A program made the position numbers and the translations under genes. A stretch of 64,000 bases of DNA from Maritimibacter sp. HL-12 (GTDB taxonomy: Bacteria; Pseudomonadota; Alphaproteobacteria; Rhodobacterales; Rhodobacteraceae): the NCBI RefSeq assembly GCF_900177545.1, contig NZ_FXBQ01000001.1, positions 2,102,122 through 2,166,121 on the forward strand, given 5' to 3'. Shown piece by piece: positions 1-64,000 of the stretch (position 1 is its first letter; each line of letters starts with the position of its first letter). The notes under the pieces were generated by a model, which saw only the letters and a list, made by a program, of their open reading frames with translations, ran no database searches and was not told the DNA's origin.

Positions 1-232
1 CCGCCACCAGCGCCACCGCGATCGAGGTGCGCGCGCCGACCATCAGCATCGACAGGATATCGCGGCCGAAATGGTCGGTGCCGAGCGGGTAGGTTGCGCT
101 CATCGGTTTCAGCTTGTCGGCGATGTTGAGCGCGGTCACGTCATGCGGGGTCCAGGCGAAGCTCAGGAGCGCCGCGAGCAGGAACACCGCGCTCAGACCG
201 GCCCCGATCCAGAGTTGTGCACCCGGCCTCAT
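1..232 (-). CDS. Dipeptide/oligopeptide-type ABC transporter permease (DppC family), partial, cut by window edge
   Basis: This is the N-terminal 77 or so residues of a second inner-membrane permease for a peptide/nickel-type ABC importer. The product starts MRPGAQLWIG, has one N-terminal hydrophobic segment, then the family signature PLGTDHFGRDILS followed by VGARTSIAVALVA, which is typical of DppC/OppC proteins where the transmembrane core begins. The start overlaps the stop of the upstream DppB-like gene by ATGA, so the two are translationally coupled. The rest of the gene lies beyond position 1, and the ATPase subunits, if present, would be there too. The family call is firm; the substrate cannot be told. 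Confidence 0.85.
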   Translation of the reverse strand, partial: MRPGAQLWIGAGLSAVFLLAALLSFAWTPHDVTALNIADKLKPMSATYPLGTDHFGRDILSMLMVGARTSIAVALVA

Positions 233-1176
233 GTGCGCCGCCTCAAACGGGGATCGACCGCGGCATAAGCGAGATCGACGAGGAAGGTGACGACGATCAC
301 CGCGAAGACCAGCAGCATCACGAGGCTTTCGACCACGATCAGGTCGCGCTGGGTGATGGCCTGAAACACCAGCCGCCCGAGGCCGGGCAGGAAGAACACG
401 TTCTCGATGATGATGGCCCCCGCCAGCAGAAAGGAAAACTGCAGCCCGATGATGGTGAGCACCGGGATCAGCGCGTTCCTGAGCGCGTGGCGCAGAACCG
501 CTTGCCGTCGGCTCAACCCTTTGGCGCGGGCAGTTCGGATGTAATCCTGCCCCAGCGTTTCGATCAGGGCCGAGCGCATCACCCGGGCGAGGATCGAGGC
601 CTGTGGCAGCGCCAGCGCAACGGCGGGCAGCGTGAGCGCCTTCAGCCCGGGCAGAAGCCCGCCTTGCCAGCCGGGAAAGCCGCCGGCCGAAAACCAGCGC
701 AGGTTCACCGCGAAAACCAGTACCAGCAGCATGGCGAACCAGAAGTTCGGCACCGCGATGCCAAGCTGGGTGGTGCCCATGATGCCGTAATCCGTCACAC
801 CCCCCCGCCGTGCCGCCGCCAGAAGCCCGACCGGGAAGGCGATCAACGTCGACAGCGCCAGTGCGTAGAGTGCCAGCGGCAGGGAAATCCAGAGCCGCTG
901 CGCAACCAGATCGGCCACCGGCACCTTGTAGGTATAGGATACGCCGAAATCGCCGGTGAGCATGCCGCCCGCCCATGACAGGTAGCGCGACACCAGTGTG
1001 CCGTTCAGCCCCAGTTGCTCGCGCAGGGCGGCCACCGCGTCGGGGGTTGCGTTCATGCCCAGCATGTAGGCCGCCGGATCACCCGGGATCACCTCGATCA
1101 CCGCGAAGATCACCACCGAGGCGACCAGAAGGCTCAGGCCGAGCGACACTGCGCGGGAGAGGGCGTAACGCAACAT
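229..1176 (-). CDS. Dipeptide/oligopeptide-type ABC transporter permease (DppB family)
   Basis: This 315-residue inner-membrane permease has the usual DppB/OppB/GsiC length and layout: an N-terminal segment (MLRYALSRAVSLGLSLLVAS), a periplasmic stretch containing IPGDPAAYMLG, then five further hydrophobic segments. The cytoplasmic coupling loop that contacts the ATPase reads RTARAKGLSRRQAVLRHALRNA, the standard EAA-type motif of this family. It follows the binding-protein gene by 138 bases, with a GC-rich hairpin between them, and overlaps the DppC-like gene by four bases. The ribosome site before the ATG is weak. Family assignment is secure, but peptide, nickel, opine and glutathione importers all share it. 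Confidence 0.93.
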   Translation of the reverse strand: MLRYALSRAVSLGLSLLVASVVIFAVIEVIPGDPAAYMLGMNATPDAVAALREQLGLNGTLVSRYLSWAGGMLTGDFGVSYTYKVPVADLVAQRLWISLPLALYALALSTLIAFPVGLLAAARRGGVTDYGIMGTTQLGIAVPNFWFAMLLVLVFAVNLRWFSAGGFPGWQGGLLPGLKALTLPAVALALPQASILARVMRSALIETLGQDYIRTARAKGLSRRQAVLRHALRNALIPVLTIIGLQFSFLLAGAIIIENVFFLPGLGRLVFQAITQRDLIVVESLVMLLVFAVIVVTFLVDLAYAAVDPRLRRRT

Positions 1177-1272
1177 GGCGCCAGACTAGGCGCGCGGGCA
1201 GGGGTGGGAAAGACGCAAAACGCGGTCGCTTTCAGACAGCTCCGGCGTCGCGGCCTTGCCGCGCAAGAATGA

Positions 1273-1298
1273 GGGGCGCCGGGTTTCCCGGGCGCCCC
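1273..1298 (-). terminator. GC-rich hairpin between binding-protein and permease genes, possible attenuator
   Basis: Arms 1273-1283 and 1287-1298 pair as GGGGCGCCGGG with its near-complement (one bulged G) around a TTT loop. There is no clear T-run after it on the minus strand, so it is more likely a message-stabilising or partial-termination element. That would fit the higher expression of binding protein than permeases common in ABC operons. Confidence 0.45.
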
Positions 1299-1314
1299 CC
1301 CAAATGCACGCGGA

Positions 1315-2778
1315 TCACTCGGTCCAGCGCACGGCGGTGAGGTCGTTGGCCTGGGTCGGCGCGTTCTCCCACAGCCCCTCGATCCTGGCATCCGCCACGC
1401 CGGTCTTGGCAAGTTGGAACAAATAGGCGTTCACGTAATCCTCGGCGATCATCTTCTGCGCGGCCTTGTTGAGCTCCGAACGCCGGTCCGGGTCGGCAGT
1501 CACCCCAAGCTCGGCGATCACCTCCTGGAATTCCGGGTTGTCGTACTGGAAGTAGTAATCCGGCCGGGCGTAGATGTTGATGTCGGCGGGCTCGGTGTGG
1601 CTCACGATGGTGAGATCGAAATCCTTGCCGGTGAACACCTGTTCGAGCCATTGCGCCCATTCGAGGTTGGTGATCTCCGTCTCGATCCCCACCTCGCGCA
1701 GTTGCGCCGCGATGATCTCGCCGCCGCGCCGGGCGTAGGTCGGCGGCGGCAACATCAGCCGCAAGGGCCGCACCTCGCCGACTTCGGCAACGAGCGCCTT
1801 GGCCACCTCCGGGTCATGGCCGGAAAGCCCGGTGAGGTCGACGTAGTCGGGGTTGTGCGGGGCGAAATGGCTGCCGATCGGGGTGCCGAAGCCGAACATC
1901 GCGCCGTCGATGATGTCCTGCCGGTTGATCGCGTGGGAAATCGCCTTGCGCAGGCGGATATCGTCGAGCGGTGGCTCGACGTTGTTCATCGCGAGAATGG
2001 TTTCGCCCTCGGTCGAGCCGACGATCACCTTGAAGCGGGAATCGGCCTGGAACTGCGCCAGCGTCTCGGGTGCCGGGAAGTTCGGGAAGGCGTCGACATC
2101 GCCCGCCATCATCGCGGCGAAGGCGGCGTTGGGATCGGAGATGAACTTGAACGTGGCCTCGGCCAGCGCCGGGGCTTCGCCCCAGTAATCGGGGAAACGG
2201 GTGAGGGTGACGCGATCGCCCTGCACCCATTCGGAGAAGCTGAAAGGCCCGGTGCCCACCGGCTCGGTGGCGGCGGTCTCGATGCTCTCGGGCGCGACGA
2301 TCACGGCGTCGCCCCAGGCCATGTTGAACGGAAAATTGCCGTTGGGCTCGGCGAGGGTCACACGCACGGTGAGCGGATCGACGGCCTCGACACTCTCGAT
2401 CCCGGCAAACAGCGCCTTCTGGGCATTGGTCGAGTCTTCCGCCCGGGCGCGGTCGAGCGAGAACACCACGTCGTCGGCCTCCATCGCCGTGCCATCGTGG
2501 AAGGTGACCCCTTCGTTGAGGTTGAAGGTATAGACGGTGCCATCTTCGCTCACGTCCCAGCTATGGGCGAGCGCGGGCTGCACCGCGCCATCGGGGCCGA
2601 AGCGGGTGAGGCCCTCGAAGACGTTGGCATAGACCACCTCGTCGATCGCGGCGGCAGCGCCGCCGGTCGGATCGAGGTTTGGCGGTTCGAGCACCATGCC
2701 GAGCGTGATCGTATCCTGCTGGGCATGGGCGATGCCCGCGGTGAGCGCGAGCACGGCGGCGAGGGTGAGCTGTTTCAT
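1315..2778 (-). CDS. ABC transporter substrate-binding protein, family 5 (peptide/nickel type)
   Basis: This periplasmic solute receptor (487 residues) delivers substrate to the DppB/C-like permeases just downstream. The start at 2778 is chosen because AGGAAGG lies just before it and it gives a clean signal peptide, MKQLTLAAVLALTAGIAHA, with the mature protein starting near QQDTITLG. SBP_bac_5 hallmarks are visible: GMVLEPPNLDPTGG near the mature N-terminus, YTFNLNEGVTFHDGTAMEADDV at about residues 80-100, and LRKAISHAINRQDIIDG in the middle. The length is normal for the family. The reading frame remains open upstream to 2847, but that has no ribosome site. The nearest upstream gene is a LacI-family regulator on the same strand, 123 bases away. 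Substrate unknown. Confidence 0.93.
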   Translation of the reverse strand: MKQLTLAAVLALTAGIAHAQQDTITLGMVLEPPNLDPTGGAAAAIDEVVYANVFEGLTRFGPDGAVQPALAHSWDVSEDGTVYTFNLNEGVTFHDGTAMEADDVVFSLDRARAEDSTNAQKALFAGIESVEAVDPLTVRVTLAEPNGNFPFNMAWGDAVIVAPESIETAATEPVGTGPFSFSEWVQGDRVTLTRFPDYWGEAPALAEATFKFISDPNAAFAAMMAGDVDAFPNFPAPETLAQFQADSRFKVIVGSTEGETILAMNNVEPPLDDIRLRKAISHAINRQDIIDGAMFGFGTPIGSHFAPHNPDYVDLTGLSGHDPEVAKALVAEVGEVRPLRLMLPPPTYARRGGEIIAAQLREVGIETEITNLEWAQWLEQVFTGKDFDLTIVSHTEPADINIYARPDYYFQYDNPEFQEVIAELGVTADPDRRSELNKAAQKMIAEDYVNAYLFQLAKTGVADARIEGLWENAPTQANDLTAVRWTE

Positions 2779-2901
2779 GGGCGTCCTTCCTGTCGGTCCT
2801 TCGTGGGCCTGTGCCGCATTCAAGCGCGGGGGCGGCCATCTGTGCAAGAGATTTCACCATGCTCCGGGCAGGCTCGGGCCTTGATCGCGCCGGGCGCGAC
2901 G

Positions 2902-3933
2902 TCAGGAAACCGTCGTCGTCCGGTGCGAGTCGCGCAGCACCAGGGGGCATTCGAGGCGCACCTGTTCGGCGGCCGGATCCTCGCTGCCAAGGATCATCCT
3001 CGCGGCCCAATGGCCCATTTCGCGGTGCGGCAGGAGCACCGTCGAGAGCGCCGGGGCGAGGTGCTGGGCGATTTCCTGATCGTCATAGCCCATCACCGCG
3101 ATCTCGGTGCCAACGCCGACACCCCTTTCCTTCAGGGCCTCGTAGCAGCCCACGGCCATGAGATCGTTGGCGCAGAAGATCGCGTCGGGCCGGGCCCCCT
3201 CGTCGAGGAGCCGCAAGGTGGCATTGCGCCCGCCCGAAGGCAGGAAATTGCCCTCGACCACCAGCGACGGGTCGACCGGAATGCCCGCCGCGCGCAGGGC
3301 GCGTTCGTAACCTTCCATGCGCTGGTCGGAGGCTTCCATCCAGGGCTCGCCGGAGATGAAGGCGATACGCCGGTGCCCGGCCGCGATCAGGGCCTGGGTG
3401 GCAACTTCGCCGCCGCGCCGTTCGGCCGGCACCACCGAAGGCAACCGCGCTTTCTCCTCGTGGCAGTTGAGCAGCACGGCCTTGTGGCCGGCGAGCGCGT
3501 CGGGCGGTGAAACCATGTGCGTCAGGATCGACCCGTAGATCACCCCGCGCACCCGGTCGGTGGCCCATTTGCGCAGGATCGCCGCCTCGTAGGTACGGTC
3601 GCCGCCCGTCATCACCACCTCTACCAGAACGTCGTTTTTCCAGGCCGCTTCCTGCACACCTTCGATCGAGATCGCGGCGAAGGGGCTGGTGGCAACCTCG
3701 TCGAGCATCAGCCCGATCACCTCGTGGCCCGCATGCTTCGGCGGGCGTCCGGCGGCGCGGCGGCGATAGCCGAGCTCTTCCGCCGCGGCGATCACCCGGC
3801 GGCGGGTTTCGGCCCCGATGCGCATGTCGTCGAGCCCGTTGAGCACGAAGGAAACGGTGGACTGCGACACGCCTGCGCGCAGCGCCACGTCTTTCATGGT
3901 GACGCGTCCCTGTTTCGGGGTGCTTTCTCTCAT
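2902..3933 (-). CDS. LacI/GalR-family transcriptional regulator
   Basis: This 343-residue repressor-type protein has an N-terminal helix-turn-helix and hinge (TMKDVALRAGVSQSTVSFVLNG, residues 12-33) followed by a periplasmic-binding-protein-like effector domain. GYRRRAAGRPP marks the hinge region. An alternative ATG at 3897, right at MKDVALRAG, has a better ribosome site (AGGGAC), so the first twelve residues are uncertain. The gene is divergent from a sugar ABC cluster starting at 4046, and an AT-rich palindrome in the gap is a likely operator. By LacI-family precedent it should respond to the sugar taken up by that cluster. It might also affect the peptide-type operon transcribed after it on the same strand, which is speculation. 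Confidence 0.92.
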   Translation of the reverse strand: MRESTPKQGRVTMKDVALRAGVSQSTVSFVLNGLDDMRIGAETRRRVIAAAEELGYRRRAAGRPPKHAGHEVIGLMLDEVATSPFAAISIEGVQEAAWKNDVLVEVVMTGGDRTYEAAILRKWATDRVRGVIYGSILTHMVSPPDALAGHKAVLLNCHEEKARLPSVVPAERRGGEVATQALIAAGHRRIAFISGEPWMEASDQRMEGYERALRAAGIPVDPSLVVEGNFLPSGGRNATLRLLDEGARPDAIFCANDLMAVGCYEALKERGVGVGTEIAVMGYDDQEIAQHLAPALSTVLLPHREMGHWAARMILGSEDPAAEQVRLECPLVLRDSHRTTTVS

Positions 3934-3971
3934 GCCGTGAAAAACTCTTGTTGCATGCCGCTAATAAATAT

Positions 3972-3988
3972 TGCTAATAATTTTAGCA
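3972..3988. promoter_or_regulatory. Palindromic operator candidate for the adjacent LacI-family regulator
   Basis: TGCTAA-TAATT-TTAGCA is a perfect 6-bp inverted repeat with a 5-base spacer. It sits in the only AT-rich stretch between the divergent lacI-like gene (start 3933) and the ABC permease gene (start 4046). A second imperfect palindrome, GCTAATAAATATTGC (3960-3974), overlaps it. Size, symmetry and position fit a LacI-family site; the assignment is inference. Confidence 0.6.
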
Positions 3989-4045
3989 CAAGCGGATTCG
4001 CGATGGCGATTCCGCGAGGGCGGGCAGGGCCCGTGGGGAGGAGAC

Positions 4046-5146
4046 ATGGCTCGTGACAGGATAGCCGGCAGGCGTCGGCTCACCCAGAAACAGGCGGCGG
4101 CGCTGCTTCTTCTGCCGTTTTTCGCGGTTTACGCGATGTTTCTTGTCTACCCGTTCCTGCGCGGTATCTGGATCAGCCTGCACGACTGGAACCTGCTCGC
4201 CGTCGCCTTCAACCCCGACGCAAAGGAATTCATCGGTTTCGAGAACTACCAGCGCGTGATGTGGGGGCAGAACATCGAATGGAGCGCATGGGCCAGCCCG
4301 GCCCTTCAGGTTGTCGGGCTCGCCGGTGCGGGCCTCGCCGCCTTCCTTCGCCGGACGGACCGGATGAGCCGGGCCACGGCCATCGCCCTCGGGCTGGCCT
4401 CGGTTCTGCTCTTTGTCCTCCCCGGTTTCCATCCCGGCGAAGGCGGGCGGTGGTATGACCGCCGGTTCTGGCCCACGGTTGGCAACACGCTGGTGTTCGT
4501 CGGGCTGACGGTGCCGGGGGTGACGCTCACCGCACTGGTGATCGCCGCCGCGATCAACCGCGAAACCCGTGCCATGGCGGTGCTGCGCACGTTGTTCTTC
4601 CTCAGCCAGGTGCTGTCGGTCACGGTGGTGACGCTGATCTGGCAGATCATGTTCTCGCCGCGCCAGGGCTTGATCGCCAATATCACCGAGGTGTTCGGGG
4701 GCACGCCCATCGTCTGGCTCACCGATCAGCAATTTGCCATGGCGGCGATCGTGATCACCACGATCTGGTGGTCGCTCGGCATCGCGATGATCCTGTTCCT
4801 CGCCGGGCTTCAGGACATTTCGGCCGATCTCTACGAGGCCGGCGCGCTCGACAACGCCACCGGCGTGCGCGCCTTCCGGCATATCACGCTGCCCAACCTC
4901 AAGCGGACCATCACGTTGGTGATCGTGCTGCAGATCATCCTGCATTTCCAGGTTTTCGGTCAGTCGCACCTGATGACGCAAGGCGGCCCGAACGACACCA
5001 CGCAGGTGCTCGTGCGCTACATCTACCAGACCGGCTTTCGCGACAGCGAACTGGGCCGGGCCTCGGCGATGGCGGTGTTCCTGTTCGTGATCATGAGCGG
5101 GTTCTCGGTGCTGCAGTTCGTGGTCGGGCGGGAGGACGACAGATGA
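4046..5146 (+). CDS. Sugar ABC transporter permease, MalF/UgpA-like, with extra inserted membrane segments
   Basis: This inner-membrane permease (366 residues) belongs to a carbohydrate importer of the CUT1 type. The start at 4046 is set by GGGGAGGAGAC just before it. The EAA coupling loop reads EAGALDNATGVRAFRHITLP (about residue 270). It is about 70 residues longer than the usual 290-300. The excess lies between the first membrane segment (FFAVYAMFLVYPFLRGIWIS) and the conserved NTLVFVGLTVPG, and includes two additional hydrophobic stretches around LQVVGLAGAGLAAFL and AIALGLASVLLFVLPGF. It overlaps the next permease by ATGA. No ATPase is encoded in this cluster, so an external one must be used. 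Substrate unknown; the glycoside hydrolase downstream suggests an oligosaccharide. Confidence 0.9.
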   Translation: MARDRIAGRRRLTQKQAAALLLLPFFAVYAMFLVYPFLRGIWISLHDWNLLAVAFNPDAKEFIGFENYQRVMWGQNIEWSAWASPALQVVGLAGAGLAAFLRRTDRMSRATAIALGLASVLLFVLPGFHPGEGGRWYDRRFWPTVGNTLVFVGLTVPGVTLTALVIAAAINRETRAMAVLRTLFFLSQVLSVTVVTLIWQIMFSPRQGLIANITEVFGGTPIVWLTDQQFAMAAIVITTIWWSLGIAMILFLAGLQDISADLYEAGALDNATGVRAFRHITLPNLKRTITLVIVLQIILHFQVFGQSHLMTQGGPNDTTQVLVRYIYQTGFRDSELGRASAMAVFLFVIMSGFSVLQFVVGREDDR

Positions 5147-5979
5147 ACACACGCGGATACTACTGGCTTGTCGTCGCGCTTTCGGTTCCGGCCTTCCTCT
5201 GGCTGGTGCCGACGCTCTGGATGGTGTCGCTCTCGTTCCAGCCCAACGAGGTGCTGGCGCGCACCACCTCGACAACGGCGCTCGGGCTCCTGCCGATCCC
5301 CTTTACCGCCGAGAACTACGGTGCGCTGTTCACTTTCGGCCAGACGCCGTGGTGGTTTCTCAACTCGGTGATCGTCGCGCTGGGCATGACGCTGGGGGTG
5401 CTGCTGGTGTCGACCACGGCGGGATACGCGCTCGCCCGGCTCGACTTCCCCTTCAAGCGCGCGCTGATCCTGGCCGCGCTCGCCGGGCTTATGGTGCCCG
5501 AACAGGCCGTTTTCATCCCGCTCTACACGATGTTTGCCGACTTCGGATGGCACAATTCCTACCACGCGCTGATCCTGCCGCGTATGGCGGTGCCGATCGG
5601 TGTTTTCCTGATGATGCAGTTCTTCAAGGCGATCCCCGACGACATCGAGGAAGCGGCCAGGCTGGAGGGCGTGGGCTGGTTGCAGATCTTCTGGTACGTG
5701 ATGCTGCCGCTCGCGCGGCCGGCGATGATGACGCTGGCGATCCTGACCTTCCTCTACGCCTGGAACGACTACCTCTGGCCGCTGGTCTCGGCCCAGAAAC
5801 GCGAGTTTTTCACCATCACCCTCGGGCTCGCCTCGATCCAATCCAACTTTGCGCAATCGGAAGGGCTGGGCCGCGTCATGGCCTCGGGCGTGATCGCCTC
5901 GCTTCCGGTCGTGCTCCTGTTCCTGATCTTCCAGCGTTACGTGGTGCAAGCCATGACCGTGGGTGGAAGCAAGGGATGA
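5143..5979 (+). CDS. Sugar ABC transporter permease, MalG/UgpE-like
   Basis: Second permease (278 residues, normal family length) of the carbohydrate importer encoded at 4046-7303. It has an N-terminal membrane segment (YYWLVVALSVPAFLWLVPTLW), five more hydrophobic segments, and the EAA loop EEAARLEGVGWLQIFWYVML followed by PLARPAMM, which contacts the ATPase. The ATG overlaps the stop of the upstream permease by ATGA, implying translational coupling. It is followed after 43 bases by the binding-protein gene. Membership of the MalG branch is clear; the sugar is not. Confidence 0.93.
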   Translation: MNTRGYYWLVVALSVPAFLWLVPTLWMVSLSFQPNEVLARTTSTTALGLLPIPFTAENYGALFTFGQTPWWFLNSVIVALGMTLGVLLVSTTAGYALARLDFPFKRALILAALAGLMVPEQAVFIPLYTMFADFGWHNSYHALILPRMAVPIGVFLMMQFFKAIPDDIEEAARLEGVGWLQIFWYVMLPLARPAMMTLAILTFLYAWNDYLWPLVSAQKREFFTITLGLASIQSNFAQSEGLGRVMASGVIASLPVVLLFLIFQRYVVQAMTVGGSKG

Positions 5980-6022
5980 ACCGGGGCGGTGCCCCAATCG
6001 GAAACCTGACGGGAGGAAAACC

Positions 6023-7303
6023 ATGAAACAGATACTGATCGGAGCGGCATTCGCGGCGGGGTTCGCCGTGCCCGGGGTGGCGCAGGAGGTCACCCTCGGG
6101 CGGTTCTTCGGCGCATGTGAAGACGCGGGCACCGACACCAAGGCCAGCGTTGGCGAGGCCTGCATCATCCAGTCGATCATCAACGCCGCGAGCGCCGGGA
6201 TTGACGGCGTGACGGTTGAAACCCTGCCCACCGACTGGGGCAACTACTACGACCAGATCAAGGCGGCCTACGCGGGCGGCACACCGCCCGACGTGCATGT
6301 GATGCACCGCCACCGGGTGCCCGAGTTCGCCGGCCTCGGCGCGCTCGCGGAGCTTTCCGATGATCTCGCAGCCGCCGGGATCGACCCCGACGACTGGGCC
6401 CCGGCCGCGCGCGATGCGGTCAGCTTCGACGGAGGCATCTATGGTGTGCCAATGGATTTTCACGCCAACCTCTGGCACGTCAACATGGATCTGATGGCCG
6501 AGGCCGGGCTGGTCGAGGACGGCAAGCCGGTGCTGCCCTCGTCGCCCGAGGAATTGCTTAAACACGCGCAGATGGTGAAGGAGGCGACCGGGCAGGATTA
6601 CCTCGCCGCCGATTTCGCGCAGTTCCCGATCGGGGTACGCCTCGTGCTGGCGCTGATGTGGCAGCAGGGTGCCAATATCTTCGACGGCGATACCGCCACG
6701 ATCAACGACGCCGCCGCGCTGAACGCGGTCACCGCGATCACCCAGTTGTTCGACGCCGATCTGGCCGATCCGCAGTTGAACTACGCCGACAGCCAACAGG
6801 CGTTTCTCAACGGCGAAGCGGCGGTGCTGGTGAACGGCACATGGGTGGTCGATCTCTATGACGCCGAAGCCGCGAAGGCCGAGACCGGGTTGAACGACTA
6901 CTACGCCGCCGACTTCCCGACCCTGTTCGACCAGGGGGCAACCTGGGCCGACAGCCACATGTGGGCGATCCCGGCCTCGCTGAAGGCGAACGATCCCGAA
7001 ACCTTCGGCGCGGCGCTCAAGGTTCTGGCCTTCATCAACGATCACAACATCGACTGGGCCCGCACCGGGCACATGGCGGTGCGCACCTCGGTTCTCGAAA
7101 GCGCCGACTACGCCGCGCTGCCGCACCGAGACGAATATGCCACGACCGCGTCGATTGCCCGCGATACGCCGCCCTCGGAGCGCTACGGCGCGATCCAGGA
7201 CGTGCTGAACCGCGAGTTGCAGGCGATCTGGCTCACCGACAAGCCGGTCGAGACCGCGCTCGCCGATGCCGAAGCGGAAGTGCAGGACCTGCTCGACCGC
7301 TGA
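6023..7303 (+). CDS. Sugar ABC transporter substrate-binding protein, family 1
   Basis: This periplasmic receptor (426 residues) serves the two preceding permeases. The start is at the ATG preceded by GGGAGGAAAACC, giving the signal peptide MKQILIGAAFAAGFAVPGVAQ. The mature part has SBP_bac_1 features: AAYAGGTPPDVHVMHRHRVP around residue 90, a YGVPMDFHANLWHVN segment lining the cleft, and ALKVLAFINDHN near the C-terminus. Aromatic residues are frequent, as in sugar receptors. It is placed after rather than before its permeases, unlike the second sugar cluster in this window. A 62-base gap with a GC hairpin separates it from the glycoside hydrolase gene. Confidence 0.9.
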   Translation: MKQILIGAAFAAGFAVPGVAQEVTLGRFFGACEDAGTDTKASVGEACIIQSIINAASAGIDGVTVETLPTDWGNYYDQIKAAYAGGTPPDVHVMHRHRVPEFAGLGALAELSDDLAAAGIDPDDWAPAARDAVSFDGGIYGVPMDFHANLWHVNMDLMAEAGLVEDGKPVLPSSPEELLKHAQMVKEATGQDYLAADFAQFPIGVRLVLALMWQQGANIFDGDTATINDAAALNAVTAITQLFDADLADPQLNYADSQQAFLNGEAAVLVNGTWVVDLYDAEAAKAETGLNDYYAADFPTLFDQGATWADSHMWAIPASLKANDPETFGAALKVLAFINDHNIDWARTGHMAVRTSVLESADYAALPHRDEYATTASIARDTPPSERYGAIQDVLNRELQAIWLTDKPVETALADAEAEVQDLLDR

Positions 7304-7312
7304 GACCCTCAC

Positions 7313-7343
7313 GCCCCGGACCGGCACGGCGCCGGGCCGGGGC
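7313..7343 (+). other. GC-rich hairpin between binding-protein and hydrolase genes
   Basis: GCCCCGG (7313-7319) and CCGGGGC (7337-7343) can pair around a 17-base loop that itself is GC-rich. The same arm sequence recurs at 18902-18918 before another gene. There is no T-run, so it is more likely an RNA-stability element or an intergenic repeat than a terminator. Confidence 0.4.
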
Positions 7344-7365
7344 ACGTTCCTCCAAGAGATATTCG

Positions 7366-8478
7366 ATGCCTGAACACGCTCGCGACACGAGATGGAGCGC
7401 CGCGCGCGCATGGGCCTGGTGGGAAGCTCGCGACTGGGTGTGCGGGGTGAACTTCCTGCCGTCTAGCGCCACCAACTTCCTGGAAATGTGGCGGGCGGAA
7501 ACCTTCGACCGGGAAACCATCGCCCGTGAACTCGGATGGGCCGCCGACATCGGCTTCAACGCGGTGCGGGTGAACACCCATTTTCTTGTCTGGCAGCACG
7601 ACCGCGACGGCTTGATTGCCCGCATGCGCTGGTTTCTCGAAACCGCTTCGACGCGCGGACTCGACGTGGTGCTCGTGCCCTTCGATGATTGCGGGTTCGG
7701 CGGGGCCGAGCCGGTCTGGGGAGACCAACCCGCGCCGGTGCCCGGCCTGCACAATTCCCGCGCGGTGGCCAGTCCGGGGCGGGCGGCGGTGATGGACCAC
7801 GCGCTGTGGCCCGGTTTTGAAGCCTACCTGCGCGATCTCGTCGCCAGCTTCGGCAAGGATCAACGAGTGTTGTTCTGGGATCTCTACAACGAGCCGGGAA
7901 ACCGGATGATCTTCACCCCCGCGGGATTCGAGGAATACGATGCCGGGTTAGCCGAACACAGCCGCGCGCTGATGCGCGCCGCCTTCGGCTGGGCCCGGGC
8001 CGAGGCCCCGACGCAGCCGCTCACCGTGGGTGCATGGCAGACGCCGCCGGTTGGCTCCAAGGCACGGCCTTTCGCCGACGAGATCGACCGTCTTGCGCTC
8101 GATCTGTCGGATATCGTGACCTTCCACGCCTATTGCGACCGTGCCTGTGCCGACCGCCTGATTGACCAACTCGCCGGGCTGGGTCGTCCGATGTTGATCA
8201 CCGAATGGCTCGCCCGAGCGGTGGACAGCCGGATCGACGACCAGCTTCCGCTGTTTCACGCGCGTGGCGTGGGCTGCTTCAACTGGGGCTTCGTGCGCGG
8301 CCGCACCCAGACTCACCTGCCTTGGCCGAGGACGCTGGTGGAACGTCACGGTCGCCATCCGCGCGAGGGGGTCTGGTTTCACGATCTTCTGCACCCCGAC
8401 GGCACGCCCTACGATCACGACGAGATCGCGCTGATCGGGAGGCTCACCGGGGCCGGGGGGCGCCGGGCGGCGCGCTGA
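7366..8478 (+). CDS. Cytoplasmic glycoside hydrolase, clan-A TIM barrel (GH5/endo-mannanase-like)
   Basis: A 370-residue enzyme predicted to hydrolyse a beta-linked oligosaccharide imported by the neighbouring ABC transporter. Two clan-A landmarks are visible: FWDLYNEPGN with the probable acid/base Glu176, and MLITEWLAR with the probable nucleophile Glu280. WVCGVNFLPSSATNFLEMW near the N-terminus is typical of the first barrel strand in this group. There is no signal peptide, which argues for a cytoplasmic role after uptake. The start is placed at the ATG in ATTCGATGCC, because upstream in-frame sequence belongs to the binding-protein region. Mannosidase, xylosidase or glucosidase activity cannot be distinguished. 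The gene ends convergent to the ATPase gene, 22 bases away. Confidence 0.8.
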   Translation: MPEHARDTRWSAARAWAWWEARDWVCGVNFLPSSATNFLEMWRAETFDRETIARELGWAADIGFNAVRVNTHFLVWQHDRDGLIARMRWFLETASTRGLDVVLVPFDDCGFGGAEPVWGDQPAPVPGLHNSRAVASPGRAAVMDHALWPGFEAYLRDLVASFGKDQRVLFWDLYNEPGNRMIFTPAGFEEYDAGLAEHSRALMRAAFGWARAEAPTQPLTVGAWQTPPVGSKARPFADEIDRLALDLSDIVTFHAYCDRACADRLIDQLAGLGRPMLITEWLARAVDSRIDDQLPLFHARGVGCFNWGFVRGRTQTHLPWPRTLVERHGRHPREGVWFHDLLHPDGTPYDHDEIALIGRLTGAGGRRAAR

Positions 8479-8491
8479 CCTTGCGCGCCGC
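8467..8491. terminator. Perfect 9-bp hairpin between convergent genes, possible bidirectional terminator
   Basis: GCGGCGCGC (8467-8475) and GCGCGCCGC (8483-8491) flank TGACCTT, which contains the stop codon of the glycoside hydrolase gene. It lies between convergent genes. No T-run follows on either side, so factor-independent termination is uncertain. Confidence 0.4.
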
Positions 8492-8500
8492 AGCCCCGGT

Positions 8501-9565
<1,065 letters not shown>

Positions 9566-9582
9566 GTCTCTCTCCCTTTTGG

Positions 9583-10359
9583 TCAGGCGGGAAACTGCCA
9601 ATGCGTGGCGTCTTTCCCGATCTTCTCGGCAGTTTCGAGCAGGTCGGCCCGAAACGCTTCCAGCTCTTCCAGTTGATACCGTGTTGTCGACGTGGCGACC
9701 GAAATCGCCCCGGTCACGCGTCCGTTGTCATTCAGGATCGGCGCCGCGATCGAAATGATCCCGTGCTCGTGCTCCTGCCGGTCGAAGGCGATGCCGGTCT
9801 TGCGGACGTCATCAAGATCGCGCAGAAGGCTGCGCGCCGAGCCATGGGTGGCCTCGGTGTATTTGAAGAAACTTTGCTGTTTCAGCGCCAGTTCCAGCCG
9901 TTTCGGGGCAAGGAAGGCCAGCATCGCCTTGCCGACGCCGGTGCAATAGGCCGGCGCAACCTGGCCCACCTGGGCGAGGGTTTCAAAGCGGTCGGTTGCC
10001 TTGAGCTTGTCGACGAACAGCACCTGGCCATTGTCGAGCTGGGCGAGATGCACCGATTCGCCCGCCCGGCTTGCGAGCGCCTCGACATGGGTGCGCGCGA
10101 TCGGGGCAAGCGAGGCGTTTTTCCACGCGGCATGGGCCAGCCGCATCAGGCGGGCCCCGAGCCAGTAGGTTCCGTCGTCGTTGTACGACAACATCTTCTG
10201 GCTCGTGAGCGTTTGCAGGAACCGGTAGAGCGTGGCCTTTGGATAGGGCGACAGTTCCAGCAGTTCGGAGAACCGCACCGGCCTGCCGAACTCGGCAACA
10301 CAGTCGAGCACTTCGAGAGCCTTGCCGACGGTTCCGTCGCCGCGTGCCTGCGTGTTCAT
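9583..10359 (-). CDS. IclR-family transcriptional regulator of the galactoside locus
   Basis: A 258-residue DNA-binding regulator. The N-terminal winged helix covers VGKALEVLDCVAEFGRPVRF through PYPKATLYRFLQTL. The C-terminal IclR effector domain includes YCTGVGKAMLAFL, the small-molecule pocket region, and ISIAAPILNDNGRVTGAISV. The start at 10359 follows GGGAGGAGAAAACCGG. It is divergent from the thirteen-gene galactoside operon and co-transcribed with the ATPase gene. By analogy with other IclR regulators it should sense a galactose-pathway intermediate and bind the palindromes in the 150-base gap. That is inference from position. Confidence 0.92.
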   Translation of the reverse strand: MNTQARGDGTVGKALEVLDCVAEFGRPVRFSELLELSPYPKATLYRFLQTLTSQKMLSYNDDGTYWLGARLMRLAHAAWKNASLAPIARTHVEALASRAGESVHLAQLDNGQVLFVDKLKATDRFETLAQVGQVAPAYCTGVGKAMLAFLAPKRLELALKQQSFFKYTEATHGSARSLLRDLDDVRKTGIAFDRQEHEHGIISIAAPILNDNGRVTGAISVATSTTRYQLEELEAFRADLLETAEKIGKDATHWQFPA

Positions 10360-10449
10360 CCGGTTTTCTCCTCCCGCGGCGTCGCACCCGATACGAGACA
10401 GTTGACTCGGGATAACCAATGCGCGCATAGTTTTCAATAGTTGAGAACA

Positions 10450-10468
10450 GGTTCCACATAATGAAACC
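10450..10468. promoter_or_regulatory. Inverted repeat, candidate IclR-family operator
   Basis: GGTTCC-ACATAAT-GAAACC is a 6-bp inverted repeat with one mismatch and a 7-base spacer, lying between the divergent iclR gene (10359) and the binding-protein gene (10510). A second palindrome, TCAA-TAG-TTGA, is at 10434-10444. IclR-family sites often have this form, so these are the likely binding sites controlling both directions. Confidence 0.5.
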
Positions 10469-10509
10469 TTTCGTCAACCCGAAAATTGAACCGCAATAGG
10501 GAGGACACC

Positions 10510-11748
10510 ATGCGTTCAATGCTCACCCTGTCGATCTCGGCCGCGGCCGTGGTTGCAGCCAGCGCGAGTTTTGCCGATCAGCGCGTCGTGCGTTACTACG
10601 CCGACTACGACCCGGCACCGCTGGCCGCGATGGAAGAGATCATCGCCGATTTCGAGGCTGCGAACCCCGATATCGACATCCAGCTCCAGAACTTCGATCA
10701 CGAAGGCTACAAGACCGCGATCCGCAACTTCCTGTCTGCCGACGCCCCCGATCTGGCGAACTGGTACGCAGGCAACCGGATGGCGCCCTTCGTGAATTCC
10801 GGCCAGTTCATGGATGTGTCGGACGTGTGGGAGGAGCACGGCCTGAAAGACAGCCTGGCCTCGGCCTTGCCGTCGATGACCATCGACGACAAGCAGTGGG
10901 GCGTGCCCTATACCTATTACCAGTGGGGCATCTACTACAACAAGACCGCCTATGAGCAGGTTGGGGCTTCGGTGCCCGAAACCTGGGACGAGTTCCTCGC
11001 CAACTGCGCGCTGTTCAAGGAAGCCGGGATCGACTGCGTGACCACCGGCACCAAGGCGCTGTGGCCCGGAGCCGGGATCTTCGATTACATGAACCTGCGC
11101 ACCAATGGCTACGAGTTCCACATGGACCTCGCCAACGGCGAGGTCGAATGGACCGATGACCGCGTGCGGGCAACCTTCGCGGAATGGGCCAAGCTCGTGG
11201 AGCCCGGCTATGTCACCGAAAACCACGCCGCGCTCGAATGGCAGGACGCCGCCTCGTTGCTCGTGCAGGGCAAGGCCGCGAACTACGTGATGGGCAACTT
11301 CGCCGTCGCCGTGTTCAAGGAAGGCGGGATGACCAACGACACGCTTGGCTTCCTTCCGTTCCCGACGATCAACCCGGACGTGCCGCGCGCCGAGGAAGCG
11401 CCGACCGATACCGTGCACATTCCGTCGGGTGCGACCAACGTCGAAGACGCCAAGGCCTTCCTCGCCTATCTTGCCGGTGCCGATGCGCAGACCAAGATCA
11501 ACGCGGCGATGGGCCAGCTTCCGATCAACAAGGACGCCGAGGTGGCGCAGGACGATCCGTTCATCATGGCCGGGTTCGAGCTTCTGTCGACCACGCCGGG
11601 CGGGATCGCGCAGTTCTTCGACCGGGACGCCCCGGCCGAGATGGCCAAGGTCGGCATGGAGGGCTTCCAGCAGTTCATGGTGCAGCCTGATCAGCTCGAC
11701 AACATCCTCGACAGGCTCGAAAAAGCCCGTCAGCGGATCTATCAGTAA
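10510..11748 (+). CDS. Sugar ABC transporter substrate-binding protein, probably for galactosides
   Basis: This periplasmic receptor (412 residues) opens the galactoside operon. GGGAGGACACC sets the start, and MRSMLTLSISAAAVVAASAS is the signal peptide. The SBP_bac_1 fold is supported by EEIIADFEAANPDIDIQLQN near the N-terminus, FLSADAPDLANWYAGNRM, the WGVPYTYYQWGIYYNK hinge and cleft segment, and KAFLAYLAGADAQTKINAA near the C-terminus. Cleft aromatics (YTYYQW) suit sugar stacking. The genes that follow encode alpha- and beta-galactosidases, so alpha- and/or beta-galactosides such as melibiose, raffinose or lactose are the likely cargo. That is an inference from context. Confidence 0.92.
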   Translation: MRSMLTLSISAAAVVAASASFADQRVVRYYADYDPAPLAAMEEIIADFEAANPDIDIQLQNFDHEGYKTAIRNFLSADAPDLANWYAGNRMAPFVNSGQFMDVSDVWEEHGLKDSLASALPSMTIDDKQWGVPYTYYQWGIYYNKTAYEQVGASVPETWDEFLANCALFKEAGIDCVTTGTKALWPGAGIFDYMNLRTNGYEFHMDLANGEVEWTDDRVRATFAEWAKLVEPGYVTENHAALEWQDAASLLVQGKAANYVMGNFAVAVFKEGGMTNDTLGFLPFPTINPDVPRAEEAPTDTVHIPSGATNVEDAKAFLAYLAGADAQTKINAAMGQLPINKDAEVAQDDPFIMAGFELLSTTPGGIAQFFDRDAPAEMAKVGMEGFQQFMVQPDQLDNILDRLEKARQRIYQ

Positions 11749-11759
11749 GCCAGAGCGGA

Positions 11760-11790
11760 GGTGCGGCCGGCATCGCCCGGCCGCGCCTTT
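11760..11790 (+). terminator. Hairpin after the binding-protein gene, possible attenuator
   Basis: An 11-bp stem (11760-11770 with 11777-11787, one G-U pair) is followed by TTT. It lies 12 bases after the binding-protein stop and upstream of the permease genes, a usual place for partial termination or 3-prime protection that raises receptor levels above the permeases. The short T-run makes full termination unlikely. Confidence 0.5.
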
Positions 11791-11862
11791 GGCCCGCTCG
11801 CCCGCTCTCGCGCCGCGGCCGGGCCATCACTTCCAGCCGAGACCTGCACAAGGGGCGCCCCG

Positions 11863-12780
11863 ATGAGCCTTGCAAGCACCGAACGCCGTTCCCGGTCGTG
11901 GTGGCGTGAACACCAGCAAAGACTGACACCTTATGTCTTTCTGATCCCCGGCCTGATCTTCTTTCTCGTCTACGTGATCATCCCGATCTTCGAGAGCTTC
12001 TGGCTCTCGGGCTTCAAATGGGACGGTCTGGGCGAGAAAACCTGGATCGGTATGGCCAACTACCGCGAATTGTTTGACGACGAAGCCTTCTACACATCGC
12101 TCAAGAACAACATCATCTGGCTCGTGCTCTACCTTCTCGCGGTGCCCGCCGGGTTGTTCATCGCGATCTTTCTCAACCAGCGTGTGCGCGGTATCCGCGT
12201 CTACAAGTCGTTCTTCTTTTTTCCCTTCGTGATTTCGCAGGTCGTCGTCGGCCTGATCTTCGCGTGGTTCTACGCGCCGAATTTCGGGCTGTTCTACCTC
12301 CTGGTCGAAAAACTCACCGGCACCGGCATCGCCGTGCTGGCCGACCCCGATCTGGTGACCTACGGCATCATCGCCGCCGGGCTCTGGCCGCAGATCGCCT
12401 ATTGCATGATCCTCTACCTGACCGGCCTCAACGCCGTCGATCCCGAGCAGGTGGAAGCCGCACGGCTCGACGCGGCGAAGGGCTGGAAGATGCTCTGGTA
12501 CGTGATCCTGCCGCAGCTTCGGCCCGCCACCTTCATCGCCGTCGTCGTCACCGTGATCGGCGCGCTGCGCTCCTTCGACCTGGTCTCGATCATGACCGAC
12601 GGTGGCCCGTTCGGCTCCTCCCGCGTGCTCTCGTTCTACATGTATGAGCAGGCGCTCTCGGAATACGGCTACCGGATGGGCTACGGCGCATCCATCGCGG
12701 TGATCCTGTTCCTGATCATGATGGTCTTCATCTCCGGGTTCATCTGGAAGATGGTCGAAGACGAACGCCAGGGGAATTGA
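11863..12780 (+). CDS. Sugar ABC transporter permease, MalF/UgpA-like
   Basis: Inner-membrane permease (305 residues) of the galactoside importer. Six hydrophobic segments are visible, beginning with YVFLIPGLIFFLVYVIIPIF. The EAA loop EAARLDAAKGWKMLWYVILP is followed by QLRPATF. The length is normal, unlike the longer paralogue at 4046. The chosen ATG (MSLASTERRSRS) gives the usual short cytoplasmic N-terminus; the frame stays open upstream but covers the hairpin region. The next permease begins two bases after its stop. The gene belongs with the binding protein at 10510 and very likely the divergent ATPase at 8501. Confidence 0.93.
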   Translation: MSLASTERRSRSWWREHQQRLTPYVFLIPGLIFFLVYVIIPIFESFWLSGFKWDGLGEKTWIGMANYRELFDDEAFYTSLKNNIIWLVLYLLAVPAGLFIAIFLNQRVRGIRVYKSFFFFPFVISQVVVGLIFAWFYAPNFGLFYLLVEKLTGTGIAVLADPDLVTYGIIAAGLWPQIAYCMILYLTGLNAVDPEQVEAARLDAAKGWKMLWYVILPQLRPATFIAVVVTVIGALRSFDLVSIMTDGGPFGSSRVLSFYMYEQALSEYGYRMGYGASIAVILFLIMMVFISGFIWKMVEDERQGN

Positions 12781-12781
12781 C

Positions 12782-13627
12782 ATGTTTCCACGTCCAATCG
12801 AACAAAGATCGCGGGCGGCCCGGGTCGGCTACCAGCTTGCGCTGCCGGTCGCGCTCCTGCTCTGGCTGCTGCCGTTGCTCGGGGTGGCGGTCACCTCGCT
12901 GAAGCCCGCCTCCGATCTCGCGTCGGGCAATTACTTCGGCCTGCCCAGCCACCTGGCCTTCTCCAACTACGCCGACGTGTTCAACAACTCGCCGATCGGG
13001 CAATACATCTGGAACTCGTTCAAGGTGACGATTCCCACGGTGATCGGCACGCTGGTGCTGTCGTCGCTCACCGGCTTCGCGCTGGGCATCTACCGGTTCC
13101 GCGGCAACATCGTGATCTTCTTCATGTTCGTCGCGGGCAATTTCGTGCCGTTCCAGATTCTCATGGTGCCGGTACGCGACATGACGGTGAACATGGGGCT
13201 CTACAACACCACCACCGGGCTCGTGCTGTTCCACATCGCGTTCCAGACCGGGTTCTGCACCCTGTTCATGCGCAACTTCATCCGCGCCCTGCCACGTGCG
13301 CTGATCGAGGCGGCGCGGGTCGAGGGCGTGAGCGAGGTCCGGATCTTCTGGTATATCGTGTTGCCGCTGATGCGGCCGGCGATCGCGGCGCTCAGCGTGC
13401 TGATCTTCACCTTCATCTGGAACGATTACTTCTGGGCCACGGTGCTGACCACCTCGGCCTCCACCCAGCCGGTGACGGCAGGCCTCTATGCGCTCAACGG
13501 TCTCTGGATCGCCCAGTGGCAACTGGTGTCGGCCGGGGCAATCGTGGCGGCGATGCCGCCGGTTCTGATGTTCTTCCTCATGCAGCGCCACTTCATCGCC
13601 GGGTTGACGCTCGGGGCGGTGAAATGA
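12782..13627 (+). CDS. Sugar ABC transporter permease, MalG/UgpE-like
   Basis: Second permease (281 residues) of the galactoside importer. It opens with a basic N-terminus and LALPVALLLWLLPLLGVAVTSLK, and carries the ATPase-contact loop IEAARVEGVSEVRIFWYIVL followed by PLMRPAI. Family length and segment count are normal. Its stop overlaps the ATG of the alpha-galactosidase gene (ATGA), which ties uptake to intracellular hydrolysis in one message. Confidence 0.93.
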   Translation: MFPRPIEQRSRAARVGYQLALPVALLLWLLPLLGVAVTSLKPASDLASGNYFGLPSHLAFSNYADVFNNSPIGQYIWNSFKVTIPTVIGTLVLSSLTGFALGIYRFRGNIVIFFMFVAGNFVPFQILMVPVRDMTVNMGLYNTTTGLVLFHIAFQTGFCTLFMRNFIRALPRALIEAARVEGVSEVRIFWYIVLPLMRPAIAALSVLIFTFIWNDYFWATVLTTSASTQPVTAGLYALNGLWIAQWQLVSAGAIVAAMPPVLMFFLMQRHFIAGLTLGAVK

Positions 13628-15726
13628 TCCACAGTTGGCGGCTTGACGATGCACATCAAACGCTGGTTCTCGCGGCACAGGGTGCGCGGCTGGCGGCGGT
13701 GGTTTACTGGGGTCCGCGCCTGCCGGATAGCGAGGATATCGCCGGGCTGCACGCGGCCGGGCTGATCGACCTGACCGGCGGGATGCTTGACGACATTCCT
13801 GCGTTGTCGATCTGCCCCGAAGCGGGCCGCAGCTTTCAGGGCCAGCCCGGGCTCGTGCTCAGCGATGACGCGGGCCGGCCGTGGGTACCGGAGTTCCACC
13901 TTGTCGGTGCGGAGGAGGGCGAAGGCAGCCTTGTTCTGAGCTATGCCGACGACAATGGCGCGCTCAGCTATCGCGCGCGCTTCGGGATTGACCGGGAAAC
14001 CCACGTGATCACCGCGCAGGCCAGCCTTGAATCCGCACGGCCCATGCGGCTTCATTGGCTCGCCGCGCCGGTGCTGCCCGCGTCGCAGCACGCGGCCGAT
14101 ATGATTGACTTCGCCGGGCGCTGGTGCGGTGAGTTCCAACCCGTGCGCACCCCCTGGGCCCCCGGGATTCGCATGCGTGAAAGCCGCACGGGCCGCTCGG
14201 GGCACGAGCATTTCCCCGGCCTGATCGTGCCGGGGCAGGGGGCGACCAACACCCAAGGCGAGGCCCACGCCTGGCACTACGGCTGGTCGGGCGGGCACCG
14301 GATGGTGGCCGAAGAACTGCCCGATGGGCGGCGGCAGATCCAGTTTGGCCACGCCAGCGGGACCGAACCGGAGGCGGGCACGCGGTTTGAGACCGCGCCG
14401 CTCTACGCCACGTTTTCACCCGACGGGATCAACGGCTGCGCGGTCGCCTTCCAGCGCCACCTGCGCGACCGGATCGTGACATGGCCGAAGCCCGATGCAC
14501 CGCGCCCGGTGCATTACAATTGCTGGGAGGCGGTCTATTTCGACCACGACCTCGCCGAGTTGAAAGACATCGCCAGCCGCGCTGCAGCCCTAGGCGCCGA
14601 GCGCTTCGTGCTTGATGACGGTTGGTTCGGGCGGCGCGACGATGACACCACCTCGCTCGGCGATTGGGTGATCGACGCGCGCAAGTACCCCGACGGGCTC
14701 ACACCGCTGATCGAGCATGTGCACGGCCTTGGCATGGGCTTTGGCCTCTGGTTCGAGCCCGAGATGGTGAACCCCGACAGCGACCTCTACCGCGCCCGGC
14801 CCGACTGGGTTCTTGGCCCTGCCGACCAGATCCCCGGGCGTAACCAGATGGTGCTCGACATGTCCCGGAGGGAGGTGCGCGATTATCTCTACGACAGGAT
14901 CGCCGCCCTGCTTTCGGACAACGCGATCGACTACATCAAGTGGGATCACAACCGCCTGTTGCCGACGCCTGATGCGGAGCAGACCCGCGGTGCCTATGCG
15001 CTGCTCGACCGGCTGCACGGTGCCTTTCCGATGGTCGAGATCGAAAGCTGTGCTTCCGGTGGCGGGCGGATCGACTTCGGCATCCTCGGCCGCACCCAGC
15101 GGGTGTGGCTGTCGGACAGCAACGATGCACTGGAGCGGCTGAGAATCCAGCACGAGGCGGCGCTGTTCCTGCCCGCGGTGGTGACCGGCAGCCATGTCGG
15201 CCCACGCCGCAGCCACACTTCGGGCCGGGTGCTCGATATCCGCTTCAGGGCCTGGGTGGCGGCGCAACGCCACATGGGCTTCGAGATGGATCCGCGCGAG
15301 TTGAGCGAGGAAGAGGCCGGGGTGCTGACCTCGGCAACGACCTGGTGGAAAGCAAATCGCGGCTGGATGGCACGCGCCGATATCCTGCGGCTCGACAGCG
15401 CCGACCCGGCGGTGATCGCCGAACAGCAGCTTGCCGAAGATGGCGCGCGCTTTGTCGTCTTCGCCGGGCAGGCGGCCACCTCGGCGCAGATATCGCCGCG
15501 CCCGCTGCGGCTCACCCGGCTGTCGGCGGAGGCGATGTATCGCGTCGACCTGGTCAACCGTGCCGATCTGACCGGGCTTTCGCGCGGCAACCCGGCGCTG
15601 AAATCCGGACCGGTCACGCTTTCCGGCCAGTACCTGATGCGTCACGGGCTCACGCTGCCGTGGAGCTTTCCCGGCAGCATGTGGGTTCTGGAAGGCACAC
15701 GGCTGCAAGAGGAGGGCACGTCATGA
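13624..15726 (+). CDS. Alpha-galactosidase, glycoside hydrolase family 36
   Basis: A 700-residue enzyme that releases galactose from alpha-galactosides such as melibiose or raffinose. GH36 hallmarks: an N-terminal beta-sandwich domain, then a TIM barrel with FVLDDGWFGRRDDD, GLWFEPEMVNPDSDLYRARP, the nucleophile Asp441 in IKWDHNR, and the acid/base Asp498 in VWLSDSNDALERLRIQ, with CASGGGRIDFG between them. A small C-terminal beta domain follows. There is no signal peptide, so it acts in the cytoplasm on imported sugar. The start overlaps the preceding permease by ATGA and the end overlaps galE by ATGA. Length is typical of bacterial tetrameric GH36 enzymes. Confidence 0.95.
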   Translation: MIHSWRLDDAHQTLVLAAQGARLAAVVYWGPRLPDSEDIAGLHAAGLIDLTGGMLDDIPALSICPEAGRSFQGQPGLVLSDDAGRPWVPEFHLVGAEEGEGSLVLSYADDNGALSYRARFGIDRETHVITAQASLESARPMRLHWLAAPVLPASQHAADMIDFAGRWCGEFQPVRTPWAPGIRMRESRTGRSGHEHFPGLIVPGQGATNTQGEAHAWHYGWSGGHRMVAEELPDGRRQIQFGHASGTEPEAGTRFETAPLYATFSPDGINGCAVAFQRHLRDRIVTWPKPDAPRPVHYNCWEAVYFDHDLAELKDIASRAAALGAERFVLDDGWFGRRDDDTTSLGDWVIDARKYPDGLTPLIEHVHGLGMGFGLWFEPEMVNPDSDLYRARPDWVLGPADQIPGRNQMVLDMSRREVRDYLYDRIAALLSDNAIDYIKWDHNRLLPTPDAEQTRGAYALLDRLHGAFPMVEIESCASGGGRIDFGILGRTQRVWLSDSNDALERLRIQHEAALFLPAVVTGSHVGPRRSHTSGRVLDIRFRAWVAAQRHMGFEMDPRELSEEEAGVLTSATTWWKANRGWMARADILRLDSADPAVIAEQQLAEDGARFVVFAGQAATSAQISPRPLRLTRLSAEAMYRVDLVNRADLTGLSRGNPALKSGPVTLSGQYLMRHGLTLPWSFPGSMWVLEGTRLQEEGTS

Positions 15727-16715
15727 GCGGGAAGGTTCTGGTTTGCGGCGGGGCGGGCTACATCGGCTCGCACATGGTGCGCCAACTGGTTGCGGCGGGG
15801 TTCGAGCCGGTGGTGTTCGACAATCTCTCGCAGGGCCATGCCGCCGCCGTCGAGGGCGTGCCGCTGGTGCGTGGTGATCTGCTCGATCCGGCGGCGCTTG
15901 CGGCGGTTTTCGCCGGGCATGAGTTCGATGCGGTCTATCACTTCGCCGCATTGATCTCGGTGGGTGATTCCGTCATCGCGCCCGAACTCTATTACCGCAA
16001 CAACGTGGTCGGCGCGCTCAACCTGCTCGACGCGATGCGTACGGCGGGCGTGGGTCGGATCGTGTTTTCCTCCACCGCCGCGGTTTACGGCAACCCCCGG
16101 ACCGACAAGATCGCGGAAACCCACCCGCAGGCCCCGATCAATCCCTACGGATGGTCGAAGCTGATGATGGAACAGATCCTCGCCGACCATGCCCGCGCCC
16201 ACGGCATCCGCGCGGTGAGCTTTCGCTATTTCAACGCCGCCGGGGCCGATCCCGGCGGCGCGATCGGCGAGGCGCATGATCCCGAGACCCACCTTGTGCC
16301 CAACATCCTGTGCGCGGCCCTCGGATTGCGCCCCATGCTGGAGATCTTCGGCGACGATTACGACACAAGCGACGGCACCTGCGTGCGCGACTACATCCAC
16401 GTGAACGACATCGCCTCGGCGCACCTGGCCGCGCTCGACTGGATGGATGCGCATGAGGGGGCGCACGTCTTCAACCTCGGCAATGGAAGCGGCTTCAGCA
16501 ACCTCGAAGTTCTGGAAGCGGCACGGAAGGTGACTGGCATCGACATTCCCCATCGCATCCGGCCCCGGCGCGAGGGCGACGCGGGCACGCTCGTGGCCGA
16601 TAGCGCGAAGGCGCAATCGCACCTGGGCTGGCGGCCGCAGCACAGCGGGATAGAGGAGATCATCGAGAGCGCCTGGGCCTGGCATCGCGCGCCGAAATAC
16701 GGGCCATTCGCCTGA
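15723..16715 (+). CDS. galE: UDP-glucose 4-epimerase
   Basis: This 330-residue NAD-dependent epimerase interconverts UDP-galactose and UDP-glucose, closing the Leloir pathway. The Rossmann motif VLVCGGAGYIGSHM is at the N-terminus. FSSTAAVYG supplies the catalytic Ser/Thr and PYGWSKLMMEQIL holds the Tyr-x-x-x-Lys pair. RYFNAAGADP and CVRDYIHVNDIASAHL are characteristic GalE segments. Length matches the family. It overlaps the alpha-galactosidase stop by four bases and is followed by galT after 21 bases. Confidence 0.96.
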   Translation: MSGKVLVCGGAGYIGSHMVRQLVAAGFEPVVFDNLSQGHAAAVEGVPLVRGDLLDPAALAAVFAGHEFDAVYHFAALISVGDSVIAPELYYRNNVVGALNLLDAMRTAGVGRIVFSSTAAVYGNPRTDKIAETHPQAPINPYGWSKLMMEQILADHARAHGIRAVSFRYFNAAGADPGGAIGEAHDPETHLVPNILCAALGLRPMLEIFGDDYDTSDGTCVRDYIHVNDIASAHLAALDWMDAHEGAHVFNLGNGSGFSNLEVLEAARKVTGIDIPHRIRPRREGDAGTLVADSAKAQSHLGWRPQHSGIEEIIESAWAWHRAPKYGPFA

Positions 16716-17780
<1,065 letters not shown>

Positions 17781-17781
17781 C

Positions 17782-18894
17782 GTGCATACATCCACCGAAA
17801 CCGAGCTGAACCGGGCGGCGGCAGAGGGCTTCGCGGCGCGTTACGGGCGGCCACCCGCCGCCGTCGCCTTCGCGCCCGGCCGGGTCAACCTGATGGGCGA
17901 ACACACCGACTACAACGGCGGGGTCGTGCTGCCGATGCCGCTGGGGCTCGGCGTTTCGGTCGCGCTTGGCACCGGCGACATCCCGGGCGAGATCCGGTTT
18001 GCCAGCGCCGCGTTCGAGGCCGAGGAAACCCGCAGGGTTGAGGAGGCGTCCACCGGGGCCTGGTCGGATTACGTGCTGGGTGCGCTGAAGGCGCTGGCCG
18101 AGCCCGAGATTGCCGCCGCCGGGCTCTGTGTTTTCGTTGCCTCCAACCTTCCGGTCGGAGCCGGGCTATCGAGCTCGGCGGCGGTCGAGATCGGCACGCT
18201 GCGCGCCGCGGCGGCGCTGTTCGGCAAGCCCGTCGACCCGGTGGACTTCGCCTTGAGAGCCCGCAAGGTCGAGAACGAATTCGTCGGGATGCCCTGCGGG
18301 ATCATGGACCAGTTCACGGTGTCCGTCGGCGTCCCCGGCAACGGGCTGTTCCTCGACACACGCACGCTCGAGTACCACCCCGCGCCGCTGCCCGACGGCC
18401 ACAGCTTCCTGGTGATCCACTCGGGCGTCAGCCACCGGCTCACCGAGAGCGGCTACGCAACCCGCGTGGCCGAGTGCAAGGCCGCCTGCGAAGCACTGGG
18501 CGTCGAGATGCTGAGCGATCTGGGACCGGATGACCTCGCCCGGATCGACGCGCTCGCGGAGCCCTTGAACCGCCGCGCGCGCCATATCGTGACCGACAAC
18601 CGGCTTACCCGGGAGGGCTTCGCGGCGCTCAAGGCTGGCGACGCCAACATGTTCGGCCAACTGATGGTCGAAAGCCATGCCACCGAGCGGGACAACTATG
18701 AAATCACCGTGCCCGAGACCGACGCGATGGTCGAAGCTGCGGTTGCCGATGGCGCGCTCGGCGCGCGACAGACCGGCGGGGGGTTTGGCGGCGCCATCGT
18801 GGTGCTGGTGGCCGACGCGGAGGTCGATGGGTTCACCGACCGGTTCGCCCGGGCCTTCCCGGGCACCAGGTTGCTGGCCGTGACGTCGGCATAG
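17782..18894 (+). CDS. galK: Galactokinase
   Basis: This 370-residue GHMP-family kinase phosphorylates galactose at C1, the first Leloir step. Visible motifs are APGRVNLMGEHTDYNGGVVL (substrate binding, residues 32-51), PVGAGLSSSAAVEIG (the ATP-binding glycine/serine loop), CGIMDQF with the catalytic Asp, and QTGGGFGGAIVVLV near the C-terminus. The start is a GTG preceded by AGGAGGG, one base after the galT stop. Family length is normal. No mutarotase gene is present in the window to supply alpha-galactose. Confidence 0.96.
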   Translation: MHTSTETELNRAAAEGFAARYGRPPAAVAFAPGRVNLMGEHTDYNGGVVLPMPLGLGVSVALGTGDIPGEIRFASAAFEAEETRRVEEASTGAWSDYVLGALKALAEPEIAAAGLCVFVASNLPVGAGLSSSAAVEIGTLRAAAALFGKPVDPVDFALRARKVENEFVGMPCGIMDQFTVSVGVPGNGLFLDTRTLEYHPAPLPDGHSFLVIHSGVSHRLTESGYATRVAECKAACEALGVEMLSDLGPDDLARIDALAEPLNRRARHIVTDNRLTREGFAALKAGDANMFGQLMVESHATERDNYEITVPETDAMVEAAVADGALGARQTGGGFGGAIVVLVADAEVDGFTDRFARAFPGTRLLAVTSA

Positions 18895-18901
18895 GAGTGC
18901 A

Positions 18902-18918
18902 GCCCCGGCCGCCGGGGC
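18902..18918 (+). other. Short GC hairpin after galK
   Basis: GCCCCGG-CCG-CCGGGGC is a perfect 7-bp stem with a 3-base loop in the 46-base gap between galK and the dehydratase gene. It is followed by GTCGATATTTGGGAGCAGGG, which supplies the next ribosome site. The arms match the hairpin at 7313-7343. Without a T-run it may mark a processing or stability point separating the Leloir genes from the galactonate genes. Confidence 0.45.
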
Positions 18919-18940
18919 GTCGATATTTGGGAGCAGGGAC

Positions 18941-20650
18941 ATGACCAAGACCCGCCGCAACCGCGCATGGTATGGCAAGACCGACAGGGACGGTTTCATC
19001 CACCGCTCGTGGATGAAGAACCAGGGCTTTCCCGACCATGTGTTTGACGGCCGCCCGGTGATCGGCATCTGCAACACCTGGTCGGAGTTCACGCCCTGCA
19101 ATTCGGGGCTGCGCGAGCTCGCCGAAGGGGTCAAGCGCGGGGTCTGGGAGGCGGGAGGTTTTCCGGTGGAGTTCCCGGTGATGAGCCTTGGCGAAACCCA
19201 GATGAAGCCCACCGCGATGCTGTTTCGCAACCTGCTGGCGATGGACGTGGAGGAATCGGTCCGCGCCTACGGCATGGATGGGGTGGTGCTGCTCGGCGGC
19301 TGCGACAAGACCACGCCGGGCCAATTGATGGGCGCGGCCTCGGTCGATCTGCCGACCATCGTGGTCAGCGCCGGCCCGATGCTCAATGGCAAGTGGAAGG
19401 GCCGCGACATCGGCTCGGGCACCGACGTGTGGAAATTCTCCGAAGCGGTGCGTGCGGGCGAGATGACCTTGCAGGACTTCATGGCCGCTGAAAGCGGCAT
19501 GAGCCGCTCGAAGGGCGTCTGCATGACGATGGGCACGGCCAGCACCATGGCATCGCTGGTGGAGGCGATGGGGATGAGCCTGCCGCTGAACGCGGCACTG
19601 CCCGCCGTCGATTCGCGGCGCATGGCGTTGGCACACATGACCGGCAGGCGTATTGTCGAAATGGTGGAAGAAGACCTGAAGTTTTCCGACGTCGCCACCC
19701 GCGCAAGTTTCGAAAACGCCATCCTTGCCAACGCGGCGGTGGGCGGCTCGACCAACGCGGTGGTGCACCTGCTCGCCATTGCCGGGCGGCTCGACATCGA
19801 GCTTTCGCTCGACGATTTCGAGATCGGTTCCGAGGTGCCCTTGCTCGTCAACTGCATGCCCTCGGGGCAATACCTGATGGAAGACTTCGCCTATGCCGGG
19901 GGGATGCCGGTGGTTCTGAAGGAGCTTGCGCCGCTGCTGCGCCCGGCGCGCACGATCATGGGGGGCGAGATCTCGGCCTATGCCGAAGGGGCCGAATGCT
20001 ACAACGACGACGTGATCCGCCCGCTCGCGAACCCGCTCAAGCCCGCATCCGGGGTGCGGGTTCTGCGCGGCAATCTCGCGCCGGACGGGGCGATCATCAA
20101 ACCTTCCGCCGCCTCGCCGCATCTGCTGGAACACGAGGGCGAGGCGCTGGTGTTCGAGAGCATCGAAGACTTCAAGGCCAATATCGACCGCGAGGATCTG
20201 GCCGTGACTCCCGATACCGTTCTGGTGCTGAAAGGCTGCGGGCCGAAGGGCTACCCCGGGATGCCCGAGGTCGGCAACATGCCGATCCCGGCGCGGCTGG
20301 TGAAGCAAGGTGTGCGCGACATGGTACGGATTTCGGATGCGCGGATGTCGGGCACCGCTTTCGGAACCGTGGTGCTGCACGTCGCGCCCGAGGCCCAGGC
20401 CGGTGGCCCGCTGGCGCTGGTGCACACCGGCGACCGGGTGCGGCTTTCCGCGAAGGACGGAAAACTGGAATTGCTCGTCGATGCCGCCGAACTGGAGCGC
20501 CGCCGCGTCGCGTGGCGGCCCGATCCGCCGCGCTATACCCGTGGCTACGCCAAGCTCTATTTCGATCACGTCATGCAGGCCGACCGGGGGGCCGATCTCG
20601 ATTTTCTCGTCGGCAAGGATACCCGTCCGGTGACACGGGAGAGCCATTGA
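18941..20650 (+). CDS. IlvD/Edd-family sugar-acid dehydratase, probable galactonate (or arabinonate) dehydratase
   Basis: This 569-residue Fe-S dehydratase likely converts D-galactonate to 2-keto-3-deoxygalactonate. Cys53, Cys121 and Cys194 (in TPCNSG, GGCDKTTPG and GVCMTMGTAS) have the same spacing as the [2Fe-2S] ligands of Rhizobium L-arabinonate dehydratase. Lys123 is in the position of that enzyme's carbamylated lysine, and RMSGTAFG near the C-terminus carries the catalytic Ser. Strict amino-acid biosynthesis IlvD is less likely, given the neighbours: SDR, dgoK, dgoA and lactonase. The enolase-family DgoD usual in enterics is absent, so this enzyme probably fills its place. It may also act on L-arabinonate or fuconate. 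Its stop overlaps the SDR start as TGATG. Confidence 0.85.
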   Translation: MTKTRRNRAWYGKTDRDGFIHRSWMKNQGFPDHVFDGRPVIGICNTWSEFTPCNSGLRELAEGVKRGVWEAGGFPVEFPVMSLGETQMKPTAMLFRNLLAMDVEESVRAYGMDGVVLLGGCDKTTPGQLMGAASVDLPTIVVSAGPMLNGKWKGRDIGSGTDVWKFSEAVRAGEMTLQDFMAAESGMSRSKGVCMTMGTASTMASLVEAMGMSLPLNAALPAVDSRRMALAHMTGRRIVEMVEEDLKFSDVATRASFENAILANAAVGGSTNAVVHLLAIAGRLDIELSLDDFEIGSEVPLLVNCMPSGQYLMEDFAYAGGMPVVLKELAPLLRPARTIMGGEISAYAEGAECYNDDVIRPLANPLKPASGVRVLRGNLAPDGAIIKPSAASPHLLEHEGEALVFESIEDFKANIDREDLAVTPDTVLVLKGCGPKGYPGMPEVGNMPIPARLVKQGVRDMVRISDARMSGTAFGTVVLHVAPEAQAGGPLALVHTGDRVRLSAKDGKLELLVDAAELERRRVAWRPDPPRYTRGYAKLYFDHVMQADRGADLDFLVGKDTRPVTRESH

Positions 20651-21420
20651 TGAGCGCCTATGCCAGCTTTCACGACCTTGCGGGCGCAAGCGTGTTCATC
20701 ACCGGCGGTGGCGCGGGCATTGGCGCGGCGCTGACCGAGGGGTTCATCGCCCAGGGCGCGCGCGTGGCCTTCGTGCAGCGGTCGGATGGCACCGCCTTCT
20801 GCGACGAGGTCGAGGCCCGGCAAGGCGCGCGGCCCATGTTCATCCGCTGCGACATCACCGATATTGCCGCGCTGAAGGCGGCGGTGGCCGAGGCCGCCGA
20901 AACGCACGGGCCGGTGACGGTGCTCGTCAACAATGCCGCGAACGACGAGCGGCACCGGACGGAAGACGTGACGGAGGCGTTCTGGGATCGCGCCCAGGCG
21001 ATCAATCTCAAGGCGCATTTCTTCGCCGCGCAGGCGGTTGTGGCGGGGATGCGCGCGGCCGGGGGCGGGGCGATCATCAACGTCACCTCGATCAGCTACA
21101 TGATGGGGCAGGGGGCCTACCCGGCCTATACCAGCGCGAACTCGGCCCTGAACGGGCTTACCCGCAGCCTCGCGCGCGAGTTCGGCCCCGATGGCATCCG
21201 CGTGAATGCGCTCGCCCCGGGCTGGGTGCTCACCGCGAAGCAACTGGAGAAATGGGCCACCCCGCAGGCGCTTGCCGCCCATCTCGACCGGCAATGCCTC
21301 AAGACCCATCTCGCGCCGGAGGACATGGTCGATGCGGCGCTGTTCCTGGCCTCGAAGGCAAGCCGCATGATGACCGGGCAGGCGCTGGTGGTCGATGGCG
21401 GCGTGGTGGTGACGGGATGA
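20650..21420 (+). CDS. Short-chain dehydrogenase, candidate galactose dehydrogenase, catalytic Lys replaced by Asn
   Basis: A 256-residue Rossmann-fold SDR placed where a D-galactose 1-dehydrogenase is needed. VFITGGGAGIGAAL is the cofactor glycine motif, LVNNAAN the structural NNAG-like motif, Asn119 is present, and Ser148 and Tyr160 fit the catalytic pair. The usual Y-x-x-x-K reads Y160-T-S-A-N164: the Lys that lowers the Tyr pKa is Asn, codon AAC at 21139-21141. The frame is otherwise intact and the C-terminus is normal (GQALVVDGGVVVTG). It starts inside the dehydratase stop and ends inside the dgoK start, so it is clearly part of the operon. Either the activity is altered or another residue compensates. 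Confidence 0.85.
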   Translation: MSAYASFHDLAGASVFITGGGAGIGAALTEGFIAQGARVAFVQRSDGTAFCDEVEARQGARPMFIRCDITDIAALKAAVAEAAETHGPVTVLVNNAANDERHRTEDVTEAFWDRAQAINLKAHFFAAQAVVAGMRAAGGGAIINVTSISYMMGQGAYPAYTSANSALNGLTRSLAREFGPDGIRVNALAPGWVLTAKQLEKWATPQALAAHLDRQCLKTHLAPEDMVDAALFLASKASRMMTGQALVVDGGVVVTG

Positions 21421-22319
21421 GCGGGCTGGCCGACTGGATCGCGGTGGACTGGGGCACCTCCCGGCTCAGAGCCTGGCCGATCGACGGCGCGGGGCACGTG
21501 ATTGCCCACCTTTCCTCCGACAAGGGCATGGGCGGACTGGCACCACAGGCGTTCGAGCCGGCCCTGCTCGATCTCGTTGCGCCCCACCTCGACCCGGTGC
21601 GCGCCACCCCGGTGATTGCCTGCGGCATGGTCGGCGCGCGGCAGGGCTGGGCCGAGGCAGGCTACGAGGCGGTGCCCTGCGCGCCGCCGGGGTTGGCGCG
21701 TGCCACCCGCGCGCCCGCGACCGATCCGCGCCTTGACGTGGCGATCCTGCCCGGGCTGCGCCAGGAAAGCCCCGCCGACGTGATGCGGGGCGAGGAAACC
21801 CAGATCGCCGGATTCCTCGCCGCCACGCCCGGTTTCGACGGCACGATCTGCCTGCCCGGAACGCATAGCAAGTGGGTGCAGGTCAGCGCCGGCGAGGTGG
21901 TGAGCTTTCGCAGCGTGATGACGGGTGAGCTTTTCGCCGCTATTGCCGGGCACACGGTTCTGCGCCACAGCCTTGGCGAGCCGAACGATGAGAGCGCCTT
22001 CCTCGAGAGCGTTGCCGAGGCCATGGCCCGGCCCGAGGCACTGACCGCGCGCCTGTTCGGGCTCAGGGCGGAGGCGCTGTTGCACGGGCTGGCCGCCGAT
22101 ACCGCCGCCGCGCGGGCCTCGGGGCTGCTGATCGGGCTCGAACTGGCGGGCGCGCGCGGCTACTGGCTGGGCACCCGGCTTGCGCTGGTCGGTGCCCCGG
22201 CGCTCACCGCGCGCTATGCCGCCGCGCTGGCGGCGCAGGGGGCCGTGCCCGAGATTGCCGACGGCGATGCCATGGTGCTGGCGGGGTTGCAGGCCGCATG
22301 GGCGCAGGCAGGAGAGTAG
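21417..22319 (+). CDS. dgoK: 2-Dehydro-3-deoxygalactonokinase
   Basis: This 300-residue kinase phosphorylates 2-keto-3-deoxygalactonate at C6 in the DeLey-Doudoroff pathway. Family signatures are the N-terminal phosphate loop WIAVDWGTSRLRAWPI, VIACGMVGARQGWAEAGY, VMRGEETQIAGFLA and ICLPGTHSKWVQV. C-terminal GLLIGLELAGAR and DGDAMVLAGLQAA complete the family pattern. Length is standard. Its ATG overlaps the SDR stop (ATGA) and dgoA starts one base after its own stop. Confidence 0.93.
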   Translation: MSGLADWIAVDWGTSRLRAWPIDGAGHVIAHLSSDKGMGGLAPQAFEPALLDLVAPHLDPVRATPVIACGMVGARQGWAEAGYEAVPCAPPGLARATRAPATDPRLDVAILPGLRQESPADVMRGEETQIAGFLAATPGFDGTICLPGTHSKWVQVSAGEVVSFRSVMTGELFAAIAGHTVLRHSLGEPNDESAFLESVAEAMARPEALTARLFGLRAEALLHGLAADTAAARASGLLIGLELAGARGYWLGTRLALVGAPALTARYAAALAAQGAVPEIADGDAMVLAGLQAAWAQAGE

Positions 22320-22320
22320 G

Positions 22321-22926
22321 ATGGAGCGCAAGATCATCGCCATTCTGCGCGGGGTCACGCCCGGAGAGGTGGTTGCCATCGGCGCGGAACTGATCGGGGC
22401 CGGGATCGACATCATCGAAGTGCCGCTCAATTCGCCCGACCCGCTCGATAGCATCGCGGCGCTTGCCCGCGCCTTCAGCGGGCAGGCCCGGATCGGCGCG
22501 GGCACGGTGCTCGCGCCACGCGAGGTGGGGCAGGTGCACGCGGCGGGCGGAACGTTGATCGTCTCGCCCGACACCAATCCGGAGGTGATCGCGGCGACCA
22601 AGGCGGTGGGAATGGCGTCCTATCCCGGCGCGATGACGCCAAGCGAGTGCTTCGCTGCGCTGCGCGCCGGGGCCGACGGGCTCAAGCTGTTCCCCGCCAG
22701 CCTGATCGGGCCGGAGGGGCTGAAAGCGATCCGCGCGGTGCTGCCCGGCGGCACCGAGACCTTCGCTGTCGGTGGCGCGGGGCCGGACAACTTTGCCGCA
22801 TGGCGTGCAGCGGGGGCCACCGGTTTCGGGATCGGCACCGCTCTGTATGCACCGGGGCGGACACCGGCCGATGTGCGCCAGCGGGCGGAGGCCATCGTGA
22901 CCGCTTATGACGAGGCATGGCGATGA
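22321..22926 (+). CDS. dgoA: 2-Dehydro-3-deoxy-6-phosphogalactonate aldolase
   Basis: This 201-residue class I aldolase splits KDPGal into pyruvate and glyceraldehyde-3-phosphate. It shows the KDPG/KDPGal aldolase pattern: IIAILRGVTPGEVVAIG, the catalytic Glu in IIEVPLNSPDP, the phosphate/substrate region FSGQARIGAGTVL, and the Schiff-base Lys in DGLKLFPASLIGPEGL. IEVPLNSP with DPLDSI favours the galactonate type. The start follows the dgoK stop directly, with GGAGAG upstream. It ends in an ATGA overlap with the lactonase gene. Confidence 0.93.
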   Translation: MERKIIAILRGVTPGEVVAIGAELIGAGIDIIEVPLNSPDPLDSIAALARAFSGQARIGAGTVLAPREVGQVHAAGGTLIVSPDTNPEVIAATKAVGMASYPGAMTPSECFAALRAGADGLKLFPASLIGPEGLKAIRAVLPGGTETFAVGGAGPDNFAAWRAAGATGFGIGTALYAPGRTPADVRQRAEAIVTAYDEAWR

Positions 22927-23774
22927 CGGTGCCGCAGGTTTTCGACAAACGCCGATGCGAGCTTGGAGAAGGCCCGCTGTGGCATCCGGAGCGGGGGCAG
23001 CTCTTCTGGTTCGACATCCTCGGCAAACGCTTGCTCAGCCGCGACGAAACCGGCGCGCGGCAGTGGCAGTTCGACGAACACGTGTCGGCGGCGGGCTGGA
23101 TCGACCGCGACAGCCTGCTCATCGCCTCGCAAACCGCGCTGTTCGCCTTCGAAATCGAAACCGGCGCGCGCTCGGATATTGTGCCGCTGGAGGCCAACAA
23201 TCCGGTGACCCGCTCCAACGATGGCCGCGCCGATCCGTTCGGCGGCTTCTGGATCGGCACGATGGGCAAGGCGGCGGAACCGGGTGCCGGAGCGATCTAC
23301 CGCTTCTTCGAGGGCAAGGTAGAACGGCTTTTCGCCGGTATCACCATCTCCAACGCGATCTGTTTTGCGCCCGACGGGCGCACCGCCTATTTCGCCGATA
23401 CCGTCGAGCGCCGGATCCAGCGCCAGAAGCTCGACGATGCGGGCTGGCCCGAAGGCGCGCCAAAGGTGTTTGTCGATCTCTCGCGGGATGGGCTGAACCC
23501 GGACGGGGCCGTGGTCGACGCCGAGGGGTGTTTGTGGAATGCGCAATGGGGGGCGTCGCGGATCGCACGCTATGCGCCCGATGGCGTCTTCCTGTCGGCC
23601 ATTTCCATTCCGGCGAGACAGACAAGCTGCCCCGCTTTCGGCGGCGCTGAGCTGAAAACCCTTTTTGCCACCAGTGCCGCGGAGGGGATTGACGCCCCCG
23701 CCGACGGCGACGGGCTGACCTTCTCGGCAGACACCGGGATCACCGGTCAGGCCGAGCACAGAGTGAAGGTTTGA
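22923..23774 (+). CDS. SMP-30/gluconolactonase-family sugar lactonase, probable galactonolactonase
   Basis: This 283-residue six-bladed beta-propeller lactonase would open galactono-lactone to galactonate, between the SDR and the dehydratase. Metal-site segments are CELGEGPLWHP (Glu), TRSNDGRADPFGGFWIGTMG (Asn and neighbouring loop), ITISNAICFAPDG (Asn) and YFADTVERRI (Asp). I place the start at 22923, which gives an ATGA overlap with dgoA and a GAGG at proper distance; an ATG at 22917 is too close to that site. Substrate identity is inferred from the operon. No signal peptide, so cytoplasmic. Confidence 0.88.
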   Translation: MTVPQVFDKRRCELGEGPLWHPERGQLFWFDILGKRLLSRDETGARQWQFDEHVSAAGWIDRDSLLIASQTALFAFEIETGARSDIVPLEANNPVTRSNDGRADPFGGFWIGTMGKAAEPGAGAIYRFFEGKVERLFAGITISNAICFAPDGRTAYFADTVERRIQRQKLDDAGWPEGAPKVFVDLSRDGLNPDGAVVDAEGCLWNAQWGASRIARYAPDGVFLSAISIPARQTSCPAFGGAELKTLFATSAAEGIDAPADGDGLTFSADTGITGQAEHRVKV

Positions 23775-23778
23775 CACC

Positions 23779-25758
23779 ATGAAACGCGCGCTTGGATGCT
23801 GCTACTACCCCGAACACTGGCCCCGCGAGATCTGGGCCGAGGATGCCGCCCGGATGGCCGAAGCGGGCCTCACATGGGTGCGGATCGGTGAATTTGCCTG
23901 GTCGCGGCTGGAGCCCTCTCCCGGCGATTACCGCTTCGAGTGGCTCGACGAGGCGATCGAAACGCTGGGCGCGGCCGGCCTCAAAGTGGTGCTCGGCACC
24001 CCCACGGCGACGCCGCCGCGCTGGATGATTGAGCGGCACCCCGACATGCTCGCGGTCGATGCCGAGGGCCGTCCGCGCGGCTTTGGTTCGCGGCGGCACT
24101 ACGATTTCAGCCACGAGGGCTACAAGGCCGAATGCGCGCGGATCGTCACCGAGCTTGCCCGGCGCTATGGCCGCAACCGCCATGTGGCCGCGTGGCAGAC
24201 CGATAACGAGTATGGCTGCCACGATACCGTGATTTCCTGGTCCGACGCGGCGCGGCAAGCCTTTCGGCAGTGGCTGCGCAACCGCTATCCCGGCGCGGGC
24301 AACGATGGCGATATCGAGGCGCTCAACACCGCCTGGGGCAACGTGTTCTGGTCGATGGAATACCGCGATTTCGACGAGATCGCCTTGCCCAACCTCACGG
24401 TGACCGAGCCGAACCCGTCGCACAGCCTCGATTTTCGCCGCTTCAGCTCCGACCAGGTGGTGGCGTTCAACCTGCTTCAGGCCGAGATCATCCGCGCCTA
24501 TTCCGACGCACCGATCGCGCATAACTACATGGGCAAGGAAACCCGCTTCGATCACTTCGCGGTCGGGGCCGATCTCGATATCGCCAGTTGGGACAGCTAC
24601 CCGCTCGGCTTTCTCGAAGACCGGATCGAGCGCGAGGCGGGTTACAAGCGTCGCTTCGCGCGGCAGGGCGACGCCGATTTCCAGGCCTTCCACCACGATC
24701 TCTATCGCGCCGTGGGGCGCGGGCGGATGTGGATCATGGAGCAGCAGCCCGGCCCGGTGAACTGGGCACCCTACAATCCGCTGCCGCTGCCGGGCATGGT
24801 ACGGCTCTGGACTTGGGAGGCCTTCGCCCACGGGGCCGAGGTGGTGAGCTATTTTCGCTGGCGGCAGGCACCGATGGCGCAGGAACAGATGCACGCGGGG
24901 CTGCTGCGGCCCGACAGCGCCGAGGCACCTGGGCTGGCGGAGGCGCGGGCCGTGGCGGCCGAGATCGCCGAGGCACCGGAGGTGATGCAGGCGCAGGCAC
25001 CGGTGGCCATCGTCTTCGACTACGACGCCGATTTTGCATGGACCGTGCAGCCGCACGGGCGCGGGCTCGACTATTTCTGGCTGGTGTTCGACACCTACCG
25101 CGCCCTGCGCGCGCTGGGCCAGTCGATCGACATCCTGCCGCCCGGCACGCGCGATTTCAGCGGCTATCGCCTCGTCGCGGTGCCCGGCATGATGCACATG
25201 CCCGACGATCTGAAATCGGCGTTGGCGGCGAGCGAGGCCGTGGTGGTGATCGGCCCGCGCAGCGCGGCGCGCGACGCGACGATGCGCATTCCGGTGCCGC
25301 TGCCGCCGGCCCTGCCCGGGCTCGACGTGACCGTGGCGCGGGTGGAAACCATCCGCCCCGACATGCCGCTCGGGCTGGAGAAGGGCGGCGCGGCGATCGG
25401 CTACCGAGAGGTGCTTGAAGGCGGTGCGGCGGTGCTGGCGCGCACGGAGGCGGGCGAGGCGGTGCTCGTCGGGACCGACAAGCTGCATTACCTCGGGGCC
25501 TGGCTCGACCAGCCGGGCCTGCGCCGGGTCATGGCCGGGCTGTGCGACGCGGCCGGGCTGGAGACGCTGGATCTGCCCGATGGGGTGCGGCTGCGGGAGA
25601 CCGGCACGGAACGCTTCTGGTTCAACTACGACAGCGAGGCCCACGAGGTGGCCGGGCGTCACCTCGGGCCGGTCTCGGTGGTGCGCGAGGCGGTGGCGCG
25701 CAAAGACCAGGCGCTGCCGAGACAGGGTTTTCCCGGTGCCTGGAACGCAGGGGCGTGA
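23779..25758 (+). CDS. Beta-galactosidase, glycoside hydrolase family 42
   Basis: This 659-residue cytoplasmic enzyme hydrolyses beta-galactosides such as lactose. GH42 signatures: GCCYYPEHWPREIWAEDAAR at the N-terminus, VRIGEFAWSRLEPSPGDY, the acid/base Glu144 in WQTDNEYGCHDT, and the nucleophile Glu321 in WIMEQQPGPVNWAPYNP. A trimerisation domain follows (IVFDYDADFAWTVQP) and a small C-terminal beta domain. Length is normal. It ends the galactoside operon and is convergent with the uncharacterised operon, 33 bases away. Together with the GH36 enzyme it lets one transporter operon feed both alpha- and beta-linked galactose into the pathway. Confidence 0.95.
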   Translation: MKRALGCCYYPEHWPREIWAEDAARMAEAGLTWVRIGEFAWSRLEPSPGDYRFEWLDEAIETLGAAGLKVVLGTPTATPPRWMIERHPDMLAVDAEGRPRGFGSRRHYDFSHEGYKAECARIVTELARRYGRNRHVAAWQTDNEYGCHDTVISWSDAARQAFRQWLRNRYPGAGNDGDIEALNTAWGNVFWSMEYRDFDEIALPNLTVTEPNPSHSLDFRRFSSDQVVAFNLLQAEIIRAYSDAPIAHNYMGKETRFDHFAVGADLDIASWDSYPLGFLEDRIEREAGYKRRFARQGDADFQAFHHDLYRAVGRGRMWIMEQQPGPVNWAPYNPLPLPGMVRLWTWEAFAHGAEVVSYFRWRQAPMAQEQMHAGLLRPDSAEAPGLAEARAVAAEIAEAPEVMQAQAPVAIVFDYDADFAWTVQPHGRGLDYFWLVFDTYRALRALGQSIDILPPGTRDFSGYRLVAVPGMMHMPDDLKSALAASEAVVVIGPRSAARDATMRIPVPLPPALPGLDVTVARVETIRPDMPLGLEKGGAAIGYREVLEGGAAVLARTEAGEAVLVGTDKLHYLGAWLDQPGLRRVMAGLCDAAGLETLDLPDGVRLRETGTERFWFNYDSEAHEVAGRHLGPVSVVREAVARKDQALPRQGFPGAWNAGA

Positions 25759-25791
25759 CGGTATCCGCGCCGAAACCGGTGCGGCCCGGTC

Positions 25792-26469
25792 CTACTTGCC
25801 GCGCCAGCTATCGAGCCAGCGCTTGATCCGGCCGCGCTTGTCATCGGCATAGGTATCGACCTTCTCCCAGGCGTCACGGGTGTCTTCCAGCGCGGGATCA
25901 ATCGTGCGTTCCCGAAATTGCAGCCACATCGCCCGGACGACAAGCACCAGCACGATCATCGTGATGAAGAAGAAGATGTTGAACCAGGGGATGATCGTCG
26001 CGTCCGGGCTTTCCACCGGCCGGATCGCCACCGCGTTGGGGAAGGTTGAAAGCAACTCCATCCGCCAGCCATAATGCGTCATCACCGCCCATTTCGGGTT
26101 CTCCGGCGTCGAGCGCAGATCGTCGGCCTCGGTCTGCAGGCTGGCGGTATCGAACTTGAAGTAGGGCGGCCATGACCAGCCGGTATCTTCGTTGCGATAG
26201 ACCATGACCTCGTCGGACTCGCGCTGGATGAAACCGAAAAGCCAGGATTTCTTGCGCACGGTCTGGATGAACTGCACGTCGCGGTTGGAAAGCGAGGTGG
26301 CCTGATCGTCAGGGCTGGCCCAGAAGATCCGTGTCCAGTCGTTGAGGTCCTGGCGTTCCTGGTAGGTGTTGACCACCCGCACCACGTCATGCTGCGGCAA
26401 CGTGTAGTGCAGGAAGGCGCCGAGGATCAGCGCGACGATGGCGAAAACGATGTTACGGGCAGTGCGCAT
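25792..26469 (-). CDS. DUF1523-family membrane-anchored protein, last gene of the nine-gene operon
   Basis: A 225-residue envelope protein of unknown function, by pattern a DUF1523 member. An N-terminal membrane anchor (NIVFAIVALILGAFLHYTL) is followed by a periplasmic domain of about 130 residues with HDVVRVVNTYQERQD, WLFGFIQRESDEVMVYRNED and a Trp/Tyr-rich stretch, then a second membrane helix (WFNIFFFITMIVLVLVVRAMW) and a charged cytoplasmic tail (RDAWEKVDTYADDKRGRIKR). The final gene of the operon, it starts 7 bases after the preceding stop. I cannot assign a biochemical role. Topology suggests it passes something between periplasm and the cytoplasmic AAA+ part of the system. Confidence 0.8.
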   Translation of the reverse strand: MRTARNIVFAIVALILGAFLHYTLPQHDVVRVVNTYQERQDLNDWTRIFWASPDDQATSLSNRDVQFIQTVRKKSWLFGFIQRESDEVMVYRNEDTGWSWPPYFKFDTASLQTEADDLRSTPENPKWAVMTHYGWRMELLSTFPNAVAIRPVESPDATIIPWFNIFFFITMIVLVLVVRAMWLQFRERTIDPALEDTRDAWEKVDTYADDKRGRIKRWLDSWRGK

Positions 26470-26476
26470 GGGAGCC

Positions 26477-26752
26477 TCAGGTGACGTTGACGATGATCAT
26501 GATCGCGAACATCGCGACCAGCGGGACGACGTAGATGAGCGCGATCAGCTTGGGGCGGATCGAGGCGTTGTATTGTTCCATGCCCTTCTCGATGAAGGCG
26601 GCACGCTGGGGGCTGCTGGTGTCGCCCGGATTGCGCTCGGCCCATTCGTTTTCGAGGTTCTCGCGCCGGAGCGACCGGGCATAGAGCGACACGGCGAGAT
26701 AGATCACCGAAAGCAGGAGAAAGCCGAAAACGAGCAGTCGTGCGAATGCCAT
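26477..26752 (-). CDS. Small two-helix membrane protein, uncharacterised
   Basis: A 91-residue protein with hydrophobic helices at both ends (LLVFGFLLLSVIYLAVSLYA and LIALIYVVPLVAMFAIMIIV) and a charged loop of about 45 residues between them (RSLRRENLENEWAERNPGD). Both ends are hydrophobic, so the loop is probably cytoplasmic given its arginines near the first helix. AAGGAGGTAGCC is a strong ribosome site. It is tightly placed between the 449-residue protein and the DUF1523 gene. I do not recognise the family. Confidence 0.75.
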   Translation of the reverse strand: MAFARLLVFGFLLLSVIYLAVSLYARSLRRENLENEWAERNPGDTSSPQRAAFIEKGMEQYNASIRPKLIALIYVVPLVAMFAIMIIVNVT

Positions 26753-26754
26753 GG

Positions 26755-28104
26755 CTACCTCCTTACCGCGCCCCAGGGGCCTACGAGATCGACGATATCA
26801 TCTTTCGGGGGGCGGGGGCCAGTGCGCCACGGCGACGGCGGCGGCCCTCCGAACAGCGCCTCGCGCGCCCCGGCCTTGTTGGCCGCATAATCGCGGGCGA
26901 GGAATTCCACCACGAAGTCTTTCTTGGCGTCCGGCCAGTCGCGATACGCGGCGTAGAAGGCCGGTTTGTGGGTGATGAACAACTGCCGGATATCGAGCGG
27001 CGCAAGCTCGGAGAGAAGCTGGTTGATCAGGTCGCGGTCGGGGTGATCGGCGCGGGCGCGCAGGGTGTAGAAATAGGCCGGGTTGTCCGAGGCGATGCGC
27101 GGCCACTTGCCGCCGTTGAGCGCCCAGCGCACGAGTTCGCCCAGCTTGCGAAACTCCTCCGGCAGGTGCCCCGCCATGCGCTGCGCCAGCCGGTGCAGGC
27201 TGCGCGGATCGAAGCCGTCGATCTTCAAGCCTTCCGAGGTGGCGGCATCGACGAGGATGAAATCCATCTTCTGGCGCAGGATCGCCGCACCGTCGACGCC
27301 GCGCGCCTTGATCACCGGCTCCACGAGTTCGTTCACCTCCAGAAAGGTGGCGATGGCGTTGCGCATGGTGAGGTCGTAGGTCTCCACCGGCAATTCCCCC
27401 AGTTCGCCACGCGGCTTCACCGAGATCGCGGCGGGGCGGCCTTCATCGCGAAACACGTAGATCCCGCCGAACAGCGCCGTCCAGAAATTGCCCTGCTCAT
27501 AGGTCGGGCGGCCGAGATCGATCGGGTTGCGGGTCACGTCGCCGGTTTTCTTCGCAAGCTCGATCATCTCGGCGATCAGCACGTCGTCGAACCAGGCATC
27601 TTCCTCGCCCTGGAACCGCTCGATCTTCTCGGCCAGCTTGCGGGCATTGGCGACATGCGCCTGGGTGGTGTCGGCCACCACGGTGATCTTGCGGATGTCG
27701 AAGAGCCGCGCGGGGGAGGAGACCTCGAACACCGAATTATCAAGCTCACCCGCCACCGCATCATGCGCGGTGAGGGCGAAAAGCTTGGCCTCGTTCTCCT
27801 CGATGAACTGGCGCAGGATCTCGCGCGAGGTCGAAAACTGCGCATTGAGCAGCGGCGCGGTTTTCTGCCTTGTGTCGAGGATGATGAACTGCCGGTTCAC
27901 CCCGCCCGGATTGAGATAGAAATGATCGCCCAACTCCTCGCCGATCTCGTAGGAATAGCCCGAGATATCGACGTGAAACTCTGGCAGCGCCGTGCGCTTG
28001 CCCGACAGCCGCTCCAGCGCGCGGTTATAGCGCTCGACCAGCGCCGGGCTGTCGACCCGGATCAGGTTGCCGAACATCAGGCCACGGGAGATGAGGCGCT
28101 TCAT
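26755..28104 (-). CDS. Conserved 449-residue protein of unknown function (resembles DUF6638)
   Basis: A soluble-looking protein with no signal peptide or clear membrane helix. The beginning, MKRLISRGLMFGNLIRVDSP, and FHVDISGYSYEIGEELGDHF match what I remember of an alphaproteobacterial family called DUF6638; I cannot verify the number. There is no catalytic motif I can name. The middle has alternating helix-forming charged stretches (IAEMIELAKKTGD, AQRMAGHLPEEFRKLGELVR) and the C-terminus is Pro-rich. The start at 28104 is supported by GGAG upstream; the longer frame is Cys/Arg-rich and lacks a site. It lies 136 bases after the previous gene, the largest gap in this operon. Confidence 0.75.
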   Translation of the reverse strand: MKRLISRGLMFGNLIRVDSPALVERYNRALERLSGKRTALPEFHVDISGYSYEIGEELGDHFYLNPGGVNRQFIILDTRQKTAPLLNAQFSTSREILRQFIEENEAKLFALTAHDAVAGELDNSVFEVSSPARLFDIRKITVVADTTQAHVANARKLAEKIERFQGEEDAWFDDVLIAEMIELAKKTGDVTRNPIDLGRPTYEQGNFWTALFGGIYVFRDEGRPAAISVKPRGELGELPVETYDLTMRNAIATFLEVNELVEPVIKARGVDGAAILRQKMDFILVDAATSEGLKIDGFDPRSLHRLAQRMAGHLPEEFRKLGELVRWALNGGKWPRIASDNPAYFYTLRARADHPDRDLINQLLSELAPLDIRQLFITHKPAFYAAYRDWPDAKKDFVVEFLARDYAANKAGAREALFGGPPPSPWRTGPRPPKDDIVDLVGPWGAVRR

Positions 28105-28240
28105 TGTTTGTGCTCCGCCTGTGCAGAGCCCCGCCCGGCGGCACGCCGGGCAGCGCCCGACCGCCCCCCCCACGGGCGGGCGCTTCTCGCCCACCCGCGG
28201 TCGGGCCCTGCCCGGCTTGTGGTGCGCGCCATGTCGTTCG

Positions 28241-28576
28241 TCATCCCTGCGCCCCCTTTCCCCGGCGATACACTACCAGAAACGTCACCACATAGGCCAC
28301 GATCGGCACGAAGCTCGCGGCGTAGACCATGACGAAGAACTGACCGCCGAGTGCCGTTTCCACCGCGATCCCCTGTCGGATGAACAGCCATTCCACCAGC
28401 ACCGCGAGCTTGGCCGCGCCCTGCAGCACCGCCAGCGAGATCACGATGGCGATGAGCAGGACGATGGCGTTCAACGCGCCCCCCGCGGCGGCGATCCGGC
28501 GCGCGACTGCGCTTGCGACGAGCGCCACCACGGCGGCGGCGACAAGCGTTGTTGCGATCAGAATGGTCCAGTCCAT
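28241..28576 (-). CDS. Three-helix membrane protein, uncharacterised
   Basis: A 111-residue integral membrane protein: WTILIATTLVAAAVVALVAS, then ALNAIVLLIAIVISLAVLQG, then a third helix (FFVMVYAASFVPIVAYVVTF) ending in a basic tail YRRGKGAQG. The start at 28576 is preferred because AGGGA lies 7 bases before it; an ATG seven codons upstream has a poorer site. The stop of the upstream membrane-protein gene is 10 bases away. Family not recognised. Confidence 0.7.
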   Translation of the reverse strand: MDWTILIATTLVAAAVVALVASAVARRIAAAGGALNAIVLLIAIVISLAVLQGAAKLAVLVEWLFIRQGIAVETALGGQFFVMVYAASFVPIVAYVVTFLVVYRRGKGAQG

Positions 28577-28586
28577 GCCCGTTTCC

Positions 28587-28955
28587 CTATCTTTCATTCT
28601 CGCCACGCGGGCCGTCACCGTCCACCCTGCGCGCGATATCTTCGCCACGCCGTCGCTCCACCGCCTGCGCGCGCACGAACCACGAAAGCACGAGCAGCGG
28701 TGCCCAGACCAATGCGGCCAGCCCCGAGCCGCGCAGCACCGCGGCGAGCCGGGGGGTGCCATCGCCAGCCCCGTAAAGCAGCGCGAACAGCCCCGCCCCC
28801 GCCACGAGCGTCAGCGCCGCGGCAAGCCCGATCCCGAGCGCGAGCCGCCTTTGCGAGCGCGTCGCGCGCGGCACCGTCACCAGCGGCAGCACGAGGGCGA
28901 GTGCCGTCAACGCGGCCAGTGGCAAGCCGGTATTGAGAAGGCCGAAGCTCTCCAT
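28587..28955 (-). CDS. Three-helix membrane protein, uncharacterised, coupled to the AAA+ ATPase gene
   Basis: A 122-residue integral membrane protein with three hydrophobic segments (LPLAALTALALVLPLVTV, LALGIGLAAALTLVAGAGLF, and LAALVWAPLLVLSWFVRAQ) and a strongly charged C-terminal tail (ERRRGEDIARRVDGDG). Its ATG shares a base with the stop of the ATPase gene (TGATG), so the two products are made together and probably work together. Family not recognised. Confidence 0.72.
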   Translation of the reverse strand: MESFGLLNTGLPLAALTALALVLPLVTVPRATRSQRRLALGIGLAAALTLVAGAGLFALLYGAGDGTPRLAAVLRGSGLAALVWAPLLVLSWFVRAQAVERRRGEDIARRVDGDGPRGENER

Positions 28956-30895
28956 CAGCCAACCTTGCCTGCGAGGTAGCGCCGCTTGGCTTCCGCGGTG
29001 AGCCGGAAGTCGCGCGCCATCCGCTCGATCGCCGCTTCGTCGGAGGTATCGGCATAGCGGAACTCGCTGTCGGCGTAGCGGTTGATCTCCTGGATCACCA
29101 TGTCCACCGTGATCGGCTGGCGCAATTCCTCGATCATCGCTTTTTTCACGTCATAAGGCTGGAACAGGAACACCTCGGGCTCTTCCATCCACTCATCCGG
29201 CAGTTCGAAATCCATCGCCCGCACCTTGATCGCGTCGGTGATGTTCTTGATCGCGCGGCCGGTGAACCTCTCGTCCGCCTCCTGGATGGCCTTGAGATAA
29301 GTGCCGAGCTTGGCGATGGTGTTGAGCTTGCCGATATCCTTCGCGACCCGCTCGAACACCCGTTCCAGACCCTCCTCCCGCGGGCGGGCGTGGCGCGCGA
29401 AGCTCGCGGCTACCGCCCGCTTGATCTCCTGCGCGGCGTAAAGCTCGTGGTCGCCGAGCGGGATCGCGTGGTTCTTGCCCATCAGCAGGTGCAGGATGTC
29501 GATGTAATCCTCCCGCGTCTGCGGCCCATCGACGAGAAAGCGCGCGCCTGCCCGCTGGCGCAGCGCATCATCGACGTTCTCGGGGTAGTTCGAGAACATC
29601 CCGAAGGTGCAGTTGCCGCGCACCACGGTATTGGCGCCGGAAAAGCTCTCCATCAGAACCGCGGTGATCTCCAGTTGCCCCGCCGATGATTGCCGGTCGC
29701 CGCGCTTGCCGGCAAGCTGGTCGATATCGTCGATCGTGCCGAAGCCGATCACGTTCGGGTCGAGCACGGTGTTGATGAAGGCCTTGGCGTTCTGGGCCGA
29801 TTTGCCCTGGTAGCTGTCGATGCTCTCGGTCGAAAGGTTCTGGTAGCGGAACGGGTAGCCCGCGACCTCGCAATAGCCGTTGATCAACCCGGCCATCATC
29901 CGGATCAGCGTGGTCTTGCCGGTGCCCGGCTTGCCGTCGCCCATGAAGGTGAAGATGAAACCGCCAAGCTCGGCAAAGGGGTTGAGCTTGCGGTCGAAAT
30001 CATAGGCCATCAGCATCTTGGCCAGCTTCATCGCCTGGTACTTGGCGATGTGGTTGCCCACCACCTCGTGCGGTTTCTTGAAACTCATGGTGAGCCGGGT
30101 GCCGCGCGCCTTTCGGCTCGGGGTGAAGCCCGAGATGGCGAGATCGTCGGCGGCAACGTGGTAGTTCACCCCGGTGAACGGGGAAAGCCGCGGCGCGGTC
30201 TGGGCGCGCAGGGCGACCTGCTCCATCAACTGCTCGGCAAAGGCCATCACCGTGGCCACCAGCCGTGCCTCGTCATCGGCCATCAGCGCGATGTTCTGGT
30301 CAAGCTCCCACAGGGCCCCGTGCAGCGCCAGCATGGCGTTGTCGGTCAACACCTCCTCGACGCGGCCCACCTCCACGCTCACCTCCCCCGCATGCGGCGC
30401 GAGCAGGAAGGAGGTGGCATTGGCGAAGACCGAAAGCGCCACCAGCGCCTCCGCCGCGAGCAGTTCCGCGAAGGCTTCGGCCCGGTCGGCCCCGAGCGCG
30501 GCTTCGAGGTTCTGCTTCTTCATCGCGGTGAGTCCGGTCTGCCCGCCGTAGGCCTCGGCCACCGCGAGCGAGATCGCCAGCGCCCGGCGCAGCGTGTGCA
30601 GAACCGTGGCCTGAAGTGGCGAGACGATCGGATCGTCGCCGTCGCTCGCCTCGATCCGGGCGATCAGGTGCACCCCCTCGGGCCGGGCCGTCGAGCGCGT
30701 CACCAGCCCCGGCGTGGTCGAGCGAAACCGCCGCCCGGTGCTCACCCCGGGAGAACGCTCCACTGCCTCGGCCGCGACCTTGGCCTTGGCGATCCTCGGG
30801 GTATGGTCGATGCCTTCGAGCATCGCCGCCGCCGCCGCGTAATGCGCGCGGATTTCTTCCTCGCGAAGCTCCATCCGGTCTGCCGGCAATGACAT
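28955..30895 (-). CDS. AAA+ ATPase of the uncharacterised nine-gene operon
   Basis: A 646-residue cytoplasmic ATPase. A helical N-terminal half (about residues 1-300) precedes one AAA+ module: Walker A GDGKPGTGKTT (319-329), Walker B-like VIGFGTIDDID (382-392), sensor-1 region FGMFSNYPENVD around 436, and a second region of homology DALRQRAGARFLVDGP holding Arg finger candidates. The hhhhDD form and the R-rich region resemble classic AAA proteins (Vps4/CDC48/FtsH clade) more than MoxR or helicase-loader types, but I cannot align it here. Walker A has an unusual insertion-like KP. The start at 30895 follows AAGGAG. No protease or helicase motif is visible, so it is probably a remodelling ATPase acting on the operon's coiled-coil or membrane partners. 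Confidence 0.85.
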   Translation of the reverse strand: MSLPADRMELREEEIRAHYAAAAAMLEGIDHTPRIAKAKVAAEAVERSPGVSTGRRFRSTTPGLVTRSTARPEGVHLIARIEASDGDDPIVSPLQATVLHTLRRALAISLAVAEAYGGQTGLTAMKKQNLEAALGADRAEAFAELLAAEALVALSVFANATSFLLAPHAGEVSVEVGRVEEVLTDNAMLALHGALWELDQNIALMADDEARLVATVMAFAEQLMEQVALRAQTAPRLSPFTGVNYHVAADDLAISGFTPSRKARGTRLTMSFKKPHEVVGNHIAKYQAMKLAKMLMAYDFDRKLNPFAELGGFIFTFMGDGKPGTGKTTLIRMMAGLINGYCEVAGYPFRYQNLSTESIDSYQGKSAQNAKAFINTVLDPNVIGFGTIDDIDQLAGKRGDRQSSAGQLEITAVLMESFSGANTVVRGNCTFGMFSNYPENVDDALRQRAGARFLVDGPQTREDYIDILHLLMGKNHAIPLGDHELYAAQEIKRAVAASFARHARPREEGLERVFERVAKDIGKLNTIAKLGTYLKAIQEADERFTGRAIKNITDAIKVRAMDFELPDEWMEEPEVFLFQPYDVKKAMIEELRQPITVDMVIQEINRYADSEFRYADTSDEAAIERMARDFRLTAEAKRRYLAGKVG

Positions 30896-30936
30896 GGCCT
30901 GCTCCTTTTGCTGGGGCCCCGGGCGCGCCCGGGCCC

Positions 30937-32079
30937 TCACATGTAACTCAACACCCGCCCGCCCGGGCTCACCACGAACTTGCGCACCTCGCGAAACCCG
31001 GCCGGGTTTTTTTCGGCCAGAACCTGGAACGGGCGCTGCGGCAGGATGATCGCGCGGCTCATCCGCGTGACGCCGCCGTCAGCGCCCGCTACGGCGAAGG
31101 GATCGAGCGCGAAGATCTCGCGCTCGACGTTGCCGAACCAGCCGGATTTTTCCGTCTCCACCCGCTCGCTCTCAAGGTCTTCCACCGTCCAGGCCAGCGC
31201 CCAGTCTTCGCCGGGCGGGCTTTTCGCCTCTTCGAGCACCTCGCGCAGCGGCCCGGTCTGGCGGGTGAAGGCGTGCGAATACATCGGGCCGACGTGAATG
31301 CGCCTCAGCCGCTTGGGGTGCAGGTCGTCGAAATCGCGGTCGAATCCACTGGCGATGGTGACCAGCTTCAGCCCCGCCACCGATTGCGCCATCAGGTGCG
31401 CCTGCACCTCGGGCCAGCGGCGCTCGTCTTTCGGGAGCGCGGTTCGGCCGGTATCGTCCACGTCCATCAGGTAGATCGTGGGGATATTGAGGCCGGCGTC
31501 GTAGACCGCCCAGTGCACGAGGTAGCGCCGCCGGAGCGCGCGGCCTTCCTCGAGGTTGCCGAGCCAGACCGCATCGGCATCCATCTGCGGCCAGAACAGA
31601 TCGCCGCGCGCAAGCTCCTCGTAGTAGAGCCGCTGGCTCATCGCGTATTGCAGCTTGGTGGGGACCGTGAGGTTGCCGACGATCTCGCGCACCATCTGCG
31701 CCTTCAGCTCGTCAGGCCCTGGCATGTTGCGGATGTGGCGATGGGCCTGTGCCGCGTCGGTGGCCATCTGCATCAGTTCGGAATGAACCGGAAAGCCGGA
31801 ATCCTCGCGGTCGAAGGTGAGTTGCCCGGGTAGCGGCCCCTCGATCCGCCCGGCCATGTGATACTTGTTGGCCAGCGCCCGGAAGGTGAAGCCCAACGCC
31901 ACGATGTAGCGCGCCAGCACCTCGACCTCGCGCCGGTCGAGCGCGCCTTCGGCCTCGAACTGTGCCGCCACCCGCGCCAGATGCCCGGTGATCGCGCGAA
32001 ACTTGGCGAAGTAGCGCCGGGTGACGCGGGTGTCTTCCAGCGCGATATGATCGGAAGGGAGTGGGCCGGGCCGGGTCAT
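30937..32079 (-). CDS. Conserved 380-residue protein of unknown function
   Basis: A soluble protein with no signal peptide, starting at 32079 (MTRPGPLPSDHIALED), whose ATG overlaps the previous stop by ATGA. An N-terminal helical part (YFAKFRAITGHLARVAAQFE, EVEVLARYIVALGFTFRALA) is followed by an alpha/beta part containing IPTIYLMDVDDTGR and GLKLVTIASGFDRDFDDLHP. The DVDD and DRDFDD acidic clusters could bind metal, but no known family motif is met. C-terminal FRELRK-like FREVRKFVVSPGGRVLSYM. It lies 41 bases before the ATPase gene. I do not recognise it. Confidence 0.75.
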   Translation of the reverse strand: MTRPGPLPSDHIALEDTRVTRRYFAKFRAITGHLARVAAQFEAEGALDRREVEVLARYIVALGFTFRALANKYHMAGRIEGPLPGQLTFDREDSGFPVHSELMQMATDAAQAHRHIRNMPGPDELKAQMVREIVGNLTVPTKLQYAMSQRLYYEELARGDLFWPQMDADAVWLGNLEEGRALRRRYLVHWAVYDAGLNIPTIYLMDVDDTGRTALPKDERRWPEVQAHLMAQSVAGLKLVTIASGFDRDFDDLHPKRLRRIHVGPMYSHAFTRQTGPLREVLEEAKSPPGEDWALAWTVEDLESERVETEKSGWFGNVEREIFALDPFAVAGADGGVTRMSRAIILPQRPFQVLAEKNPAGFREVRKFVVSPGGRVLSYM

Positions 32080-32270
32080 TTCCGCGCCTGTCTTTCGCGC
32101 CACCACAGCCAGCCGCCTGCGACAGCCACCACCGCCAGCGCCGCGGCGGTGATCCAACCGGCGGGGCTGGAGAGGCCCGAGCGTGCGCCGACAAGGTCGC
32201 GCGGCAAGAGGCTCATCGCCGCGAGGGCGAAGAGGGCAAGGAGAATCGCGATCGTGGCGAGTGTTTTCAT
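32076..32270 (-). CDS. Small two-helix membrane protein, uncharacterised
   Basis: A 64-residue protein: MKTLATIAILLALFALAAMS, then LLPRDLVGARSGLSSP as a short loop, then a second helix WITAAALAVVAVAGGWLWW and a basic tail RERQARK. It overlaps both neighbours by ATGA, at the coiled-coil stop and at the next gene's start, so it is a real translated gene despite its size. The first helix could be read as a signal sequence, but the second makes a membrane protein more likely. Confidence 0.7.
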   Translation of the reverse strand: MKTLATIAILLALFALAAMSLLPRDLVGARSGLSSPAGWITAAALAVVAVAGGWLWWRERQARK

Positions 32271-33346
32271 GCCCCGTAGAGGTTCTTGTCGTGTTTCTCG
32301 ACGATCTCGGCAAAGCGCCGCGCGAAGCGTTCGTCGGCCCTGGCCTTGGCTTCCAGCACATCGCGGGCAAAGACCATGTGTTCCTCGTGCGCTTCCATCA
32401 TGTCGGCCATCTTCTGGTTCGTCGCGGTGCCGATCGACGCCATCGCGGCCTGGGCTTCCTTGTCGGTTTCCACCCCGATCTCGTTGATCCGGTGGGCGAC
32501 GTCCTGCTGCTGGGCGGTTTTCAGCGACTTCGACAGCGCGTCGTAGAGCACCACGCGCTGCTTGGTGTCGGTTTGCAGCTTGTTGATCAACACCATCTGG
32601 GTGGCGGCCTGGTTCTGCAGCGAATCGACCCAGGTCTTGCCCTTTTCGATGTAGCGCTCCAGCGTCTGGCTGCGGGCGAGCTTGACCTGCTCTTCCTGCA
32701 CCAGCGCGTTGTAGCGGGCGTTCATCTCGGCGAGTTCGGTTTCCAGCTTGGTGCGGGCGGCGGCATCCTGCTCGACCGCGATCTTGTTTTCCAGCTTGAT
32801 GATCTCGGGGTCCATCCCCGCAATCTCGGCGCGCAGTTGCTCGAGTTCGCCGACGGTCATTTCACGCTCGTCGAGGGTTTCGGACAGGTTGGTCTCGACC
32901 CGCGCCTTCTGCTCGTTCAGCATGTCGAGCTGGCCCTGCAGGAGCTTCACGATCACGTCGGATTTCGCGATCAGATCCTGCAGCTTGTCGTCGATCGAGG
33001 CGGTGCGCATCCGCTCCTGCCGCAGGCTTTCCGACTTGTGTTTGGAGAAGATGCCCACGAGGCTTTCCCAGCCCGTTTTCGTGCGCATCTCGTCGAAATC
33101 CTTCGAGAACGCGGCAGTGATATCGTCGAGCCCCATGATCAGTTCGGCGATGTTGGCGTTCATGATATCGGTATGCGTGTGCACGTCATCGAGCGTGGCG
33201 TTCTCGATGTCGATGGCGATATCGTCGCCGGTTTTCAGCTTCGTCCGGGCGGTTTCGATCCGGGTGGTCAGTTCTGAGATCTTGCTTTGCGCTTCGGCCA
33301 CCTGGGCCTGGCTTTCCCGAATCTGGGTGTCGAGGGTCGCGGCCAT
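32267..33346 (-). CDS. Long coiled-coil protein, first gene of the nine-gene operon
   Basis: A 359-residue protein, almost wholly predicted helical with heptad-like charge patterning: ESQAQVAEAQSKISELTTRI (9-28), LNEQKARVETNLSETLDERE (142-161), LRAEIAGMDPEIIKLENKIA, AAARTKLETELAEMNARYNA. A less helical patch (TGWESLVGIFSKHKSES) sits near 90-106. The pattern LERYIEKGKTWVDSL plus LINKLQTDTKQRV recalls TelA-type toxic-anion-resistance proteins and, more loosely, PspA/ESCRT-III-like coiled coils, but neither match is strong. No membrane segment. GAGGAAAATCCC precedes the ATG. It is divergent from the SLC13-type gene across a 219-base gap that should hold the operon promoter. Confidence 0.8.
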   Translation of the reverse strand: MAATLDTQIRESQAQVAEAQSKISELTTRIETARTKLKTGDDIAIDIENATLDDVHTHTDIMNANIAELIMGLDDITAAFSKDFDEMRTKTGWESLVGIFSKHKSESLRQERMRTASIDDKLQDLIAKSDVIVKLLQGQLDMLNEQKARVETNLSETLDEREMTVGELEQLRAEIAGMDPEIIKLENKIAVEQDAAARTKLETELAEMNARYNALVQEEQVKLARSQTLERYIEKGKTWVDSLQNQAATQMVLINKLQTDTKQRVVLYDALSKSLKTAQQQDVAHRINEIGVETDKEAQAAMASIGTATNQKMADMMEAHEEHMVFARDVLEAKARADERFARRFAEIVEKHDKNLYGA

Positions 33347-33565
33347 GGGATTTTCCTCAAAGTAAATGATCGTAACATCAAGTTGGGCTCAGACTAGCGC
33401 GATTTCAACGGCGTGGGGAGGCGCAATCCGGGGTTCGGGTGGACATTTTGCAGTTCATATATTCGATTGTCGTGATGTTTATCTTTGCCATACCGGGCGG
33501 GGTGGTGTTACGAACCATGAACGTCTGAAAAACAGGCATTGCGCCGAACGCGAGGGGGAGGGAGG

Positions 33566-35449
33566 GTGGAGCCTGTTACCCTGACAGTCGAGATGATGGT
33601 GGTGCTGGGCGTTCTCAGCTTCACCATATTCCTTTTTGTGAGCGAAGTTGTGCGGGTCGATCTCGCGGCCGTGCTCGTCATGGTGCTGATCGGCATTCTG
33701 AGCTACCTGCCGGGCTTGGGCAACCTCGCCGACATCAGCCAGTTGTTCGCGGGCTTCGGATCGAACGCCGTGATCTCGATCATCGCGGTGATGATCATCG
33801 GCGCCGGGCTCGACCGGACCGGGATCATGAACAAGGTGGCGGCCTGGATCCTGCATTTCGGCGGCACCAGCGAGAAACGGATCATCCCGATCGTATCGTC
33901 CACCGTGGGCGTGATTTCGTCCTTCATGCAGAACGTCGGCGCGGCGGCACTGTTCCTGCCGGTGGTCAGCCGGATCTCGGCACGCACCGGGCTGCCGCTT
34001 TCGCGCCTGCTGATGCCGATGGGCTTCACCGCGATCCTTGGCGGCACGATGACGATGGTCGGCTCCTCGCCGATGATCCTGCTCAACGATCTCATTGCCG
34101 GGGCCAACGCCGATCTGCCCGCCGATGAGCAGATCGGCATGTTCAGCCTGTTTGCGCCGGCGCCGATCGGGATCGCGCTGATCGTTTCGGGCATCCTCTA
34201 CTTCGTGGTTTTCGGCAATTGGCTGCTGCCGGCCCGATCCAAGGGCGACGATGCCACCACCGGCCAGTCAACGGCCGAATACCTCAAGGGCACCTACGGG
34301 CTGAAGGCCGATCTCGTGGAGGTTTACGTGCCCGAGGGCAACATCCTCGTCGGTCACAAGCTCGACGACATCATGAATGCCCATCACCTCTACATCATCG
34401 GCACCTCCTACGCCGGGCAAAAGGTGGTGAACCCGCGCGTCTCCACCACCATCCTCGCGCCCTGCCGCCTTGCGATCCTTGGTCGTCGCAAGGTGATCAC
34501 GGAAATCTGCGACATCTACGGCATCGAGGTTCTGCCCGAGCTCGATGAGTTCACCGACAGTTTCTCGCCCACCCGCGCCGGGGTGGCGGAGATCGTGGTG
34601 AAGCCGGGATCGTCGGTGATCGGCAAAACCCCGACCGAGCTTCGGTTCCGGCAATCCTACGGAATGAGCCTGCTCGCGATCCACCGCGGCGAAGAAACCA
34701 TGAGCCACGTGGAAACCCCCGATCACCCCGCCGTCGTGCTCGGCACCCAGCCCTTGCAGGCCGGTGATACGCTGGTGGTGCACACGCCGTGGGACATGCT
34801 GTCGCTGATGAAGCAGAACCGCGATTTCGTGGTGATCACCTCCGACTTCCCGGAAGAGGAACTGCGCCCGCGCAAGATGGGTTGGGCGCTTCTGTTTTTT
34901 GCCATCGCCCTTTCGCTGATCCTGTTCACCGATCTGCGGCTCTCGCTGGCGCTGCTGGTGGGCGCGGCGGGGATGATCGTCACCCGCGTGCTTTCGATGG
35001 ACGAGGCCTATCGCGCGGTGAGCTGGAACACCGTCTTCCTGCTCGCCTCGCTGATCCCCCTCGGCATGGCGGTGCAACACACCGGCACCGCCGACTGGAT
35101 CGCGCACCAGGTGCTGCTCCTGCTCGAAGGCTGGCCGATCTGGGCGCTGCAGGTCGGGGTCGCGGTGCTTGCCACCGGGTTCACGCTGGTGATGTCGAAC
35201 GTCGGGGCAACCGTGCTGCTGGTGCCGCTGGCGGTTTCGATCGCGCGCGAGGCCGAGGGCGATCCGGCGCTCTTCGCGCTCACGGTTGCGGTCTCGACCT
35301 CGAATTCCTTCCTGATCCCGACCCACCAGGTCAACGCGCTTCTGATGGCACCCGCGGGCTATCGTGTTGCCGACTTCCTGCGCGCGGGCGGGATCATGAC
35401 GGTGTTGTTCATCGTCGTATCGCAAGGGGTGATGGCGCTGGTCTACTGA
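33566..35449 (+). CDS. SLC13-type anion permease with two TrkA-C (RCK_C) domains
   Basis: A 627-residue inner-membrane transporter, probably for sulfate, dicarboxylate or another small anion. Two membrane halves (about residues 8-225 and 440-627) flank a cytoplasmic insert with two TrkA-C domains: EVYVPEGNILVGHKLDDI to CRLAILGRRK, and EIVVKPGSSVIGKTPTELRF to LQAGDTLVVH. Substrate-loop signatures SSFMQNVGAAALFLPV and TSNSFLIPTHQVNALL occupy equivalent places in each half, as in DASS transporters. The start is placed at GTG 33566, preceded by GAGGGGGAGGGAG; an earlier TTG has no ribosome site. It is divergent from the nine-gene operon, so a functional link is possible but unproven. Confidence 0.88.
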   Translation: MEPVTLTVEMMVVLGVLSFTIFLFVSEVVRVDLAAVLVMVLIGILSYLPGLGNLADISQLFAGFGSNAVISIIAVMIIGAGLDRTGIMNKVAAWILHFGGTSEKRIIPIVSSTVGVISSFMQNVGAAALFLPVVSRISARTGLPLSRLLMPMGFTAILGGTMTMVGSSPMILLNDLIAGANADLPADEQIGMFSLFAPAPIGIALIVSGILYFVVFGNWLLPARSKGDDATTGQSTAEYLKGTYGLKADLVEVYVPEGNILVGHKLDDIMNAHHLYIIGTSYAGQKVVNPRVSTTILAPCRLAILGRRKVITEICDIYGIEVLPELDEFTDSFSPTRAGVAEIVVKPGSSVIGKTPTELRFRQSYGMSLLAIHRGEETMSHVETPDHPAVVLGTQPLQAGDTLVVHTPWDMLSLMKQNRDFVVITSDFPEEELRPRKMGWALLFFAIALSLILFTDLRLSLALLVGAAGMIVTRVLSMDEAYRAVSWNTVFLLASLIPLGMAVQHTGTADWIAHQVLLLLEGWPIWALQVGVAVLATGFTLVMSNVGATVLLVPLAVSIAREAEGDPALFALTVAVSTSNSFLIPTHQVNALLMAPAGYRVADFLRAGGIMTVLFIVVSQGVMALVY

Positions 35450-35486
35450 GATTGTGCCCCGCCCCGAACCCGCCTAACGTAGGGCC

Positions 35487-36764
35487 ATGAATGACCTGAA
35501 CGAGACACTGCTGGCCGAAGTCGCCGCCCGGCGCGATGCCCTCGTGGCGCTGACCCAGGGCCTTGTCCGCATCCCGACGTTGAACCCGCCGGGGCGGCAT
35601 TACCGCGAACTCGTGGACTGGCTCGCCGCGCGGCTGGAGACGCACGGCTGGGAGGTCGAGCTGATCCGCGCCGAGGGCGCGCCGGGCGACAGCGACCGCT
35701 GGCCGCGCTGGAACCTCGTGGCACGGATCGCCGGCGCATCCCCGGGCGAATGCGTGCATTTCAACGGGCATCACGACGTGGTGGAAGTTGGCGAGGGCTG
35801 GACCCGCGACCCCTTCGCCGCCGAAGTGGAAGACGGGCGGATCTATGGCCGCGGCACCTGCGACATGAAGGGCGGGCTGGCCAGCGCGATCATTGCCGCG
35901 GAGGCCTTCGTTGCCGCGCGGCCGGATTTTGCCGGCACGATCGAAGTGAGCGCCACGGCCGACGAGGAATCGGGTGGCTACGGCGGCGTCGCCTATCTCG
36001 CGGAACGGGGCTATTTCAGCCCCGAGCGGGTGCAGCATGTCATCATCCCCGAGCCGCTGGGCAAGGATCGCATCTGCCTCGGCCATCGCGGCGTGTGGTG
36101 GGCCGAGATCGAAACCAAGGGGCGCATCGCGCATGGCTCCATGCCCTTCCTCGGCGACAGCGCGATCCGTCACATGGGTGCGGTGCTTGAAGAGATGGAG
36201 CGCGCGTTGTTCCCCCTGCTCGCGGGCAAGAGCACCGAGATGCCGGTGGTGCCGGACGGCGCGAAGCAATCGACGCTCAACATCAACTCGATCCACGGCG
36301 GCGAGGCGGAGCCGGAACCCGGCTTCACCGGTTTCCCCGCGCCTTGCGTCGCCGACCGGTGCCGCATCGTGATCGACCGGCGCTTCCTGATCGAGGAAGA
36401 CATCGCCGAGGTGAAGGACGAGGTGCGGGCGCTGATGGAGCGGGTGAAGGCGGCACGGCCGGGTTTTGCCTACGAGATCCGCGAATTGCACGAGGTGATC
36501 CCGACGATGACCGACAGGGAGGCCCCGGTGGTGCGCTCGACGGCGGCGGCGATCGAAAAGGTGCTGGGCGGGCGTCCCGACTACGTGGTGAGCCCCGGCA
36601 CCTATGACCAGAAGCACATCGACCGGATCGGCCGCTTGCACAACTGCATCGCCTACGGGCCGGGCGTGCTCGATCTTGCCCACCAGCCCGACGAGTGGAT
36701 CGGGATCGACGACATGATCGACAGCGCAGGCGTGATGGCGCTGGTGCTGGCGGAACTGCTCTGA
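35487..36764 (+). CDS. M20-family metallo-deacylase (ArgE/DapE/CPG2 group)
   Basis: A 425-residue zinc-dependent hydrolase that removes acyl groups from amino acids or cleaves short peptides. M20 motifs are in order: FNGHHDVVEVGEGW with the first metal His and Asp, YGRGTCDMKGGLAS with the bridging Asp, SATADEESGGYGGV with the catalytic and metal Glu, and PGTYDQKHIDRIG near the C-terminus with the last metal ligand. The dimerisation domain lies between (about residues 195-310). No signal peptide. ArgE, DapE and carboxypeptidase G2-like activities cannot be separated by sequence reading alone. Confidence 0.88.
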   Translation: MNDLNETLLAEVAARRDALVALTQGLVRIPTLNPPGRHYRELVDWLAARLETHGWEVELIRAEGAPGDSDRWPRWNLVARIAGASPGECVHFNGHHDVVEVGEGWTRDPFAAEVEDGRIYGRGTCDMKGGLASAIIAAEAFVAARPDFAGTIEVSATADEESGGYGGVAYLAERGYFSPERVQHVIIPEPLGKDRICLGHRGVWWAEIETKGRIAHGSMPFLGDSAIRHMGAVLEEMERALFPLLAGKSTEMPVVPDGAKQSTLNINSIHGGEAEPEPGFTGFPAPCVADRCRIVIDRRFLIEEDIAEVKDEVRALMERVKAARPGFAYEIRELHEVIPTMTDREAPVVRSTAAAIEKVLGGRPDYVVSPGTYDQKHIDRIGRLHNCIAYGPGVLDLAHQPDEWIGIDDMIDSAGVMALVLAELL

Positions 36765-36833
36765 GCGGCCACCCGGAACCGCGCCAACCGGATAGCGCTG
36801 GCGGCCACGCCTCGGTCTGCCTAGATTGAGATC

Positions 36834-38144
36834 ATGGCCGATCTGTTCGACACCGTTCCAGGCCCCGCGCCCGAAAGTGCCCCGCGCCCGCTGGCCGACC
36901 GGTTGCGCCCGCGCGCGCTTTCGGAGGTGATCGGGCAGGACGAGGTGCTCGGGCCGGAGGGGCCGCTCGGGGTGATGCTGGCTTCGGGCTCGCTCGGCTC
37001 GCTGGTGCTCTGGGGGCCGCCGGGCGTGGGCAAGACCACCATCGCGCGGCTGCTCGCGCGCGAGACCGATCTGCATTTCGTTCAGATCAGCGCGATTTTC
37101 ACCGGGGTTCAGGAGCTGCGCAAGGTGTTCGAAGCGGCCAAGCACCGCCGCGCCAACGGGCAGGGTACGCTCCTGTTCGTCGATGAGGTTCACCGTTTCA
37201 ACAAGGCCCAGCAGGACGGTTTCCTGCCGCACATGGAGGACGGCACGATCCTGCTGGTGGGGGCGACGACCGAGAACCCGTCGTTCGAGCTGAATGCGGC
37301 GCTGCTGAGCCGGGCGCAGGTGCTGGTGCTCAAGCGCCTCGGCCCGGCCGATCTGGAACGGCTGGCGCAGCGCGCGGAGAAAGACCTCGGCCGCGCCCTG
37401 CCGCTCGACGGCCCGGCGCGCGAGGCGCTGATCGAGATGGCGGATGGCGACGGCCGGGCGCTTCTGAACCTGATCGAACAGGTGATGGCGTGGAAGGTCG
37501 GCGGCAAGCTCGACCGCGACGCGCTCGCCACCCGCCTGATGCGCCGGGCCGCGCGCTACGACAAGTCGGGCGACGAGCACTACAACCTGATCTCGGCCTT
37601 GCACAAATCGGTGCGCGGCTCGGACCCCGACGCCGCCCTCTACTGGTTCAACCGGATGCTGCTCGGCGGCGAAGATCCGCGTTTCCTTGCCCGCAGGCTC
37701 ACAAGGATGGCGGTGGAGGATATCGGGCTGGCCGATCCGCAGGCCAACGCGGTCTGCCTCCATGCCTGGGAAACCTACGAGCGGCTCGGCAGCCCTGAAG
37801 GGGAGCTGGCGCTGGCGCAGGCGGTGATTTACCTCGCGCTCGCGCCGAAATCGAACGCGGCCTACGTCGCGCAGAAACAGGCAGCGGCGGCAGCGAAGAA
37901 GACCGGATCGGAACCGCCACCCAAGCATATCCTGAATGCGCCGACCAAGCTGATGGACGAGCAGGGATACGGCGCGGGCTATGCCTATGACCACGATGCG
38001 CCGGATGCCTTTTCGGGGCAGAACTACTTCCCTGACGGCATGAAGCGCGGCGTCTATTACCTGCCGCCCGAACGCGGCTTCGAGCGCGACCTCAAGAAGC
38101 GTGTCGAGTGGTTCGCCAAGCTGCGCGCCAAGCGGCAAACTTGA
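36834..38144 (+). CDS. rarA: Replication-associated recombination protein A
   Basis: This 436-residue AAA+ ATPase of the clamp-loader clade (RarA/MgsA) acts at stalled forks and on SSB-coated DNA. Walker A is GPPGVGKTTIARLLA at about residues 62-76, Walker B is LLFVDEVHRFNKAQQDG, sensor-1 is GATTENPSFELN, and the C-terminal part has the RarA tetramerisation segment (YWFNRMLLGGEDPRFLARRL) and NYFPDGM. N-terminal PLADRLRPRALSEVIGQDE is the usual clamp-loader start. Length and order are normal. It precedes the fluC gene by 31 bases. Confidence 0.96.
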   Translation: MADLFDTVPGPAPESAPRPLADRLRPRALSEVIGQDEVLGPEGPLGVMLASGSLGSLVLWGPPGVGKTTIARLLARETDLHFVQISAIFTGVQELRKVFEAAKHRRANGQGTLLFVDEVHRFNKAQQDGFLPHMEDGTILLVGATTENPSFELNAALLSRAQVLVLKRLGPADLERLAQRAEKDLGRALPLDGPAREALIEMADGDGRALLNLIEQVMAWKVGGKLDRDALATRLMRRAARYDKSGDEHYNLISALHKSVRGSDPDAALYWFNRMLLGGEDPRFLARRLTRMAVEDIGLADPQANAVCLHAWETYERLGSPEGELALAQAVIYLALAPKSNAAYVAQKQAAAAAKKTGSEPPPKHILNAPTKLMDEQGYGAGYAYDHDAPDAFSGQNYFPDGMKRGVYYLPPERGFERDLKKRVEWFAKLRAKRQT

Positions 38145-38175
38145 CAAGCCGCCCCGGAGCGTCAAGGAAGCGCCC

Positions 38176-38556
38176 ATGAACCTGACCCTTCTCTTCGTGG
38201 CGCTCGGCGGTGCCCTCGGTGCCTCGGCGCGCTATCTCACCAACGTCGCGGTCGCCCGCACGGTTGGCTTTGGCTTTCCCTATGCCACGATCCTTGTGAA
38301 CGTGGTGGGCTCGTTCCTGATGGGGGTGCTCGTGGTGGTGCTGGCGCGCAAGGGCGGGCAGGCCTATGCCCCCTTCCTGATGACCGGGGTGCTCGGCGGT
38401 TTTACCACCTTCTCGGCGTTCTCGCTCGACACGCTCACCCTGTTTGAACGTGGCGAGACCGGGTTGGCCGGGCTCTACGTCGGGCTTTCGGTGGCGCTGT
38501 CGCTCGGCGCGATCGGCCTTGGCATTCTCGCCACCCGCGCGGTGCTGCTGCCATGA
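38176..38556 (+). CDS. crcB: Fluoride channel FluC/CrcB
   Basis: A 126-residue dual-topology fluoride exporter with four membrane helices. Family marks: GGALGASARYLTN at the N-terminus, NVVGSFLMGVL (the Asn lining the pore), and GVLGGFTTFSAFSLDT, the Phe-box and polar track. The start at 38176 gives the usual short N-terminus. The upstream gap is only 31 bases, too short for a fluoride riboswitch, so expression probably comes from the rarA promoter. Its stop overlaps the next gene by ATGA. Confidence 0.95.
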   Translation: MNLTLLFVALGGALGASARYLTNVAVARTVGFGFPYATILVNVVGSFLMGVLVVVLARKGGQAYAPFLMTGVLGGFTTFSAFSLDTLTLFERGETGLAGLYVGLSVALSLGAIGLGILATRAVLLP

Positions 38557-39608
38557 GCGGGGTGCAGGTGCTCACCGTGGCCGCGGGCGAAGGCGACCAG
38601 AGGCTCGACCGCTGGTTTCGCCGGCGCTTCCCGCATGTGTCGCAGGGGCGGATCGAGAAGATGTGCCGCAAAGGTGAAGTCCGGGTCGATGGCGGGCGGG
38701 TGAAACCGGCCACCCGGATCGAGGAAGGGCAGGAGGTTCGTATTCCGCCCTTGCCGGACGAGGCCGCGCCTGCACCGAAGCCGCAGGCCCCGCGCGTTTC
38801 CGATGCCGACACGAAGATGATCCAGGCCGCCGTGCTTTACCGCGACGATCACATCATCGCGCTCAACAAGCCGCCGGGGCTGCCGAGCCAGGGCGGCTCG
38901 AAACAGACCCGCCATGTCGACGGGCTGGCCGAGGCGCTGCGCTTCGGGCTGGAGGAAAAGCCGCGGCTCGTGCACCGGCTCGACAAGGACACCTCGGGCG
39001 TTCTGATCATGGCGCGCACCCGCGCGGTGGCGAAGGCGCTCACCGATGCCTTCCGCGCCCGCGATGCGCGCAAGATCTACTGGGCGGTGGTGGCGGGCGT
39101 GCCCAGCCCGCGCCGGGGCACGGTGAAATGGGGGCTGGTGAAGGCGCCCGGCCACGGCGGGCAGGGCGAGGGCGAGAAGATGCTCTGCGTTCACCCGTCC
39201 GAGATCGACTCGACGCCCGGTGCCAAGCGCGCGGTAACCGATTATGCCGTGGTGCAGAACCTCGGCAGCCGCGCGGCCTGGGTGGCGCTGGAGCCTGTCA
39301 CCGGCCGCACCCACCAGTTGCGCGCGCACATGGCCGAGATGGGGCACCCGATCGTCGGCGATGGAAAATACGGCGGTTCGGGGCAGGAAAACCTCGGCGA
39401 CGGCTGGGGCGCGATGCTGGGCGGCGACATTTCGCGAAAGCTGCATCTGCATGCCCGCACGCTCAGCCTCACCCACCCGGTGACGCGAAAGCCGCTCACC
39501 TTCACCGCCCCGTTGCCCGAACACATGGCGCGGTCCTGGGCAAGCCTCGGCTTCGACGAGGTCGAGGTGCCGGACGATCCTTTCGCGGAGGATGGCGGGT
39601 GGACCTGA
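38553..39608 (+). CDS. RluC/RluD-type 23S rRNA pseudouridine synthase
   Basis: A 351-residue RNA-modifying enzyme. An N-terminal S4 RNA-binding domain (QRLDRWFRRRFPHVSQGRIE, then GEVRVDGGRVKPATRIEEGQ) is followed by the RsuA/RluA catalytic domain with LVHRLDKDTSGVLIMAR, where Asp144 is the catalytic base. GRTHQLRAHMAEMGHPIVGD is the second conserved block. S4 plus this catalytic block fits RluC or RluD more than RluA. The start overlaps the fluC stop by four bases. Exact target uridines cannot be told. Confidence 0.9.
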   Translation: MSGVQVLTVAAGEGDQRLDRWFRRRFPHVSQGRIEKMCRKGEVRVDGGRVKPATRIEEGQEVRIPPLPDEAAPAPKPQAPRVSDADTKMIQAAVLYRDDHIIALNKPPGLPSQGGSKQTRHVDGLAEALRFGLEEKPRLVHRLDKDTSGVLIMARTRAVAKALTDAFRARDARKIYWAVVAGVPSPRRGTVKWGLVKAPGHGGQGEGEKMLCVHPSEIDSTPGAKRAVTDYAVVQNLGSRAAWVALEPVTGRTHQLRAHMAEMGHPIVGDGKYGGSGQENLGDGWGAMLGGDISRKLHLHARTLSLTHPVTRKPLTFTAPLPEHMARSWASLGFDEVEVPDDPFAEDGGWT

Positions 39609-40282
39609 GCCTCGTGGTCTTCGATGTCGATGGCACGCTGATCGACAGCCAGGATTCCATCGTCACGGCGATGCACCGGGCCTTCGCGGGCGCCGGTCGC
39701 CCGATGCCGGACCGCGCCGAGGTGCTTTCGGTGGTCGGGCTTTCGCTCGCCGACGCGGTGGCCCGGCTTGCGCCGGATCTTGACGCGCACGAGGTCGCGG
39801 ATGCAGTGGACCGCTACCGTGCCGCCTTCATCGGGCTGCGGGCGGAGACCGGCGGCGAGGCCACCGCGCCGCTCTACCCCGGTGCGCGCGCGGCGATCGA
39901 GGCGCTGCATGCGCGCCCTGAAGTGCTGCTCGGCGTGGCCACCGGCAAGGCCCGACGCGGACTTGACCACGCCTTCGCCGGCCATGATCTCGACCGCTTC
40001 TTCGTCACCCGGCAGACCGCCGACCACCACCCGTCGAAGCCGCACCCGGCCATGCTGGAAGCGGCGCTGGCAGAAACCGGTGTCGTCCCCGGGCGGGCGG
40101 TGATGGTGGGCGATACCACCTTCGATATCGAGATGGCGCGCGCTGCAGGCGTTCTGCCGATTGGCGTGGCCTGGGGCTATCATCCGCCCGAGGCGCTGCA
40201 GGCGGCCGGGGCGGCGATGGTTCTGCAGAGCTTCGCGCAGCTTCCCGACGCGCTCGACCAGATCTGGAAGGTCTCGGCATGA
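39599..40282 (+). CDS. HAD-family hydrolase, phosphoglycolate-phosphatase-like
   Basis: A 227-residue haloacid-dehalogenase-type phosphatase. Motif I is FDVDGTLIDSQ with nucleophile Asp and acid/base Asp, motif II is GVATGKARRG, motif III the Lys of HHPSKPHPAML, and motif IV VMVGDTTFDIEMARAAG. A helical C1 cap sits between motifs I and II. No ATG is well placed; GTG at 39599 starts the protein with VDLSLVVFDVDG and overlaps the pseudouridine-synthase stop by ten bases, so translation is coupled. Gph-like activity is plausible but not proven. Next gene overlaps by ATGA. Confidence 0.88.
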   Translation: MDLSLVVFDVDGTLIDSQDSIVTAMHRAFAGAGRPMPDRAEVLSVVGLSLADAVARLAPDLDAHEVADAVDRYRAAFIGLRAETGGEATAPLYPGARAAIEALHARPEVLLGVATGKARRGLDHAFAGHDLDRFFVTRQTADHHPSKPHPAMLEAALAETGVVPGRAVMVGDTTFDIEMARAAGVLPIGVAWGYHPPEALQAAGAAMVLQSFAQLPDALDQIWKVSA

Positions 40283-40998
40283 GTGGCGCGTGGCAGCCGA
40301 AACGGTTTTGGGAGAAGTCCGAAGTTGTGCCGGCGGAGGGTGGATACACCGTGGCGCTTGACGGTCGTCCGGTGCGCACGCCCGCCAAGGCCGCGCTGGT
40401 GATGCCGACGCGTGCCCTGGCCGAAGCCGTGGCGCGGGAATGGGACGCGCAGGACGACCTGATCAAGCCGCAGACCATGCCGCTCACCCGCAGCGCCAAT
40501 TCGGCAATCGACAAGGTGGCCAAGCAGCATGACGAGGTTGCGGCCCTGCTCGCGGCCTATGGCGAAACCGATCTGCTCTGCTACCGCGCCGAACAACCGG
40601 TGGACCTCGTGGCCCGGCAGGCTGCGGCCTGGGACCCGCTGCTGGACTGGGCGGCCGACCGTCTGGAGGCCCGGTTGCGGCCGACATCCGGCATCGTTCC
40701 GATGCCGCAAGACCCCGATGCACTCGCGCAACTGGCCGCGCAAACCCGCGCCTTCGATCCCTTCGCGCTCGCGGGTTTTCACGATCTGGTTGCGCTCAGC
40801 GGCTCGCTGATCCTCGGGTTTGCAACGGTTCATCGCGTCGAAAGCCCCGAAACGATCTGGCAGATCTCTCGAATCGACGAATCGTGGCAGCAGGCGCAAT
40901 GGGGCGAGGACGAGGAAGCGGCTGCGCACACAGCGCTGAAAAAACAGGCATTTCTCGATGCGGCGCGGTTTTTTTCGCTTCTTGAGCGCGACGATTGA
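40279..40998 (+). CDS. ATP12-family chaperone for F1-ATPase alpha subunit
   Basis: A 239-residue assembly factor of the ATP12 family, shared by alphaproteobacteria and mitochondria; it binds the F1 alpha subunit during ATP synthase assembly. Recognisable segments are KRFWEKSEVVPAEGGYTVAL, LDGRPVRTPAKAALVMPTRA, AVAREWDAQDDLIKPQTMPL, and YRAEQPVDLVARQAAAWDPL, ending with WGEDEEAAAHTALKKQAFLD. The length matches. Its start overlaps the HAD gene by ATGA, ending the tight run that begins at rarA/fluC. F1 subunit genes are not in the window. Confidence 0.92.
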   Translation: MSGAWQPKRFWEKSEVVPAEGGYTVALDGRPVRTPAKAALVMPTRALAEAVAREWDAQDDLIKPQTMPLTRSANSAIDKVAKQHDEVAALLAAYGETDLLCYRAEQPVDLVARQAAAWDPLLDWAADRLEARLRPTSGIVPMPQDPDALAQLAAQTRAFDPFALAGFHDLVALSGSLILGFATVHRVESPETIWQISRIDESWQQAQWGEDEEAAAHTALKKQAFLDAARFFSLLERDD

Positions 40999-41202
40999 GC
41001 GCGCACAGACCCGCTGCGGCGAATTCCCGTGAGATCGCCTTGGTTTAGGGAAATGCCTATCTGGACCAAAGTCTTGACCGATCGGACGGAATCCGCCCAA
41101 ACTGATCCGGTGGAGGGGGGAATTCCCGCTTCGTATCGGCCCCGGCGCAAAGCCGGTCAACGAGACGCCCCTGACAGGGCGAAAATTCAGGAAGAGGTAA
41201 TC

Positions 41203-42219
41203 ATGAAAAGAACCGTTATTCTTGGCGCCCTGACCGCAGCCGGCTTTGCCGCTGGCGCGGCCTCGGCCGCGACGCTGGATGACGTCAAGGCGCGTGGCAC
41301 GCTGAACTGTGGCGTGGCAACCGGCGTGCCGGGCTTCGCTGCGCCGGATTCCAGCGGCGAATGGGCTGGCTTCGATGTGGCCGTGTGCCGCGCCGTTGCC
41401 GCCGCCACGCTGGGCGATCCCTCGGCTGTAGAATTCGTGCCGACCACCGGCAAGACGCGCTTCACCGCGCTCGCGTCGGGCGAAGTGGACATGCTCGCCC
41501 GAAACACCACCTGGACCTTCTCGCGTGACGTCGATCTGAAGTTCGAGTTCGTCGGCGTGAACTACTACGACGGTCAGGGCTTCATGGTGCCCAAGGAACT
41601 GGGCGTGAGCTCGGCCAAGGAACTCGATGGCGCGACTGTCTGCATCCAGACCGGCACCACCACCGAGCTCAACCTCGCCGACTACTTCCGTGTGAACGGC
41701 ATGAGCTACGAGCCCGTGCCGATCGAAACCAACGCCGAGGCCCAGCAGCAGTATCTCGCCGGCGCCTGCGACGTCTACACCACCGACGCTTCCGGCCTTG
41801 CCGCGACACGCGCCACCTTCGAAGTCCCGACGGATCACGCGATCCTTCCAGAGATCATCTCGAAAGAGCCGCTCGGGCCGCTCGTGCGCCACGGCGACAA
41901 CGAGTGGGGCGACATCGTGCGCTGGACCCTCAATGCGCTGATCGCCGCCGAGGAATACGGCGTGACCTCGGCCAACATCGACGAGATGCTGGGCGGCACC
42001 GACAACCCCGAGATCAACCGCCTGCTCGGCACCGAGGGCAATCTCGGCGAAATGTTCGGCCTCGAGTCGGACTGGGCCGTGCACGCGATCAAGGTTGGCG
42101 GCAACTACGGCGAGATCTTCGCCCGCCACATCGGTGAAGACACCCCGATCGGGCTTGCCCGTGGTCTGAACGCCCAATACCGCGACGGTGGCATCCTCTA
42201 CGCGCCGCCGTTCCGTTAA
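41203..42219 (+). CDS. aapJ: General L-amino-acid ABC transporter substrate-binding protein
   Basis: This periplasmic receptor (338 residues) serves the broad-specificity amino-acid importer AapJQMP/BztABCD. The signal peptide is MKRTVILGALTAAGFAAGAASA, and GAAGAGGTAATC is the translation site. Class-3 features are visible: LDDVKARGTLNCGVATGVPG, GEWAGFDVAVCRAVAAATLG, TTGKTRFTALASGEVDMLAR, and two Cys pairs. The C-terminal NAQYRDGGILYAPPFR is typical of this subfamily. A strong hairpin follows its stop before aapQ, as expected for a receptor needed in excess. Confidence 0.95.
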   Translation: MKRTVILGALTAAGFAAGAASAATLDDVKARGTLNCGVATGVPGFAAPDSSGEWAGFDVAVCRAVAAATLGDPSAVEFVPTTGKTRFTALASGEVDMLARNTTWTFSRDVDLKFEFVGVNYYDGQGFMVPKELGVSSAKELDGATVCIQTGTTTELNLADYFRVNGMSYEPVPIETNAEAQQQYLAGACDVYTTDASGLAATRATFEVPTDHAILPEIISKEPLGPLVRHGDNEWGDIVRWTLNALIAAEEYGVTSANIDEMLGGTDNPEINRLLGTEGNLGEMFGLESDWAVHAIKVGGNYGEIFARHIGEDTPIGLARGLNAQYRDGGILYAPPFR

Positions 42220-42230
42220 GGCACAAGGCG

Positions 42231-42258
42231 AAGGGCGCGGTTCAGGCCGCGCCCTTTT
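42231..42258 (+). terminator. Strong hairpin with T-run between aapJ and aapQ, partial terminator
   Basis: AAGGGCGCGG (42231-42240) pairs perfectly with CCGCGCCCTT (42247-42256) around TTCAGG, followed by TTTT including the end of the arm. It lies 11 bases after the aapJ stop. As aapQMP need the same message, it is likely leaky, setting high receptor to permease ratios. Confidence 0.75.
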
Positions 42259-42348
42259 CCGATCAAGTCAAAAAAAATACAAAATCAAACACCTGGCCGC
42301 AGGGACGCAACCGCGCATCGTGCGAAGCCGGGACGACGGGGAAATCAC

Positions 42349-43617
42349 ATGACGGCACTGACTGACCCCCAAAAGGAGTCGTTTCGTCTGTCGATGTTGC
42401 TGAACGACAGCCGGTATCGGTCGATCACCATCCAGATCGTCACGCTCATCGCGTTTCTGACCCTGATCGGCTGGCTGCTGAACAACACCGCCCAGAACCT
42501 TGCCGACCTTGGAAAAGAGCCGAGTTTCCGGTTTCTGACCCAGCCCTCGGGCTATGATATCAACCAGCGGCTGCTCGAATACACCAGCCAGGACACCAAC
42601 CTGCGCGCGGCCTTCCTGGGCCTGCTCAACACCCTGATCGTGGCGATCATGGGCTGCATCGCGGCAACGGTTGTCGGAGTGATCGTGGGTGTTCTGAGGC
42701 TTTCCAACAACTGGATCGTCGCGCGGCTGATGACCTTCTATGTCGAGATCTTCCGCAACGTGCCGGTGCTTCTCTGGATCGTTTTCACCATGGCGATCCT
42801 GATTGAATCCCTGCCGGCGCCGAACAAGTTTCGCGGCGACACGCCCGAGGCGAGCATGCTGCTCGGCGACAGCGTGGCGCTCACCAACCGGGGCTTCTAT
42901 GTTCCCGAACCCTTGTTTTCCCGCAGCCTCGGCGATCTCGACGTGCTTGGGGATGCCTCCTTGCGTTTCGGGATCAGTCTCGATCTGGTTGCCATCGTCG
43001 CGACCCTGCTTGCGGGCGTGCTTCTGGCAGGGCTTTTTGCCAAGCGCGCCAACCGGATCCAGGCGGCGACAGGGGTTCGGCCAAAAACCTGGCATTGGCG
43101 GCTCGGCGTGATCGTGCTGCCGACGGCGGCGCTGCTTGCCTATCTCGGCCTGCACTGGGGCCATCCCGAACTCCGCGGCTTCAACTTCCAGGGCGGCACC
43201 TACATGCGCAATTCGCTGATTGCGCTCTGGCTCGCGCTGTCGCTCTACACCGCCGCCTTCATCGCGGAGATCGTGCGCGCGGGCATTCTCGCGATCTCGA
43301 AGGGCCAGACCGAGGCCGCCGCCGCGCTCGGGCTGCGGTCGCGCCGGATCATGAGCCTCGTGGTGCTGCCGCAGGCGTTGCGCGTGATCGTGCCGCCGCT
43401 GATCTCGCAATACCTCAACCTCACCAAGAACTCCTCGCTGGCCATCGCGGTGGGCTACATGGACATCACCGGCACGCTGATGGGGATCACCCTCAACCAG
43501 ACCGGCCGGGAACTTGAGACGGTGCTGATGACCATGCTCATCTACCTCACCATCTCGCTGGTGATCTCGGGGGCGATGAACATCTACAACAATTCCGTGA
43601 AGCTGCAGGAGCGCTGA
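42349..43617 (+). CDS. aapQ: General L-amino-acid ABC transporter permease AapQ
   Basis: A 422-residue permease of the His/Glu/Gln/Arg type, longer than the usual 220-240 residues because of a family-typical insertion between the first helix and the core. N-terminal segment ITIQIVTLIAFLTLIGWLLN, core start AAFLGLLNTLIVAIMGCIAA, and the coupling loop GQTEAAAALGLRSRRIMSLV followed by VLPQALRV. LNLTKNSSLAIAVGYMDITG is a characteristic C-terminal block. GGGGAA precedes its ATG. aapM begins one base after its stop. Confidence 0.94.
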   Translation: MTALTDPQKESFRLSMLLNDSRYRSITIQIVTLIAFLTLIGWLLNNTAQNLADLGKEPSFRFLTQPSGYDINQRLLEYTSQDTNLRAAFLGLLNTLIVAIMGCIAATVVGVIVGVLRLSNNWIVARLMTFYVEIFRNVPVLLWIVFTMAILIESLPAPNKFRGDTPEASMLLGDSVALTNRGFYVPEPLFSRSLGDLDVLGDASLRFGISLDLVAIVATLLAGVLLAGLFAKRANRIQAATGVRPKTWHWRLGVIVLPTAALLAYLGLHWGHPELRGFNFQGGTYMRNSLIALWLALSLYTAAFIAEIVRAGILAISKGQTEAAAALGLRSRRIMSLVVLPQALRVIVPPLISQYLNLTKNSSLAIAVGYMDITGTLMGITLNQTGRELETVLMTMLIYLTISLVISGAMNIYNNSVKLQER

Positions 43618-43618
43618 T

Positions 43619-45100
43619 ATGACCGATCTGTCCTATGTCCGCACCGAGATGCTTCCCGAGCGCGATCCGCCGATCTCGACGAGCGGGGTGATCGGCTGGA
43701 TCCGCGCCAACCTGTTTGACGGGATTTCCAACTCCGTGCTCACGATCGCCTCTCTCGCGTTCATCTACTGGGTGCTCAGCCATTTCATACCGTGGTTCTG
43801 GTCGCCGACGTGGAACGGCAGTTCGCTCGGCAATTGCCGAGAGATGATCGGGGCCGCCGGCAAGGAAGGCGGTGCCTGCTGGGGGGTGATCAACGAACGC
43901 TGGCCGCAGATCCTGTTCGGTTTCTACCCCGAGGAATTGCGCTGGCGGCCGATCCTTGCCTTCGTGCTGATGTTCGTGGCGTTGATCCCGATCCTGTTCA
44001 ACATGATCTCGCGGCGGTGGAACTGGTTCCTCCTTGCGCTGGTGCTGTTCGCGGCGGTTTCCTTCGTGGGGTCTGGCGTCATCGCCGTACTGGTGCAGAT
44101 CGTTCTCGCCGTGACGATGGCCTATGTCGGCTGGCAGATCGTGACGACCAAGGGTGCCGACCGTGCCGATCAGATCAAGGCGGGCGCGAAACGTCTGCCC
44201 AATCCGCTGTTGTTTTCAGCGGCATTCGTTTTCATCATGCCGTGGCTGCTTTGGGGCGGAACCATCTGGACCCCGCTTGCCGCCGCCTTCGGCTTTGGTG
44301 TTGGCTGGGGGGCCTTTCGACTGGTCTCCCCGAAGTTCGGGGATCTTGCCGGGCTGATCCTCGGCGTGGTTACAACCTTCGTCTGGTGGCTGGTGCTCAC
44401 CGGTCCGGTTGCCTCGGGGTTAAACGGGGTTCTCCCTGTCGGGCTCGAACCGGTGCAAAGCCGCAATTTTGGCGGCCTCCTGCTCTCGGTCACCATCGGC
44501 GTGGTTGCGATCTCGGTCTCTCTGCCGCTCGGGATCGTGCTGGCGCTTGGCCGCCAATCCGACCTGATGCTGGTGAAGTGGATGTCGGTGGGGTTCATCG
44601 AGTTCATCCGCGGCGTGCCGTTGATCACGCTGCTGTTCGTGGCCTCGTTCCTGCTCAACGTCTTCATGCCGCCGGGCACCAATTTCGACATCATCCTGCG
44701 GGTCATCATCATGGCCACGCTGTTCTCGGCGGCCTATATCGCCGAGGTCGTGCGGGGCGGGCTCGCGGCGCTGCCGAAAGGGCAGTACGAGGCCGCGGAT
44801 GCGCTGGGGCTCGATTACTGGAAGGCGCAGCGGCTGATCATCATGCCGCAGGCGCTCAAAATCTCGATCCCCGGCATCGTGTCGACCTTCATCGGGTTGT
44901 TCAAGGATACCACGCTGGTGTCGATCATCGGCCTGCTCGACCCGATCGGGCTGTCGAACTCGATCCGCGCCGACACGGCCTGGAACGGGGTGGTCTGGGA
45001 GCTTTACGGCTTCATTGCCTTCCTGTTCTTCATCCTCACCTTCTCAATGTCACGCTATTCCATGTATCTCGAGCGCCGTCTGCGCACGGATCATCGTTAA
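43619..45100 (+). CDS. aapM: General L-amino-acid ABC transporter permease AapM
   Basis: Second permease of the Aap importer, 493 residues. A long N-terminal half has several extra hydrophobic segments ([59 protein letters not shown] and more) before the conserved core [20 protein letters not shown]. The coupling loop is [20 protein letters not shown] with [27 protein letters not shown] is typical of AapM/BztC. This is at the long end of the family. The ATPase gene starts 13 bases on, behind GGGAGAACC. Confidence 0.94.
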
Positions 45101-45113
45101 GGGAGAACCCCAG

Positions 45114-45899
45114 ATGTCCAGCATCGAAATCGAACGCGACGTTGATACTTCGCACATGCAGGTCTCCGACAAGGTGGCGATCGAGATCCGCAACATGAAC
45201 AAGTGGTTCGGCGCGTTCCACGTGCTGCGCGACATTGATCTCACGGTCTACGAAGGGGAGCGGATCGTGATCTGCGGCCCTTCCGGCTCGGGAAAATCGA
45301 CGCTCATCCGTTGCATCAACCGGCTGGAGGAGCACCAGGCCGGCAGCATCGTCGTGGACGGCACCGAGCTTTCGTCGGATCTCAAGAATGTCGACAAGGT
45401 GCGCTCGGAAGTCGGCATGGTGTTTCAGCATTTCAACCTGTTCCCGCATCTTACCGTGCTGGAAAACCTCACGCTCGCTCCGATCTGGGTGCGCAAGACT
45501 CCGCGCAAGGAGGCCGAGGAAATCGCGATGCACTACCTCGAAAAGGTCAAGATCCCCGAGCAGGCCCTGAAGTTTCCCGGCCAGCTTTCGGGCGGGCAAC
45601 AGCAGCGCGTCGCCATCGCGCGCTCGCTCTGCATGAAGCCGCGGATCATGCTGTTCGACGAGCCGACATCGGCGCTCGATCCGGAGATGATCAAGGAGGT
45701 GCTCGACACGATGATCGAGCTGGCCGAGGAAGGCATGACCATGCTGGTGGTGACTCACGAGATGGGCTTTGCCGAGAAGGTCGCCAACCGGGTGATCTTC
45801 ATGGACGCAGGCCAGATCGTCGAGCAGAATGCGCCCAGCGCGTTCTTCAACAACCCGCAGTCGGAACGCACCAAGCTGTTCCTCAGCCAGATCCTCTGA
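45114..45899 (+). CDS. aapP: General L-amino-acid ABC transporter ATP-binding protein
   Basis: A 261-residue ATPase powering AapJQM. Walker A is [20 protein letters not shown], the Q-loop is [15 protein letters not shown], the signature [19 protein letters not shown], Walker [15 protein letters not shown] and the H-loop [13 protein letters not shown]. It starts at MSSIEIERD with GGGAG upstream; a later ATG (MQVSDKV) is possible. The length is typical of the HisP/GlnQ/AapP group, and a bidirectional terminator follows. Confidence 0.96.
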
Positions 45900-45917
45900 A
45901 CCGGGACAGGACCACCC

Positions 45918-45949
45918 AAAAGGGCGCGCGAACGGGTGCGCCCTTTTTT
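45918..45949. terminator. Rho-independent terminator between aapP and the convergent sixA-like gene
   Basis: AAAAGGGCGC (45918-45927) and GCGCCCTTTT (45938-45947) form a 10-bp stem followed by more T, with a 10-base loop. A-run and T-run flank both sides, so it can terminate in both directions between the convergent aapP and sixA-like genes. Confidence 0.85.
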
Positions 45950-45954
45950 GCGTT

Positions 45955-46458
45955 TCAGGTCAGGTCGCGGGGAAAAACCAGATCGACGATCCGGCCGGAA
46001 CGCCAATCGACCCGGCCCCAGTCGTCGGCATCGAAATCGATCACCGTGGTGGCACCGGTAGGATAGCGCGCAAAGCGGGCATCGGGCGGTGGCGTCTCGA
46101 CGATGCCTTGCGCGAAATATGCAGTGCCGGGATTATGCGCCACCAACATCACCAACTTGCCGGTGGCTTCGCGCAAGGTTGCGAGCATCGCCGCGGGTTC
46201 GGCCTGGTAGAGGTCGGGGCGGATCGACGGGCTGGGTGCCGCGTCGAAGGCCTCGGCAACATGTTCCCAGGTTTCGCGGGTGCGCGCCGCGGAGGACACC
46301 AGCGCCGCGTCCGGCACATGGCCACGCGCCGCGAGCCAGCCGCCAATCGCCCTGGCCGCGGCCCGGCCCCGGTTGTTGAGCGGACGATCATGGTCGTCGA
46401 TGATCGGATCGGACCATGACGACTTGGCATGCCGGGTGAGGATCAGACGCAAGGTCAT
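45955..46458 (-). CDS. SixA-type histidine phosphatase
   Basis: A 167-residue phosphatase of the histidine-phosphatase (phosphoglycerate mutase) superfamily, closest to SixA, which removes phosphate from phosphohistidine in HPt-type proteins. The catalytic motif is LTRHAKSSWSD (the RHG motif with Ala for Gly, as in SixA), PLNNRGRAAARAIGGWL follows, SSAARTRETW holds the second Arg, and VMLVAHNPGTAYFA the second His. Length is SixA-like. It is the last gene of an argB-ferredoxin-sixA run, overlapping the ferredoxin stop by ATGA. Its phosphoprotein target is unknown. Confidence 0.85.
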   Translation of the reverse strand: MTLRLILTRHAKSSWSDPIIDDHDRPLNNRGRAAARAIGGWLAARGHVPDAALVSSAARTRETWEHVAEAFDAAPSPSIRPDLYQAEPAAMLATLREATGKLVMLVAHNPGTAYFAQGIVETPPPDARFARYPTGATTVIDFDADDWGRVDWRSGRIVDLVFPRDLT

Positions 46459-47090
46459 CGCGGGTGAAATGCTTTCATGTGGAAACGGGATTGCTCCTCG
46501 TTCCTACCGTATGCCTGCCCGACAGGGCAAGCACGCCGGGCCGCACAGCCCCGGGCGTGGCAATCTTCGCCCGCCTCGGTGTCGAGAAAGCCCCGGCAGG
46601 CCGCCACGTCGTAGCTTTCGGGCAGGAGCGCGCCGACCGGGCAGGCGGTGCGACAGGGTTGGCCTGCGCAGCTTTCGCACGGATTCTCGCCCTGCGGCAG
46701 AGCGACCGCGCCCGGCAGGCGCACCGCGCCGCGAAACGACAGCCAGAGCCCGAGCTGGTCATGCACGAGAAGCCCGACCGGGGAAGGCCAGACCCGACCC
46801 GTGGCCAAGGCCCAGGCGATGAACGGTGCAAAGGGCGGCCCGTCAGAGGGAAACACCGCCTCACCACCCCAATCGCGTGCCAGCGCGCCGATCACCCGTT
46901 TCGACCAACGGTCGAGGGGGTCGGGTGCGCCGTCGGCATATTCCGGGGCAGCGACAAAGGCGGGCCAGAAACCGGGTTCGCGCGGGGCAAGGAGCAGCAC
47001 GCTCGCCCCGCCCTCCGGCGCGGCCCCGATCAATTCGAGATGCTGCGCCGCCGCCTCCTCGGCGTAGCGGGAGGTGTCGGGCGCGGCCAT
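46455..47090 (-). CDS. Ferredoxin-like protein with two Cys clusters, C-terminal 4Fe-4S domain
   Basis: A 211-residue protein with an N-terminal alpha/beta region of about 130 residues and a C-terminal iron-sulfur region. The Cys pattern is NPCESCAGQPCRTACPVGAL (C-x2-C-x4-C-x3-C-P, a 4Fe-4S set), then a second group C-R-G-F to DCHARGCAARRACPVGQAYG, probably another cluster or structural site. The N-terminal region loosely resembles the flavin/cofactor-free half of QueG-like reductases, but no corrinoid-binding signature is evident. ATG 47090 shares a base with the argB stop (TGATG). Electron partner unknown. Confidence 0.8.
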   Translation of the reverse strand: MAAPDTSRYAEEAAAQHLELIGAAPEGGASVLLLAPREPGFWPAFVAAPEYADGAPDPLDRWSKRVIGALARDWGGEAVFPSDGPPFAPFIAWALATGRVWPSPVGLLVHDQLGLWLSFRGAVRLPGAVALPQGENPCESCAGQPCRTACPVGALLPESYDVAACRGFLDTEAGEDCHARGCAARRACPVGQAYGRNEEQSRFHMKAFHPR

Positions 47091-47953
47091 CAATCCTTGC
47101 GGATCAGCGAGCCCGCGCCGTGCTCGGTGAACAGCTCCAGCAGGCAGGCGTTGGGGGTGCGGCCATCGAGGATGACCACCGCCCGCGCGCCGCCATCGAG
47201 TGCCATCAGCGCGGTTTCGGTCTTCGGAATCATCCCGCCCGCGATTACGCCCGCGTCGGTGAGATCGCGGATATCGTGGGCCTTGAGCTCGGTGATGACC
47301 TTGCCTTCGCTGTCCTTCACGCCTTCCACGTCGGTGAGCAGCAGAAGCCGGTCGGCCCGCAGCGCGGCGGCCACCGCGCCCGCGGCGGTGTCGCCGTTGA
47401 CGTTGAAGGTTTCGCCGGCGCGGCCCATGCCGATGGGCGCGATCACCGGGATGATCTCGGCCTCGAACAGCTTGGTGAGCACCGTCGTGTCCATCTCGGC
47501 GGGGGTGCCGACGAAGCCGAGATCGGGATCGGTCTGGTCGCAGACCATGAGCCGGGCGTCCTTGCCTGTGAGGCCCACGGCGCGCCCGCCGGCATCGCTG
47601 ATCGCCTGCACGATGCGCTTGTTGACCCGGCCGGCGAGCACCATTTCGACCACTTCCATCGTGGCCGCGTCGGTGACGCGCTTGCCGTGCACGAAATGGC
47701 TTGTCACGTCGAGCCGCTTCAGCATGTCGTTGATCATCGGGCCACCGCCGTGCACCACGACCGGGTTCACCCCGACCTGGCGCATCAGCACGATATCGCG
47801 GGCGAAGGAGTTCATCGCCTCGTCGTCGCCCATCGCATTGCCGCCGAACTTGATGACGACCGTCGCGCCCTCGTAGCGCTGCAGGTAGGGCAGGGCCTCG
47901 TTCAGGGTGCGGGCGGTGGCAATCCAGTCTCGGTTCATGGTCTGCTTTCTCAT
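47090..47953 (-). CDS. argB: Acetylglutamate kinase
   Basis: A 287-residue amino-acid kinase that phosphorylates N-acetylglutamate in arginine synthesis. Motifs: [14 protein letters not shown] (ATP-binding Lys and glycine loop, about residues 30-43), [36 protein letters not shown] (N-acetylglutamate site), [20 protein letters not shown] and the C-terminal [18 protein letters not shown] place the start at 47953 ([10 protein letters not shown]) because GAGGA lies 7 bases before it. The downstream ferredoxin and sixA-like genes overlap in a chain. It is divergent from the SDR gene. Confidence 0.95.
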
Positions 47954-48016
47954 CGGGTGTCCTCGGGCGGGCTGCGCCATTCGTCTACCTTCGCCGTGCC
48001 CGGCTGCCAAGGGGCA

Positions 48017-48044
48017 TTGCCTCCTCCCGGGCTTGCGCTAGGTT
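48017..48044 (+). promoter_or_regulatory. Candidate sigma-70 promoter for the SDR gene
   Basis: TTGCCT (48017-48022), 16-base spacer, TAGGTT (48039-48044), with transcription likely starting near 48051 and the SDR ATG at 48066. The -35 box is four of six bases from consensus. The -10 is weak, but the placement in the divergent gap fits. Confidence 0.4.
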
Positions 48045-48065
48045 GGGCGAAAAAGGGGCCAGGCA

Positions 48066-48800
48066 ATGAGCGACAGACAGAAAACCCTGCTGCTGACAGG
48101 TGCGAGCCGCGGCATCGGCCATGCCACCGTGCGCAAGTTCAACCGCGAAGGCTGGCGCGTGATCACCTGTTCGCGCCATCCCTTTCCCGAGCAATGCCCT
48201 TGGGGCGGCGGCGCGGAAAACCACGTCGAGATCGACCTTTCCGACCCAGCCGACACGATCAACGCGGTCGGCCTGATCCAGGAAAAGGCCGGCGGCTATC
48301 TCGATGCGCTGGTGAACAATGCCGGGATTTCACCGAAAGGCCCCAACGGCGAGCGGCTCTCGACCCTCAACACCGATCTGCGCGATTGGGGCCACGTCTT
48401 TCACGTCAATTTCTTTGCCTCGGTGGTGCTCGCCCGCGGGCTGATGGACGAATTGGCCGCAGCGAAGGGCTCGGTCGTCAATGTCACCTCGATCGCGGGC
48501 AGCCGGGTCCACCCCTTCGCCGGCGCGGCCTATGCCACTTCGAAAGCGGCGCTGGCCGCCCTCACCCGGGAAATGGCGCATGATTTCGGCCCGCTCGGCG
48601 TGCGCGTCAACGCCATCGCGCCGGGTGAGGTGAAAACCGCCATCCTGAGCCCGGGCACCGAAAAGATCGTGGATCAACTGCCGCTGCGCCGCCTTGGCCA
48701 GCCGGAAGAGGTGGCCGACGTGATCTATTTCCTCTGCTCGGACGCCTCGTCCTACATCTCGGGCACGGAGATCGAGGTGAACGGCGGGCAGCATGTCTGA
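48066..48800 (+). CDS. Short-chain dehydrogenase/reductase, unknown substrate
   Basis: A 244-residue classical SDR with all catalytic residues: cofactor motif LLLTGASRGIGHATV, ALVNNAGISPKGP, catalytic Ser in NVTSIAGSRVHPF, and YATSKAAL with Tyr and Lys. The C-terminal SSYISGTEIEVNGGQHV is the usual end. SRHPFPEQCPWGGGAENH in the cofactor-discriminating loop is unusual, and hints at NADP preference through the Arg. It overlaps the TPR-sulfotransferase gene by eight bases. It differs from the operon SDR at 20650 in keeping the Lys. Confidence 0.88.
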   Translation: MSDRQKTLLLTGASRGIGHATVRKFNREGWRVITCSRHPFPEQCPWGGGAENHVEIDLSDPADTINAVGLIQEKAGGYLDALVNNAGISPKGPNGERLSTLNTDLRDWGHVFHVNFFASVVLARGLMDELAAAKGSVVNVTSIAGSRVHPFAGAAYATSKAALAALTREMAHDFGPLGVRVNAIAPGEVKTAILSPGTEKIVDQLPLRRLGQPEEVADVIYFLCSDASSYISGTEIEVNGGQHV

Positions 48801-50691
48801 GCCGGGTGACAGGGCAAGCGAAGCCGGGAGACGCCTTTCGCCACCCCCGGAGGCGCTGGCCAACCTGCAAGACTTGTTGATGAGCGGGGCCGTCGCGCGA
48901 GCGCTCGAGTTGGCGGAGCGGCTGGCCGAGCAATACCCGGGGCACGCGCGGGTCGAAAACATGCTGGGACTCGCGCAGATGCAATCCGGCCAGGTCGAAC
49001 CCGCGCTTGCAGCCTTCGCGCGCGCCACTACCGCCGATCCCGGTTTCGCCGGGGCTTACATCAACCGGGCCAATCTGCTGGTCGCCCTTGGGCGATTTTC
49101 TGCCGCCGTGCCGATCTGTGAAGCCGTGCTCGCCGTGGTGGCGGGGGGTGAGGAGGCGGCGAAAGCCCATCACCTGCTCGCCGTGGCTCATGCCAATACG
49201 GGTGCGCCCGTGGCGGCTGAGGGCGCGTTTCGGGCCGCGATCGCGGCACACCCCGACATGGTCGCCGCCCATGGTGGGCTGGGTGGGCTATTGGCAACTC
49301 TCGGGCGCTTCGACGAGGCGGTGGCGGTGCTCGAAGCCGCGGCACGACGTTGGCCGGACGACACTTCCATTGCCCGAAACCTCGGCACCGTCTTGATCGA
49401 GCTTGGCAGATTCGAGGCGGCGGTGGACGTGCTGGAGCCGGCCGGGGTGCGCAATCCCGAAGATGCGCCGCTCCAGACCACCTGCGTGCGGGCCTTGCGC
49501 GGCGCCGGTCGGGTCGAGGCCGCCTTGAAGGCGGCGGAAGCGGCGATCCGGGCCGAGCCGCGTTCGGCGGAGGCGCATGGCCTGCTCGGATCCTGCCGTC
49601 GTGCGCTTGGTGACACGACCGGTGCGATCGCCGCCTATGACGCGGCGCTCGAGCTCGCCCCCGATGATCCCACCGCTCTGGTTGCGCGTTGGCGGATGTC
49701 GCCCCTGCCGCCCGGCCACCCGGCGCGTGAGCGCATCGCGGCGCGGCTTGCCGATCCGGCGACCACGCCGGACTTGCGCTGCGCGCTCGAACTCGTCCTG
49801 TTCGAGGCCGACGACAAGGCCGGGGATATCGAGTTGGCTTTTGAACACCTGATGCGCGCGGGCCGGGCGAAACGGGCGGCGCGACCCTACGACATAACCG
49901 CACAGGCACGGATGTTCGAGGCGATCCAGGGCATGTTCGGTGCGCCCATCGCGCCGCTCGAAGGTATCGAGCCTGCGCCGGTGCGGCCCGTTTTCATCGT
50001 CGGCATGCCGCGGTCGGGCACGTCGCTCGTCGAACAGATCCTGGCGAGCCATCCGTCGGTTCTCGGTGGCGGCGAATTGCCGGTGCTGGGCCGGGCGATG
50101 GCGGAAGCGGGCTGGGGGGCCGGTCGGATCGGCGCGGCGCCGAGTGCCGCGATGCTCGGGCGCCTTCGCCGGACATATCTCGATGCCCTCGCCGCTCTGG
50201 ACAGCACCCGACCGGTGATCACCGACAAGACGCCGATGAATTTCCGCTGGCTGGGCTTCGCCCTTGCGGCTCTCCCGGAGGCGCGGGTGCTCGTCATGCA
50301 GCGCGACGCGCGGGCGACCTGTTTTTCCAACCTGACCCATGATCTCTCCGGCCGGGCCAATGATTTTGGCGCCGATATGGTCGACACCGCCGAGATGTAT
50401 CGCCTTCATCTCGATCTTGTCGGGCATTGGCAGCGGCACTATCCCGACCGGATTTCCACCGTGCCCTACGAACGGCTCACCGAGAACCCGGAAGCCGAAA
50501 GCCGCGCACTCGTCGCGGCGGCGGGACTGAACTGGGATCCGGCCTGTCTCGCGTTCCACGAGACCCGGCGGGTGGTGCGAACCGCTTCGGCCGAGCAGGT
50601 GCGCCAGCCGATCTATACCGGGAGTTCTGAGGCGTGGCGGAGATACGAGCGGCATCTGGGGCCGATGCTGGAACGGCTGAAAGGGCTCTGA
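48793..50691 (+). CDS. TPR-repeat protein with C-terminal sulfotransferase domain
   Basis: A 632-residue two-part protein. The N-terminal 330 residues are TPR-like helical repeats (ALELAERLAEQYPGHARVEN, AFRAAIAAHPDMVAAHGGLG, AIAAYDAALELAPDDPTALV). The C-terminal 230 residues are a PAPS-dependent sulfotransferase: phosphosulfate loop FIVGMPRSGTSLVEQILASH at about 402-421, then KTPMNFRWLGFALAALPEAR and LVMQRDARATCFSNLTH (3-prime-phosphate loop). This fusion is common in alphaproteobacteria, and a tyrosyl- or glycan-sulfating role has been proposed for relatives. The acceptor is unknown. It overlaps the SDR stop and ends 15 bases before the convergent engB gene. Confidence 0.88.
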   Translation: MSEPGDRASEAGRRLSPPPEALANLQDLLMSGAVARALELAERLAEQYPGHARVENMLGLAQMQSGQVEPALAAFARATTADPGFAGAYINRANLLVALGRFSAAVPICEAVLAVVAGGEEAAKAHHLLAVAHANTGAPVAAEGAFRAAIAAHPDMVAAHGGLGGLLATLGRFDEAVAVLEAAARRWPDDTSIARNLGTVLIELGRFEAAVDVLEPAGVRNPEDAPLQTTCVRALRGAGRVEAALKAAEAAIRAEPRSAEAHGLLGSCRRALGDTTGAIAAYDAALELAPDDPTALVARWRMSPLPPGHPARERIAARLADPATTPDLRCALELVLFEADDKAGDIELAFEHLMRAGRAKRAARPYDITAQARMFEAIQGMFGAPIAPLEGIEPAPVRPVFIVGMPRSGTSLVEQILASHPSVLGGGELPVLGRAMAEAGWGAGRIGAAPSAAMLGRLRRTYLDALAALDSTRPVITDKTPMNFRWLGFALAALPEARVLVMQRDARATCFSNLTHDLSGRANDFGADMVDTAEMYRLHLDLVGHWQRHYPDRISTVPYERLTENPEAESRALVAAAGLNWDPACLAFHETRRVVRTASAEQVRQPIYTGSSEAWRRYERHLGPMLERLKGL

Positions 50692-50706
50692 ACCGGGCGC
50701 GAAAAC

Positions 50707-51363
50707 CTATTCCAGCGTCGCGATGAGCGCGCGCAGGGTTTCGATGCCGTCGCCCTTTTCCGAGGAGGTCACCACCAGTTCGGGATAGGCTGCCGGGTGT
50801 TTCGCCAAGGCGGCTCGGACCTGGTCGAGCACGCGCGCGCGCTCGTCGGTCTTGATCTTGTCGGCCTTGGTCAACACCACCTGGAAGGTGACGGCGGCGC
50901 GGTCGAGCAGCGCCATGATCTCTTCGTCGACGGCCTTCACCCCGTGGCGCGCGTCGATCAGCACGAAGGCGCGGCGCAGGCTGGCGCGACCGGCAAGATA
51001 GGCCTTGAGCAGGCGCTGCCATTTCTCCACCACCTTCACCGGCGCGTTGGCGAAACCGTAGCCCGGAAGGTCGACGAGATAGGGGCCGCCGGTGGTGGTG
51101 AAGAAGTTGATTTCCTGCGTGCGCCCCGGCGTGTTGGAGGCGCGGGCAAGGCCCTTGCGGCCGGTGAGCGCGTTGATCAGAGACGATTTGCCAACATTCG
51201 AGCGCCCGGCAAAGCAGACTTCGAGCCGGTCGTCTGGCGGCAATCCGTCCATCGCCACCACACCCTTGACGAACTCGGTGGGCGCGGCGAACAGCAGCCG
51301 CCCCGCCTCGCGCGCGGTCGTATCGGGCGTATCGGCCTCGGGAAAGGGCAGGGGCGTGGTCAT
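50707..51363 (-). CDS. engB: Ribosome biogenesis GTPase EngB/YihA
   Basis: A 218-residue small GTPase needed for large-subunit assembly. G1 is FAGRSNVGKSSLINALTGR, G2 TPGRTQEINFF, G3 YLVDLPGYGFA, G4 LTKADK, G5 VTSSEKG. The N-terminal EFVKGVVAMDGLPPDDRLEV is the usual EngB start. Length is typical. Its ATG overlaps the MOSC stop by ATGA, so yidC, MOSC and engB form one transcription unit, a common order near yidC in this group. Confidence 0.95.
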   Translation of the reverse strand: MTTPLPFPEADTPDTTAREAGRLLFAAPTEFVKGVVAMDGLPPDDRLEVCFAGRSNVGKSSLINALTGRKGLARASNTPGRTQEINFFTTTGGPYLVDLPGYGFANAPVKVVEKWQRLLKAYLAGRASLRRAFVLIDARHGVKAVDEEIMALLDRAAVTFQVVLTKADKIKTDERARVLDQVRAALAKHPAAYPELVVTSSEKGDGIETLRALIATLE

Positions 51364-52121
51364 TCCAGAACCTCGATGGCATCACCGGCGCGCAGATCGC
51401 CGGTTTTCGTGACCACGGCGTAGACGCCCATTTCCGGCGTTCCAAGGATCGCCTTGAGCGCGCCCAGCGTGTCGGCATCGCGTTCGCCGGTGCGGGTGCT
51501 GGCTTGGGTCGCGGCGCATCGGGTGATGCTTTCACGGATTTCCAGCTCGGCGAGACCCACCCGGATGCGTTTGCCGATCCAGTCGCGCTCGGCGAAAGCA
51601 TCGACGTTCTCAAGGATCAGGTTGCCACGCCAGCGATTGGGCGACAGCTTCTGGCCGAGATGGGCGGCAACCTCGCGGTGCGAGTTCATGTTGATCAGCG
51701 AGATCGAGGGATAGCTCGTGTCGGTCATGGACTTGCCCGGTGCGCGCACCAGGCGTGCGGGCAACAGGCGGCCGCCGTGGCTGATCGGCATTACCCACTG
51801 GATGAAATCCAGCGCGTCGTTCTCGTCGTCGGGATTAATGGTGAGATCGCGCAGCTTGGGGTGGCTCAGCGTGAGGCGCTGGAACGGCATGTCGCAGTGC
51901 ACGGTGATCGCCTGCAGGCTCGGGGAATGGGCGACCCGTTTGAACTCGGAACAAGGCTGCCAGGACGGGCGCTCGTGATCGAAGCAGGAGCGCTCATGCG
52001 CCACCGCCCAGCGGCGGTCCCACGGGATCGCCTTGCCCTCGGTCAGCAGCACATGCGTGAGACGCTCGCGACCGTGAGACTTGATCGGATGCCGCCAGAC
52101 CTCAGCGACATGCGCGATCAT
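51360..52121 (-). CDS. MOSC-domain protein
   Basis: A 253-residue protein with an N-terminal MOSC beta-barrel (HVAEVWRHPIKSHGRERLTH at residues 3-22) and a C-terminal MOSC domain with FRWRGNLIL-like NRWRGNLILENVDAFAERDW and EIRESITRCAATQASTRTGE, where the conserved Cys lies. MOSC proteins handle molybdenum-cofactor sulfur or amidoxime reduction; which partner applies here is unknown. The start at 52121 overlaps the yidC stop by ATGA and its stop overlaps engB. A longer reading frame continues upstream but lies inside yidC in another frame. Confidence 0.88.
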   Translation of the reverse strand: MIAHVAEVWRHPIKSHGRERLTHVLLTEGKAIPWDRRWAVAHERSCFDHERPSWQPCSEFKRVAHSPSLQAITVHCDMPFQRLTLSHPKLRDLTINPDDENDALDFIQWVMPISHGGRLLPARLVRAPGKSMTDTSYPSISLINMNSHREVAAHLGQKLSPNRWRGNLILENVDAFAERDWIGKRIRVGLAELEIRESITRCAATQASTRTGERDADTLGALKAILGTPEMGVYAVVTKTGDLRAGDAIEVLE

Positions 52122-53950
52122 TTCTTCTCGTCCTTCGGCTTTCTCTTGAAACTCGATCGGATGTTGCCGAACAGGTCGGGCTTGTGGCCGTGGCTCAGCA
52201 TGATCGTGTATTGCTGGGTGAAGGTCAGCACGTTGTTGGCGATCCAGTAGAGCACGAGACCGGAGGCGAAGGTGCCCAGCATGAACATGAACACCCAAGG
52301 CAGCCACCCCATGATCATCGCCTGGGTCGGGTCGGTCGGGGCCGGGTTGAGCTTCTGCTGGAGCCACATCGAGACACCCAGCAGGATCGGCAGGATGCCG
52401 AGCGAGAAGAAGGCGACCAGGCTGTCGGGGCCGGGTGCTGCATAGGGCAGCAGGCCGAAGAGGTTGAAGATCGAGCTCGGGTCCGGTGCCGAGAGATCGC
52501 GGATCCAGCCGATCCAGGGCGCGTGGCGCAACTCGAGGGTGACGAAGATCACCTTGTAGAGCGAGAACCAGATCGGGATCTGCAACAGGATCGGCAGACA
52601 GCCGGAGGCCGGGTTGACCTTCTCGCGCTTGTAGAGCTCCATCATCTCCTTCTGCATCGCCTGCTTGTCGTCGCCGACGCGCTCCTTGATCTTCTCCATT
52701 TCCGGCTGGAGCTCGCGCATCCGGGCCATCGAGACGTAGGATTTGTAGGACAGCGGGAACAGCACCAGCTTGATCACGAAGGTGAGCCCGATGATCGCCC
52801 AGCCCATGTTTCCGATCAGCACGTTGAGCCAGTGCAGCACTGCGAACATCGGCTTGGTGATGAAGAAGAACATGCCCCAGTCGATCGAATCGAGGAAGCG
52901 GTAGATCCCTTCCGATTTCTCGTAGTCGCGGATCGTGTCCCATTCCTTGGCGCCGGCGAACAACCGCGTGGTGGTGCTTGCACGCTCTCCCGCGGCGACC
53001 TCGACGGTCGGCAGGCGAATCTCGGTCTGGTAGATGTCGGCGCTGGCGGCGTGTTTGGCGACCGAGGTGAAGGGCTGACCCGGCTCGGGGGCGAGCACGG
53101 TCATCCAGTAGTGGTCGGTGAACCCGATCCAGCCGTTCTCGGTGACCTGTTTGGTTTCGGCCGCGGCGCTTTCGCGCGGGTCGAAATCAAGATTGGTCAC
53201 GTCCTTGTAGCTGATCTCGGAAAGCTCCTGGTCGGTCTGGCGCACGACACCCTCGTGCAGGATGAAGAAGCCCCGGAGATCGTCCGGCGTGCCGTGGCGC
53301 GCGATCACGCCGTAGGGGGCGAGGCGCTGGTTCTCGCCGGAACCGTTCTCGACCGATTGGGTGATGGTGAACATGTAGTGCTCGTCAACCGCGATGGTGC
53401 GGCGGAAGGTCATGTTCTGCGCGTTGGTCCAGGCCAGGGTGATCGGCGTCGAGGGCGTCAGCCGCTCGCCGCTTTCGATCTGCCACTCCGTCATCGCGCC
53501 GGGCACGTCGCCAAGTTCCAGTTCGCCGCCGGGGGCCCAGCCATAGAGCGCGTAATAGGCGTGATCCTGTCCGGCGGGTGTGAACAGGCTGACGATCGCG
53601 GCGTCTTCGTCGATCGTTTCGCGGTAGCCCTTGAGGCGCAGATCGTCGATCCGGCCGCCGAGCAAGGTGATCGAGCCTTCCAGATCGGGGGTATCGATCT
53701 CGATACGCGGGCTGTCCTCGAGCGCCGAGGTGCGGTCTTCGCCGGGCGAGGTCGCCGTGCCTGCCGAGGTGGTGGCGTCGACCCCTTCGGCCGGGGGGGT
53801 TACCACGTCGCTGCCTTCGGTGGTCTCACCCGCGAGCGGCGCCGAGGTGTCGAGTTCGGGCTGCGCCGGCGGGAACAGAAGCGTCCAGGCCGTGATCACC
53901 AGGAAGCTCAGCACAAGAGCCAGGATCGTGTTCTGAGTCTGGGTTTTCAT
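52118..53950 (-). CDS. yidC: Membrane protein insertase YidC/Oxa1
   Basis: A 610-residue insertase. N-terminal helix NTILALVLSFLVITAWTLLF, a periplasmic beta-supersandwich domain of about 310 residues (containing TITQSVENGSGENQRLAPYG), and a C-terminal five-helix core beginning GMFFFITKPMFAVLHWLNVL with PLSYKSYVSMARMRELQPEM and NPASGCLPILLQIPIWFSLY. An acidic Ser/Thr-rich linker follows the first helix. The start at 53950 (MKTQTQNT) fits other YidC proteins; GTG 53977 is an alternative. In this window it is separated from rnpA/yidD by ttcA and the EAL gene. Confidence 0.96.
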   Translation of the reverse strand: MKTQTQNTILALVLSFLVITAWTLLFPPAQPELDTSAPLAGETTEGSDVVTPPAEGVDATTSAGTATSPGEDRTSALEDSPRIEIDTPDLEGSITLLGGRIDDLRLKGYRETIDEDAAIVSLFTPAGQDHAYYALYGWAPGGELELGDVPGAMTEWQIESGERLTPSTPITLAWTNAQNMTFRRTIAVDEHYMFTITQSVENGSGENQRLAPYGVIARHGTPDDLRGFFILHEGVVRQTDQELSEISYKDVTNLDFDPRESAAAETKQVTENGWIGFTDHYWMTVLAPEPGQPFTSVAKHAASADIYQTEIRLPTVEVAAGERASTTTRLFAGAKEWDTIRDYEKSEGIYRFLDSIDWGMFFFITKPMFAVLHWLNVLIGNMGWAIIGLTFVIKLVLFPLSYKSYVSMARMRELQPEMEKIKERVGDDKQAMQKEMMELYKREKVNPASGCLPILLQIPIWFSLYKVIFVTLELRHAPWIGWIRDLSAPDPSSIFNLFGLLPYAAPGPDSLVAFFSLGILPILLGVSMWLQQKLNPAPTDPTQAMIMGWLPWVFMFMLGTFASGLVLYWIANNVLTFTQQYTIMLSHGHKPDLFGNIRSSFKRKPKDEKK

Positions 53951-54225
53951 CGGTCCACCACGTCGGTTTTCGGTCACGGTGGTTCAACAGGGGAGGGGGC
54001 CAAAGGTCAAGCGGTTTTCCCGGATTTCCGGGGATCCGGCGGTGCGCGGCAGCATCTGGTCCCCGCGCGTGACGGCCGGGTGGTCCGCCGTGCCGCCACC
54101 CCGGAGCCGGTGCCGGGCATTGCCGGGCCGCCGTGCGGAATTTGCTGTTGCGGGCGCACCGGTTCACCCGTGCGCCTTTTGCGCGGCGAGGTTGGCCGGG
54201 CCGGTCGCGCCCGGGGGGCGCGTGC

Positions 54226-55776
54226 CTAGCTCGCCTGCCGCGGGATGCGCGGGGGATTGCCGATCTTGCGCTGGTGTTCCGTGATCCACGCGCCCGTCTC
54301 GGCAAAGGGCATCGGCTTGGCGATGGAATAGCCTTGCACGTGACCGCAGCCGAGTTGGGCCAGCATCGCGTGTTCGCCATGGCTCTCGACGCCTTCGCCC
54401 AGCGTTTGCAGCCCGAGCCGCTCGGCCATCGTCAGAATCGCGGCGACCATGTTCTGCTGGTCGCGATCGGTGTCGACACGGGTGATGAAGGAGCGGTCGA
54501 TCTTGATCCGGTTCACGTCAAGCCGACGAATGTTGGAAATCGACGCGTGACCGGTGCCGAAATCGTCGAGGTCGATCGGGCAACCCAGCTTCGACAGCGC
54601 GGCGATGTTGCGCGTCGCCATGTCATCGTCGGACCGTGCCACGACGTCTTCAAGAACCTCGATGGTGAGGCGGTCCGGGGCAAGATCGAAGCGGTCGAGC
54701 TCCCAGCGGATCTTGTCGAAAAGGCTGGGGTTGCGCAACTCGTCGGGCGAATAGTTGACGGCGACGGTCGGCACTGCGAGCCCTGCCCGATCCCATTCGC
54801 GCAAGGCGGTCAGCGCGTGGAAAAGGATCACCTCGCCAAGCCGGTCGAAGAGGCCGGCGCGGGCGATTGCGGGCAGGAAGGCACCGGGGGCGATCATTCC
54901 CTTTTGCGGGTGCTCCCAGCGCGCAAGCGCCTCGAAGCCGGTGATCGCGCCGGTGTCGGTGGAAACCTGCGGCTGGAACCACGGCCGGATCTGGCCCTCT
55001 TCAAGGGCGCGGACAATGTCCTTGCCGAGGCTGTCGGGCAGTGCCACGCGGGGCCGCATGCCCCGGGCAAAGGCCCGCACCGAGCCCGGCCCGGATTTTT
55101 GCGCCTCCGCCAATGCACTTTCGGCGGCGGCAAGCTGGGCCTCGCCGGTGTGTTCGGGCACCCGGCTCGGCAGCGCGAAACCGACACTCGCGGTGACAAG
55201 CAACCGCGCGCCACCGAGCGAAATCGGCGCCGCGAGCGCGTCCTGCAAGCGGCCTGAAAGCTGGATCATGGTTTCAAGATCGACACGGGGTGTCTTTTCG
55301 AGCGCCATGCCGAATCGCCCCTGACCGAGGCTTGCCACGAAATCGTCGCGCCGAAGGATGCCGGCAATCCGCTCGCTGGCCCGGCGCAAGATGTCTTCCG
55401 TACCGCTTTCGCCATATTGTGATTCGAGGCCGGTGAAATTGTCGATTTCGAGCACGATACCGACGCGCGCCGCCCCGTCGTCATCTCCGCTGCGCGCGGT
55501 TGCATCCAGATGGCGCACGAGCTGGTCGCGCCCCGGCAATCCGGTGACGGCATCGCGGCCGGTGCGCGCGCCGGTACCGGTGCCGGTGCCGAGAAGGCCC
55601 GTGAACGCAATCAGCGCGGGGAGGATGACCGCGGCGACGAGCAGCACGCCTTCGCCGCCAAACCAGTAAGCGCCAAGCATGATCGCCGGAAGAAAGGCCG
55701 TGAGTTGCGGCCCGACGAATGCGTTGCGGATTGCCTGCCGCAACGGGCGCTTCTGACTGCCGGTGGAAAACGCCAT
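54226..55776 (-). CDS. c-di-GMP phosphodiesterase: degenerate GGDEF plus intact EAL domain
   Basis: A 516-residue membrane signalling protein. Two hydrophobic segments occupy about residues 20-65 (FLPAIMLGAYWFGG, VLLVAAVILPALIAFTGLLG), then a GGDEF-like domain from about 75 to 240, then EAL from about 250 to 500. The GGDEF site reads GQGRF (151-155), so cyclase activity is lost. The EAL is intact at GFEALARWEHP (Glu282) and LDDFGTG (404-409), with EGVESHG carrying the later metal Glu. It should therefore hydrolyse c-di-GMP. Start 55776 (MAFSTGSQKR) follows GAGGAGG. Neighbours suggest no specific pathway. Confidence 0.9.
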   Translation of the reverse strand: MAFSTGSQKRPLRQAIRNAFVGPQLTAFLPAIMLGAYWFGGEGVLLVAAVILPALIAFTGLLGTGTGTGARTGRDAVTGLPGRDQLVRHLDATARSGDDDGAARVGIVLEIDNFTGLESQYGESGTEDILRRASERIAGILRRDDFVASLGQGRFGMALEKTPRVDLETMIQLSGRLQDALAAPISLGGARLLVTASVGFALPSRVPEHTGEAQLAAAESALAEAQKSGPGSVRAFARGMRPRVALPDSLGKDIVRALEEGQIRPWFQPQVSTDTGAITGFEALARWEHPQKGMIAPGAFLPAIARAGLFDRLGEVILFHALTALREWDRAGLAVPTVAVNYSPDELRNPSLFDKIRWELDRFDLAPDRLTIEVLEDVVARSDDDMATRNIAALSKLGCPIDLDDFGTGHASISNIRRLDVNRIKIDRSFITRVDTDRDQQNMVAAILTMAERLGLQTLGEGVESHGEHAMLAQLGCGHVQGYSIAKPMPFAETGAWITEHQRKIGNPPRIPRQAS

Positions 55777-55865
55777 GCGCCGTGCCTCCTCGACCGGGCG
55801 GAACCGCCCTTCGGGAGACACTCTAGGGCGCGCGAGTCAACCGGGGGTTAACACGTGCCGAGGTT

Positions 55866-56711
55866 TTACACGTCGCCCGATCCAGCGTCGCCGCGCGTCA
55901 GCCCCGCGAAATCGAACAGCGCCGGGTCGAGCAGGTGAGAAGGTCGGGTGTTGGACAGCGCCTTGAACATCTTTTGCCGCCGTCCCGGACTGCGACGTTC
56001 CCATTCGTCGAGCATCGCCTTGATCTGCTGACGCTGGAGCCCATCCTGTGAACCGCAGAGATCGCAGGGAATGATCGGATAGGACATCGCCGAGGCGAAA
56101 CGCGCGCAATCGTCCTCGGCCACGTGGGCGAGCGGGCGGTAGACGAAGAGATCACCCTCCTCGTTCACCAGCTTGGGCGGCATCGTCGCCAGCCGCGAGC
56201 CGTGGAACAGGTTGAGAAAGAAGGTTTCGAGGATATCGTCGCGGTGGTGACCGAGCACCAGCGCCGAACATCCTTCCTCGCGCGCGATCCGGTAAAGGTG
56301 CCCACGCCTGAGCCGTGAACACAACGCGCAATAGGTGCGGCCCTGGGGCACCTTGTCGGTGACGATCGAATAGGTGTCCTGGTATTCGATCCGGTGCGGC
56401 ACGCCCATCTTTTCGAGAAAGGCGGGCAGCACCGTGGCCGGGAAGCCGGGCTGGCCCTGGTCGAGGTTGACCGCCAGCAGCTCGACCGGCAGCAGGCCGC
56501 GCCATTTCAGCTCGGTGAGTGCTGCGAGCAGGGTGTAACTGTCTTTCCCGCCGGACAGCGCGACGAGCCACCTCGCACCGCGCTCGACCATGCCATATTG
56601 CTCGATCGCCTCGCGCACGCCGCGCACGATGCGTTTGCGCAGCTTCTTGAACTCGGTGGTCGAGGGCGCGCCGGCGAGCAGCGGGGGAATATCGTCGGTG
56701 TTGTCAAACAT
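55866..56711 (-). CDS. ttcA: tRNA 2-thiocytidine biosynthesis protein
   Basis: A 281-residue Fe-S ATPase that thiolates cytidine 32 of certain tRNAs. The PP-loop is [16 protein letters not shown] (about residues 49-64), followed by a central [10 protein letters not shown] and later CDLCGSQDG, the two CxxC motifs that hold the cluster, and [18 protein letters not shown]. Length matches. The start at 56711 is [10 protein letters not shown]; the longer frame to 56786 gives an improbable start. It ends 89 bases before the EAL gene. Confidence 0.94.
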
Positions 56712-56786
56712 GGCCGCGTCATACGCTTGCGGGCGGCACCGGGCAAGCGGCGTCGCGCTTGCCGATACCGGTTCCGGCTCGCGCAA

Positions 56787-57014
56787 TTACATCCACGGGC
56801 CCCGCATCCGCGGTGCCGACCCGCCTTGTTCCGGCAAGCCGATATCGCGCCGAAGGTGGTCGGGCAAGGTGCCGGCGTCGCGCCGTTTTCGACGGCGGCG
56901 CAGGATGGCGGCGGCAAGTGCGCGCAGCACCGCACCGATGCCGTGCCGGTCCAGCAGGTGGTCCAGGGCCAGGCCGGGGGGCAGGTCCCCGGCGGTTGGG
57001 GTCGTATGGGTCAT
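56787..57014 (-). CDS. DUF1127-family small protein
   Basis: A 75-residue Arg-rich protein. The C-terminal part, RRRRKRRDAGTLPDHLRRDI followed by GLPE, fits the DUF1127 pattern (basic helix, then L-x-D-x-L-x-R-D-I-G-L). Such proteins act as small regulators of phosphate, nitrogen and stress networks in alphaproteobacteria; that is family knowledge, not shown here. The start is ATG 57014; a TTG at 57023 is an alternative, being nearer an AGGAGG at 57038-57043, which is itself a little far. It is about 310 bases downstream of yidD. Confidence 0.75.
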   Translation of the reverse strand: MTHTTPTAGDLPPGLALDHLLDRHGIGAVLRALAAAILRRRRKRRDAGTLPDHLRRDIGLPEQGGSAPRMRGPWM

Positions 57015-57332
57015 CGGGATCAACCGGCGGGCACCGGCCTCCTAAAGAAATATGAGCAAGAACGGGTCACGCGCCGCGCGGGCGGTTTCCGGATGTCTGG
57101 AATATCGGGATGGCCCGAATCGGGCCGGAGCCTAGCAGGTGCTGGTGAGCGATCCGCGGGCGAATGGTCCGACTCGGCGGGCGGCGAATGCGATGTACTT
57201 CATGAAACGCCCTCCCTGCTGACTGTGACGGACGGCGTTTCAATAGCACCAATGAAGAAAAGCGCCAGATACAGCGTGACTCAATGTCGCAATCTGTGGC
57301 GCTTGCGACACGTTTTCCGCGAAGACCGAAGG
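57015..57332. other. 318-base gap upstream of the DUF1127 gene, with two inverted repeats
   Basis: No gene fits. AGGAGG lies at 57038-57043. GAAACGCC (57204-57211) and GGCGTTTC (57234-57241) form an 8-bp inverted repeat with a 22-base spacer. TGTCGCAA (57285-57292) and TTGCGACA (57303-57310) form a second perfect 8-bp repeat with a 10-base spacer. These could be regulator sites for DUF1127, or 3-prime structure of the yidD message. No T-runs are present. Confidence 0.4.
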
Positions 57333-57584
57333 TCAGTTCTCGTTCGGTGTGTCTTTTTCGCGGGGTTCCGGCACCGGGTCATAGCCCGACCCGCCAAGCG
57401 GGTGGCACGACAGGATGCGCTTCGCCGCGAGATATCCGCCGCGCAGGCCACCGTGCTTTTCCAGTGCCTCCAGCGCATAGGCCGAGCAGGTCGGCTGGTA
57501 GCGGCAGGAATGGCCAACCCAGGGGCTCAACACCGCGCGATAGGCGCGCACGGGCAGCGAGAGAAGGAAGGCAAAAGGACTCAT
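57333..57584 (-). CDS. yidD: Membrane protein insertion efficiency factor YidD
   Basis: An 83-residue YidD/Haem-binding-like protein that assists YidC. It starts [20 protein letters not shown], has an amphipathic N-terminal helix, then [20 protein letters not shown] with the conserved Cys pair (CRYQPTCS) and [15 protein letters not shown]. The start at 57584 is typical though its ribosome site is weak. Downstream lies the inverted-repeat gap; upstream (208 bases) lies an intergenic repeat element. Confidence 0.93.
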
Positions 57585-57688
57585 GGAGCCGATATAGGTG
57601 GGCAGGGACGCGCTGGCCAGAGGCGCGGGATGCGGCGCATTGGGGTGTTGCCTGGCGGAGCGGCTGCGCCGCGCATGATCGGTTGGAA

Positions 57689-57758
57689 GGGGGGCGCTGC
57701 CCCCCTTGCCCGTTCCGGGCTTACCCCCCGAGGTATTTTCGGACCCAAGAAGCGATCT
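57689..57758. repeat. Alphaproteobacterial intergenic repeat: GC hairpin plus GAGGTATTTTCGGA core
   Basis: A GGGGGG-CGCTG-CCCCCC hairpin (57689-57705) is followed by CCCCCCGAGGTATTTTCGGACCCAAGAAG in the 208-base gap between tusE-like and yidD. I recall this arrangement as a high-copy intergenic element in Rhodobacteraceae. In this window only shortened relatives appear, at 7313-7360 and 18902-18935. Function unknown; a role in termination or RNA stability is likely. Confidence 0.6.
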
Positions 57759-57793
57759 GAAATGCCCCAAAGGAAAGCTGAGAGTCTGTCGGC

Positions 57794-58135
57794 TCAGTAG
57801 CCGCCCTTGCGCCGGCTTTCCGGCAGGCCCGCGATGCGGCCGCCTTGCTTGGAGGGATCGAGCGGAAACAGCGTGTAGAGCGCGTCTTGCTTGATCTTCT
57901 CGCCCCACTTGTCGCTCATCGCCTTGATGATCGCGCGGGTGTTGGGCTGGTTTTCGCGGTTGTCGAAGTATTCTTCGCGCAGGTAGTTGATCACGTCCCA
58001 GTGCCGCTCGGTCAACTCGCCGACTTCTTCGGCGTCGGCCATGGCGCGGGCGAGGTCTTCGCTCCAGTCTTCGAGGTTGACGAGATAGCCGGTTGCGGTG
58101 GTCTCGACCGATTGGCCGTTGAATTCGAATGCCAT
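57794..58135 (-). CDS. TusE/DsrC-family protein lacking both C-terminal cysteines
   Basis: A 113-residue protein with the TusE/DsrC fold: [60 protein letters not shown], and [20 protein letters not shown]. In working relatives the C-terminus reads like KQACRIAGLPKPTGCV. Here it is [19 protein letters not shown], with Gly for the first Cys and Gly-Tyr at the penultimate Cys, and no Cys anywhere in the protein. It thus cannot carry persulfide at those sites. The start at 58135 follows GGAGGATATC. It lies between rnpA and yidD. A regulatory or structural role is more likely than sulfur relay. Confidence 0.85.
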
Positions 58136-58220
58136 GATATCCTCCATATCCTCCCAGGTGTTCGCGGGCGCGAACATTCAAACATTAAGATAAGCGATTT
58201 TCACCAAGCAGGGGCGCGGG

Positions 58221-58622
58221 TCAAGAGGCAGGGCGCTTGCCGTGCAACTTGGCGAGGGCGCGCAGGAGGTCGGCGCGCATCTCGTGGAAGGGCAGAAGGG
58301 TGGTGGCGTCGCGGCGGGCGACCAGCACGTAATCCCAGCCCGGCTCGGCAAAGACGGGCAGCACCTCGCGGGCCAGCGCCCGGAGCCGTCGCTTGGCGCG
58401 GTTGCGGGTGACCGCGTTGCCGACCTTTTTCGAAGCGGTGAAGCCGACGCGGATCGCGGCGGTCTCATCGCGCTTGCGGGCCTGCAGGAGAAACGCCGGC
58501 ATCGGGGCCTTGCGCGCCTTGGCGCAGGCGAGAAAATCGGTGCGGTTCTTGAGGGTTTCCAGGCAAACGGAAACCGCCGGGGGCGGGTCCGTCGTCACGG
58601 GGGCCTCCGGCGGTTTCATCAT
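58221..58622 (-). CDS. rnpA: Ribonuclease P protein component
   Basis: A 133-residue basic protein that binds the RNase P RNA for tRNA 5-prime maturation. The signature is RVGFTASKKVGNAVTRNRAK, then RRLRALAREVLPVF (the RNR motif). ETLKNRTDFLACAKARKAPM and WDYVLVARRDATTLLPFHEM are typical flanks. The N-terminal 25 residues are Pro-rich and variable. ATG 58622, with AAGG upstream, is chosen. It is 23 bases after rpmH, as in nearly all bacteria. Confidence 0.94.
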   Translation of the reverse strand: MMKPPEAPVTTDPPPAVSVCLETLKNRTDFLACAKARKAPMPAFLLQARKRDETAAIRVGFTASKKVGNAVTRNRAKRRLRALAREVLPVFAEPGWDYVLVARRDATTLLPFHEMRADLLRALAKLHGKRPAS

Positions 58623-58645
58623 TTGCAGCCTTGGGGCGTCGCGGC

Positions 58646-58780
58646 TCAGGCGCTGAGCGACTTGCGGCCCCGGGCGCGGCGCGCGTTCAGGATCTTGCGG
58701 CCGGCTTTCGTCGCCATGCGCGCACGGAAGCCGTGGCGGCGCTTGCGAACGAGGTTCGAGGGTTGGTAGGTGCGTTTCAT
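58646..58780 (-). CDS. rpmH: 50S ribosomal protein L34
   Basis: The 44-residue L34 protein: [20 protein letters not shown], then [24 protein letters not shown]. The sequence is highly conserved and full length. A strong sigma-70 promoter lies upstream (58849-58877). It is the first gene of the rpmH-rnpA-tusE-like-yidD run. Confidence 0.97.
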
Positions 58781-58848
58781 CGCCCGTCTCCGTTTCACGC
58801 AGCCCCAGAACCCCGGTGGATTCGGGAGCCGATACATTCGAAGCCCGG

Positions 58849-58877
58849 TCTATAGGCGGGGTTTGGCGGCAAGTCAA
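58849..58877 (-). promoter_or_regulatory. Sigma-70 promoter of rpmH
   Basis: On the minus strand TTGACT (58872-58877), a 17-base spacer, and TATAGA (58849-58854). Both boxes are five of six bases to consensus. Transcription would start near 58842, about 60 bases before the rpmH ATG. Confidence 0.85.
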
Positions 58878-59011
58878 ACACCGCGGCGGGGATTTTCGAC
58901 AATCTTGTAACATTCGCACGCGCGGGATCAATCGGGCGTGACACGGGGTTACGGGGGGTGGGCAAGCGCGTGGCCAGCGCGCATCTTCGCCCGAACCCCC
59001 GGGGAGGTCCG

Positions 59012-59731
59012 ATGAACAATGTGAAGTCCAGCCTGCTCAGGCAATTGCCCTTTCTCGCCATTCTCGCCGTGGCGCTTGTCGGTGCCGCGTTTCTCAGGCC
59101 ATATCTCGGCTTCGAGGCGCTGGCGCAACATCGCGAGGCGCTGGTCGGGCTGGTGACGACGCATTACCTGTTTGCCGCGCTGGGCTTCGTCGCCGCCTAT
59201 ATCGTCATCGTGGCGCTGTCACTGCCCGGTGCGACGGTGGCGACGCTCACCGGCGGCTTTCTGTTCGGCCTGTTCCCTGGGGTGCTGTTCAACCTTACCG
59301 GGGCGACACTCGGTGCCATCCTGATCTTTCTGGCCGCCCGCATGGGCCTTGGCGAACGCCTCGCCGCGCGGATCGACGCGACGCCCGGCGCGGTGCAGCG
59401 GCTGAAACGGGGGATCGACGAAAACCAGTGGTCGGTGCTGTTCCTGATGCGTCTGGTGCCGGTGGTGCCGTTCTTCGTTGCCAACGTTCTGCCCGCGTTG
59501 CTCAACGTGCCCTTGCGCCGGTTCGCGATCACCACCGCGCTCGGCATCGTGCCGGGCGGGCTGGTCTATACCTCGGTGGGGGCCGGTCTTGGCGAGGTTC
59601 TGGCGGCGGGCGAGCAGCCGGACCTCGGGGTGATCTTCGAGCCGCATATCCTCGGGCCTCTGCTCGGCCTCGCCGCGCTGGCGGCGCTGCCGATGGTGAT
59701 CAAGATGTTTCGCAGGGAGGCGCGGCTATGA
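59012..59731 (+). CDS. TVP38/TMEM64 (SNARE-associated/DedA-like) membrane protein
   Basis: A 239-residue inner-membrane protein with the VTT fold. Helices include LPFLAILAVALVGAAFLRPY, YLFAALGFVAAYIVIVALSL, FLFGLFPGVLFNLTGATLGA and LLGLAALAALPMVIKMF. The hallmark LPGATVATLTGGFLFG and the RLVPVVPFFVANVLPALLNV segment are present. The family is implicated in lipid or selenite/ion handling, but its function is unknown. GGGGAGG precedes the ATG at 59012. It overlaps the disulfide-oxidoreductase gene by ATGA, a pairing also known as fusions in other bacteria. Confidence 0.88.
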   Translation: MNNVKSSLLRQLPFLAILAVALVGAAFLRPYLGFEALAQHREALVGLVTTHYLFAALGFVAAYIVIVALSLPGATVATLTGGFLFGLFPGVLFNLTGATLGAILIFLAARMGLGERLAARIDATPGAVQRLKRGIDENQWSVLFLMRLVPVVPFFVANVLPALLNVPLRRFAITTALGIVPGGLVYTSVGAGLGEVLAAGEQPDLGVIFEPHILGPLLGLAALAALPMVIKMFRREARL

Positions 59732-61095
59732 CCCGGATCGACACGGATATCTGTATCATCGGTGCCGGGTCGGGCGGCCTCTCGGTGGCGGCGGGTGCGG
59801 TGCAGATGGGGGCCCGCGTGGTGCTGATCGAAGCCGGTGCGATGGGCGGCGATTGCCTGAACGCGGGCTGCGTGCCGTCGAAGGCGCTGTTGCACGCGGC
59901 CGCTTCGGGCATGGGCTGGGAGGCAGCGCACGACCATGTGCGCGCCACCATCGCCGCGATTGCCCCGCATGATTCGGTCGAACGCTTCGAGGCGCTCGGG
60001 GTGACGGTGCTCAAGGGATTCGCGCGCTTCACCGGGCCGCGCGCGGTGACGGTGGAGGGCACGACGGTGCGCGCCCGGCGGATCGTGATCGCCACCGGCT
60101 CGCGGCCGCGCCTGCCCGATGTGCCGGGTCTGACCGAGACCCCGCATCTCACCAACGAGACGATCTTCGATCTGGTCGAACGGCCGGACCACCTGCTGAT
60201 CCTCGGCGGCGGCCCGATCGGCATGGAGATGGCGCAGGCCCACCGCCGCCTCGGTTGTGACGTGACCGTGATCGAACCGTTCCGCGCGCTGGGGCGTGAC
60301 GATCCCGAGGCGGTCGCACACGTCACCGCTTCGCTCAAGGCAGAAGGTGTAGCGATTGAAGAAGGTGCGGTCCCGGTTCGGGTTGGCCGCTCCGATCATG
60401 GCATCGAGATCGTTCTGGATGATGGCAGAACGCTGGCTGGCTCGCATCTTCTCGTCGCCACCGGGCGGGTCGCGACCATCGACGGGCTCGATCTGGACAA
60501 GGCCGGGGTGGAGACGACGCAAGCGGGCGTGAAGGTCGACGACCGACTGCGTTCAACAAACCGGCGCGTCTATGCCATTGGCGACGTGGCGGGGGGGATG
60601 CAGTTCACGCATGTTGCGGGATACCACGCCGGGGTGATCGTGCGGTCGATGCTGTTCGGTCTGCCGGCGAAGGCGCGCACGGAACATATTCCGCGGGTGA
60701 CCTACACCGCGCCCGAACTGGCCCAGGTTGGTTTGACCGAAGCCGAGGCGCGCGCGGCGCATGGCGCGGCGCTGGAAGTGGTGCGTGCCGATTTTGCCGG
60801 CAATGATCGCGCGGTGGCCACCCGGCGCACCGAAGGTTTTTTGAAGGTGATGGTCTGCAAAGGCCGCCCGGTGGGGGCCACGTTGGTGGGGCCGGAGGCG
60901 GGTGAGCACATTGCGCTCTGGGCGCTGGCGCTCTCTGCAAGGTTGAAGATGAGTGCCATTGCCGGGATGGTTGCGCCCTATCCGACGATGGGAGAAATTT
61001 CCAAACGCGCCGCTGGCACCTATTTCTCGCCGCGTCTATTTGATAATCCGAATGTGAAGCGCCTCGTGCGGGCCGTGCAAAGGTTCGTGCCCTGA
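59728..61095 (+). CDS. FAD-dependent pyridine nucleotide-disulfide oxidoreductase (LPD/mercuric-reductase-like)
   Basis: A 455-residue flavoprotein: FAD motif CIIGAGSGGLSVAAGAVQMG, redox disulfide MGGDCLNAGCVPSKAL (Cys43, Cys48), NAD(P) motif HLLILGGGPIGMEMAQAHRR, RRVYAIGDVAGGM, and the C-terminal dimer domain. The catalytic His of lipoamide dehydrogenases (H-P-T) is Tyr418 in PYPTMGEISK, though Glu423 is kept, so it is not a typical LPD or glutathione reductase. It lacks the C-terminal Cys pair of MerA. The substrate is unknown. It overlaps the TVP38 gene by ATGA and may supply electrons for a membrane process with it. Confidence 0.88.
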   Translation: MTRIDTDICIIGAGSGGLSVAAGAVQMGARVVLIEAGAMGGDCLNAGCVPSKALLHAAASGMGWEAAHDHVRATIAAIAPHDSVERFEALGVTVLKGFARFTGPRAVTVEGTTVRARRIVIATGSRPRLPDVPGLTETPHLTNETIFDLVERPDHLLILGGGPIGMEMAQAHRRLGCDVTVIEPFRALGRDDPEAVAHVTASLKAEGVAIEEGAVPVRVGRSDHGIEIVLDDGRTLAGSHLLVATGRVATIDGLDLDKAGVETTQAGVKVDDRLRSTNRRVYAIGDVAGGMQFTHVAGYHAGVIVRSMLFGLPAKARTEHIPRVTYTAPELAQVGLTEAEARAAHGAALEVVRADFAGNDRAVATRRTEGFLKVMVCKGRPVGATLVGPEAGEHIALWALALSARLKMSAIAGMVAPYPTMGEISKRAAGTYFSPRLFDNPNVKRLVRAVQRFVP

Positions 61096-61117
61096 GGCAA
61101 GGCGCGCGGAGAGGCCG

Positions 61118-62512
61118 ATGATCAATTCGCTTTCGGGCCGGTTCCTGATCCTGACCATCGCCTTCGTGATGCTCGCGGAGGTGTTGATCTTCGTGCCGTC
61201 GGTCGCCCGGTTTCGCGAAGACTACCTGCGCACCCGGCTCGAGCGGGCACAGATCGCCTCGCTCGTGCTGCTGGCCGACGAGATGATCGACCAGGAACTG
61301 GAGCAGGAACTGTTGCAGAATGCCGAGGTGTTCAACGTGGTGCTGCTGCGCGACGAGGCGCGCGAGTTGATGCTGTCGTCGCCCGTGCCCAGCCCGGCGA
61401 TGGCAAGTTTCGACCTGCGAGATCCCGGCGCCATCGTGCTGATCCGCGATGCCATGCACCGGCTGGTGACCCCGGACGACGAGGTGATCCGGGTGATCGG
61501 CGACCCGGTGCGCGCAGGCGGCCTGGTCATCGAGGTGACGATGGCCTCGGGCCCGCTGCGCGCGGCGATGCTCGATTACGGCTGGCGCATCTTCCAGCTT
61601 TCGCTGGTGATCTCGGTGATCACCGGGGGGCTGCTGTTTCTCGCGGTGCGGATGCTCTTCGTGCGGCCGGTGCGCAAGGTGGTGGGCGCGATGGCCTCCT
61701 TTGCCCAGGCACCGGAAGACGCGCGCCGCGTGCTTACACCCTCGTCCCGGCTGCGCGAGTTGCGCGAGGCCGAGGAGGCGCTGCACAACCTCGAAACCCA
61801 GCTTTCTTCCGCGCTCAAGCAGAAGGACCGTCTCGCCCAGCTTGGCGGCGCGGTGGCGCGGATCAGTCACGATCTGCGCAACATCCTCACCACCACGCAG
61901 CTCTTTGCCGATCGTGTGGAGATGAGCAAAGACCCGATGGTGCAACGTGCGCTGCCCAAGCTGATCGGGTCGATCAACCGCGCCGTCAACCTGACCGAGT
62001 CGACGCTTGCCTTCGGCAGCGCCGAGGAACCCGCGCCGCGTCTGACGCTGACCGCGCTTTCCGAGGTGGTGAACGACGTGGTCGAGAGCGAGCGCATGGC
62101 GACCGGCGATCACGATATTTCCTACGCCGAGGACGTGCCGATGGGCCTCACCCTGCGGGCCGATCCCGAGCAGCTCTACCGGATACTGCGCAACCTCGTG
62201 CGCAATGCGCGCCAGGCGATCGAGGCGACCGGCAAGGCGGGCGAGATCATGGTTGCGGCGCGCGAGGACCCGAAGGAATGGGTCATTACCGTGACCGATA
62301 CCGGACCGGGCCTGCCGAAGAAGGCGCGCGAGCTTCTGTTCCAGCCGTTTGCCGCAGGCGGGCGCAAGGGCGGCACCGGGCTCGGCCTCGCCATCGCCGC
62401 CGAGCTTGCGCGCGGCCACGGCGGGCGGCTCGAGCTTGTGCGCACCGGCGAGGATGGCACGGTTTTCGCCATTTGCCTGCCGCGCGGGTTTGGCACGGGT
62501 GAAGCGGAATAG
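61118..62512 (+). CDS. Sensor histidine kinase, orphan (no adjacent response regulator)
   Basis: A 464-residue membrane kinase. Two transmembrane helices (FLILTIAFVMLAEVLIFVP and LSLVISVITGGLLFLAVRML) flank a periplasmic sensor of about 130 residues, followed by a HAMP-like linker and kinase core. His251 is in ISHDLRNILTT, the N box is RNLVRNARQAIEATGK, G1 DTGPGLPKKA, and G2 GGRKGGTGLGLAIAAE. No response regulator gene lies within the visible window. It starts 22 bases after the oxidoreductase gene with GGAGAGG, so it may be co-transcribed. The signal is unknown. Confidence 0.9.
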   Translation: MINSLSGRFLILTIAFVMLAEVLIFVPSVARFREDYLRTRLERAQIASLVLLADEMIDQELEQELLQNAEVFNVVLLRDEARELMLSSPVPSPAMASFDLRDPGAIVLIRDAMHRLVTPDDEVIRVIGDPVRAGGLVIEVTMASGPLRAAMLDYGWRIFQLSLVISVITGGLLFLAVRMLFVRPVRKVVGAMASFAQAPEDARRVLTPSSRLRELREAEEALHNLETQLSSALKQKDRLAQLGGAVARISHDLRNILTTTQLFADRVEMSKDPMVQRALPKLIGSINRAVNLTESTLAFGSAEEPAPRLTLTALSEVVNDVVESERMATGDHDISYAEDVPMGLTLRADPEQLYRILRNLVRNARQAIEATGKAGEIMVAAREDPKEWVITVTDTGPGLPKKARELLFQPFAAGGRKGGTGLGLAIAAELARGHGGRLELVRTGEDGTVFAICLPRGFGTGEAE

Positions 62513-62526
62513 CTGCGGATTGCCCC

Positions 62527-62555
62527 TTGCAATGCCCGGACAGGGCCGTTAAATC
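62527..62555 (+). promoter_or_regulatory. Sigma-70 promoter of the tRNA-Arg gene
   Basis: TTGCAA (62527-62532), 17-base spacer, TAAATC (62550-62555). The -35 is good, the -10 moderate. Transcription would begin around 62562, six bases before the tRNA. Confidence 0.65.
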
Positions 62556-62567
62556 CCGCCTGTCCGC

Positions 62568-62644
62568 GCGCTGGTAGCTCAGTTGGATAGAGTACTTGAC
62601 TACGAATCAAGGGGTCGGGGGTTCGAATCCTCCCCAGCGCGCCA
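62568..62644 (+). tRNA. tRNA-Arg, anticodon ACG
   Basis: A 77-base cloverleaf with encoded CCA. Acceptor arms GCGCTGG and CCAGCGC, D arm starting GCTCAGTTGGATAGAGT, anticodon stem CTTGA/TCAAG with loop CTACGAA (anticodon ACG at 62602-62604), and T arm GGGGGTTCGAATCCTCCC. Discriminator G at 62641. A34 is expected to be edited to inosine by TadA to read CGU, CGC and CGA. Confidence 0.96.
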
Positions 62645-62926
62645 CTTTCCCGAAGGTATGAACTGACCAAGGCCCGCAACGGTTCCGGTGCATCATGCGC
62701 GGATGTTTTTCCCCCGCAGGCGCCGACGAGACGATGGGCATGCGCGAAGGCAAGGGGGCCAAGGCGAAACGGCTGATTTTCCCCGGCCGCGTTGACCGAG
62801 GATCGCGCACCAAGGGCGGCGGTCGGCCTTGCCTTGTCGCACCACGCGCACCGGTGCGCAAAGCGGATCGACCTGCACGCAGAGGCCAGCCGTCCTTTTC
62901 CCGCATTCCCCCAAGCGATTGGCCGG
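62645..62926. other. Intergenic region after tRNA-Arg, no gene supported
   Basis: The 282 bases between the tRNA and the Pho box (350 to the next ATG) contain short open frames on both strands, but none with a ribosome site, signal peptide or recognisable product. I see no tRNA, terminator with T-run, or integration repeat. The tRNA 3-prime end is intact, so nothing suggests an integrated element. Confidence 0.5.
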
Positions 62927-62944
62927 CTGTCATACGCCTGTGAT
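62927..62944 (+). promoter_or_regulatory. PhoB-binding site (Pho box) upstream of the phnD-like gene
   Basis: CTGTCAT-ACGC-CTGTGAT has two direct repeats of the Pho-box half site (consensus CTGTCAT), the first exact, the second with one mismatch, spaced by four bases so that repeats lie 11 bases apart. It ends 50 bases before the ATG. Position and form fit PhoB activation under phosphate limitation. Confidence 0.8.
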
Positions 62945-62994
62945 CTCGGGCCACTAGGAGGGGCGGAGATCAGCTTTCATTGGAGATTCAAGAC

Positions 62995-63879
62995 ATGTTC
63001 AGTTTGCACCGCCTCACTATGCCCGCCGCCATTGCCACCGTGCTTCTTGCCGGCGCTGCTTCCGCTCAATCCGTGGCTGAGGTTTGCCCGTCGCCGCTGC
63101 GGATGGCGGATACCGGCATCGAAGGCATGGGCGACCTGTCGGAAGCCTTCGGCCCCTTCGCCGAAACCTTCGAAGAGCTGACCGGGGTGGAACTGGCGCT
63201 CTATTCGCTGTCGAACCGGACCGCCGCGGGCACCGCGCTGCAGTTTGACGAGGTCGAGTTCGTCTTTGCCGGGCCGTCGGAGTTCGTGCTGTTCCAGCAA
63301 CTGGCCAAGATGGACATCCTGTTCTCCATCGTGCGCCCGCATTACGGGTCAAGCTTCGTCGTCAAGGCCGACAGCGACATCCAGACGCTTGCCGACCTGA
63401 AGGGCAAGCGCGTGGCGCTGAAGGACGTGGGCTCCACTTCCGGCCACATCTTCCCGATGATGCTGATGGCCGAAGCCGGGCTCGACCCCGAAAGCGACGC
63501 CGAGATCATCATGGCGGGCGATGCGCGGATCCAGGTTCTGATCAACGACGATGTCGACGCGATGGGCGGCGGCAACAAGGATTGGGACGCGGTGCGCAAG
63601 CAGGATCCCGACACCGAGTATCGCCTGCTGGCGCAAACCGATACGCTTCCCGGCGACCCGGTCGTCATGCGCGCCTCGCTGCCCCAGGACTGCCGTGACG
63701 CGCTGCGCGCCACCCTCGCCGAGCATGCCGACGTGCTGTGGGAAAGCCTCACCGCCACCGAGCGCAACGCCGACAAGTTCATCGAGCGCGACGCCTACAT
63801 GTCGTTCGAAACCGACCCGGCGATCTACGACGTCGTGCGCATGGCCTACGAAGTCGCCGGCATTCCGCTCGACGACTGA
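62995..63879 (+). CDS. Phosphate/phosphite/phosphonate ABC transporter substrate-binding protein (PhnD family)
   Basis: A 294-residue periplasmic receptor. GGAGATTCAAGAC precedes the ATG and LTMPAAIATVLLAGAASAQ ends the signal peptide. PhnD/PtxB-type features are LRMADTGIEGMGDLSEAFGP, DEVEFVFAGPSEFVLFQQLA, GSSFVVKADSDIQTLADLKG, KRVALKDVGSTSGHIFPMML and the later DAMGGGNKDWDAVRKQ. The Ser/Thr/Gly run at VGSTSGH is the usual phosphono-group pocket. A Pho box lies 50 bases upstream and an ATPase gene begins after the stop hairpin. Phosphonate versus phosphite or hypophosphite cannot be told. Confidence 0.88.
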   Translation: MFSLHRLTMPAAIATVLLAGAASAQSVAEVCPSPLRMADTGIEGMGDLSEAFGPFAETFEELTGVELALYSLSNRTAAGTALQFDEVEFVFAGPSEFVLFQQLAKMDILFSIVRPHYGSSFVVKADSDIQTLADLKGKRVALKDVGSTSGHIFPMMLMAEAGLDPESDAEIIMAGDARIQVLINDDVDAMGGGNKDWDAVRKQDPDTEYRLLAQTDTLPGDPVVMRASLPQDCRDALRATLAEHADVLWESLTATERNADKFIERDAYMSFETDPAIYDVVRMAYEVAGIPLDD

Positions 63880-63899
63880 CGCACTCCCTTAAACCGGCG

Positions 63900-63931
63900 G
63901 GGCGACCATCCAGTTGGATCGGTCGCCCTTT
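63900..63931 (+). terminator. Hairpin between phnD-like and phnC-like genes, attenuator
   Basis: GGGCGACC (63900-63907) pairs with GGTCGCCC (63921-63928), with an inner ATCCA/TGGAT stem, followed by TTT. It sits 20 bases after the receptor stop and should reduce downstream transcription, raising receptor over ATPase and permease. Confidence 0.7.
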
Positions 63932-63966
63932 GCCGTTTCTGCGCGGATACCTGAAAGGATTGCCCC

Positions 63967-64000
63967 ATGACCCCTGCCATCGAGACCGAAGACCTGCGTG
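63967..64000 (+). CDS. Probable ABC transporter ATP-binding protein (PhnC-like), first 11 codons only
   Basis: The window ends 34 bases into this gene: MTPAIETEDLR. AAAGGATTGCCCC provides the ribosome site. Placement after a PhnD-type receptor and an attenuator, and the typical N-terminus of an ABC ATPase, make PhnC the best guess; the motifs lie outside the window. Confidence 0.55.
   Translation, partial: MTPAIETEDLR

Follow-up and report, generated by a model that had tools for sequence, protein, structure and literature searches.

A conserved gene set encoding an AAA ATPase and a coiled-coil protein in Maritimibacter and its relatives

Results

Nine genes on the minus strand of the window

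The stretch of DNA analysed, here called the window, comprises 64,000 nucleotides from Maritimibacter sp. HL-12 and carries the following genes:

A, 32267..33346, minus strand: 359 amino acids, core gene, elongated and predicted all-helical coiled coil
B, 32076..32270, minus strand: 64 amino acids, two transmembrane (TM) segments, in the variable slot between A and C
C, 30937..32079, minus strand: 380 amino acids, soluble, core gene, no Pfam family
D, 28955..30895, minus strand: 646 amino acids, AAA ATPase by sequence, core gene
E, 28587..28955, minus strand: 122 amino acids, three TM segments, in the variable slot between D and G
F, 28241..28576, minus strand: 111 amino acids (118 from the ATG at 28597), three to four TM segments, in the variable slot between D and G
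G, 26755..28104, minus strand: 449 amino acids, DUF6638 (PF20343), core gene
H, 26477..26752, minus strand: 91 amino acids, two TM segments
I, 25792..26469, minus strand: 225 amino acids, DUF1523 (PF07509), two TM segments

All nine open reading frames were found at the places and with the lengths given in the original prediction, which had treated them as one operon. From the coordinates, A and B overlap by 4 bases, as do B and C, and D and E overlap by 1 base; spacers of 41, 136, 2 and 7 bases separate C/D, F/G, G/H and H/I, respectively. E and F either overlap by 11 bases or are 10 bases apart, depending on the start of F. The predicted membrane proteins were borne out by hydropathy, which assigned two TM segments each to B, H and I, three to E and three to four to F; A, C and G had none and D had one borderline segment. 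Eight genes were compared with a homologue from the same genus, B having no homologue for the comparison, and dN/dS ranged from 0.11 (A) to 0.37 (E and F). These eight genes are under purifying selection.

Pfam gave nothing over the gathering cut-off for A, B, C, E, F and H. Both G and I matched nearly full profiles, those of DUF6638 (2.3e-230, 765 bits, cut-off 27) and DUF1523 (1.9e-66, 223 bits, cut-off 23), respectively, which are both families of unknown function. The DUF6638 identity of G had not been named in the original prediction. The terms DUF6638, PF20343 and PF07509 were not found in the open-access literature searched; four papers there do contain DUF1523, though not PMC11237479, and a table row of PMC10783040 names DUF1523 in Haemophilus.

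A, C, D and G form a conserved core

The core order A-C-D-G was found in 78 of 84 loci (67 ACDGHI, 5 ACDGI, 5 ACDG and 1 ACDGH) and in all of 13 additional loci. Four of the six exceptions are at contig ends, the contig stopping on the side of the missing gene (L079, CDGHI; L085, DGHI; L093 and L117, ACD). The fifth has a scaffold gap, the positions expected for A and the beginning of C being filled with N (L096, CDGI), and the sixth is a split operon in a metagenome-assembled genome (L070, genome G778), where a search for D, A, G, H and I placed D, A and G-H-I at three separate sites. A set of 20 loci contained 16 with ACDGHI, the window included, one with ACDGI (L040) and two at contig ends (L018 and L038). 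At locus L041 (genome G028), D is present with no G in the 5.6 kb downstream on its contig, and DUF6638 is encoded on another contig. Both D and G are retained in G778 and G028, in separate places.

D and DUF6638 over its cut-off were found in the same 7 of 385 genomes in a class scan, and the same 10 plasmid records hold both D and G. Pairwise protein distances of A, C, D and G correlate with r of 0.93-0.96 over 112 loci, to which shared ancestry contributes. The survey of contigs covered the best 80 of 538 relatives, ranked by likeness to an Aestuariispira protein. The genome scan for D scored the three best first-look candidates per genome and may miss weak relatives, and some genomes are counted twice, with 118 distinct D sequences among 122 rows and 113 distinct A sequences among 117. 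The grouping of these genes is far from chance: A, C, D, G, H and I constitute a conserved unit, and B, E and F fill two variable slots. Of the nine-gene unit originally proposed, the six genes stand, since they co-occur in synteny across relatives; lack of joint conservation is confined to B, E and F, which vary between genomes.

D has the motifs of a classic AAA ATPase

Judged by its sequence, D is a classic-clade AAA ATPase. It matched Pfam AAA (PF00004) with 1.4e-12 and 48.6 bits (cut-off 21.2), and K327, D389, D390, N436, R446, R448, R452, Y362, G364, G546 and R547 are invariant in 122 of 122 D rows (118 distinct), in keeping with the predicted ATPase with Walker A and B motifs and second-region arginines. 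In the established motif names (P-loop, sensors, pore loop), D shares with VCP-like, FtsH/YME1-type, proteasomal Rpt and Vps4/katanin/fidgetin ATPases the P-loop, Walker B, sensor 1, the second-region arginines, the pore-loop tyrosine-x-glycine and the sensor-2 glycine. Unlike these enzymes, D has an Asp-Asp Walker B in every row and an N-domain with no solved match, its profile having matched zero PDB chains up to E 10. With Asp as the second residue of Walker B throughout the D rows, hydrolysis by D may be slow or unusual.

The original prediction had raised membership of the Vps4 clade, which the match E-values did not bear out. Single-sequence matches of D included i-AAA (1.2e-6), fidgetin-like (4.1e-5) and Vps4 (2.5e-4) proteins, and its profile matched 14 sequences at E<=0.001, including VCP-like, i-AAA and Rpt4 but not Vps4. 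By these values the match of D to Vps4 is not stronger than those to FtsH-type, proteasomal and VCP-like AAA proteins, and no single clade stands out. An N-terminal MIT domain would be a further mark of the Vps4 clade; the N-domain profile of D matched no PDB chain of any kind up to E 10. D also matched the PADLOC model of TRIP13 (4.5e-6) and EccA1 in the PDB (5.8e-4), and its sensor-2 region reads F-T/S-G-R, which we take to resemble Pch2/TRIP13. A CBASS system with TRIP13 was considered and rejected, as the TRIP13 match is weak and the PADLOC matches listed for the nine proteins include neither a HORMA nor a cyclase model.

A is a predicted helical protein with a conserved C-terminal helix

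The AlphaFold2 model of A (mean pLDDT 74.3) contains helices at residues 5-39, 53-97, 103-191, 195-293 and 299-353, of which 103-191 and 195-293 form a long predicted hairpin; confidence is low at 92-106 and 284-318. At this confidence the model may or may not have the alpha1 with alpha2/3 hairpin and the alpha5 domain swap of the PspA/ESCRT-III superfamily, and varied helical bundles dominated the fold-search lists for A. The highest helical moment lies in the C-terminal tail, where the amphipathic helix pattern D..F..R[FM]..[IV] was present in 115 of 117 rows, the other two being truncated; it arose in none of 2000 shuffled versions of one member's tail. This conserved helix presumably resembles the MIM1 motif.

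For the suggested kinship of the coil to PspA/ESCRT-III or TelA, no match went beyond decoy alignments. The window's A did not match PspA (PF04012) or Snf7 in Pfam up to E 10, nor TelA (PF05816), and PF04012 and Snf7 were not among the matches listed for eight other A members (the 25 commonest of 47 families). Alignment with hhalign (probability 38.7%, 54.5% in global mode) paired the V-G-I-F-S motif and the next helix of A with the start of PspA. Its score of 35.4 was exceeded by block-shuffled PspA decoys, whose maxima were 29.3, 42.5 and 51.2 for blocks of 7, 14 and 28 (60 decoys each). Because decoys score higher, homology of A to PspA/ESCRT-III is not claimed. PspA_IM30 was not matched at E 0.001 in the organism's own genome.

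TelA was first suggested by eye, A being likewise all-helical in prediction, of similar length and carrying a W-E-x-x-x-G motif at a comparable relative position. The whole-profile hhalign score was 32.7 against a maximum of 32.1 for 180 decoys; homology to TelA is not claimed because both half-alignments fell under the decoy maxima (13.8 versus 23.3 and 23.8 versus 27.5). In contrast to TelA, A lacks a PF05816 match, and the same genome encodes one true TelA (C2:766281), distinct from A, beside Halogen_Hydrol, DUF2927 and a Band 7 protein. With the model of A, Foldseek returned ClyA-family pore-forming proteins among its first rows (E 0.005-0.1), and a second fold search returned STAT/syntaxin helical bundles (Z up to 13.7). 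Such matches are background for a helical-bundle protein, and the absence of PspA, Vipp1 and Vps4-type rows proves nothing. Neither the sequence nor the fold searches tied A to any known family of filament formers.

The model of C (mean pLDDT 89.6) predicts a helical N-terminal and a beta-rich C-terminal part and gave zero PDB matches at E<=0.001 in a fold search. Its best Z was 5.4 (2zyz, rmsd 3.6, 72 aligned), and residues about 180-310 matched many tunnelling-fold enzymes at Z 4-5, an arrangement flagged as common. No solved relative was found for G or C.

Membrane partners and variable slots

I has TM segments near residues 7-25 and 165-183 with a domain in between. DUF1523 is encoded beside the core in 75 of the 80 surveyed loci, the other five being four at a contig end and one split operon. 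H was present in 70 of the 80, and it accompanies most Rhodobacterales copies and the Halomonas-titled copies. At rhizobial-type loci the two-TM protein DUF2333 replaces H and I beside the core (12 of 12). Neither H, DUF1523 nor DUF2333 was found at the Vibrio loci, and the core-adjacent genes there lack TM segments by hydropathy; docking to the membrane is therefore not universal.

The gap between A and C varies in size among loci, and B had no homologue in the 19 other loci of the 20-locus set, some of them short contigs. E is related to members of the largest cluster of the D-G slot, and F has homologues in two other loci of that set. The D-G slot yielded 65 open reading frames in 35 clusters, and the D-G gap was below 150 bases in 19 of 77 loci. 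Slot genes were taken as the longest open reading frames, and a GC3 filter was set aside because it removed probable true genes, the Mrr nuclease among them. Nucleases in this slot were Mrr-type (L069) and DUF559 (L075 and the S. meliloti locus L147), with a Pfam nuclease in just 2 of the 65 reading frames; PADLOC gave weaker matches to DrmA (L083, 7.5e-9) and a CARF-HEPN model (L067, 1.2e-4).

Spread and inheritance

The set is held by Rhodobacterales, other Alphaproteobacteria, rhizobia, Vibrio and Halomonas-titled records, and is patchy even within the family of Maritimibacter, where a single-sequence search found it in 20 of 36 genomes. The whole ACDGHI unit also occurs at L206, a locus in a genome from a different class, and in two Halomonas-titled records, where D has about 80% identity to the nearest other relatives compared. 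An M20 peptidase gene adjoins 9 of 20 and 12 of 99 loci (one of the 12 is a weak match), and thymidine kinase lies beside 11 of 12 rhizobial-type loci. These stable neighbours, together with DUF2333, speak for vertical inheritance, and the set is mostly inherited vertically with occasional transfer. D was absent from 50,697 phage records and, by pattern search, from IMG/VR. PspA does not complement D in distribution: among family members in 200 genomes, four had both, three D without PspA and one PspA without D. Going by an assumed mapping of locus tags, the F9 fragment of SMc02733 may fall within the S. meliloti copy of the operon; SMc02733 contains this ChvI-bound fragment, according to PMC3687685.

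Discussion

The four core genes, usually with membrane proteins, probably make one molecular machine, because the set is kept together across many different bacteria. The locus resembles a known kind of system, the AAA remodeller with dedicated partners, here in a previously undescribed form. As in the PspA/Vipp1/ESCRT-III systems with AAA proteins described in PMC11237479 and PMC8281802, an AAA gene adjoins a gene for a long helical protein, accompanied by membrane proteins; unlike in those systems, A is not detectably PspA or Snf7.

We tentatively favour a single ATP-driven remodelling machine in which D acts on A. D would form a ring and engage the C-terminal amphipathic helix of A, or C or G as an adaptor, and its tyrosine-lined pore may thread the helix such that the A assembly is dismantled or rearranged. 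C and G may serve as adaptors or co-factors, H and I would attach the machine to the inner membrane and signal from the periplasmic side, and B, E and F could be lineage-specific membrane accessories. The likely job of such a machine would be maintenance or remodelling of the cell envelope. Several findings speak against this reading: A has no established filament-forming kin, the N-domain of D resembles no solved chain, no membrane partner was found at the Vibrio loci, Walker B has Asp as its second residue, the spread is patchy, D and G lie apart in G778 and G028, and restriction-type nucleases occupy some D-G slots. The original prediction had proposed an envelope-remodelling or stress system; no result here shows either function.

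A possible but doubtful alternative is that D, aided by C and G as adaptors, acts on a client enzyme or complex as MoxR-, RavA- or TRIP13-type AAA proteins do, refolding or activating it, with A a scaffold and not a substrate. The matches of D to TRIP13 and EccA1, its sensor-2 sequence and the confident soluble model of C with its beta-rich part are consistent with such an activase, but D matches the general AAA family better than TRIP13, the core has no recognised client enzyme, and among the eight genes compared A shows the strongest constraint, which would be unusual for a passive scaffold.

The patchy spread, the occurrence of the unit in another class and the diversity of the D-G slot, with its nucleases and its DrmA and CARF-HEPN matches, could point to anti-phage defence, with A-C-D-G as a fixed sensor and motor core and the slot supplying exchangeable effectors (membrane proteins, nucleases). 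We consider this unlikely: none of the nine window proteins convincingly matches a defence model, neighbours are stable, D was absent from the phage collections, Pfam nucleases are rare in the slot, and no effector is needed at the 19 of 77 loci where the D-G gap is below 150 bases.

Compared with the remodelling machine that we favour, two narrower readings invoke ESCRT-III and Vps4. It is rather improbable that the locus encodes an unknown ESCRT-III/Vps4-like membrane remodeller of Alphaproteobacteria and some Gammaproteobacteria built from unrelated or unrecognisably diverged parts, in which the AAA ring would pull the C-terminal helix of A with the help of two adaptors of unknown families and exchangeable inner-membrane anchors. 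A true bacterial ESCRT-III/Vps4-type or PspA-type system, in which A would be a diverged PspA/ESCRT-III protein and D would play the part of Vps4, seems decidedly unlikely; the hhalign alignment at the start of PspA, the predicted hairpin followed by another helix and the presumed MIM1-like tail favour it, but they are set against the higher decoy scores, the Pfam search of the window's A, which listed neither PspA nor Snf7, a D profile without Vps4 at E 0.001 and an N-domain profile without a PDB match. Lastly, a secretion or transport complex energised by the AAA protein would account for a cytosolic ATPase encoded next to membrane proteins, among them one whose TM segments flank a domain, but is very unlikely, as none of the nine proteins belongs to a recognised channel, outer-membrane or substrate-binding family and the membrane genes are less conserved, with none found beside the Vibrio core.

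The role of the set is open to a direct gene-deletion test because easily grown genera (Ruegeria, Sulfitobacter, Loktanella and Sinorhizobium) carry it. Vps4 with ESCRT-III is one example of an AAA machine that has its own helical partner, and such machines have proved to drive basic processes of the cell. Several of the protein families in the set described here are uncharacterised in structure and function, and the set provides a shared context for A and C, for DUF6638 and DUF1523 and, in rhizobia, for DUF2333.

Organization of the gene block

The minus strand at 25792-33346 holds nine genes, lettered A to I in transcription order, and the block was present as the original prediction had described it. 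Four-base overlaps occur at A/B and B/C and a one-base overlap at D/E, and the spacing is 2 bases between G and H and 7 bases between H and I. Pfam families were matched above the cut-off by D, G and I only, leaving the other six proteins without a family, and none of the nine exceeded the cut-off of NCBIfam.

Genes of the block at 25792-33346 (TM, transmembrane segments, from hydropathy)
A, minus strand, 359 aa: all helical
B, minus strand, 64 aa: two TM
C, minus strand, 380 aa: soluble
D, minus strand, 646 aa: AAA, Pfam PF00004 above cut-off
E, minus strand, 122 aa: three TM
F, minus strand, 111 or 118 aa: three to four TM
G, minus strand, 449 aa: DUF6638, PF20343 above cut-off
H, minus strand, 91 aa: two TM
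I, minus strand, 225 aa: DUF1523, PF07509 above cut-off

In a comparison of eight genes (all but B) with the same-genus locus L026, dN/dS was lowest in A (0.11), followed by D (0.18), C and G (both 0.21), I and H (0.29-0.30) and E and F (both 0.37). On one side the block is flanked by a plus-strand run (19996-25758) of genes for an SDR dehydrogenase, a 2-keto-3-deoxygalactonokinase, a gluconolactonase-type protein and a GH42 beta-galactosidase, an apparent galactoside/galactonate catabolic cluster. The opposite flank, also on the plus strand, encodes a CitMHS-type transporter, an M20 peptidase, an MgsA-type AAA protein and a pseudouridine synthase. When five flank proteins were sought near the operons of relatives, only the M20 peptidase recurred, beside 9 of 20 nearer-relative loci and 12 of 99 in a wider set (one match weak).

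Distribution and gene order

A single-sequence search found D in 20 of 60 relatives, all from the organism's own family (20/36 family genomes, 0/24 outside). In a gene-order comparison of 20 loci, 16 (the window's own among them) share the order A-C-D-G-H-I; L040 lacks H only, and L018 and L038 stop at contig ends. At L041 (genome G028), no G follows D in 5.6 kb downstream, and the DUF6638 gene lies on a separate contig. Within this comparison B had no homologue, and E and F had homologues in two loci. Conservation of the genes as a group holds for six of them (A, C, D, G, H and I), B, E and F being variable.

D was detected in 7 of 385 genomes class-wide, and DUF6638 scored above its cut-off in the identical seven, with an eighth genome (G284) below it; A was found in 4 of 240 genomes scanned, all of which have D. 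Loci of other families read A-C-D-G-I (L060) and A-C-D-G-H-I (L061). The phylum scan placed D in 26 of 398 genomes (14 of the same family, 11 of other families of the class and one of another class), and A-C-D-G was present in 13/13 loci retrieved from them. A scan with one genome per species gave at least 538 D encoders, the best 80 of which were kept and joined by four plasmid loci. These 84 loci comprise 67 with ACDGHI, 5 with ACDGI, 5 with ACDG and 1 with ACDGH; the A-C-D-G core is incomplete in six, four at contig ends, L096 at a scaffold gap and L070 with a split operon (metagenome-assembled genome G778: D near a pheT-like gene, A on contig C23, G-H-I on C29). Holders among the best 80 include Ruegeria, Shimia, Sulfitobacter, Loktanella, Leisingera, Gemmobacter, Tabrizicola, Roseibium, Stappia, Aestuariispira and two records titled Halomonas. 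Among plasmid records, the 10 with D are also the 10 with G: four each from Sinorhizobium and Vibrio, one each from Shinella and Rhizobium. D had no match in a phage collection, and none was confirmed by a pattern search of IMG/VR.

Two variable slots within the unit

Window genes B and E-F are local occupants of the slots A-C and D-G, respectively. Across 80 surveyed loci (the best 80 of at least 538), median gaps were 1 base for G-H and 10 bases for H-I, versus 166 bases for A-C and 477 bases for D-G. The D-G gap (n = 77) was at least 250 bases in 55 loci and below 150 in 19. Longest-ORF sampling, which may include non-genes, yielded 65 ORFs in 35 sequence clusters from 50 of the 55 long gaps; 36 of the 65 have at least two TM segments, and the largest cluster spans 12 loci and includes relatives of window gene E. 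Pfam recognised few of the 65: two nucleases (one Mrr, one DUF559) and, weakly, one HATPase and one BrkB-type protein. A DUF559 gene also occupies the D-G slot of S. meliloti.

Nuclease genes between D and G
L069, 12316-13239: Mrr-type nuclease
L075, 12581-13270: DUF559 nuclease
L147 (S. meliloti), 13986-14390: DUF559 nuclease

The position of these three is like that of genes in an insertion slot. Two slot proteins had weaker PADLOC matches, to models of DrmA and CARF-HEPN. A rival reading of the locus is a defence system in which the slots would hold exchangeable effectors.

The ATPase and the coil

Matches of D's AAA module to classic AAA structures ranged from 1e-6 to 1e-3, and no clade was favoured. 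Single-sequence matches were to i-AAA, fidgetin-like, Rpt4 and Vps4 proteins; profile matches were to VCP-like, i-AAA and Rpt4 proteins, with Vps4 absent. Vps4 membership, which the original prediction had listed as a point to check, is unsupported. All 122 of 122 rows share the lysine of Walker A, the two aspartates of Walker B, the sensor-1 asparagine, R446, R448, R452, Y362, G364 and G546/R547. The second Walker B residue is Glu in most AAA proteins and Asp in D. We take the roles of these residues, such as pore-loop Y362/G364, from AAA proteins generally. Among nine divergent members, 14 of 265 N-terminal positions are invariant, as against 95 of the 201 positions of the AAA module; the N-terminal 265 residues matched no solved structure.

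The model of A has moderate confidence (mean pLDDT 74.3) and predicts helices at 5-39, 53-97, 103-191, 195-293 and 299-353. Helix 195-293 is the most conserved (26/99 invariant in nine divergent members), and the helical moment of the protein peaks in the C-terminal helix. The tail pattern D..F..R[FM]..[IV] is carried by 115 of 117 rows, and both exceptions are incomplete sequences; its spacing is like that of the MIM1 motif of ESCRT-III proteins, which offers no more than a lead. Against block-shuffled decoys, kinship of A with PspA was negative and with TelA borderline-to-negative, and the PspA/ESCRT-III membership of A that the original prediction had asked about is unsupported by these decoy tests. 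A diverged ESCRT-III/Vps4 pair formed by A and D is a rival reading.

Residues 88-106 of A (window 33029-33085) carry a conserved W/Y/S-E-x-x-V/I-G-I/F-F stretch. It resembles the PspA start plus the TelA W-E-x-x-x-G, and is short and alone not significant. The genome has one true TelA, elsewhere than A, and a search for PspA_IM30 at E 0.001 found nothing in it. At L219 (own genome, C2:757000-776500), Halogen_Hydrol, this TelA, DUF2927 and Band 7/SPFH proteins are encoded in a row at about 7761-12428, possibly a separate membrane-stress locus.

The predicted model of C (mean pLDDT 89.6) is mainly helical over its first 160 residues and then beta-rich, and fold searches with it found no convincing relative. 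G had no solved relative in a profile search up to E 10.

Inheritance and clade-specific membrane partners

Over 112 loci, A, C, D and G have correlated pairwise distances (r 0.93-0.96), partly through common descent; for close pairs only, the rank correlation is 0.61-0.80. The correlation of D is 0.58 with H and 0.47 with I (90 loci). All six genes are present in L206, from another class, and in the two Halomonas-titled records (L094, L097). Their D proteins are 96-97% alike, yet the closest of the remaining D proteins, those of Rhodobacteraceae, are only about 80% identical to them. The unit seems to have moved as a whole, in a likely horizontal transfer.

Neither H nor I was found in the twelve loci of rhizobial type (L147, L148 and ten genomes of one family, L209-L218). 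The core is followed by a two-TM DUF2333 protein in 12/12 of these and preceded by thymidine kinase in 11/12. Vibrio replicons carry A-C-D-G and then mfd; searches of these stretches revealed neither H nor DUF1523 nor DUF2333, and the genes adjoining the core encode no TM segment. The core thus comprises four soluble proteins, with a membrane part that differs by clade. The replicons of L146 (Vibrio vulnificus NZ_CP015514.1) and L149 (V. parahaemolyticus CP099927.1) measure 0.88-0.94 Mb and are typed non-mobilizable; there the core adjoins the replicons' own mfd, secA and LysM protein.

Proposed function

One conserved gene set is established. It comprises a classic AAA protein whose key residues are intact, a long helical protein that ends in a conserved tail, and two soluble partners that are likewise conserved; the two-TM proteins adjoining this core differ by clade. 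D would thread A, or an A-bound assembly, through its pore loop; C or G may guide this threading, and H and I would locate the machine at the inner membrane. An activase or chaperone system built on D is another reading of the same gene set, and a transport complex a further one. A putative envelope role is inferred from the membrane partners, which are its sole basis, and the envelope-remodelling idea of the original prediction is a plausible hypothesis.

No mention of DUF6638, PF20343 or PF07509 was found in the open-access papers searched; DUF1523 is named in four, in one of these as a row of a proteomics table (PMC10783040). A survey of PSP neighbourhoods pairs clades of PspA and Snf7 with AAA proteins, some VPS4-like (PMC11237479), and a paper on Vipp1 names the hairpin as the feature that marks the family (PMC8281802). 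DUF2333 appears in one report, beside a T6SS hcp3 locus. By its place after the core in rhizobial-type loci, DUF2333, a family of unknown function, is tied to this system.
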